Counted from the stretch's first letter, positions 1-34,157 are shown. The stretch: DNA of 34,157 nt from an uncultured bacterium (GCA_903831305.1 CAIKXE010000011.1:76002-110158), one strand, 5' to 3'. A program made the numbers and translations. The notes: generated by a model from the letters alone, not told the origin.

Positions 1-9
1 GACATAAAT

Positions 10-474
10 TTAATTGGTTCTAACCTTTAACTTAGATTGACGGTTTTTATCTACTTTGGGTAAGATGAGGGTTAATAAGCCATGTTTTTCAGAGGCCTCA
101 GCTTCTTCTATTTCCACTTCAGCTGGGAGAACAATCGTTCGGGAAAAGGAACCCCAATAAAGCTCGCGGTGGAAAAAGTCATTCTCGGCGGTCTCATGTG
201 ACTCCATTCTCCGACCTCGGATAGTCACCATATCACGGGTGATGGCGATATCTAGATCTTCTGGTTTGACTCCGGCAACCATCGTTTTTATGATAATCTC
301 ACCCGGTGTTTGACACATATCTACCGCCAACTGGCCTTCTTCTTCATTATCTAAAATACTTTCTTCCCTTTCTTCATCCTCGGGGGTCTCTTCTATTTCA
401 AGCTCAATATCCTCTTTACGACCAATATTTACAATACCTTTTAGTCTTTCAAAGAACCCTTTTTTATTTTTCAT
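10..474 (-). CDS. Hsp20/alpha-crystallin family small heat shock protein
   Basis: 154 aa ORF with alpha-crystallin domain pattern (IIIKTMVAGVKPEDLDIAITRDMVTIRGRR...GSFSRTIVLPAEV...HGLLTLILPK). Confidence 0.9.
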   Translation of the reverse strand: MKNKKGFFERLKGIVNIGRKEDIELEIEETPEDEEREESILDNEEEGQLAVDMCQTPGEIIIKTMVAGVKPEDLDIAITRDMVTIRGRRMESHETAENDFFHRELYWGSFSRTIVLPAEVEIEEAEASEKHGLLTLILPKVDKNRQSKLKVRTN

Positions 475-561
475 GTTGTGATCAGTTATGATTATTTTAA
501 TAAAATTAATTTAATGATACTTGATATATTATACCACACTTAATTTATGTTTGCCCAGTCT

Positions 562-1437
562 TTAGCTGTTAAAACGAGAAACTTTTTTAACTTTTTCGAA
601 GTAACTGAGGAGAATTATCAGTAATATCCAGGTGCCCAGACAGGCTATCCAAAAGAAGGCCATATTGTGTGTGGTGTCATTTAATATAATAAAGAAATTA
701 AAGCCGGCATGCATAAGGAAAGCCAGAATAAAACCAAAGATTAGATAAAAAAACTTTATTATCTTGCTTTTATAAAAAGCTAAACCAATAAATATACCAA
801 GCATGGCTGATGAAATAAGGTGGATAAGCATAGGTCCAATAGAGCGGAAGTTACCCGCCATGATACTATCTAAAATATTACCGGTGGCCAAGGGTTCAGT
901 TAGAAAGATGGCTGTTTCCACGGCGGCAAAACCCAAGGCGGCGGTAAGTAGATAGATGGAGGCGTCTATCGGCTCATCGTTTATCTTTCGGCGGAGGCAT
1001 ATACTATAGGTTAGAATTAATTTGAATAATTCTTCAGTAAATGGCGCAATAATAATCACCAAAAAACCCTTTTTTATATCCAGGTCATTTAGGGCGTTAA
1101 AACCATATTTGGTTAAATAATCTTGGGCAGATGTCCAGAAATTTGTTTGTAAAAAAACTAAATTATATTTGTCTGTTAGACCTTGGAGAAAAAGCCTAAT
1201 AAAATCTGGAAAACCGTTGATGTGATAAGGGCTGGCTTCAACAAGTAGATAGTAAAGTGTTAATTCAAAAAAAAGAGAAATTAGCACCGCTATTATTCCA
1301 CCGATAAAAGAGGAGAGGAGCGCACTTTTGGGCTCCGGACGGAGCCTATCTTCTCGGATCCAAAACCACAGCCAAAAAAAAGCGGGGATCACGCCACCAA
1401 GCAAAGCAAAGATTAATATATTTGTCTCACTTAACAT
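562..1437 (-). CDS. PrsW-like multi-pass membrane protease/CAAX-like protein
   Basis: 291 aa, about 8 hydrophobic segments, APFTEELFKL and FAAVETAIF motifs plus HLISSAMLGIFIGLAFYKS and HAGFNF typical of PrsW family. Confidence 0.75.
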   Translation of the reverse strand: MLSETNILIFALLGGVIPAFFWLWFWIREDRLRPEPKSALLSSFIGGIIAVLISLFFELTLYYLLVEASPYHINGFPDFIRLFLQGLTDKYNLVFLQTNFWTSAQDYLTKYGFNALNDLDIKKGFLVIIIAPFTEELFKLILTYSICLRRKINDEPIDASIYLLTAALGFAAVETAIFLTEPLATGNILDSIMAGNFRSIGPMLIHLISSAMLGIFIGLAFYKSKIIKFFYLIFGFILAFLMHAGFNFFIILNDTTHNMAFFWIACLGTWILLIILLSYFEKVKKVSRFNS

Positions 1438-1457
1438 TTTTAATTTTTAAAAAACAG

Positions 1458-3626
1458 CTACTTGGGCCAAGTCTCAATCATTAATAAGGATTTATTTTTA
1501 TGCGGTAGATTTGCCCATATCTCTTCAGTGACAAAAGGCATAAAAGGATGAAGTAGTTTGAGGTTGGTCTTTAATACTTCATACAAGGTGTACTGGATGG
1601 ATTTCTTAGCTACCTCATCACTGCCATTGAGAGCACCTTTACTCTCCTCTATTATTATATCAGCAAAAGTGTGCCAAATATAGTGATAGATTTTTTCGCT
1701 GGCCATGTAAAGACGGTATTCATCAATATCGGTCGTCACTTCTTTGGTAATTATTTGTAGCTCAGCTAAAATCTTCTGATCCTTGGGGGTCAATTCTGGT
1801 TTGCTCTCTAAATCAAAACTTTCAATACTGGTCAAAACAAAACGGGTGATGTTCCAGATCTTATTGGCAAAGTTTTTATAACCACGGATTTTATTTTCAT
1901 CTATTTTACTGTCTGTTCCTGGGGCCGTACCGATGATGAGCGCTAGGCGTCCGGCATCCGTGCCAAACTTTTGGGCTACTTCCATAGGGTCCATACCATT
2001 ACCTAGGGATTTGGACATCTTTCGGCCTTGGCCATCACGGACGGTGCCGTGAAAATAAACATTTTTAAACGGAACAGTTCCCAAATTATAACCAGTCATC
2101 ATAATCATTCTGGCAACCCAGAAGAAAATTATTTCATAACCAGTTTCCAGGACATCTGTCGGGTGGAAAATTTTTAAATCTTCTGTTTTCTCTGGCCAGC
2201 CGAGAGTAGAAAATGTCCACAAGGCGGAAGAAAACCAAGTGTCCAAAGTGTCCTCATCCTGTACCCAACCGTCACCTTTTGGTGCTTCCTCACTGCAAAA
2301 TATTTCTGTTCCTCGATACCAAACCGGTATACGGTGTCCATACCAGATTTGTCTTGAGATACACCAATCATTCAAATTATCAATCCAGTGAAAATATGTT
2401 TTAGAAAAATAATCCGGAATAATTTTTATTTGTCCCTGGTCAACGGTTTTTCTCATTATTTCTTTTAAGGTCGTCTTGGTGCCACTTTTAATGCCAGTTA
2501 TATCAGAGTGGGCAAGAGTGAAGGGCTTGTTTACCGCCACAAACCACTGATTCATTATTTGTGGTTCTATTTTTCCACCGGTTCTCTCTGCCGTGGCAAT
2601 ATTGTGAACATAATCTTCTTCTTTTTCCAGGAGGCCTTTAGCTTTCATTTTTTCAATAATCTTTTCTCGGGCGTCAGTTATTTTTAGTCCAGAAAATTCA
2701 CCAGCCACTGGTAATAATTTGCCATATTTATCTATTATCTGTTCTTTGTCTAAATTATGTCTGACGGCAATATCAAAGTCTTCCTTGCTATGCCAAGGGG
2801 TGATGGTCATTACACCGGTGCCAAAGGTCATATCAATCACTTCATCCTTGATGATAGTGGCCGTGATTGGGCCATTGATCCAGTCTAAATCTATTTTTTG
2901 ACCATGTTTATATTTGGCATACCTTTTATCTTCGGGATGCATCACCACATATTTGTCACCAAACTTTGTTTCAGGTCGGGCGGTGGCAATGGTAAATGGC
3001 CCATACTTTAAATAATAAAACTTGGTTTTTTCCTCGGTGTAGATTATTTCATCATCGGAGATGGTGGTCTGACCTTTGGGGTCCCAGTTTACAATCCGGT
3101 GGCCTTGGTAGATCAGTCCGTCTTCATACATCTTTTTAAAAACCGTACGCACGGCTAGATTTCTATTTTCATCTAGGGTAAAGGCTTCCCGGGACCAGTC
3201 ACAAGATGAACCCAGAGTTTTAACCTGAGAGATGATAGTGTCATGGCTATCCTTGGCAAATTGATCCACTCTTTTTAACAATTCTTCTCGGCCTAGTTCG
3301 AATCGGTTTTTGCCTTCTTTTTTGTAAATTTCTTTTTCTACTTTGCTCTGGGTGGCAATGGCGGCATGATCAGTTCCGGGGATCCACAGGGCCTTTTTAC
3401 CTTGCATCCTTTGGTAGCGTATCATTATGTCTTCAGTCGTTAGCATCAAGGCGTGTCCCATATGAAGAATTCCGGTGACATTTGGCGGTGGCATCATGAT
3501 GGTAAAAGGCTCTTGGTGCCGGGCGGGTAAATTATCTGGATTAAAAAAACCGCTCTCCTCCCACATTTTATAAATCCGCGGTTCAGTTTCCTGGGGATTA
3601 TAGGGTTTTAAAAATTTGTCGTTCAT
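1458..3626 (-). CDS. valS: Valyl-tRNA synthetase (short form)
   Basis: HIGH motif (PPPNVTGILHMGHAL), KMSKS (GQGRKMSKSLGNGMDP), editing-domain segment (TARPETKFGDKYVV...GTGVMTITPWHS). ORF track starts at 3635; the second Met (MNDKFL, 3626) fits better because ATG1 directly abuts a TATGAT box. Confidence 0.95.
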   Translation of the reverse strand: MNDKFLKPYNPQETEPRIYKMWEESGFFNPDNLPARHQEPFTIMMPPPNVTGILHMGHALMLTTEDIMIRYQRMQGKKALWIPGTDHAAIATQSKVEKEIYKKEGKNRFELGREELLKRVDQFAKDSHDTIISQVKTLGSSCDWSREAFTLDENRNLAVRTVFKKMYEDGLIYQGHRIVNWDPKGQTTISDDEIIYTEEKTKFYYLKYGPFTIATARPETKFGDKYVVMHPEDKRYAKYKHGQKIDLDWINGPITATIIKDEVIDMTFGTGVMTITPWHSKEDFDIAVRHNLDKEQIIDKYGKLLPVAGEFSGLKITDAREKIIEKMKAKGLLEKEEDYVHNIATAERTGGKIEPQIMNQWFVAVNKPFTLAHSDITGIKSGTKTTLKEIMRKTVDQGQIKIIPDYFSKTYFHWIDNLNDWCISRQIWYGHRIPVWYRGTEIFCSEEAPKGDGWVQDEDTLDTWFSSALWTFSTLGWPEKTEDLKIFHPTDVLETGYEIIFFWVARMIMMTGYNLGTVPFKNVYFHGTVRDGQGRKMSKSLGNGMDPMEVAQKFGTDAGRLALIIGTAPGTDSKIDENKIRGYKNFANKIWNITRFVLTSIESFDLESKPELTPKDQKILAELQIITKEVTTDIDEYRLYMASEKIYHYIWHTFADIIIEESKGALNGSDEVAKKSIQYTLYEVLKTNLKLLHPFMPFVTEEIWANLPHKNKSLLMIETWPK

Positions 3627-3735
3627 AGCCACCATATCATAGCAAAATTATGTCATTTATGGTAGCCTTTTTATAGATAAAAGAAACAGCTCTTCTCAGA
3701 ATCAGAACGTAACTCAAAACACAGGGAGAACCTAA

Positions 3736-4578
3736 ATGTCAGCCAAGAAGCATCTGTGTCCGAAGTGTCAGGGTCTGCTCACAATCAAAATCAGTTGTCC
3801 GGAAGGAGGTTGCGAGATTCATCAGGTCAGCTGTGTTCATTGCCAGTTTGTAGGTGAACCGGAGCTCACGGAGAATTTTGCTCTAGCCTGTTTCTACCGG
3901 GAGCATGGTGAACAATTACTTGATTTGGATCAGATTGCTCAGATTGGTGGGCCACCAGCTTGTATCCTGCGTCGCCGTATCAAACGTTATCCTGATGCCA
4001 TGATGAAAAAGCGCCGATGGTTTCTGCCTCGAGCAACGGCGGACGTCATTATTGCTGAGGAAAAGAGGCATACCATCCTTGTCAGCCTGGCAAAAATCCA
4101 GGAAGCCGGCGGACCTACGGCTCGGGTCATGCGTTGGCGTATCCTCAGCGGATACTATCCGGATGTGCAGATGAAAAAGCGGGGGTGGAAGCTTCCGCGC
4201 GAGACAGCTGATCGGGTGACAGAGGAGTGGAAACGGTCCAGGTATGACATGGTACCTCTGGCTGATGTCGCGGTGCAATGCGGACTTGGGCGTACTAGTC
4301 TAAACCCCCAAGCCACTCGGGGTATCATCCACGCCACCCTGCTGTATAACCGTTGGTATGTGACCAAGTCAGAAGTAGAGCGCCTTCGGCAGTACTACTC
4401 TGACACGGTTACCAGCTCCGAAGCGGCGGAAATCCTCGGCTTTAGTCACCGGTCATATGTCTTGAAATTGTCGAAGGAAAAACTGCCATATGAGTGCCTG
4501 GGTGTCATGCGGCGGTTTCGTCGGACAGCCCTTCAGGACTTTCTCAATGCTCGTTCGGTCCCCAAGGTAAAACAATGA
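3736..4578 (+). CDS. Zinc-ribbon protein with tandem excisionase/MerR-like helix-turn-helix units
   Basis: N-terminal CPKC...C..C zinc ribbon, then about four repeated units (LDLDQIAQIGGPPACILRRRIKRYPDAMMKKRRWFLPRATAD; VSLAKIQEAGGPTARVMRWRILSGYYPDVQMKKRGWKLPRETAD; VPLADVAVQCGLGRTSL...NRWYVTKSEVERL; VTSSEAAEILGFSHRSYV...RRFRRTALQDFL). Confidence 0.65.
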   Translation: MSAKKHLCPKCQGLLTIKISCPEGGCEIHQVSCVHCQFVGEPELTENFALACFYREHGEQLLDLDQIAQIGGPPACILRRRIKRYPDAMMKKRRWFLPRATADVIIAEEKRHTILVSLAKIQEAGGPTARVMRWRILSGYYPDVQMKKRGWKLPRETADRVTEEWKRSRYDMVPLADVAVQCGLGRTSLNPQATRGIIHATLLYNRWYVTKSEVERLRQYYSDTVTSSEAAEILGFSHRSYVLKLSKEKLPYECLGVMRRFRRTALQDFLNARSVPKVKQ

Positions 4579-4592
4579 ACAATAGGAGTTTT

Positions 4593-4620
4593 AATGCCGG
4601 CACAAAATTGTGCCGGCATT
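4593..4620. terminator. Perfect 12-bp inverted repeat hairpin after the HTH gene
   Basis: AATGCCGGCACA-AAAT-TGTGCCGGCATT, between convergent genes ending at 4578 and 4623; no strong T-run. Confidence 0.6.
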
Positions 4621-4622
4621 AC

Positions 4623-5942
4623 TTATAATGATAAATTTCCATTCGCCTTAAAACTAGTATCAGACTTTTTACCCGCGAGGATATTCATATAGCCAGCGAG
4701 GGCAATCATCAAGGCATTGTCCGTGGAGGCACTGACTTCCGGTACCAGAAAAATAATATTGTATTTTTGACAGACCTGATCCAAGACAAATCTGATTTGC
4801 GGATTAGCGCTGACGCCACCGCCGATGATCAAGGCCTGGGGGCCAAACTTTTCTATAGCTTGGCTAGTTTTATAACCAAGCACTTCTAAAACGGCGTTCT
4901 CAAATTCTAGAGAAAGCTCCTGTTTAATCTGCTCAGTCACGTCGGCTAAAACATTTTTTTCAGAAAAATGTTCGCCCGATTCATTTTTTGAAAGTGAATT
5001 TAGGGATATTTTTTTTAGGGTGTATAAGACGGCGGTCTTGAGTCCAGAAAAAGAAAAATTAAAATCCTTAGAATGAAGCATGGGCCGGGGTAGGGGGTAA
5101 GGAGCTTTTTTATCAGGGAATTCCGCACGCTCTTTTTTTGCTAAATCAGAGATGACCTTTCCACCGGGATAGGGTAGACCAAGCATCCGAGCCACTTTGT
5201 CAAAGGCTTCACCGACGGCATCATCACAAGTGTTGCCAATAATTTCATACTGTAAATTATCTTTAATTAAAACTAGTTGAGTATGTCCACCGGAAATCAG
5301 GAGGGCCAGGGCGGGATAGGGGATTTGCTTAATAAGATATTCAACTGCCCCTAACCCCTCCTTATCTAATGAGGGGGAGAGAGAAGAGACGACGATATGT
5401 CCTTCCATGTGATTAGTGGGGATGAGCGGGATATCCCAGGCGGCACTTAAGGCTTTAGCAAAAGTCACTCCCACCCATAAAGCTGGTTCCAGTCCGGGAC
5501 CATTCGTCACCGCTATAGCATCAATCTCTGGTCTCGCTATTGTTTCCAGTAATTTTTTGAGTTCGGTGAGTAGTTCGGGCTCTCTTTCGAGGATTTTTTC
5601 AACCACCCCACCCTCGCAGACTCGGGCACCCCTCCTCGTCTGAGGAGGGGAAAGGGGAGGTTCGGCTTTCCCCGCTTTGGTCAAGGCGGGGTGGCCATTC
5701 TGATGGACGGGGCGGTTGTGTTCCGCTTCCTCCAGACACTTCTCCAATAGTGGCACCAGATTTTTAGCGTGTTCTCTTTTAGCGAGCATGGGCATCACTC
5801 CGCCAAATTCTTGATGTTTGGCCACTTGGGAATATAGCTGATTACCGAGCACCGTCAAAATAGTCCCATTTTCAGCCTCTTGGGTTTCAATTAGGCAGAC
5901 GCCGGTTTCATCACAGCTGGTCTCAATTCCTAAAACTTTCAT
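4623..5942 (-). CDS. tsaD: tRNA N6-adenosine threonylcarbamoyltransferase TsaD, with in-frame insertions
   Basis: MKVLGIETSCDETGV, GVMPMLAKREHAKNLVPLL, NHMEGHI, ALLISGGHTQLV, GEAFDKVARMLGLPYPGG, FSFSGLKTAVLY, IIGGGVSANPQIR all match TsaD; two low-complexity insertions (see findings). Confidence 0.95.
   Translation of the reverse strand: MKVLGIETSCDETGVCLIETQEAENGTILTVLGNQLYSQVAKHQEFGGVMPMLAKREHAKNLVPLLEKCLEEAEHNRPVHQNGHPALTKAGKAEPPLSPPQTRRGARVCEGGVVEKILEREPELLTELKKLLETIARPEIDAIAVTNGPGLEPALWVGVTFAKALSAAWDIPLIPTNHMEGHIVVSSLSPSLDKEGLGAVEYLIKQIPYPALALLISGGHTQLVLIKDNLQYEIIGNTCDDAVGEAFDKVARMLGLPYPGGKVISDLAKKERAEFPDKKAPYPLPRPMLHSKDFNFSFSGLKTAVLYTLKKISLNSLSKNESGEHFSEKNVLADVTEQIKQELSLEFENAVLEVLGYKTSQAIEKFGPQALIIGGGVSANPQIRFVLDQVCQKYNIIFLVPEVSASTDNALMIALAGYMNILAGKKSDTSFKANGNLSL
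5603..5694. repeat. Palindromic repeat element inside tsaD coding sequence
   Basis: Bounded by CCACCCC...GGGGTGG, with internal perfect hairpin CCCCTCCTC-gtct-GAGGAGGGG (5629-5650) and CGCAGACTCGG motif shared with 27550-27581. Confidence 0.65.
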
Positions 5943-5983
5943 AGTATTTACATTATCATTTTAGAGCCCAAATTACCACTTTC

Positions 5984-6019
5984 CACAAAGGCCTAGCCTT
6001 CAAAGGCTAGGCCTTTGTG
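5984..6019. repeat. Perfect 17-bp inverted repeat in divergent tsaD/Nudix intergenic region
   Basis: CACAAAGGCCTAGCCTT-CA-AAGGCTAGGCCTTTGTG. Confidence 0.9.
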
Positions 6020-6044
6020 TGGTGGTGGAAGTGAAGGCTAGATA

Positions 6045-6566
6045 GTGCTACTATTAGATTCTATGACAGAGAGTATTACGGAAAACTATCGGGGGAGAAG
6101 CGGGGTGGATTATATTTTTGAATATTTTGATGCTGATTCCTTTGCAGATCTAGATTATTCAAAGTGTCAGCAAGTTTATGGCGTTTGCCTATATGAAAAT
6201 AAAATGGTTATCGGTTTTGGTGGTAAGAAGAAAGATTGGGGTTTGATTGGTGGTACTATTGAAAATGGAGAAACTTTTGAACAGACTTTAAAAAGAGAAA
6301 TTCAGGAAGAATCAAATATGGAGGTTCTAAAGTGTCTACCGGTTGGTTATCAAAAAATGACGGATACTAGGGACGGCAGTTATGTTTATCAGCTACGGTA
6401 TGCCTGTTTGGTCCGCCCTTATGGACCGTTCATCGCTGACCCGGCTGGAGGAATTATGGAGATAAAGCTTATTGACCCTAAGGATTATAAAAAATATTTT
6501 AATTGGGGAAAAATCGGCGAGCGGATAATCACTCGGGGTCTAGAATTATTAGAAGGTTTAAAATAA
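6045..6566 (+). CDS. Nudix hydrolase family protein
   Basis: Nudix box GGTIENGETFEQTLKREIQEESN; start could be the Met at 6063. Confidence 0.85.
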   Translation: MLLLDSMTESITENYRGRSGVDYIFEYFDADSFADLDYSKCQQVYGVCLYENKMVIGFGGKKKDWGLIGGTIENGETFEQTLKREIQEESNMEVLKCLPVGYQKMTDTRDGSYVYQLRYACLVRPYGPFIADPAGGIMEIKLIDPKDYKKYFNWGKIGERIITRGLELLEGLK

Positions 6567-6570
6567 AAAA

Positions 6571-7164
6571 ATGAAAACTGAAATTGAGGCGAAGTTTTTA
6601 AACATTGACCAAGAGAAGTTAAGAGCCAGATTAAAGGAAATCGGGGCGGTGATGAAGTACCCAGAGCGATTGATGAAAAGGAAGGTGTATGATTATCCGG
6701 ATGCTCGGTTAAAAAAGATCGGCGCTTGGATCAGAGTGCGTGATGAAGGTGATGGGGTGATTACTCTGAGTTATAAACAGCTTTTGGACCGCTCACTGCA
6801 TGGTACTAAGGAAATCACGGTAGAAGTAAATGACTTTGAAACCATGTGTAATTTTCTTCAGGCTTGCGGTTTTGATAGCAAGTCATACCAAGAAACCAAG
6901 AGAGAAAAATGGGTACTCGGGGAGTCTGAGATAACTATTGATACTTGGCCTTGGATTCCGACATTTGCAGAAGTAGAATCAGGAACAGAAGAGGAAATAC
7001 ATAAGGTTTGTGATTTACTCAACCTTGATTGGGTTAAAGCTTTGCACGGCAGTGTGGAGACCGCATATCAAGATGTTTTTGATGTGACGGAAGATGATGT
7101 AAACGGTTGGGAAGAAATCACTTTTACCCCCGTACCGGACTGGCTGGAGATTAGGCGGAAATGA
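6571..7164 (+). CDS. CYTH domain protein (class IV adenylate cyclase/triphosphatase-like)
   Basis: N-terminal EIEAKF (ExExK), IRVRDEGDGVITLSYK, EITVEV, WPWIPTFAEVE pattern. Confidence 0.8.
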   Translation: MKTEIEAKFLNIDQEKLRARLKEIGAVMKYPERLMKRKVYDYPDARLKKIGAWIRVRDEGDGVITLSYKQLLDRSLHGTKEITVEVNDFETMCNFLQACGFDSKSYQETKREKWVLGESEITIDTWPWIPTFAEVESGTEEEIHKVCDLLNLDWVKALHGSVETAYQDVFDVTEDDVNGWEEITFTPVPDWLEIRRK

Positions 7165-7170
7165 TGATAT

Positions 7171-7176
7171 TATAAT
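7171..7176 (+). promoter_or_regulatory. -10 box (TATAAT) 6 nt upstream of ABC transporter ATG
   Basis: TATAAT-acccct-ATG. Confidence 0.5.
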
Positions 7177-7182
7177 ACCCCT

Positions 7183-8958
7183 ATGAAAACAGGAAAAAAT
7201 ATTAAAATTAGCCAAATATTCAAGCAATTTTGGCTGGGAGCTAAACCTAGGCGAGGGGCTTTTTTCTTGGCGTATTTTCTGTACTTTATTGCCAGTGTTA
7301 TTAATATTATTGTACCACTTTATTATAAAAAGTTTTTTGATTTACTGGGTCAAACTGGGGATAAACATTTATTGATTTTTGGTCTCACAAAAATCATCAT
7401 TATTATTGCCCTTTTACATTTCGTAATGTGGGTATTCTGGCGAACAGCTGATTTTACTTCTTCTTTTATGATGTCAAAAACTCTTGCTAGATTAAAGCAA
7501 AACTGTTTTGATTATATGTTTAAACATTCATATGGTTTTTTTACAAATAATTTTACTGGTTCTCTGGTTCAACGGGTAAATCGTTTTACTCGAGCTTTTG
7601 AAATATTAAGCAATAGCATCGTATATCAGATCATACCGCTTATCGTCACTATTTTTGGTTCAATAATTGTCACTTATTTTATTGCTCCTGTCGTTTCCTT
7701 TCTCCTTATTGGTTGGATAATAATATTCATTATTTTCACGATTTTTATTTCTCAGTGGAAATTAAAATATGATGTTATTGTGGCCGAATCAGATTCAAAG
7801 ACCACCGGTTATTTATCTGATAGTATTACAAATAGTAATACTGTTTCTTTATTTACTAGTCTTGATTATGAGTCCAAGGCTTTTAAGGATGTAACTGATA
7901 ATCAAGCAAATAAAACCAGGTTTTCATGGTATCTTAGTGATATCATTGATGCCGTCCAAGGGTTTTTGATTGTGGCGGTTGAATTTTGTATTTTTTATTA
8001 CACATTGAAATATTGGGAGCAAGGTCTGGCCACCATCGGTACTTTTGTGTTAGCCCAAACTTACATAATTGGTTTAGCTAATCAACTTTGGAATTTGAAT
8101 AAGGTCGTCAGGACAATCTATCAAGGTATTGCTGATGCCAAGGAAATGGTGGAAATTTTGGAGATGCCTTATGAGATTAAAGACGTGATTGGAGCAAAAA
8201 ATTTGGTGGTAAATAAGGGAGAAATTATTTTCAAAGATGTCAGTTTTAATTTTGATGAAAGTCGTGAAGTTTTGGTTAATATAAATATCAATATAAAACC
8301 TGGGGAGAAGATTGGTCTCGTTGGACCATCAGGCGCTGGTAAGACCACTTTTGTCCGTTTGATCATGCGTTTATATGAATTGACAAAAGGGAAGATAGAA
8401 ATTGATGGTCAGAATATTCAGTTGGTTGGGCAAGATAGTCTTAGGAAAAATATCAGTCTGGTCCCTCAAGATCCAGTTTTATTTCACCGGACGTTGCTGG
8501 AAAATATTCGTTATGGGAGGCGCGGAGCCACGGATGAAGAAGTGAAGGAGGCGGCCAGACTGGCTCATTGTGATGAATTTATAGATACTCTTCCGTTAAA
8601 ATATGAAACTTTTGTGGGAGAGCGAGGTATAAAATTGTCTGGTGGTGAACGTCAGCGGGTGGCTATTGCGAGGGCTATTTTAAAACACGCTCCAATTTTG
8701 ATTCTGGATGAGGCTACCTCCAGCCTAGATTCTCATTCGGAAAAATTAATTCAGGACGCTTTGGATCATCTTATGAAAGATTGCACCACTATCGTCATTG
8801 CTCATCGTCTGTCTACTATTCGTAAAATGGATCGAATTATTGCTATGAATGGTGGTAAAATTGTAGAAGATGGGACACATGATGAACTGGCAAATAAAAA
8901 TAGCGGTCTGTATAAGGATCTCTGGGAACTCCAAGCCGGCGGTTTTATTCAGAAGTAA
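7183..8958 (+). CDS. ABC transporter, fused transmembrane and ATPase domains
   Basis: N-terminal 6-TM region; Walker A GPSGAGKTT, signature LSGGERQRVAIARAI, Walker B ILILDEATSSLD, H-loop IAHRLST. Confidence 0.95.
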   Translation: MKTGKNIKISQIFKQFWLGAKPRRGAFFLAYFLYFIASVINIIVPLYYKKFFDLLGQTGDKHLLIFGLTKIIIIIALLHFVMWVFWRTADFTSSFMMSKTLARLKQNCFDYMFKHSYGFFTNNFTGSLVQRVNRFTRAFEILSNSIVYQIIPLIVTIFGSIIVTYFIAPVVSFLLIGWIIIFIIFTIFISQWKLKYDVIVAESDSKTTGYLSDSITNSNTVSLFTSLDYESKAFKDVTDNQANKTRFSWYLSDIIDAVQGFLIVAVEFCIFYYTLKYWEQGLATIGTFVLAQTYIIGLANQLWNLNKVVRTIYQGIADAKEMVEILEMPYEIKDVIGAKNLVVNKGEIIFKDVSFNFDESREVLVNININIKPGEKIGLVGPSGAGKTTFVRLIMRLYELTKGKIEIDGQNIQLVGQDSLRKNISLVPQDPVLFHRTLLENIRYGRRGATDEEVKEAARLAHCDEFIDTLPLKYETFVGERGIKLSGGERQRVAIARAILKHAPILILDEATSSLDSHSEKLIQDALDHLMKDCTTIVIAHRLSTIRKMDRIIAMNGGKIVEDGTHDELANKNSGLYKDLWELQAGGFIQK

Positions 8959-9032
8959 TTTGGTTTGTGGGGAATCTGTGTTAACTTAAAGAAGCATTAC
9001 CAGTGTATTTTACCTAAGATCTCTCTAATATA

Positions 9033-9671
9033 ATGAAAACAGCGAAATTAAAAATAATTTACAGCGAAGAATTTGATATTCAAAGGGTTAAAAAGACCTT
9101 AAGTAAAATTGATTGGTTTATAGAAAATAAATATAATTATAAAAAGTTTCCTTTACCAAAAGCTCTGGATAAGGAAAAACTTCAGAGTTATTCCGAGAGT
9201 GACATAAAAGAGGCTGTCAGAGCTGAATATACTGATGTTTTGTATAAAGAGTGTGAAAAGACTTTAATTGATAATTGGGCAAAAGTTTTTGGTGAATTGG
9301 AGCAGGCTTTTGTAAAAAGTGGTCTGTCTTGCCGAGATAAATACATAATTTACCTGACAAAATATGGGACTGGTGGAAGTTATAATTTACCAAACACTGT
9401 AGTCATAAATATTGTTTCTTCGGCGAGAGAAAGAGTTTTGTCGGTGATAATTCATGAGATAGTTCATCTGGCTATAGAGAAACAGATAGTTAAATATAAA
9501 ATCACGCAATGGCAGAAAGAGGTGATTGTTGACAGCTTTCTAAACAAAGTCTATCCTGGTATGTTAAAACAGCAAAATTATCCTTTTGATATGTCTGAGA
9601 CACAAAAAATATTTGAAAAGTATTATCCGGATGCAGAGTTGATTATGAGTAATATATCTAAATTAGAGTAA
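9033..9671 (+). CDS. Hypothetical protein, putative zincin metalloprotease (HEIVH)
   Basis: 212 aa, SVIIHEIVHLAIE zinc-binding HExxH motif; no obvious signal peptide. Confidence 0.6.
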   Translation: MKTAKLKIIYSEEFDIQRVKKTLSKIDWFIENKYNYKKFPLPKALDKEKLQSYSESDIKEAVRAEYTDVLYKECEKTLIDNWAKVFGELEQAFVKSGLSCRDKYIIYLTKYGTGGSYNLPNTVVINIVSSARERVLSVIIHEIVHLAIEKQIVKYKITQWQKEVIVDSFLNKVYPGMLKQQNYPFDMSETQKIFEKYYPDAELIMSNISKLE

Positions 9672-9688
9672 TAAATCTTTTTTGAAAA

Positions 9689-10354
9689 ATGATTAAAATT
9701 TCATTAAATAAAGAACTGGATTATGAAGTGTACCAGGATTTTAATAATTTTTTTGTGGCCGGAGCGGATTTTGGTGGGGGAATTAAGAAAGATCATCCAG
9801 GCATAAGTTTGGAAAATTACAAAAAATACATTGATGATTTTTATATTGCCAACCAAGATGAGATGACAGAGAACCTGGATCTGGTGAATAATCTGATATC
9901 GGAGAAGCAGGATAAGTTTTACTCAGCTTTAAAAGATATTTTTCATATGGATTTTAATGCGGACCCTTACCAAGGCTATCTCTCTATTTTTAATTGTAAC
10001 CCCCGCTGGCCGGAGACCAAGACTTTTCAAATATTTTACAAGAAAGATTTATCACATATGTTGGAGGTTGCCTGTCACGAATCTCTTCATTTTGCTTTTT
10101 TTGACTATTTGGACAAAAATTTTACGTCCCAAATTAATGGCTTAAGTAAAAACTCTGGTGTTTTATGGGAATTATCTGAAATCTTAAACGTCATCATTTT
10201 AAACCTACCTCCGTTCAATGAAATCCTAGGTATGGAAGAATTATTATTCTATCCAGAATTACAACCAAAACTTGATAAAGCTAAAGAGATTTGGAATGAA
10301 TGCGGTGGCAATATTAAGGAGCTTATTAATATGTATCTGGAGGATATAAAATAG
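9689..10354 (+). CDS. Hypothetical protein with HESLH motif, putative zinc metalloprotease-like
   Basis: 221 aa, MLEVACHESLHFAFFDYL. Confidence 0.5.
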   Translation: MIKISLNKELDYEVYQDFNNFFVAGADFGGGIKKDHPGISLENYKKYIDDFYIANQDEMTENLDLVNNLISEKQDKFYSALKDIFHMDFNADPYQGYLSIFNCNPRWPETKTFQIFYKKDLSHMLEVACHESLHFAFFDYLDKNFTSQINGLSKNSGVLWELSEILNVIILNLPPFNEILGMEELLFYPELQPKLDKAKEIWNECGGNIKELINMYLEDIK

Positions 10355-10404
10355 CTAATTTTGGGCACAGCTGGATTTTTTGGGGGGATTTGGGGTATAG
10401 TTAC

Positions 10405-10450
10405 CTTATGAATTTAGACGATATATACACCCCGCTTGAGGAGGCAAAAG
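10405..10450 (+). repeat. Left copy of imperfect direct repeat flanking the six-gene operon
   Basis: TTATGAATTTAGACGATATATACACCCCGCTTGAGGAGGCAAAA matches 17581-17624 at 40/44 positions. Confidence 0.75.
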
Positions 10451-10515
10451 AGGAGATTCAGAGGCGCTGGGAGGATAAAGAATTGAAGAAAAAGGTAGAA
10501 GAATATTTAGGCTAA
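10408..10515 (+). CDS. Short 35-aa ORF MNLDDIYTPLEEAKEEIQRRWEDKELKKKVEEYLG
   Basis: ATG at 10408, TAA at 10513-10515; TATAGT box 6 nt upstream; start duplicated at 17583. May be a remnant of a longer gene. Confidence 0.45.
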   Translation: MNLDDIYTPLEEAKEEIQRRWEDKELKKKVEEYLG

Positions 10516-10621
10516 AAAAGTATGGTGGCTGACCCCTTTATAAATGTGGGGTGGTGCGATATTAAATTGAATGTGCCAATTGTGTGTTGGACAAGACTGC
10601 CACTTTACTTTTTAGTATCTT

Positions 10622-10651
10622 TTGATACAATCAGGTTGTTAGTTTTATTAT
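10622..10651 (+). promoter_or_regulatory. Candidate sigma70-type promoter for the six-gene operon
   Basis: TTGATA (10622-10627), 18-nt spacer, TATTAT (10646-10651), ATG at 10671. Confidence 0.4.
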
Positions 10652-10670
10652 AAGTAAAAGCATAAAAAGC

Positions 10671-12386
10671 ATGGAAAATAATAATAATTTGCCCTTGAAT
10701 GAACAAGAGAGTCTTAAAGAATTAACGCCTGAGCAAAAAAGTAATCGTCAATTAGCCGAGCGTCTTTTCCCAGAAGATTTACCAAGTATTGAGTCTCTAC
10801 TTACTCGATATCCTGATAGGGAGTTACCAAAAGGGGCCATGGTTACTAGAATCGCTCCAAGTCCAACTGGTTTTATGCATATTGGTGGTATGTATATGGC
10901 ACTGATATCATGTCGTTTAGCCCATCAAACAAATGGTGTTTATTATTTACGAATTGAAGATACCGATCAAAAGAGAGAGGTCGAAGGTGCCCGTAAAGTA
11001 GTGACTGATTCTCTACATAAATTTGGTTTAGATCCAGATGAAGGAGAGGGTATTAATGGTGTTGAAAAAGGTGCATATGGTCCCTATCGACAGTCTGAAA
11101 GGAAAGATATCTATAAATCTTTCATTAAACATCTTGTGGAAATTGGCAGAGCCTACCCTTGTTTTTGTAGTGAAGAAGAACTTGAAGCAACACATAAAAA
11201 ACAGGAAGAACTTAATGTTAAATCTGGTTACTATGGAGTTTGGGCCAAGTATAGAAATGCGGATCCAAATATTGTTGAGGAGATGCTAAATCAAGGCAAA
11301 CCTTATATTATAAGATTTAAATCGCTTGGTAGTAATGAAAATAAAATTGTTTATAATGACTTGTTGAAAGGTCAAATTGAGTTACCCGAGAATGATCTTG
11401 ATTTGGTAATTCTTAAATCAGATGGATTACCAACTTATCATTTCGCCCACGTAATTGACGATCATTTAATGGGAACTACTCACGTGTTACGTGGCGATGA
11501 ATGGTTATCTTCAATTCCCTTACATCGTGAACTATTCAAAGCTTTTGAATTCAAATGTCCTGAGTATGCTCATATCGCTCCTATTAATAAGATTGACGAG
11601 TCTGGGGGTAAAAGAAAACTCTCTAAAAGAAAGGATCCAGAAGCCAACATTTCTTTTTTTGGAGAGAATGGATATCCAGAAGTTGCTGTTGTTGAATATC
11701 TGATGAACCTTGCAAATTCGAATTTTGAAGATTGGAGAAAGGCTAATCCTGACAAGTTGTATACCGAATTCCAACTAGCTCTTAAAAAGCTTCCAGATAG
11801 TGCCGGTCCCCTGTTTGACAGGGTTAAATTAAATGATATAGCTAAGGAAAAAATAGCTGGGATGAAGGCAGAGGATTTGTATGCAAAAGTGTTAGATTGG
11901 TCTTCAAAATACGATCCTGATTTTAAGGAAATTTTAGAAAAAGACCCCGAGTATTGGATTAAGGTTTTTTCAATTGATCGTGGAGGAAACAAATCACGAA
12001 AAGACATTACTATGTGGTCTGAAGTCAAAGAAATTTCCGCTTTTTTTAATAAAGATAGGTTTATCGAGCCAGACTGGTCTAGTTTTACAAGTAAACTCAA
12101 TACAGACGAGATAAAAAGTATTATCAGTCAATATGATCTAGTATTTTCTTTAGATGACTCGTCAGACAAGTGGATGGAAAAGATTAAACAAATCGCTGTA
12201 AATTTTGGATTTGCTCCAGATACAAAAACATATAAGAAAAATAAGGAGAGTTTTAGAGGTCACGTCGGAGAAGTAGCTCAAATTATAAGATTTGCGATTA
12301 CTGGGCGAACCCAGACTCCAGATTTATACCAAATTATGCAAGTTTTAGGAGAGGAAGAATGTAGAAAAAGACTTACCTTAATCTAA
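10671..12386 (+). CDS. gltX: Glutamyl-tRNA synthetase, long form with N-terminal extension
   Basis: HIGH region RIAPSPTGFMHIGGMYMAL, RIEDTDQKREVEGA, DGLPTYHFAHVIDDHLMGTTHVLRGDEWLSS, KMSKS variant GGKRKLSKRKDPEAN, C-terminal FAITGRTQTPDLYQIMQVLGEEECRKRL. Confidence 0.93.
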   Translation: MENNNNLPLNEQESLKELTPEQKSNRQLAERLFPEDLPSIESLLTRYPDRELPKGAMVTRIAPSPTGFMHIGGMYMALISCRLAHQTNGVYYLRIEDTDQKREVEGARKVVTDSLHKFGLDPDEGEGINGVEKGAYGPYRQSERKDIYKSFIKHLVEIGRAYPCFCSEEELEATHKKQEELNVKSGYYGVWAKYRNADPNIVEEMLNQGKPYIIRFKSLGSNENKIVYNDLLKGQIELPENDLDLVILKSDGLPTYHFAHVIDDHLMGTTHVLRGDEWLSSIPLHRELFKAFEFKCPEYAHIAPINKIDESGGKRKLSKRKDPEANISFFGENGYPEVAVVEYLMNLANSNFEDWRKANPDKLYTEFQLALKKLPDSAGPLFDRVKLNDIAKEKIAGMKAEDLYAKVLDWSSKYDPDFKEILEKDPEYWIKVFSIDRGGNKSRKDITMWSEVKEISAFFNKDRFIEPDWSSFTSKLNTDEIKSIISQYDLVFSLDDSSDKWMEKIKQIAVNFGFAPDTKTYKKNKESFRGHVGEVAQIIRFAITGRTQTPDLYQIMQVLGEEECRKRLTLI

Positions 12387-13144
12387 TGAGTAAAATACCC
12401 ATTTTTGCAATAATAACTGATTTTGGTTTTGATTTTGCTGTCGCTTCAATGAAAGGACTTATTTTACGTAATCATCCTGATGCAAAAATTATTGACATTG
12501 AACACAGTATTGAACATTTTTCTATTCTGAGTGCTGCGTTTGTGATTCAGAAAGTGTACAAATATTTTCCAAACGATACTATTTTTATTTGTGTTGTGGA
12601 CCCTGGAGTTGGAACAGATAGAGGGCTTATTTGTATAGAAACTGATTGTTATAAGTTTGTTGGGCCAAATAATGGTATATTTCACTACATTCTTGATAAT
12701 CTAAAGGCGGAGGATAAGGTCTATAAAATTAATAATCATTTCATTAATTCGCACTCAAATACTTTCCACGGCAGAGATATATTAACACCCTCAGCAATTG
12801 AATTAGCAAAAGGGAACAGAACTTTTTTAAGTCTTGGTAATAAGGCTGATATGGTTAAATTAGCTTTACTGGTAAGCGGTGCTTTTGTCGTCTTATATAT
12901 AGATGGGTTTGGAAATATCAAGACCAATATTCCAATAGACTCCATCAAGTCAGATTTATTTAATATTTGTATCAATGGCAAAAATAATCCTATTAAATTT
13001 GTCAAAACCTTTGGTGAAGTGAGTGAAGGCGAATTACTTTGTTATAAAGGGAGTAATGATACCTTGGAGATTGCTGTTAATCTAGGTTCTGCCAAGAAAG
13101 TTTTAAATTTAAACGTTGGTGATATTTTAAAAATTAATAATTAG
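12386..13144 (+). CDS. SAM hydroxide adenosyltransferase/SAM hydrolase (DUF62) family protein
   Basis: IITDFGFDFAVASMKGLI, AAFVIQKVYKYFPNDTIFICVVDPGVGTDRG, FVGPNNGIF, TFHGRDILTPSAIELA; start codon overlaps the gltX stop. Confidence 0.88.
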   Translation: MSKIPIFAIITDFGFDFAVASMKGLILRNHPDAKIIDIEHSIEHFSILSAAFVIQKVYKYFPNDTIFICVVDPGVGTDRGLICIETDCYKFVGPNNGIFHYILDNLKAEDKVYKINNHFINSHSNTFHGRDILTPSAIELAKGNRTFLSLGNKADMVKLALLVSGAFVVLYIDGFGNIKTNIPIDSIKSDLFNICINGKNNPIKFVKTFGEVSEGELLCYKGSNDTLEIAVNLGSAKKVLNLNVGDILKINN

Positions 13145-13146
13145 AT

Positions 13147-14070
13147 ATGACACCTCAAGCCATTACTTTAAATTTTCCTCTAAATTTTGCAATCTTACTA
13201 AAACTAAATAGCGAAGTGTTATTTGGAAAGAGAGAAGAGTTACTTTTACGGGCATATGTTCCGGGGATAAAAATCAAGAAGGAGTCTATAAAAAGAGATG
13301 GTAAGCCAGATCTAATAATAGATTATCGTTTCAGTAAAGAGCAGAAAATTCTATATAAAAAGAAAGGTATCGTTATTATGGATAATTGGTCTGCTGGGGT
13401 TCCTGTGTATTTTTTCCACCTCATTTATAGTATAAGCCATCAGTTATTGCTTAATAAAGGCCACTACGCGATGCACTCAGTGTGTGTGGGTAAAAAAAAT
13501 CAGTGGTCGCTATTGTTAGGTCATACAGGAGTAGGTAAGAGTTCGTCCATGATTAAACTTTTAAGTAATTATGGGTTCAAACTCTTCTCAAGTAATAAAA
13601 CCTTAGTAAATTTTTCTAGTAGTTCTAGGTTAGTGGCAAGCGCTGGTACTCAAACGGTTACTTATAAGAATAGTGACAAAAAAAATCTAGAAAGTTTAAC
13701 AGAGCAAGGAGTTGGTTTTGTCGACAGGGCTGCCTGTGAATTATTTGGTAAATTTTTAGCCACGAATAAAAAAGTCAAGATAAACTCAGTCTATCTCATA
13801 AGATTAAATCCGGCGGTTAAGGAATTTGTTAAATTAAATGAAATTGAATCTTTGGTTGCTTTATTCCCTTTTTTCTTTGATCATATTAATTCTGATATAA
13901 TCCTTTTTGGTGGTAAAGATTTATATAATGGTGGAACGGTAGTTGCGGATATAAAGAAAAAAGTCCTAAGGTCTCTTAAAAAGTCTCTAAAATATCTAAA
14001 TGTTTATACCTTAAATGGGTCTCTTGATTTCGTCTGTAAGATAATTAATGAACACCATGAAGATAAATAA
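13147..14070 (+). CDS. HPr kinase/phosphorylase-like P-loop protein
   Basis: HYAMHSVCVGKKNQWSLLLGHTGVGKSSSMIKLLSNYGFKLFSSNKTLV resembles the HprK C-terminal kinase fold with Walker A GHTGVGKSS. Confidence 0.6.
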   Translation: MTPQAITLNFPLNFAILLKLNSEVLFGKREELLLRAYVPGIKIKKESIKRDGKPDLIIDYRFSKEQKILYKKKGIVIMDNWSAGVPVYFFHLIYSISHQLLLNKGHYAMHSVCVGKKNQWSLLLGHTGVGKSSSMIKLLSNYGFKLFSSNKTLVNFSSSSRLVASAGTQTVTYKNSDKKNLESLTEQGVGFVDRAACELFGKFLATNKKVKINSVYLIRLNPAVKEFVKLNEIESLVALFPFFFDHINSDIILFGGKDLYNGGTVVADIKKKVLRSLKKSLKYLNVYTLNGSLDFVCKIINEHHEDK

Positions 14071-15193
14071 ATTAATTTTTGGCGTGTGTGGAATAGGTCG
14101 TGGCCATATTTACCGACAGTTACCCTTAATCTCTCATTTTGCACATAATTCTAGGATTGTAATTTTTGCCTTTGGAGAGAGCTTTGTGTTTTTTAAGTCC
14201 TATTTTAAAAATAATACTAATATTAAAGTAATATTAGTAGCTGTTCCGTGGATACACGGCGGACCGGTTGGTATTAATTATATAAAAACGGCCAATGAAA
14301 AGTCTAATAAAGGGGTTAATTTTACTTTACAAAATTTTTCAGCTATGGACCAAGCCTACAAGTTTCTTTCTGGTAAACCAGATTTGGTAGTTTCAGATTA
14401 TGAACCGATATCCGCGCAGTATTCCTATTCATTGAATGTTCCACTTGTAACAATTGATCAGCAAAGTAAGTATTTTTATGATGGTTATCCTACTCAGTTA
14501 GGTAACCTTGGATTTATAGAAGAAAGGGCTAGGCTAAGTTTGTTTTTTCCAAAGGCAGAGATGAGAATTGCGTGTTCCTTTTTTAAACCACCAAGCGATA
14601 AAATAACATACGGCGGTTTTGAAGTAAAACTTGTACCAGTTATGATTCGTGATGAAATAACTAAACTAAAGACTAACAATCAAGAGATATCTAAAAATGT
14701 GCTTATCTACCTATCACCATATAGTTCCTTTGTCCAAGATGCAAAAAAAGTTATAGAAATTTTATTTAAGTTTTCAGATTATTCTTTTCATTTATATGTT
14801 TCAAAGAAATCCGATTTTTCAAAAATAAAAAAACAGTTACCAAAAAATATTAAAATAAGTTTTCATGGGGATAAAGGATTCTCCAGGATTCTAAGTTTGT
14901 CAAGTTCCGTTATCTGTACTGCGGGGCACATGTTTCTTTCGGAGATGATGTTTCTTGGTAAGCCAGTATATGCTATCCCTCTTCAGACGTATGAACAAAA
15001 ATATAACGCTAAGATTATCGAGGACAATGGATTTGGTATTATGCGTCCCCAAATAGATTCTAATTCTTTGGGTAAATTTCTGGCAAGTATTATAAAATTT
15101 AAACACAATATTATATCTGACAAAAAAGTCCTTTTAAATGAAGGATCTGGACAGGCACAAATTGTTAATTTACTTAAAAAAATGTTAAAATAA
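14048..15193 (+). CDS. Glycosyltransferase, MJ1255/MurG-like (GT-B fold)
   Basis: Gly-rich GVCGIGRGHIYRQLPL N-terminus, DLVVSDYEPISAQYSYSLNVPLVTIDQQ, C-terminal CTAGHMFLSEMMFLGKPVYAIPLQTYEQKYNAKIIEDNGFG. Start could be 14054. Confidence 0.75.
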   Translation: MNTMKINKLIFGVCGIGRGHIYRQLPLISHFAHNSRIVIFAFGESFVFFKSYFKNNTNIKVILVAVPWIHGGPVGINYIKTANEKSNKGVNFTLQNFSAMDQAYKFLSGKPDLVVSDYEPISAQYSYSLNVPLVTIDQQSKYFYDGYPTQLGNLGFIEERARLSLFFPKAEMRIACSFFKPPSDKITYGGFEVKLVPVMIRDEITKLKTNNQEISKNVLIYLSPYSSFVQDAKKVIEILFKFSDYSFHLYVSKKSDFSKIKKQLPKNIKISFHGDKGFSRILSLSSSVICTAGHMFLSEMMFLGKPVYAIPLQTYEQKYNAKIIEDNGFGIMRPQIDSNSLGKFLASIIKFKHNIISDKKVLLNEGSGQAQIVNLLKKMLK

Positions 15194-15197
15194 TAAG

Positions 15198-15785
15198 ATG
15201 GATATTAAATTACCAAATAAAAATGTTTATATATTAATTGGCGGTGGTTGTCATGCTGGACGCCATAAAGATAGGCTCGTTACTGAAATTGAGAGTTGGT
15301 TGTCATATAAACAAATTAAAATCGCCAAGATTGTGTTTATACCATTTGCAAAAAATAAGATTGATTGGAATATGACAGTGCAAAAATATTTGAATTCTTT
15401 TTTACATAAATTGCATAAAAACAATAGGTTATCAATATCTATCGCAATTCCCAATAAAAAAACACTTAAAAATCAATTGTCTAATGCCGACATTATTTTT
15501 TTCAGTGGTGGTAGCGAACTTAATCTAAAAGCACTTTTTAAGAAGGAAACACTCCCCATAGCGGAGAAAATATTTATTGGTATTTCGGCTGGGGTAAATT
15601 TTTTGTCAAAGTTTTATTTTTCGAATGATAGAGGAAGAATAGAGACCGGTTTAGGAGTTCTGCCGATTAGCACAATTTGTCATTTTTCGACTGAAAAAAA
15701 TAATAAAGCCAAATTATTATCAGAAGGGAGAAAATACCCGGTTATTCCAATCGAGGATAATAAGTTTGTCACAATAATTTTTTGA
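15198..15785 (+). CDS. Peptidase S51 (dipeptidase E/cyanophycinase)-like protein
   Basis: NVYILIGGG, ADIIFFSGGSELNLKAL, nucleophile-like FIGISAGVNFLSK, short terminal IPIEDNKFVTI. Confidence 0.65.
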   Translation: MDIKLPNKNVYILIGGGCHAGRHKDRLVTEIESWLSYKQIKIAKIVFIPFAKNKIDWNMTVQKYLNSFLHKLHKNNRLSISIAIPNKKTLKNQLSNADIIFFSGGSELNLKALFKKETLPIAEKIFIGISAGVNFLSKFYFSNDRGRIETGLGVLPISTICHFSTEKNNKAKLLSEGRKYPVIPIEDNKFVTIIF

Positions 15786-15794
15786 TTAAATTTT

Positions 15795-17177
15795 ATGGAA
15801 AAACCACCAACTGAAAAGTTTACAACACCAGAAGATGATAACAAAAAGCTCGTTTTTAGAGTGGGGATGTCACCAACAGAATCGAATAAAAAAATTGGAC
15901 CGATTAGATCTCATCTGTATAATTATGCTTTTGCAAAAGGGGAAGCAGCTAAGGGTAAGGACTCGACAGTCATTTTTAGAGTAGATGACACAGACAAAGA
16001 AAAACATACTAAAGAAAAAGCTAAAGAGATCTATCTATTTTTCACTGAAACATTGGGTTTTGAATTTGATGTAACCCCAGATAATTCACAAGAAAAGATA
16101 GGGCAGTCCGTGTTTCAATCAGAACGACAAGATGTCTACTCTAAATATCTCGATGAATTATTTGATAAACAAGTCGCTTTTTTGGATAAAGAATCCGGTC
16201 TTGTTCTATTCGATATAAAAAAATTTATTGAACAATATTCCGATTCACTTGAAATTGAAGACCTTCTTAGAGGGAAAATAAAATTAAAATTAGAAGAAAA
16301 CTTGAGAAGGGGCCAGTTATTTTTTCCATTAGTGAGATCAGATAAAAGTGTTTTATATCATCTGTCCTCAGTAATAGACGATGCGACATTTGGAGTTACT
16401 CATGTAGTAAGGGGACAAGATAAACTTCCCGTGACTGATTTTCAAGAGATGGTGCGTGTTAGTTTGGGACTTGAACCAAAAAAATACCTGCATACCCCAA
16501 TGCTTCTTGGACAAGGGGGTGAATTATTAAAAGGTGTGGTTAAGTTTGATGATTTTATAAGGAAAGGAATAGTACCGCATGCTCTAATTTCTTACATGAT
16601 ATCTTCTGGATATGGTAATCCCGAAGCAATTTATTCATCATTAGATGAATTTATTAAAGATTTTGATTATAAAAAAATTCATAAGAATAATGGACAGTTT
16701 GATTCAAATAAATTAGACGATATTAATAAAAAAATAATAAGAAAGGTTTCACCAGAGGTTTACTTCAGTTCTATATTATTATATTTATCAAAGAATGGTG
16801 AAGACCAATTTTCCGAGTTTTTAAAAGATCAAGAACTAAAAAGCATTTTAATATCATTACGTCGAAATCCTGAGGAGAGCTATGAAATGCTCAAGACGAT
16901 CTTTAACCCTCAATATGAGAAAATAGACACGGAGATGTCGGACGTAGTAAAAATATTACTTGAAGCACTGGATAAATCCACTGATAGTATCCCAACTCCA
17001 GAGTCATTGGGGTTAGAAAAAAAAGAACTATTTAACGGTCTAAGATGGATACTTGTTGGTAGGTCTATCTTTCCAAACATAGATCAGATCTTCAACTACT
17101 TGTCTCATAAGGGATTTTTACGTTCAAGAATTAAGTTGACTAAGCAATCTTTGTCTAGAAATATTTCGAACCCGTAA
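15795..17177 (+). CDS. Glutamyl-tRNA synthetase paralog lacking canonical HIGH and KMSKS motifs
   Basis: RVGMSPTESNKKIGPIRSHLYNYAFAKGEAA...FRVDDTDKEKHT, DKSVLYHLSSVIDDATFGVTHVVRGQDKL, MLLGQGGELLKGVVKFDDFIRKGIVPHALISYMISSGYG aligns with GluRS but the HIGH and KLSKR positions are substituted. Confidence 0.8.
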   Translation: MEKPPTEKFTTPEDDNKKLVFRVGMSPTESNKKIGPIRSHLYNYAFAKGEAAKGKDSTVIFRVDDTDKEKHTKEKAKEIYLFFTETLGFEFDVTPDNSQEKIGQSVFQSERQDVYSKYLDELFDKQVAFLDKESGLVLFDIKKFIEQYSDSLEIEDLLRGKIKLKLEENLRRGQLFFPLVRSDKSVLYHLSSVIDDATFGVTHVVRGQDKLPVTDFQEMVRVSLGLEPKKYLHTPMLLGQGGELLKGVVKFDDFIRKGIVPHALISYMISSGYGNPEAIYSSLDEFIKDFDYKKIHKNNGQFDSNKLDDINKKIIRKVSPEVYFSSILLYLSKNGEDQFSEFLKDQELKSILISLRRNPEESYEMLKTIFNPQYEKIDTEMSDVVKILLEALDKSTDSIPTPESLGLEKKELFNGLRWILVGRSIFPNIDQIFNYLSHKGFLRSRIKLTKQSLSRNISNP

Positions 17178-17454
17178 AGAACTTTATATTATCTAAGGTC
17201 GGACAGTTTATAAATTAATTTATAATAATAGTATTTTTTAATCCCTAAATTACACCCAAATCATATCATATCTTTCTGTTAATTTTTTGAAATAATTTCT
17301 GTCTTTCGATGAAGACTTTTTGGGCCGATTCTAAGTGGGTCATTTTTTTCTTTTCGATACCAGTGATTCTTTGGTTACATTTTCTTTCAAATATTCTTCA
17401 CATGAGGGAAGTGAAAGCAGTTTCTGTATCTGGGTCATATAGGTTTCATAAGAC

Positions 17455-17473
17455 AAAGGTGTCAGGAACCTTT
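17455..17473. repeat. Short palindromic motif (REP-like)
   Basis: AAAGGT-GTCAGGA-ACCTTT. Confidence 0.45.
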
Positions 17474-17516
17474 TGTTTTCGAATTAAATTTTAGGTTGGT
17501 TTTAAATTAGAATATT

Positions 17517-17531
17517 GGGGTCAGTCACCAT
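17517..17531. repeat. GGGGTCAGTCACCAT motif, inverted relative to 10522-10536
   Basis: Reverse complement ATGGTGACTGACCCC matches ATGGTGGCTGACCCC at 14/15. Confidence 0.55.
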
Positions 17532-17569
17532 TATTTTAAATTCAATTTGGGGTTTTAAGCAAAAAGGTA

Positions 17570-17575
17570 TATAAT
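17570..17575 (+). promoter_or_regulatory. -10 box (TATAAT) 7 nt upstream of truncated MNLDGIYTPLEE ORF
   Basis: TATAAT-atcagtt-ATG. Confidence 0.45.
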
Positions 17576-17582
17576 ATCAGTT

Positions 17583-17627
17583 ATGAATTTAGACGGCATA
17601 TACACCCCACTTGAGGAGGTAAAAAAC
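17583..17627 (+). pseudogene. Truncated copy of the MNLD-IYTPLEE ORF start
   Basis: MNLDGIYTPLEEVK then unrelated sequence; homology to 10408-10452 ends about 15 bp before the ATP-grasp stop codon. Confidence 0.55.
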
Positions 17628-17641
17628 TGCCCACTCTGTTT

Positions 17642-18943
17642 TTATCTTATATACCCCCATTTTTTTAGATCTGGAATTTTATTTTCAATATCTTTACCAA
17701 TATCGTTTCTATAAAAGGCTTTTGGTATAATTATCTTTTTTATTATATTTAGACTCTTTAGTCTAGCTTTTTCTATTGTATCAGCGACTGCTGTTGTATA
17801 CGCAATATAGCCATCTCGGCCCGAAATAAAGTACTGCCCGTTATCTTTGCCAGCTCTTATTGAGATACTTTCAAAGTGTATACTTTCAAGTTCTTTAATA
17901 TCTAATTTATCAAAATAAATATTGACCCCATAGAGAGTTTCCTTACTGTTATCTCTTCCAAAAGGAAAAGGTGGTGTCGCGATTAGATTTACTATACCAA
18001 AACCTTTTTTAAACTTTAAATCATATTTTTCACCGTTAGCAATTGCATATAAAAATTCGCCCCAAGGAGAAATATTTAATTCGCTCTGTAGGTGAACAAT
18101 AGGGGTACCCATCCGAGCAGTTACTTCAAGTGGATATGCACCACTTTCATTCACAATGCAGTTTATTTCAAAATCTCCCTTAAAATTTACTGATTGTAAA
18201 TAAGATTTGAATTTACTTAGAACATCAATAAACAATTTATTTTTTTCATCACCATCATACCAAGCCAATGTACCCATTTCACTAGTAATTGGACCCACAT
18301 CATCAGGGAACATTCTTGTGTGTTCAAAGTTTATTTCTATTGGCCCTACCCAGTCAATGCCATTAAAATATCTACCAACACCTATTTCAACTCCGTTAAT
18401 CCTCTCGTGCAGAGTGATTTTTTCTCGATTAATATATTTATTATTGTAATAACTTTTTAAAACACTAATTGTGTCTTTGCCACATTCGTACTCGCCAATG
18501 TAAGTCAGAAACTTTCTACTGTGGTCATTACACTTAATTACCCATTTTTTGGGATTATCTTTTATGAATAAAATTGCATCTTCAATATCCGTAAAATCTT
18601 TTAAATCAACTGTTTTTAAACCTAACTCCTTAAACATCTTTTGTCCATATTCTCGGTCTTGTTCCAGTCTGTCTGCTTCTTTGGAACCACCAAAGACTTT
18701 ATAGCCTTTTTTCCTGAGAAAATCTTGGGTCTTTCCGTAGCCTACATCATCAAAAACTATCAAACCATTTTTACCAACCCACTCGAGCTCTTTTTTCCAG
18801 GAATACGTTTTTTCAACTAAATTATCAAAGTTTTGGCGGTCATTTTTGTTTTTAATGTAAAGCTTAACATTATGGCCTTCTTTTCTTAGTATAACAGCCA
18901 GGTTTCCAGCGATGCACTCATTTGATATAAACAATATATTCAT
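17642..18943 (-). CDS. ATP-grasp, PurD-like (phosphoribosylamine-glycine ligase-like) protein
   Basis: MNILFISNECIAGNLAVILRKEGHNVKLYI; KWVIKCNDHSRK; LHERINGVEIGVGRYFNG; FEINCIVNESGAYPLEVTARMGTP. ORF track start 18952; MNIL at 18943 preferred. Confidence 0.75.
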   Translation of the reverse strand: MNILFISNECIAGNLAVILRKEGHNVKLYIKNKNDRQNFDNLVEKTYSWKKELEWVGKNGLIVFDDVGYGKTQDFLRKKGYKVFGGSKEADRLEQDREYGQKMFKELGLKTVDLKDFTDIEDAILFIKDNPKKWVIKCNDHSRKFLTYIGEYECGKDTISVLKSYYNNKYINREKITLHERINGVEIGVGRYFNGIDWVGPIEINFEHTRMFPDDVGPITSEMGTLAWYDGDEKNKLFIDVLSKFKSYLQSVNFKGDFEINCIVNESGAYPLEVTARMGTPIVHLQSELNISPWGEFLYAIANGEKYDLKFKKGFGIVNLIATPPFPFGRDNSKETLYGVNIYFDKLDIKELESIHFESISIRAGKDNGQYFISGRDGYIAYTTAVADTIEKARLKSLNIIKKIIIPKAFYRNDIGKDIENKIPDLKKWGYIR

Positions 18944-19008
18944 GATTATCAAAGTATAATATAAAAAAGCTTTTAAAACAATAAAAAGTGGTATATAATA
19001 GCCACACT

Positions 19009-19926
19009 ATGACATGGTTTTTAATTGCCCTAATAGGGCCAGTATTATACGCCCTAACAAACTTTATTGATAAACTTCTGCTGGAGAAGTATTTTAAAAA
19101 TGGTGGGGTTGGGACACTTGTGCTTATTTCTTCACTTATTTCGGTTTTTGTTTTACCCTTTATTTTTTTAGCAGATAATACTGTTTTTTCTGTTGGCTAT
19201 ATCCAGATTCTTACTTTGGCGGTGGTGGGAATATTAAACGTAGTGGTGATTTGGTGTTATTTATTAGCACTTAGAGACGAAGAAGCTTCTATTGTGGTTG
19301 TCTTTTACCAGCTTGTTCCGGTCTTTGGTTCAATTTTAGGTTATTTTATTCTAGGTGAAATATTGTCACAAATACAATTGATAGCAATGGCAATAATCAT
19401 TTTTGGCACCACCATTATCTCATTCGAAATTGATGCGGAAAATAAATTTAAACTTCGTCGTCAGACCGTTCCTTTAATGCTAGTAGCGGCTTTAGCCTGG
19501 GCACTAGAATCTGTCTTGTTTAAGGTGGTGGCTCTGGAGGAAAATCTTTGGCGTTCGCTTTTTTGGGAACATCTCATGATGACCATTGTTGGACTGCTTA
19601 TTTTTATGTTTATTCGCTCCTATCGTGAAAATTTCTTATCAGCCATACGTGAAAATTCTAAAAGAATATTGTCGCTTAATGTTTTAAATGAGATTTTGTA
19701 TATTAGCGGAAATATTGTTGTTGCCTTTGCTTATTTACTTGCCCCCATTGGTCTGGTCTTGCTCACTGAGTCATTTCAGCCTATTTTTGTATTTATGCTT
19801 GGTATATTTTTTACTTTCTTTTTTCCAAAGGTTGCTACCGAAAAGATCTATGCCAAACATATTTTGCAAAAAGTGATTGCTATCTGTATAACTGGTCTTG
19901 GTACCTATTTGCTTCTCGTTTATTGA
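19009..19926 (+). CDS. EamA/DMT-family transporter-like membrane protein
   Basis: About 10 TM segments in two halves; YFILGEILSQIQLIAMAIIIFGTTIIS. Start moved from 18988 to 19009, since TATAAT at 18994-18999 lies inside the longer ORF. Confidence 0.8.
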   Translation: MTWFLIALIGPVLYALTNFIDKLLLEKYFKNGGVGTLVLISSLISVFVLPFIFLADNTVFSVGYIQILTLAVVGILNVVVIWCYLLALRDEEASIVVVFYQLVPVFGSILGYFILGEILSQIQLIAMAIIIFGTTIISFEIDAENKFKLRRQTVPLMLVAALAWALESVLFKVVALEENLWRSLFWEHLMMTIVGLLIFMFIRSYRENFLSAIRENSKRILSLNVLNEILYISGNIVVAFAYLLAPIGLVLLTESFQPIFVFMLGIFFTFFFPKVATEKIYAKHILQKVIAICITGLGTYLLLVY

Positions 19927-19965
19927 TGTTTTTGCATTATTTTGTATTAATTATATAATAACTAT

Positions 19966-20505
19966 ATGAGAAAGAACCAACAAAAGTTTTCATGGATGAA
20001 CCAGAATTTAGAGGTTAAGGATACAAAAAAATATGGTAAGGGTGTTTTTGCGAAGAAGGATATTAAAAAAGGAGAAACACTGTTTGTGATGGGTGGTTAT
20101 ATTCTAACTATCGATGACGAAAATAAATTAAAAGGGATCGTGGCTGATAAACCTATTGAAATATCTAATCAATTTTCTATTGGTCCTCGAACAGCTTTTG
20201 ACCTTAAAAAAATGCCTCAGCACTATGTTAATCATGGTTGTAATCCTAACGCTGGTTTTAAAGGACAAATATTTATGCTAGCAATGAAGAAAATAAGAAA
20301 AGACGAGGAAATTTGTTATGATTATGCGATGGTGATGAATTCTAGTCCTAATAGTAATTCTTACTTTACTTTTGATTGCAAGTGTGGAGCAAAAAATTGT
20401 CGGAAAAAGATCACCGAGGATGATTGGAAGATAAAAGGATTACAAAAAAGATATAACGGATATTTTCAGTGGTTTTTACAAAATAAAATTTTGCAAGAGA
20501 TTTAA
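19966..20505 (+). CDS. SET domain protein with post-SET cysteine motif
   Basis: YGKGVFAKKDIKKGE, YVNHGCNPNAGF, KDEEICYDYA, CKCGAKNCRKKI; TATAAT 6 nt upstream of ATG. Confidence 0.85.
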   Translation: MRKNQQKFSWMNQNLEVKDTKKYGKGVFAKKDIKKGETLFVMGGYILTIDDENKLKGIVADKPIEISNQFSIGPRTAFDLKKMPQHYVNHGCNPNAGFKGQIFMLAMKKIRKDEEICYDYAMVMNSSPNSNSYFTFDCKCGAKNCRKKITEDDWKIKGLQKRYNGYFQWFLQNKILQEI

Positions 20506-20533
20506 TTAGATAATATGTGCTATAATAGAAAAC

Positions 20534-20956
20534 ATGGTATTTAATATTAATTTTCGAGAATATTTTTTCTACTATTTTCTTTTAGTGATTATTATAATCA
20601 CCGGTGCCTTTTCCTATTATCGTTTCGTTGTTCAGCATGATTACATTGTATATTATGAAGGTGAATGCGACCCGAACGTGCAAAGTTGTTTTGTTGGTTG
20701 TGAGGATGATGAATGTATTAATGAATATTATTATTTAGAAGTACAAAAATACGCGTCAGATCTACTTAAGGTGTGTGGTAACTATATTACTGATTGTGCT
20801 GAGGCAAACATATGCTTACCTACGGATCAAGAGTGTACTATTACTTACTGCGACCCAGAAATTGACGATGTTGATTGTGCTGTGTCTACACCAGACCAAG
20901 AGGCTAGTCTTTCTTCTGATGCAGATGTTTTATTAGAGGAAGATAATATAGAATAA
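20534..20956 (+). CDS. Membrane-anchored cysteine-rich hypothetical protein
   Basis: One N-terminal TM segment followed by a domain with about 10 Cys (CDPNVQSCFVGCEDDEC...CGNYITDCAEANICLPTDQECTITYCDPEIDDVDC) and an acidic tail. Confidence 0.6.
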   Translation: MVFNINFREYFFYYFLLVIIIITGAFSYYRFVVQHDYIVYYEGECDPNVQSCFVGCEDDECINEYYYLEVQKYASDLLKVCGNYITDCAEANICLPTDQECTITYCDPEIDDVDCAVSTPDQEASLSSDADVLLEEDNIE

Positions 20957-20960
20957 AATT

Positions 20961-22676
20961 ATGATTTGTCCATTTTTTGATTTTCCAACTTATCTTTTTT
21001 TCACAGCTGATGTCCCACCTTTACTATATTATTCACATATCCCCTCGATCATCATTTCTCTTTTTGTGGGAATTTTTGTCTTTTTAAACGGTAAACGGTC
21101 TCTGCTTAATCAGCTTTTATTGGGAATAGCAGTATTCTTCTCACTTTGGACAATAATTAATCTTTTCACCTGGACTAATATTAATAGCGATAGCGTATCG
21201 TTTTTTTGGTCACTTTTAGGTTTATGTTTAAGTCTAGTCGCTATCTTATCTATATATTTTATCTACGTGTTTTTAGAAAAAAAAGATATCTCACTTCGTG
21301 TAAAAATAATATTCTTGGTTTTATTGGCCCCTGTTTTCCTACTATCCGCCACCCGTTATAATTTAAGCGGTTTTGATTTAATGGAATGCGACGCTTTTAA
21401 ATTTGAGAACATATTATTTTATAGTTACTATTATTCGCTTGGTTTAATAGCAATGGTATGGATTTTTGTACTACTTGTCAGACACTATCGTGTGGCCACT
21501 ATTAATTTTCGGAAGGAAATAATCCTAATCGGTATAGGAATAGAGTCTTTTTTGTTTATGTTTTTCATCCTGTCGTACATTGGAAGTTATTTAACTACCA
21601 CTGGTGTTTTAGCAGATTCTCGTATTGAAATGTACGGACTTTTTGGCATGACATTCTTCATTTCTTTGATTTCTTATCTGATTGTAAAATTTAAAGCTTT
21701 TAATATTAAATTAATCGGAACACAGGCTCTGGTGTGGGGTCTGGTGATTACTATCGGTTCAGAGTTCTTTTTTGTTGAAACTGGTATTAACAAAATATTA
21801 ACTGGTGTTACATTATTCATTTCCTCTATTGCTGGTGTTATGATTGTCCGGGGTGTCAAAAAGGAAATTAAGCAGAAAGAGAGAATCGAAAGTTTGGCTG
21901 ATAGCTTGAGAAGTTTGAATGACCGGCTGGAGGTTACTAACTCTTCTTTGGAGATCGCCAATGAAAGGCTCAAGGAGCTAGACCATATGAAGTCTGAGTT
22001 TGTATCCCTCGCTACACACCAGATTCGTGGGCCACTTTCCGCTATCAAGGGCTATGTGTCCTTGATGATTGAGGGGGATTATGGCAAGCCACCAGCTACC
22101 TTTGTGGAGCCTTTGGACACCGTTTTTAAATCCACGGATTCCTTGAGTAAGATGGTGACGGACTTCCTGGATGTGTCCCGTATTGACCTGGGTCAGATGA
22201 AATATGAATTTACAGATTTTGATTTTAGGGATTTGGTGGAGGAGGTGTCCAAGGAACTGAAAATAAGTGTAGAGAGTAAAGGCCTGGAGTTTAAGGAAAA
22301 GATTGCTCATGGTAAGTGTCCGGTGAAAGCTGATAGGACAAAATTAAAACAGGTGCTGATAAATTTGATTGATAACTCTAGTAAATATACAGAAAAGGGT
22401 TGGCTGGAAGTTTCAGTGGAAAAATTAAAGGAAGGGAATAAGATATTGTTTGCGGTGAAGGATAGTGGGGTGGGTATTTCCAAGGCCACGCTCCCGGTCC
22501 TCTTCCAGAGATTCTCCCGAGCCAAAGACGCCAACAAGACTAATATATTAGGAACTGGTTTAGGTCTCTATATTGCCAAGAAAATGGTAGAAGCTAATCA
22601 AGGTAAAATATGGGCCGAGTCCGCAGGGGAAGGTAAAGGGGCGGAGTTTTATGTGGAGCTAAATTTGGTGGAATAA
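20961..22676 (+). CDS. Membrane sensor histidine kinase (7TM-like N-terminus)
   Basis: Multiple N-terminal TM helices, coiled-coil, H-box SLATHQIRGPLSAIKGY, N-box LINLIDNSSKYTEKG, G boxes DSGVGI and GTGLGLYIAKKMVEANQGKIW. Confidence 0.9.
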   Translation: MICPFFDFPTYLFFTADVPPLLYYSHIPSIIISLFVGIFVFLNGKRSLLNQLLLGIAVFFSLWTIINLFTWTNINSDSVSFFWSLLGLCLSLVAILSIYFIYVFLEKKDISLRVKIIFLVLLAPVFLLSATRYNLSGFDLMECDAFKFENILFYSYYYSLGLIAMVWIFVLLVRHYRVATINFRKEIILIGIGIESFLFMFFILSYIGSYLTTTGVLADSRIEMYGLFGMTFFISLISYLIVKFKAFNIKLIGTQALVWGLVITIGSEFFFVETGINKILTGVTLFISSIAGVMIVRGVKKEIKQKERIESLADSLRSLNDRLEVTNSSLEIANERLKELDHMKSEFVSLATHQIRGPLSAIKGYVSLMIEGDYGKPPATFVEPLDTVFKSTDSLSKMVTDFLDVSRIDLGQMKYEFTDFDFRDLVEEVSKELKISVESKGLEFKEKIAHGKCPVKADRTKLKQVLINLIDNSSKYTEKGWLEVSVEKLKEGNKILFAVKDSGVGISKATLPVLFQRFSRAKDANKTNILGTGLGLYIAKKMVEANQGKIWAESAGEGKGAEFYVELNLVE

Positions 22677-22689
22677 ATGATTTCCTATG

Positions 22690-22736
22690 AAACCAAACTT
22701 TAGCCTTCCTAAAATAGGTTAAAGTTTGGTTTTTTT
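22690..22736 (+). terminator. Rho-independent terminator
   Basis: AAACCAAACTTTAGCCT...AGGTTAAAGTTTGGTTT followed by a T-run (one G-U pair). Confidence 0.85.
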
Positions 22737-22762
22737 AGTTACGCTAATCTAAAAAAGCCAAA

Positions 22763-23569
22763 ATGAGTCATACTAGAAAAAAAATAAATAATAAGATAAG
22801 AATTAAAAATCGGTTTAAGGACCTTAAGGAAACTATCCTTAATTTGGAGCAGTCCAATGATGATTTGAGGAAGTTGAGTGATTTGAAAGATGAATTCATT
22901 TCTCTGGCTACGCATCAGATCCGCGGTCCCTTGGGGGCCATGAAGGGCTATTTGTCCTTGATGCTGGAAGGTGATTATGGTCTAGTCCCTGGGGGTCTTC
23001 TGGATCCTATAAAAATTGTCTTTAAGTCGGCGGACTCTTTGAGTAAAACCGTCAATGACTTTTTAGATATTTCTCGGATTGAGCAGGGGCAGATGAAGCT
23101 ATTTTTTAAGGATTTTAATTTGGTGGATTTGGTGCATGAAGCGGTTAGTGAGATGAAGAATGTTATAAAAGACAAGGGGCTGGACTTGCGGGTAAAAGTC
23201 CAGGATAAGATATTGATGGTTCACGGTGACAAGACTAAATTAAAACAAGTTATTATTAACCTTATTGATAATTCTTATAAATACACTGAAAAAGGTTGGA
23301 TGGAAATTTCCTTGGAAAAGTGCGAATTTGATAAGGTATTATTTAGCATAAAGGATAGTGGGGTGGGAATTAAGAAGCTGACTTTGCCGTTACTCTTTCA
23401 AAAGTTTAGTCGTTGTTCGGGAGCCAATGACGTGAATATCCTAGGAACTGGTTTGGGTCTCTATATTGCCAAGAAAATGGTGGAGGCTAATCATGGTAAA
23501 ATATGGGCGGAATCTGCCGGTGAAGGAAAGGGTGCCGAGTTTTACGTGGAGCTTGATATTGTAAAATAA
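22763..23569 (+). CDS. Soluble histidine kinase, duplicate of the upstream kinase core
   Basis: SLATHQIRGPLGAMKGYLSLMLEGDYG, LINLIDNSYKYTEKGWMEIS, DSGVGIKK, GTGLGLYIAKKMVEANHGKIWAESAGEGKGAEFYVELD; no TM segment. Confidence 0.88.
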   Translation: MSHTRKKINNKIRIKNRFKDLKETILNLEQSNDDLRKLSDLKDEFISLATHQIRGPLGAMKGYLSLMLEGDYGLVPGGLLDPIKIVFKSADSLSKTVNDFLDISRIEQGQMKLFFKDFNLVDLVHEAVSEMKNVIKDKGLDLRVKVQDKILMVHGDKTKLKQVIINLIDNSYKYTEKGWMEISLEKCEFDKVLFSIKDSGVGIKKLTLPLLFQKFSRCSGANDVNILGTGLGLYIAKKMVEANHGKIWAESAGEGKGAEFYVELDIVK

Positions 23570-23581
23570 ATTAAGCCGGGA

Positions 23582-24328
23582 CTATTTTATAAAGCGCAGT
23601 ACTAGGGCTAGTTGCTCTGGGGTATTAACCCCTAGGGCCTCATGGGTGGGGATGGTGCAGGAATTTAAGGTGTAGCCTTGATCACGAGCCATACCCACCA
23701 AGTCCGTCAGGTAATATTCACCTTGGGCATTTTTCTTATCAATCTTGGTGATATTTTCCTTAAGCCAAGCGAGGTTATAACAAAAGTATGATGGGCTCAC
23801 CTCGCGGATTCCAAGCTCCTCGGGGGAAGCATCTTTCTTCTCTACATTTTTAATTATCTTGCCTTCGGCGTCACGTAAAATCCGGCCAAAGTCGTAAAAA
23901 GGTTTGCGCCAGTCCTCATAATCTTCTACTACTATTGTACCGAGCGTCAGCGGGGAAATATTCTGGCTGATATGGGCGCTATACAACTTGCTGATAGTTT
24001 CCTCATTAATCAGTGGGTGATCACCATAAAGCACTATGACATGCTTGGCATCATCTGTTATGTGAGGAATCACTTCTTGGACGGCGTGCCCAGTGCCTAG
24101 CTGCTTGTCTTGGAGAACGTATCTTTTATTCTGGCCGATCGCTCCTTTCACCTCATCTGCCTTGTAGCCTAAAACAATAATCGGTTCCTTTTTATGGAAT
24201 TTCTGTACCGCATCTAAAAGGTAAGTGAGCATGGGCCGGCCTTTGATCTCTGTTAAGACCTTGGGTTTGGTGTCACCCATCCGAGTGCCTTTTCCGGCCG
24301 CTAAAATGATAATTTCTAAGTCGTTCAT
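23582..24328 (-). CDS. Sugar nucleotidyltransferase, GlmU N-terminal-like
   Basis: MNDLEIIILAAGKGTRMGDTKPKVLTEIKGRPMLTYLLDAV, YVLQDKQLGTGHAVQEV, VLYGDHPLI. ORF track start (24616) runs through tRNA genes; the real start is 24328. Confidence 0.88.
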   Translation of the reverse strand: MNDLEIIILAAGKGTRMGDTKPKVLTEIKGRPMLTYLLDAVQKFHKKEPIIVLGYKADEVKGAIGQNKRYVLQDKQLGTGHAVQEVIPHITDDAKHVIVLYGDHPLINEETISKLYSAHISQNISPLTLGTIVVEDYEDWRKPFYDFGRILRDAEGKIIKNVEKKDASPEELGIREVSPSYFCYNLAWLKENITKIDKKNAQGEYYLTDLVGMARDQGYTLNSCTIPTHEALGVNTPEQLALVLRFIK

Positions 24329-24349
24329 TGTATGGTATTTATAAACTTG

Positions 24350-24421
24350 TGACCTTACCGGGAGTCGAACCCGGCTTCTTGCCTTGAAAAGGCAATGTCC
24401 TAACCGATAGACGATAAGGCC
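24350..24421 (-). tRNA. tRNA-Glu (anticodon TTC)
   Basis: Acceptor GGCCTTA/TAAGGTC, anticodon loop TTTTCAA, T arm CCGGGTTCGACTCCCGG; CCA not encoded. Confidence 0.93.
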
Positions 24422-24492
24422 GTAAAGACAGAATAAATATAGCATTTTTTGTAAAAAAAGCAAAAAAATGGTAATGTTTATATTGGCTAAAG

Positions 24493-24579
24493 GGAAGCGT
24501 GGGTGAGTGGTTGAAATCACCAGTTTCGAAAACTGGCAGGCCTGAAAGGGTCTCGAAGGTTCAAATCCTTCCGCTTCCG
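24493..24579 (+). tRNA. tRNA-Ser (anticodon CGA)
   Basis: Acceptor GGAAGCG/CGCTTCC, anticodon stem CCAGT-TTCGAAA-ACTGG, long variable arm, T arm AAGGTTCAAATCCTT. Confidence 0.93.
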
Positions 24580-24600
24580 CCGTCATTTTTAAATAAAAAC

Positions 24601-25800
24601 ATGTACCACCCAGCAAAAAAGATTTTAGAAAGATATGCGGAGGTGTTGGTGAACTTTGCCTTAAATTCGGGGAAGGGGGTGAAGAAGGGCGAAGTGGTAC
24701 TGCTCCAAGTGCCGGAGAGTGCTAAACCGATGCTTCTGGCTTTGAACAAAGCAGTATTAAAAGCCCAGGCCCACCCCATAATTCAATACATACCAGATGG
24801 GATGAGCCGGGAGTTTTTTAATCTGGCAAATCAGGCGCAGATCCGCTTTTTTCCCGCTAAATATTTAAAAGGGAGATTAGAAGAGATAGATCATTCTATC
24901 ATGATCATTGCGGATACGGACAAGCATGAGCTAGAGGATATTGACCCCAAGCAGATTATGGAAAAGTCAAAAGCCTCTAAACCGTATATGGACTGGCGCA
25001 ATGAAAAAGAGAGTGCTGGGAAATTCACCTGGACGCTTGGCCTGTATGGTACCAAGGCTGGGGCCGATGAAGTGGGGATGAGTGAGGAGGAGTATTGGGC
25101 CGAGATTATCAAAGCCTGTTATTTAAATGATAAGGAGCCGGTAAAAACTTGGCAGAGGATTGCCCACGAGGTGGAGCGAATAAAAAACAAGCTAAATAGT
25201 TTGAAGATTGAAAGGGTGCGGGTAGAGTCAGAACACACGGATCTGACTATTATACTTGGTATAAACCGGCAGTGGATGGGTGGGTCGGGCCGGAATATTC
25301 CGAGCTTTGAGATTTTTATCTCCCCGGACTGCCGAGGGACGGAGGGTCATGTTTATTTTGATCAGCCACTTTACCGGTATGGTAATTTGATTAAAGATAT
25401 TTATTTAGAATTTAAGAATGGCAAGGTGATAAAAGCCAAGGCGAAGAAGGGCGAGAAAATACTTAAGCAAATGATTGGGAATATTAATGCGGACAAAGTA
25501 GGGGAGTTTTCCCTGACTGATTCTCGGTTATCTAAAATCACTAAGTTCATGGCGGAGACGTTGTTTGATGAAAATATGGGTGGGCGCTATGGTAACACGC
25601 ATATTGCCTTGGGTAGTGCGTATCAGGACTCATATCCGGGAGATCCAAGTAAAGTGAAAAAGAGTGACTGGCAAAAGATGGGCTATAATGAGTCCGTGGT
25701 CCATACAGATATTGTGAGTACAGAAAATAGAGTGGTGACGGCTTGGTTACCAGGTGGCAAGACCTTGGTTATATATAAAGAAGGGAAGTTCACTATTTAA
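24601..25800 (+). CDS. M29-family (thermophilic) aminopeptidase
   Basis: MYHPAKKILERYAEVLVNFALNSGKGVKKGEVVLLQVPESAKPM; GTEGHVYFDQPLYRYGN; ETLFDENMGGRYGNTHIALGSAYQDSYPGD; HTDIVS. ORF track start 24499 lies inside tRNA-Ser. Confidence 0.88.
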   Translation: MYHPAKKILERYAEVLVNFALNSGKGVKKGEVVLLQVPESAKPMLLALNKAVLKAQAHPIIQYIPDGMSREFFNLANQAQIRFFPAKYLKGRLEEIDHSIMIIADTDKHELEDIDPKQIMEKSKASKPYMDWRNEKESAGKFTWTLGLYGTKAGADEVGMSEEEYWAEIIKACYLNDKEPVKTWQRIAHEVERIKNKLNSLKIERVRVESEHTDLTIILGINRQWMGGSGRNIPSFEIFISPDCRGTEGHVYFDQPLYRYGNLIKDIYLEFKNGKVIKAKAKKGEKILKQMIGNINADKVGEFSLTDSRLSKITKFMAETLFDENMGGRYGNTHIALGSAYQDSYPGDPSKVKKSDWQKMGYNESVVHTDIVSTENRVVTAWLPGGKTLVIYKEGKFTI

Positions 25801-26216
25801 TTCAGACCGTGGGCTTTAAAGAGTGGAGCATACATTTTGTCAGCAACTAAAATATGTTTGGTCAGCCAATTTTTAGCAAAATCCGTAATTTCTAAAACAA
25901 GTTTGGGCAAGTCTTCATCACCTTTTCTGATACGCTCAGAATATTCGCCGGTTTGGATTCGAAACATCGTGTGATATTTCATATGGTTCTCAATATCAGA
26001 ATAGGCAAACTGTGTAAAATATTTTTCCTCGGTGGATAGATGGTAGAAGGCATAATCCGTGAGTTCTTTCACAATTTTGAGTAGTTCTTCTTTATTATCA
26101 TTGCCTTTCTCTAACAAGTCATAAATTCGGTTTACGATATCAAAGAAATGCTGGTGTTGCTCATCAATCACACTAACTCCCAAGTTATACTCGCTAGTCC
26201 AGATGAATTTCTTCAT
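25797..26216 (-). CDS. Bacteriohemerythrin
   Basis: IDEQHQHFFDIVNRI, YHLSTEEKYF, HMKYHTMF, WLTKHILVADKMYA iron-ligand pattern. Confidence 0.92.
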   Translation of the reverse strand: MKKFIWTSEYNLGVSVIDEQHQHFFDIVNRIYDLLEKGNDNKEELLKIVKELTDYAFYHLSTEEKYFTQFAYSDIENHMKYHTMFRIQTGEYSERIRKGDEDLPKLVLEITDFAKNWLTKHILVADKMYAPLFKAHGLN

Positions 26217-26300
26217 GCTAATTTTATTAATCTATTATGAGTAAAGTATACCGTAATATTTAATATTATGGTAGCACTGAATACCCCAACCACTATGGAA

Positions 26301-26348
26301 CCATTCGTACGCCTGCCTGCCCGTAGCTTTTGGCGAAGGAGGGAATGG
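26301..26348. repeat. Candidate short palindromic repeat
   Basis: CCATTC...GAATGG arms around CGTACGCCTGCCTGCCCGTAGCTTTTGGCGAAGGAGG. Confidence 0.3.
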
Positions 26349-26423
26349 GTAAATAGGGAATAAGTGGATATTGTGATTTTTGGTAAAATAGTGTATTCTG
26401 GTGGATAGTTCGTTACAGGAAAA

Positions 26424-26496
26424 GGGCGGTTAGCTCACTTGGTAGAGCGTGTCTTTGACGTAGACAAGGTAACAGGTTCGATCCCTGTACCGCCCA
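26424..26496 (+). tRNA. tRNA-Val (anticodon GAC)
   Basis: Acceptor GGGCGGT/ACCGCCC, anticodon stem-loop TGTCT-TTGACGT-AGACA, T arm ACAGGTTCGATCCCTGT. Confidence 0.94.
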
Positions 26497-26500
26497 CAAA

Positions 26501-27424
26501 TTAACTCTTCAAATAGCGATAAATGTCCTCCACGGCTTTGACCGCGTCACCGACGGCGATATTGTTCTGGCGGTAGAGGCCGTTCGTACAGTCACCAGCG
26601 GCCCAGATACCCGGTGTATTAGTTTTTTGATTCTTAGGATCAATGATGATTTCCTCACGCTCGTTGAGCTCCACCAGCCCATGCTCAATAAAATCTACCG
26701 ATGGGTTTGAGCCAATTTCCACAAAGATTCCACTGACTGGTAATTCAATTATTTCTCCAGTTTTTTTGTCTTTATAAATAATACCGGTCACAAATTTATC
26801 ACCTTTGATTTCAAGCATTTCCACATTCGTGACGCCTTTAACTTTAGGATTAGCGAGAACCTTTTCCATCATCATGGGTTCAGCTTTAAAGTCACTACGT
26901 TGGATAATGGTCACGGTCTTAGCATAGGCGGAGAGTTGGGCGGCGGATTCAAAGGCACTATTACCACCACCGATTACAGCTACATCCATATCGCCATACA
27001 TTGGACCATCACAAGAAGCACAGTAAGTGATACCCTTGCCTTCAAATTCTTCTGCTCCTTTGACCTGGATTTTCTTGCGGATATTACCGGTGGTGATTAA
27101 AATAGTTTTGGCCCCATACTCACTTTTGTCTGTTTTAATATTAAAGACACCATTACTTTTTGTAATATTAATAACCGTTTCCTTTTCTTTAATCAGAATG
27201 TCCTTAGAATAATGTTTTAAATGCTTTTCTAGGCGGTTATGAAGCTCCTCACCAGATACAGAAATATCACCAATCCAGTTCTGAATATCACTAGAAACAG
27301 CACTCTGTCCACGAAAACACTCAGTAATCAAAATAGCTTTTATCTTTTTGCGGGCTGAATACACTCCAGCTGCTACACCCCCAGGGCCCCCACCGATAAT
27401 TGCTAGATCAAATATTTCTGTCAT
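26501..27424 (-). CDS. trxB: Thioredoxin reductase-like FAD/NAD(P)-disulfide oxidoreductase
   Basis: IIGGGPGGVAAGVYSARK, redox YCASCDGPMY, VAVIGGGNSAFESA, GIWAAGDCTNG. Confidence 0.88.
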   Translation of the reverse strand: MTEIFDLAIIGGGPGGVAAGVYSARKKIKAILITECFRGQSAVSSDIQNWIGDISVSGEELHNRLEKHLKHYSKDILIKEKETVINITKSNGVFNIKTDKSEYGAKTILITTGNIRKKIQVKGAEEFEGKGITYCASCDGPMYGDMDVAVIGGGNSAFESAAQLSAYAKTVTIIQRSDFKAEPMMMEKVLANPKVKGVTNVEMLEIKGDKFVTGIIYKDKKTGEIIELPVSGIFVEIGSNPSVDFIEHGLVELNEREEIIIDPKNQKTNTPGIWAAGDCTNGLYRQNNIAVGDAVKAVEDIYRYLKS

Positions 27425-27430
27425 TTGAGT

Positions 27431-27436
27431 ATTTTA
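27431..27436 (-). promoter_or_regulatory. -10-like box (TGCTAAAAT) 6 nt upstream of trxB ATG
   Basis: Minus strand: GTGCTAAAAT-ACTCAA-ATG. Confidence 0.4.
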
Positions 27437-27461
27437 GCACACTTTTTTGTTTCATCACACC

Positions 27462-27581
27462 ACCACCTCGTCATCAGAATGCCACTCCTCCTAAGAATAG
27501 GAGGAGATGAAGCCCACCCGAAATTACGTCTCACTCTCCGCCTATCTTAGGAGGAGTACCGAGTCTGCGAGGGGAGGTGGT
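27462..27581. repeat. Intergenic palindromic element between ftsZ and trxB, related to the tsaD element
   Basis: ACCACCTC...GAGGTGGT ends, internal hairpin CTCCTCCTA-agaa-TAGGAGGAG (27485-27506), CCGAGTCTGCGAGGG motif. Confidence 0.65.
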
Positions 27582-27582
27582 A

Positions 27583-28779
27583 TTACTTCTTCTGTCTCCT
27601 TAGAAAGGCCGGGACGGCACCCCAGTCACTGTCATCATCAAAGTCATTTTTGATTTGTTTTTTGTCCTCGGTTGGAATTTGTGGTTGTGGCTGATTTGGC
27701 TGTACTTCCACCCTATTCTCCTTTTCCGTATTGCTACTGATTCCAAAACCGCCAAATAGTTTACCTTTTTTGTCTTCTTCTTTGTTCACCACAACACTAG
27801 AAAATAGGGATTTTTTGTTACTGTTATCAGAGAAGCCAGAAGCAATCACGGTGATTTTTAACTCGCCCTTCTTCAGTCTTTCATCATGGACGGTACCAAA
27901 AATAACTTTAGCATTAGGGTCAATGGATTCGGTGATCAGCTTGGCCGCATCTTGAATTTCAAACATAGTTAAGTCATCACCACCGGCAATGGAGAAGAGT
28001 ACGCCTTTGGCCCCAGCGATTGAGAGTTCTAGGAGTGGGGAACTGATGGCCAGTTTGGCGGCTTCAATGGCGCGGTTCTCACCTTGAGCGGTACCAATAC
28101 CCATGAGGGCGGAACCGGCATCAGCCATAACAGCACGAATGTCAGCAAAGTCGGTGTTAATAATACCAGGCATAGTAATCAAATCAGAAATACCTTCTAC
28201 GGCTTGCTTTAAAATATCATCGCACATGGCAAAAGCTTGCTTGGCGGTAGTCTCACGAGAAATGGTAGAAAGTAGGCGGTCATTAGGAATAACAATCAAA
28301 GCGTCCACTCCCTTGCGTAGTTCATCTAAGCTTTGTTCCGCTATCTTAACTCTCTGAATTCCTTCAAAGAAAAACGGTTTGGTTACCACTGCAACAGTGA
28401 GTACCCCCATCTCTTTTGCGATTTTAGAAATAAGTGGAGCTGCTCCAGAACCTGTTCCACCACCGGCACCGTAAGCAATAAAAATCATATCTGCACCCTT
28501 TAGGGCTTCCTGGATTTCCTCTTTGGTTTCTTCGGCCGCTCGTTTACCAAGCTCTGGATTCATACCCGTTCCTAAACCCTTGGTCAAGTTCTTACCGATA
28601 TGGATTTTTTTAGAGGCTTCAGAATTATGTAGGTCTTGAGCATCAGTGTTAATAGCAATAAATTCTACTCCTTTTACTTTGGAGTTTATCATGTGATTAG
28701 TAGCGTTTTTTCCGGAACCACCTACACCGATGACTTTAATTCTGGCAAATGCTTCTACCTCTGGTTTAATTTGTGGCAT
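27583..28779 (-). CDS. ftsZ: Cell division protein FtsZ
   Basis: IKVIGVGGSGKNATNHMI, GAGGGTGSGAAPLIS, NTDFADIRAVMADAG; C-terminal GAVPAFLRRQKK. Confidence 0.98.
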   Translation of the reverse strand: MPQIKPEVEAFARIKVIGVGGSGKNATNHMINSKVKGVEFIAINTDAQDLHNSEASKKIHIGKNLTKGLGTGMNPELGKRAAEETKEEIQEALKGADMIFIAYGAGGGTGSGAAPLISKIAKEMGVLTVAVVTKPFFFEGIQRVKIAEQSLDELRKGVDALIVIPNDRLLSTISRETTAKQAFAMCDDILKQAVEGISDLITMPGIINTDFADIRAVMADAGSALMGIGTAQGENRAIEAAKLAISSPLLELSIAGAKGVLFSIAGGDDLTMFEIQDAAKLITESIDPNAKVIFGTVHDERLKKGELKITVIASGFSDNSNKKSLFSSVVVNKEEDKKGKLFGGFGISSNTEKENRVEVQPNQPQPQIPTEDKKQIKNDFDDDSDWGAVPAFLRRQKK

Positions 28780-28866
28780 AATGAAATATGGCTGAATTTT
28801 CTTTCAGCAGATTAAAAGCTAATAAATTATTAAATATCCTTACTGAATAATAGCAAAAATAGTAGT

Positions 28867-30063
28867 CTAAGGCAAGAACTGTTTAAACCAGGAAAATATC
28901 CTTTTTATTAGTCCTTTGGGACTCACGGCCGCCCCACTTAGTGTGCCAAAGGAAAGCTCTTCATTACTGGATAAGCCCCAGATGCATAGGCCATAAGCCA
29001 CTGACCAGGAGGAATCTTTTATTTGGCAGTTTTTTAAGCTGGTATCAAAATTCATTTGGCCCAGTTTGGAAGGAAGTCTTAAGGTGGCTCGGGCTAGATC
29101 TTCAATGGTAGAGACGCCGGACGTTCCACCGGTTAGTATAATACCCGCTGGGAGTAAACCACTACGACCAAGTTTTTTCAAATGTGATTCAACTAAATCA
29201 AAAATATCAGAAAGCCGAGCTAAAATAATTTCTTCTAATTTCTTTTTAGGGTAACTAATATCTTTTTCGGTATTTATTTTTAGATCCTCAGCCTCTTCAA
29301 GCGGTATTTTTAATCCGAGGGCAATGTCATTAGTAATATCTGTACCACCGATGGGAAAGACTTCAAGGGAAATAGGTGTGTTGTTTTCAAAAACTACAAC
29401 GGACACTGTCTCGGAGCCAATGTTGGCCAGAACACAGCCGGCAATCTTTTGGGTTTTGTTTAAAATAACGACACTGCCAGCCAAAGGGGAAGCCATGATG
29501 TTTGTCACTTCAATCCCTAGGTCTTCCACGGTAGCAATCAAGTCATTTAGATGATGCTCCAAACAAGTGACAAATAAAGCTTTAACTTCAAATTTGATTC
29601 CCTTCATGCCGACGGGACGTCCCAGCACGGTCCGGCCATCTATCTTGTAAGAAATGGGGATAGTATGAATAATCTTTTTATTAATGGAGCTATTGGCGGG
29701 AATCTCACTTTCGGCAATGGATAAAACGTTTTTAACATCTATATCAGTGATTTCTGAGTCAGCTTGGGAGATAATCATAGAGCCATGAGAAAAAACACTA
29801 CTTAAACCAATACCGCCGACAGATAGATAGGCACGTTTGATTTTTATATTGGCTGACTTTTCTGCTTCCGCAATAGCAATCCCCAAGCTTCTGGTAGTAT
29901 CACTAGAGTTTATTATATAACCGTGACGCAGGCCACGGGACTCAGCAAAACCAGTGCCGATTATTTTATAGGAAGTTTTACCTTCTTCTTTGACACTTTC
30001 CGCTACCACAATTTTGATCTGGTAGGTGCCGATGTCTATTCCAACTGCAATTTTTTTTGCCAT
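28867..30063 (-). CDS. ftsA: Cell division protein FtsA
   Basis: VGIDIGTYQIKIVVAE, YLSVGG, LANIGSETVSVVVFENN, FPIGGTDITNDIALGLKIPLEEAEDLK, GIILTGGTSGV. Confidence 0.95.
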   Translation of the reverse strand: MAKKIAVGIDIGTYQIKIVVAESVKEEGKTSYKIIGTGFAESRGLRHGYIINSSDTTRSLGIAIAEAEKSANIKIKRAYLSVGGIGLSSVFSHGSMIISQADSEITDIDVKNVLSIAESEIPANSSINKKIIHTIPISYKIDGRTVLGRPVGMKGIKFEVKALFVTCLEHHLNDLIATVEDLGIEVTNIMASPLAGSVVILNKTQKIAGCVLANIGSETVSVVVFENNTPISLEVFPIGGTDITNDIALGLKIPLEEAEDLKINTEKDISYPKKKLEEIILARLSDIFDLVESHLKKLGRSGLLPAGIILTGGTSGVSTIEDLARATLRLPSKLGQMNFDTSLKNCQIKDSSWSVAYGLCIWGLSSNEELSFGTLSGAAVSPKGLIKRIFSWFKQFLP

Positions 30064-30125
30064 AATAATTTTTGGTGAATTCTCACCGTATTATATAACA
30101 AAAGCTTTTTGCACGCTAGGGGAAT

Positions 30126-30467
30126 TTAGATTTTAAACTGTTTTCGAAACTTTTCTTCCACCTTTTCCATCTTGGAGCCATGGTCATAGCCCTTGAGGTG
30201 GACGAGACCGTGGATATATAAAAACGCGAGGAAATTGTCATAGGTCCGGCCAAATTTAACCATCTCTTTTTTAGCTTCACTCTGGCAGATTAGAATCTCG
30301 CCACTGGTTTTGGATAGGGGGAAACTTAAAATATCTGTTGGCTTATTAATATTACGGTAAATCTGATTTAGCTTTTTTATTTCAGCCGGGGTAGTAAAAG
30401 AAAAGCTTAGTTCATAGTCTGAACCAAGCACTGCTTTCTTTATTTGATCAAATAGAATTTTAGACAT
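30126..30467 (-). CDS. ybeY: Endoribonuclease YbeY
   Basis: LNQIYRNINKPTDILSFPL and HGLVHLKGYDHGS (HGxxHxxGxDH). Confidence 0.92.
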   Translation of the reverse strand: MSKILFDQIKKAVLGSDYELSFSFTTPAEIKKLNQIYRNINKPTDILSFPLSKTSGEILICQSEAKKEMVKFGRTYDNFLAFLYIHGLVHLKGYDHGSKMEKVEEKFRKQFKI

Positions 30468-30715
30468 TAGGAACGCTTGTTGTCAGCCATCTTGCCCATC
30501 TTGATGAGCTCCAGGATCTCACCCTTTCTCTTTAGATTTTTAAGGGTGTTCATCTTTACTTTATAGAAAGAGAGGTCACGGAGAGTATATCTCTTGGAGC
30601 GGACTTTGGGCAATACACCAGAACCCTGCACTTTCTTGGTGAAGCGTCTGATAATACTTGTATTATTTTCGTTGGCGTTCTTTATTACTTCTACGTTTAT
30701 CATAGGGTGCATCAT
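30467..30715 (-). CDS. rpsU: Ribosomal protein bS21
   Basis: INVEVIKNANENNTSIIRRFTKKVQGSGVL...SKRYTLRDLSFYK; start within the ORF uncertain. Confidence 0.88.
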   Translation of the reverse strand: MMHPMINVEVIKNANENNTSIIRRFTKKVQGSGVLPKVRSKRYTLRDLSFYKVKMNTLKNLKRKGEILELIKMGKMADNKRS

Positions 30716-30742
30716 AGCACAATCTAGTAATTTTACAAGTCA

Positions 30743-30796
30743 AAAATAATCAAGGCTTGGCTTTGGGAATACCCAAGACCAATCTTTGATTATTTT
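30743..30796 (-). terminator. Strong hairpin terminator overlapping the HisRS-like gene stop codon
   Basis: AAAATAATCAA...TTGATTATTTT outer arms with inner CTTGG/CCAAG-type pairing; T-rich on the minus strand. Confidence 0.7.
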
Positions 30797-32028
30797 ACAA
30801 GCTTATTCAGATGATCCGCTAGTTCGGATATCTTGATAGTTTCTTGGGCGCGTGTAGCGGTATCACGGATCATGATGGTTTCATCCATCGCCTCTCTTTT
30901 TCCCATAATCAAAATGTAAGGTACTTTCAAGCGTTCAGCAGTAGCCATCTGACCAGCCATCTTGTCTCGGCCAAGAGAATGGTTAATAAAAATATTTTCC
31001 TGACGGAGAATATCAATCACTTTTAGGCTTTTGTGCTTGGCCTCATCACCAAGCTGTATAAAGAACACGGAGGTTTTTTTGATTCTAGGTAATTGTCTCT
31101 TTTCGCTCTCAGTCTTGAAATACAGTTTAGCACCGATCATTGGCACATCTTTTTTAAAACCCAGTTTTTTACAAGCTTGATCAGCGCGGAAACCGGTAGC
31201 AAGTGATTCATCAGCTAGACGCGGGTTTTCTGACTTTTGTTTGATTTCAAAGACAGTGCCAGAGGCAAAACGGCGGTCTGAGATTAGGCAATCATTTATC
31301 TTGTAGGGAATATCTAAACTTTCTAAATATTCTAAGACCTCTTTAAAGTGGGTACGGCTTTCATCAGATAAGCAGCCAATGGCCTTTGGCGCATCCTCCT
31401 TCAAAAGAGTGCATTTTTCATTTTGGCAGTTTAAAACAAAAAGTGGATCTTTCTTAAATTCTTGTCGGCAATGCGCCTGCATAATATTTATATGTTTACG
31501 GAAATACGCCGTGAGTTCGCGGACAAATTTAGAGCAGGATTCTCTATCACCTAGACTGTTTATTTCAATATATAAATTTTTATAACCGTTGTCTTGAAGT
31601 ATTTCTAGAGCCGTTTTAATCAGAATAGCTTCTGTGATGCTTTTGGGTGAGCCGATGATTTCCAGGCTGATCTTGCGGTGTTTACCGGGATTCTTTTCTT
31701 TACCTTCGTTAATGAAGCCGTTATAGGTGATCATCACTGGCTGAGGCATAATAGCCAGGTTTGAATTAAAGTAGTGGCGGAGTAAAGCTGATTTTTCTTC
31801 AGCTGTATTTTCAATTTTATCATTGGAACCGATGGTTAGAAGTGGTTCTCCGTCTTTTAAGGTCTTGCTGTTTGTATGATCTTCCTTCTCGATTTCAGGT
31901 ATCTCGATCGGCTGAAAACCATAATAAATAGCCGCCTCGGTGTCTTTATCAATATTTTTAAGATCCAAGAATTTTGATTCCTTTTTCTTGCCCTTAATTA
32001 TGTTTTTTTTATTGCTTTTTTGGGCCAT
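30790..32028 (-). CDS. Histidyl-tRNA synthetase-like protein with degenerate catalytic motifs
   Basis: LYIEINSLGDRESCSKFVRELTAYFR, DPLFVLNCQNE, LSDESRTHFKEVLEYLESLDIPYKIND, RRFASGTVFEI resemble the HisRS core; C-terminal anticodon-binding-like GRDKMAGQMATAERLKVPYILIMGKREA. Confidence 0.8.
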   Translation of the reverse strand: MAQKSNKKNIIKGKKKESKFLDLKNIDKDTEAAIYYGFQPIEIPEIEKEDHTNSKTLKDGEPLLTIGSNDKIENTAEEKSALLRHYFNSNLAIMPQPVMITYNGFINEGKEKNPGKHRKISLEIIGSPKSITEAILIKTALEILQDNGYKNLYIEINSLGDRESCSKFVRELTAYFRKHINIMQAHCRQEFKKDPLFVLNCQNEKCTLLKEDAPKAIGCLSDESRTHFKEVLEYLESLDIPYKINDCLISDRRFASGTVFEIKQKSENPRLADESLATGFRADQACKKLGFKKDVPMIGAKLYFKTESEKRQLPRIKKTSVFFIQLGDEAKHKSLKVIDILRQENIFINHSLGRDKMAGQMATAERLKVPYILIMGKREAMDETIMIRDTATRAQETIKISELADHLNKLVK

Positions 32029-32038
32029 ACTTTTAAGT

Positions 32039-32656
32039 TTAGTAATTATTGATTTGTCCAGGAAACAAACTCATCTGACTTAAAGGGAAAAGTCTAAAAA
32101 TTGGCCGGCCGGACACTAACTCCCTTTTTACCGGTCCCCAATAGCGAGAATCTGAGCTGAATCCACGATTGTCTCCTAAAACATAATATTCATCGGCTTT
32201 TAAGGTAACAGAAATGTCCGGCCTAAGTTTGGCAAGGGGATCAGTAGCAGATGTTTTTATATAAGGTTCATTTAGGATAAATTTATTTTTATCATTGGTG
32301 CAGTCTGATTGGCAGACCGTGACAATATTGTTTTTAATTTCAACGGTTTCTCCTGGTAAGCCAATTACTCTTTTGATAAAAAACTTTTTGGTGTCTAGTG
32401 GGTAATGAAAAATTAGGACTTCGCCTCTTTCCGGCCCTCTAAACTGGTAGGTAAGCTCATCTACAATTAAGTATTGTCCGTTAGCAAAGGTATCATCCAT
32501 AGATTGCCCGCTGACCAGGAAGGGCTGGGCCACATAAGCGCGGAAGGGAACCACTATAGCAATAGAAATAACCACAATTTGGATTATCTCACCCCAAAAA
32601 CTCTGGCGGAATTTTTTAAACATCCCTATTTCTTTATTTTCTTCCATTTCCGTCAT
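32039..32656 (-). CDS. lepB: Signal peptidase I
   Basis: FLVSGQSMDDTFANGQYLIVDE (Ser), FFIKRVIGLPGE (Lys), YYVLGDNRGFSSDSRYWG. Confidence 0.95.
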   Translation of the reverse strand: MTEMEENKEIGMFKKFRQSFWGEIIQIVVISIAIVVPFRAYVAQPFLVSGQSMDDTFANGQYLIVDELTYQFRGPERGEVLIFHYPLDTKKFFIKRVIGLPGETVEIKNNIVTVCQSDCTNDKNKFILNEPYIKTSATDPLAKLRPDISVTLKADEYYVLGDNRGFSSDSRYWGPVKRELVSGRPIFRLFPLSQMSLFPGQINNY

Positions 32657-32733
32657 TGTATTACATAATCACGTTTGACACAAGGAAAATTAAAATCTAC
32701 AATGTTTAAATAATAACTAATTAGGATATTTTT

Positions 32734-32806
32734 GAAAGTAAAAATGATTTAAATTTTTTTGTCCGGCACCAACCCGACTAAAAAAATTCAAATATTTCTT
32801 ACTTTC
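32734..32806. repeat. Long imperfect inverted repeat upstream of pth
   Basis: GAAAGTAAAAATGATTTAAATTTTTTT...AAAAAAATTCAAATATTTCTTACTTTC. Confidence 0.7.
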
Positions 32807-32822
32807 AGAAAGCAGTAAAAAT

Positions 32823-33425
32823 ATGTCAACAAATTATATTGTCGTAGGATTAGGTAACCCCGGAGAAGAATATGTAGAAACCAGGCACAATGTGGGCCGG
32901 ATGGTGCTTGATGCTTTTCAAAAAAGTTTGGCTTTGAAGGACTGGCAGTTAGATAATAAACTGAAGGCCTTAAGGATAGAAGCCAAGGTGGGGAAGAATA
33001 AGGCTTTGTTTTTAAAACCAGAAACTTTTATGAATAAAAGTGGGGAGTCCGTCAAACTTTTAATAAAAAGCAAAAAAGCCGCGGAGACTCTCATCGTGAT
33101 TCATGATGATTTGGATTTGCCACTCGGAAAGATCAAAATTTCTTTTGCTAAGAGTTCTGGTGGTCACAAAGGAGTGGAGTCTGTTATGCGGGCCATAAAG
33201 ACAGAAGATTTTATTCGGTTACGCTTAGGAATCTCTGGGGAAACGTCTAGTGGTAAAATCAAGAAGCCTGATGGCGAGGAAAAAGTGATTGACGCTATCC
33301 TGGGGGATTTCAAAAAGACGGAGGCATTAGAATTAAAGAAAACTATTAAACGAGCGGTTTTGGCTTTGGAACTGATTATTAAAGAGGGCCGGGAAAGAGC
33401 TACTAGTATGCTGGGGACGTTGTAG
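32823..33425 (+). CDS. pth: Peptidyl-tRNA hydrolase
   Basis: IVVGLGNPGEEYVETRHNVGRMVLD, FLKPETFMNKSGESV, VIHDDLDLPLGKIKI, SSGGHKGVESV. Confidence 0.95.
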   Translation: MSTNYIVVGLGNPGEEYVETRHNVGRMVLDAFQKSLALKDWQLDNKLKALRIEAKVGKNKALFLKPETFMNKSGESVKLLIKSKKAAETLIVIHDDLDLPLGKIKISFAKSSGGHKGVESVMRAIKTEDFIRLRLGISGETSSGKIKKPDGEEKVIDAILGDFKKTEALELKKTIKRAVLALELIIKEGRERATSMLGTL

Positions 33426-33590
33426 TTGCCTTTTTGACACCGTTCAAAGTATGACTTGTTATAAAGGTAGATTTGAGCTAACAGCAAAGTAATTTGTTTT
33501 AGTTTGACTTTTTTAAAGTTTTAATATATAATTTAAAAAGATTTAGTTGTCTCTTAATAGATACTTACTTATTTTTCTTAAAAAAAAGAT

Positions 33591-34157
33591 ATGGAAAAAA
33601 TAATCAATACAAAAAAATATATTTTATTTACACTAATTTTAGTAATAGTTTCTTTGTTTTTCTATGTGGAAATAGGTTCAAACGTTGCTGATGCTTATAT
33701 TACTAGTGGATCAATATTAATGAACTATGATTATGATGGTGGCGAGGATCCAGACTGTGTTGGTATGCCCACCTCAGGTAAGTTTATTGTTTGGGGTGAT
33801 CATAAAGGTTCAAGTAGTAGTCCTGCAGCTGGGCAATTTAATTTTTGTTTAAATTCTGCCGTTAAATATGCTAGCGGTTTATCTGATATTTCTGGACTAA
33901 ATATTTCTTATGAAAAAGTGGCAAGGCTCCCTTCGGGAGGAAATTTTACGGGTGAGAGCAATAAGACGTATTATACATATAGAGTTTTTTTTGAACCTAA
34001 GGTTTTAACTTTGGTGGCTTCTTGTACCGCTAACCCTAGCTCAGTGGAACCGGGTGACACCGTCACTTGGACCGTCACTGCCACTGGTGGTTTAAATCAA
34101 TATACCTATAACTGGTCAGGGACTGATGGTCTCACTGGTAGTAGCCGAAACATTTAC
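33591..34157 (+). CDS. Secreted protein with Ig/PKD-like domain, truncated by window edge
   Basis: Open frame with no stop to window end: MEKIINTKKYILFTLILVIVSLFFYVEIGSNVADA signal/TM, then CTANPSSVEPGDTVTWTVTATGGLNQYTYNWSGTDGLTGSS. Confidence 0.75.
   Translation, partial: MEKIINTKKYILFTLILVIVSLFFYVEIGSNVADAYITSGSILMNYDYDGGEDPDCVGMPTSGKFIVWGDHKGSSSSPAAGQFNFCLNSAVKYASGLSDISGLNISYEKVARLPSGGNFTGESNKTYYTYRVFFEPKVLTLVASCTANPSSVEPGDTVTWTVTATGGLNQYTYNWSGTDGLTGSSRNIY

What the first reader, a model, noticed from the sequence alone, without database searches (positions are those of the whole stretch)
10671..17177. Six-gene operon pairing an active and a motif-less GluRS with SAM-cleaving, HPrK-like, glycosyltransferase and S51-like proteins
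Seen: six same-strand genes with 1-bp or 23-bp overlaps or gaps of 2-9 bp, implying one transcript. Known families: GluRS, DUF62 SAM hydroxide adenosyltransferase/hydrolase, HPr-kinase-like, MJ1255/MurG-like GT, peptidase S51. I know of no described pathway that combines these. Inference: a specialised pathway using Glu, Glu-AMP or Glu-tRNA to make or modify a small molecule, peptide or glycan, with the degenerate GluRS as a transferase or carrier-like partner. This is the best candidate for an undescribed system in the window.
Basis: partly seen in the sequence, partly recalled or inferred. Interest (0 to 1): 0.85.

Follow-up and report, generated by a model that had tools for sequence, protein, structure and literature searches.

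The report
Hybrid operon with motif-less GluRS family
Six tightly packed genes on a DNA island of a tiny bacterium combine two separately conserved gene modules, one of them built around an altered tRNA-charging enzyme that has lost its ATP-using motifs, and they probably make an unknown glutamate-carrying small molecule.

Summary
The six ORFs are real, same-strand and tightly packed. The six together are not a conserved pathway: no other locus found carries them all. They lie on an ~18 kb low-GC island missing from a congeneric genome. Two parts are conserved elsewhere.

(1) HPrK-like kinase + GT-B glycosyltransferase: adjacent or fused in 28 of 31 GT-family loci from Patescibacteria to Chlamydiae, Endozoicomonas and an archaeon. 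They usually sit beside a third protein resembling cytosylglucuronate (nucleobase sugar) synthase (22/31) and a PhyH-type dioxygenase (14/31); the window lacks both.

(2) Motif-less GluRS + S51-like hydrolase: two other families of the class hold true GluRS-B orthologues (100/100 clade, purifying selection, all without HIGH/KMSKS). Each shares an operon with an S51-like gene, a SAM synthetase and a sulfatase-superfamily gene. The window has a SAM hydrolase instead.

GluRS-A is a third GluRS with intact motifs; the 15 other genomes checked have one each. Best reading: a glutamyl-tRNA-dependent specialised pathway, with GluRS-A supplying or protecting Glu-tRNA, GluRS-B transferring Glu and S51 removing it. 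This is the logic of AcmD/AcmF/AcmE in ascamycin. The composition is shown; the chemistry is inferred.

The parts
10671..12386 (+). GluRS-A: extra, complete GluRS (571 aa, N-terminal extension) with intact HIGH-type and KMSKS-type motifs
   Evidence: 47-53% identity to the sole GluRS of G054, G073 and G128
12386..13144 (+). DUF62 SAM hydroxide adenosyltransferase / SAM hydrolase
   Evidence: aligned to PH0463 with VVDPGVGT.R and TFHGRD motifs kept; absent from 15 relative and comparison genomes
13147..14070 (+). HPrK/PEPCK-superfamily kinase-like protein, first gene of the conserved kinase-GT pair
   Evidence: (P-loop GHTGVGKSS, conserved His before it)
14048..15193 (+). MJ1255/Glyco_trans_1_3 GT-B glycosyltransferase, second gene of the pair
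15198..15785 (+). S51-like hydrolase (GISAG nucleophile motif), conserved operon partner of the motif-less GluRS
   Evidence: same family beside GluRS-B in G712 and G571, hhalign probability 96.9, E 1.4e-10
15795..17177 (+). GluRS-B: GluRS-derived protein lacking HIGH and KMSKS, anticodon-like C-terminal region kept
   Evidence: clade with G712 and G571 proteins 100/100; dN below dS
5962..24336 (.). Genomic island holding the operon, between tsaD and tRNA-Glu/tRNA-Ser; about 2.4 kb in congeneric G001
   Evidence: island GC 0.344 against 0.40-0.43 in the flanks
10622..10651 (+). Promoter-like site upstream of the operon (TTGATA-18-TATTAT); consensus match only
   Evidence: number of such sites not above shuffles

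Best explanation
The operon is a horizontally acquired hybrid of two independently conserved modules plus an extra GluRS, and it probably makes a glutamylated nucleoside- or sugar-type small molecule. Shown: the gene order; the island; the conserved HPrK-GT pair; the conserved motif-less GluRS/S51/SAM-enzyme association; three GluRS-type genes where the checked relatives have one. Inferred: (1) DUF62 supplies an adenosine (or adenosyl-derived) unit from SAM. (2) The HPrK-like kinase and the GT build a phosphorylated or glycosylated scaffold. (3) GluRS-A charges tRNA-Glu and, as a divergent extra copy, may tolerate the product. (4) GluRS-B can no longer make Glu-AMP but still binds Glu-tRNA and transfers the glutamyl group to the scaffold. 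(5) The S51-like hydrolase removes it again for maturation or self-protection.
For: GluRS-B is a selected family, not decay: full-length orthologues in two other families, 100/100 clade, dN 0.42-0.84 against saturated or ~2 dS, the same loss of HIGH and KMSKS and a shared new K...R-x-H-L / DDT pattern. All three GluRS-B loci carry an S51-like gene and a SAM enzyme in the same operon. GluRS-A is extra and motif-complete. The HPrK-GT pair is linked by adjacency and fusion in 28/31 loci and usually sits with a protein matching CGA_synthase TIGR04467 at E 1e-17 to 3e-7; some loci add DUF84 NTPase domains. Published precedent with the same logic: AcmD (extra AlaRS, resistant, supplies Ala-tRNA), AcmF (AlaRS-like, lacks most ATP-binding residues, transfers Ala from Ala-tRNA to a nucleoside), AcmE (hydrolase), with acmG sulfatase listed next to acmF (PMC12945691; PMC4257720). 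G712 and G571 also have a sulfatase-superfamily gene next to GluRS-B.
Against: No substrate or product is known. The window lacks the CGA-synthase-like and PhyH partners, and no hit to the former exists elsewhere in the genome. No other locus joins the two modules, so their shared operon may be chance stacking on an island. GluRS-A kin in other genomes are the sole, presumably housekeeping, GluRS. CGA-synthase scores are far below that family's cut-off. GluRS-B has only three known members. S51 proteins of the window and of G712/G571 share only about 25% identity. Retention of tRNA binding is inferred from the C-terminal alignment only.
Confidence: 0.4

Rival explanations
1. Chance stacking: unrelated accessory genes share a transcript on an island. 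The kinase-GT pair makes its own glycan or phospho-sugar, GluRS-A is a redundant acquired GluRS, and the S51/GluRS-B/DUF62 genes do something unrelated.
For: The island is absent from G001. Modules 1 and 2 never occur together elsewhere. GluRS-A kin stand alone.
Against: Intergenic distances of -23 to +9 bp across all six genes. A SAM enzyme and S51 accompany GluRS-B in all three lineages. Two GluRS-type genes frame one operon in a genome whose relatives have a single GluRS.
Confidence: 0.3
2. GluRS-B is a regulatory or decoy pseudoenzyme (HisZ-like): it binds Glu, tRNA-Glu or a GluRS inhibitor and protects or tunes GluRS, and GluRS-A is a resistant copy, so the operon is mainly immunity against a glutamyl-adenylate mimic made by others, with S51 destroying the mimic.
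For: Extra GluRS plus an acyl-hydrolase-type gene resembles aaRS-targeted resistance (AcmD self-resistance). GluRS-B lacks ATP motifs but keeps Arg/Ser/Tyr positions around the Glu pocket.
Against: In G712 and G571 GluRS-B sits with a SAM synthetase and a sulfatase-superfamily enzyme, which look biosynthetic rather than immune. No PADLOC match. Kinase and GT are unexplained, unless they inactivate the mimic.
Confidence: 0.2
3. GluRS-B still activates a carboxylate by an altered site and ligates it to a non-tRNA acceptor (MshC- or GluQRS-like), without using Glu-tRNA.
For: A conserved, remodelled catalytic domain across the family; other aaRS paralogues do this (PMC9437257).
Against: HIGH and KMSKS are lost in all three members. 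GluQRS and MshC, from general knowledge, keep their ATP-binding motifs. The anticodon-like C-terminal region is kept.
Confidence: 0.1

Closest known systems
AcmD/AcmF/AcmE of the ascamycin cluster (PMC12945691, PMC4257720)
   Same: An extra active aaRS, an aaRS-like partner without ATP-binding residues and a hydrolase encoded together; sulfatase gene beside the aaRS-like gene, as in G712/G571
   Different: Ascamycin uses AlaRS (class II); here GluRS (class I). No sulfamate-forming genes seen; different hydrolase fold; Patescibacteria
SbzA, IleRS-like transferase of SB-203208 (PMC12945691)
   Same: Class I aaRS-derived protein working as an aa-tRNA-dependent transferase with the overall aaRS architecture kept
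   Different: SbzA keeps HYGH and AMSKA motifs and weak charging activity; GluRS-B has lost both motifs
Cyclodipeptide synthases
   Same: Class I aaRS-like proteins that take aminoacyl-tRNA as substrate (motif loss from general knowledge)
   Different: Small TyrRS/TrpRS-like catalytic domain without an anticodon domain; GluRS-B is a full-length GluRS derivative
CGA synthase family TIGR04467 (blasticidin S / mildiomycin)
   Same: Matches the third protein of the HPrK-GT cassette
   Different: Scores 30-65 bits against a cut-off of 300; the partner is absent from the window genome
HPr kinase / HprK-related kinases (TIGR04352, TIGR04355)
   Same: PEPCK/HPrK fold, P-loop, His upstream of it
   Different: Below every family cut-off; catalytic DD of HPrK (from general knowledge) replaced by GN/GD; no HPr context

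Membership tests
Catalytic glutamyl-tRNA synthetase (GluRS-A) | HIGH and KMSKS motifs, TIGR00464 above cut-off, anticodon domain | tested here: met
Catalytic glutamyl-tRNA synthetase (GluRS-B) | HIGH and KMSKS motifs | tested here: not met
   KIGP and no KMSKS in the window; both absent in the two orthologues too; TIGR00464 172 bits, cut-off 290
GluQRS (tRNA-Asp queuosine glutamylation) | Short GluRS catalytic domain without anticodon domain; family model over cut-off | tested here: not met
   GluRS-B is full length; best GluQRS model 82 bits, cut-off 277
aa-tRNA-dependent transferase (AcmF/SbzA-like function) | Transfers the aminoacyl group from aa-tRNA to a small molecule | not testable with these tools
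   needs enzyme assays; analogy only
DUF62 SAM hydrolase | SAM_HAT N and C domains; Asp, Arg and His positions of the active site | tested here: met
Fluorinase/chlorinase | Fluorinase model over cut-off | tested here: not met
   33 bits against cut-off 400
HPr kinase/phosphorylase | Pfam/NCBIfam HPrK models over cut-off | tested here: not met
HPrK/PEPCK fold superfamily | Fold | tested here: met
   (Foldseek E 6.5e-12 to PEPCK)
Peptidase S51 | Pfam model over cut-off, GxSAG nucleophile motif | tested here: met
   GISAG in the window, GSSAG/GASAG in the orthologues
Peptidase S51 | Complete Ser-Asp-His triad | tested here: inconclusive
   Ser and His aligned and conserved; Asp not identified
Conserved six-gene pathway as proposed | All six genes co-occur in other genomes | tested here: not met

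The most novel reading that the evidence does not exclude
A previously undescribed, GluRS-derived family of ATP-independent glutamyl-tRNA-dependent transferases, with a dedicated S51 hydrolase and SAM enzyme, makes glutamyl-nucleoside natural products in Patescibacteria. In this genome it has been joined on one operon with part of a second undescribed, multi-phylum kinase-GT-nucleobase-transferase cassette.
Probability: 0.25. Interest if true: 0.9.

Novelty: new variant of a known kind. Interest (0 to 1): 0.72.

Why it matters
aaRS-derived enzymes that spend aminoacyl-tRNA on small molecules are known from Streptomyces, built on AlaRS, IleRS and others; none was found described for GluRS. A selected, motif-less GluRS family in ultra-small bacteria would extend that chemistry to a new lineage and a new aaRS, and gives a defined operon to test. 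The HPrK-GT cassette is a second open case: three or four proteins fused in many combinations and spread across distant phyla, often symbionts and intracellular bacteria.

Tried and rejected
G006:C10 as another GluRS-B: it is CysRS. G128 HPrK hit: an unrelated kinase beside a GT4, no cassette. G001 hit of the CGA-synthase-like profile: a distant GT-B protein with no HPrK or MJ1255-type GT of the cassette beside it. Phage or plasmid origin: no match of the GT in phages or IMG/VR and none of the HPrK in plasmids; GluRS-B not in IMG/VR; plasmid hits of the G712 orthologue are all under 60% identity, and those listed are annotated gltX at about 24%. Defence system: no PADLOC match. Link between the cassette and extra GluRS: cassette genomes mostly have one or two PF00749 genes. 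att-site repeat at the island ends: no exact direct repeat of 14 bases or more.

Full report
Observation. The six ORFs are present at the stated coordinates, on one strand, with overlaps of 1 and 23 bp and gaps of 2-9 bp. Their family assignments hold. The HPrK-like call, weak by sequence, is backed by a confident model (pLDDT 92) whose best structural matches are PEP carboxykinases, a fold shared with HPr kinase. Promoter- and terminator-like sites occur at chance frequency, so one transcript is an inference from spacing.

Genome setting. A housekeeping GluRS sits elsewhere next to murG. With Pfam PF00749, all 15 other genomes tested (11 of the same family, G054, G128, G073 and the distant G523) have one GluRS-type gene; this genome has three (the weak G006 extra is CysRS). 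DUF62 was found in none of those 15.

The operon is on an island. In congeneric G001 the order ValRS-TsaD-tRNA-Glu-tRNA-Ser-M29 peptidase-hemerythrin-TrxR-FtsZ-FtsA-YbeY-LepB-Pth is kept, but the ~18.4 kb between TsaD and tRNA-Glu shrinks to ~2.4 kb. The island has GC 0.344 against 0.40-0.43 in the flanks. Other family members carry different content at that place.

Not a six-gene system. GluRS-A orthologues (47-53%) are the sole GluRS of G054, G128 and G073; in G054 and G073, whose neighbourhoods were read, they stand in unrelated contexts. The kinase-GT family and the GluRS-B family each occur without the rest.

Module 1, HPrK-GT. A scan of 85,488 species genomes with the GT alignment gave 30 close loci. 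27 of these and G523 have the HPrK-like gene immediately upstream of, or fused to, the GT. Profile annotation of 31 loci found a third GT-B-like protein in 22 and a PhyH-type dioxygenase in 14. Fusions occur as HPrK-GT, GT-third, third-HPrK-GT, HPrK-GT-third and GT-UGT-DUF84, strong evidence that the proteins work together. The third protein matches the cytosylglucuronate synthase model at E 8.5e-18 to 2.8e-7, far below its cut-off, and its model is a GT-B fold. DUF84 NTPase genes or domains occur in three loci. This points, weakly, to nucleobase or nucleoside glycosylation. The window genome lacks the third protein, and no PhyH-type match is among the operon and neighbouring window proteins scanned.

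Module 2, motif-less GluRS. In a phylum sample the best matches of GluRS-B were ordinary GluRS at 33-36% over part of the protein. A class sample of 392 genomes found two full-length relatives at E about 1e-59. Both lack HIGH and KMSKS and share with the window protein a DDT motif in place of EDT and a K...R-x-H-L pattern in place of HIGH...RTAL. With them GluRS-B forms a 100/100 clade. Amino-acid change is well below synonymous change, so these are selected proteins. In both genomes the operon is SAM synthetase (PF01941), motif-less GluRS, sulfatase-superfamily protein (PF00884), S51-like protein (PF03575). The window S51 aligns with theirs at probability 96.9. Thus S51 and a SAM-handling enzyme accompany GluRS-B in all three lineages, although the SAM enzymes differ (synthetase against hydrolase).

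Mechanism. GluRS-B cannot make Glu-AMP by the usual route, since both ATP motifs are gone, but it keeps the Rossmann core and the anticodon-like C-terminal region. The published case with the same parts is ascamycin: AcmD, an extra AlaRS, charges tRNA and is more resistant to the product; AcmF, AlaRS-like and lacking most ATP-binding residues, transfers Ala from Ala-tRNA to a nucleoside; AcmE removes it. In that cluster acmG, a sulfatase, is listed next to acmF, and G712/G571 have a sulfatase-superfamily gene next to GluRS-B. By analogy GluRS-A would be the AcmD, GluRS-B the AcmF and S51 the AcmE of a glutamyl product whose scaffold is built by DUF62 (adenosine from SAM; hydrolysis to Met and adenosine is the known DUF62 reaction, PMC12120602), the kinase and the GT. 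Every step after gene content is inference.

Rivals. Chance stacking on an island cannot be excluded, because no second locus joins both modules. An immunity or decoy role for the two GluRS proteins is possible. An altered ligase is less likely given the motif losses.

Limits. GluRS-B has three known members. The 31-locus count comes from one scan whose patterns came from two sequences. Signal peptides were judged by eye. Many of the genomes are metagenome bins.

Noticed in passing
9033-9671 and 9689-10354 (+): Two tandem orphan ORFs just upstream of the operon, each with an HExxH motif (HEIVH, HESLH) but no Pfam or NCBIfam match over cut-off; possible metallopeptidases.
   Followed up: no
L059, L060, L062, L063, L069, L070: In chlamydial, TM6, Francisellaceae and gammaproteobacterial loci the cassette proteins (kinase-GT, CGA-synthase-like, PhyH) start with signal-peptide-like hydrophobic segments, unlike the patescibacterial ones (by eye). 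Export of enzymes that need nucleotides is unexplained.
   Followed up: partly
L174:7904-9199, L175:10753-12144: SAM synthetase of the PF01941 (archaeal-type) family in patescibacterial operons with the motif-less GluRS.
   Followed up: partly
17642-18952 (-): ATP-grasp protein resembling PurD but far below its cut-off, next to the operon on the opposite strand, with a divergent EamA transporter gene beside it.
   Followed up: no
5962-24336: The site between tsaD and tRNA-Glu/tRNA-Ser is variable in the family: different content in G001, G005, G007 and G008, so it is an insertion hotspot.
   Followed up: partly
L053:2296-3500, L051 and L068 fusions: DUF84 (inosine/xanthosine triphosphatase family) genes or domains attached to the kinase-GT cassette.
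   Followed up: partly
30790-32028 (-): 412-aa protein with only an HGTP_anticodon match in Pfam, conserved in G001 at 79%; possibly a HisRS-like paralogue.
   Followed up: no
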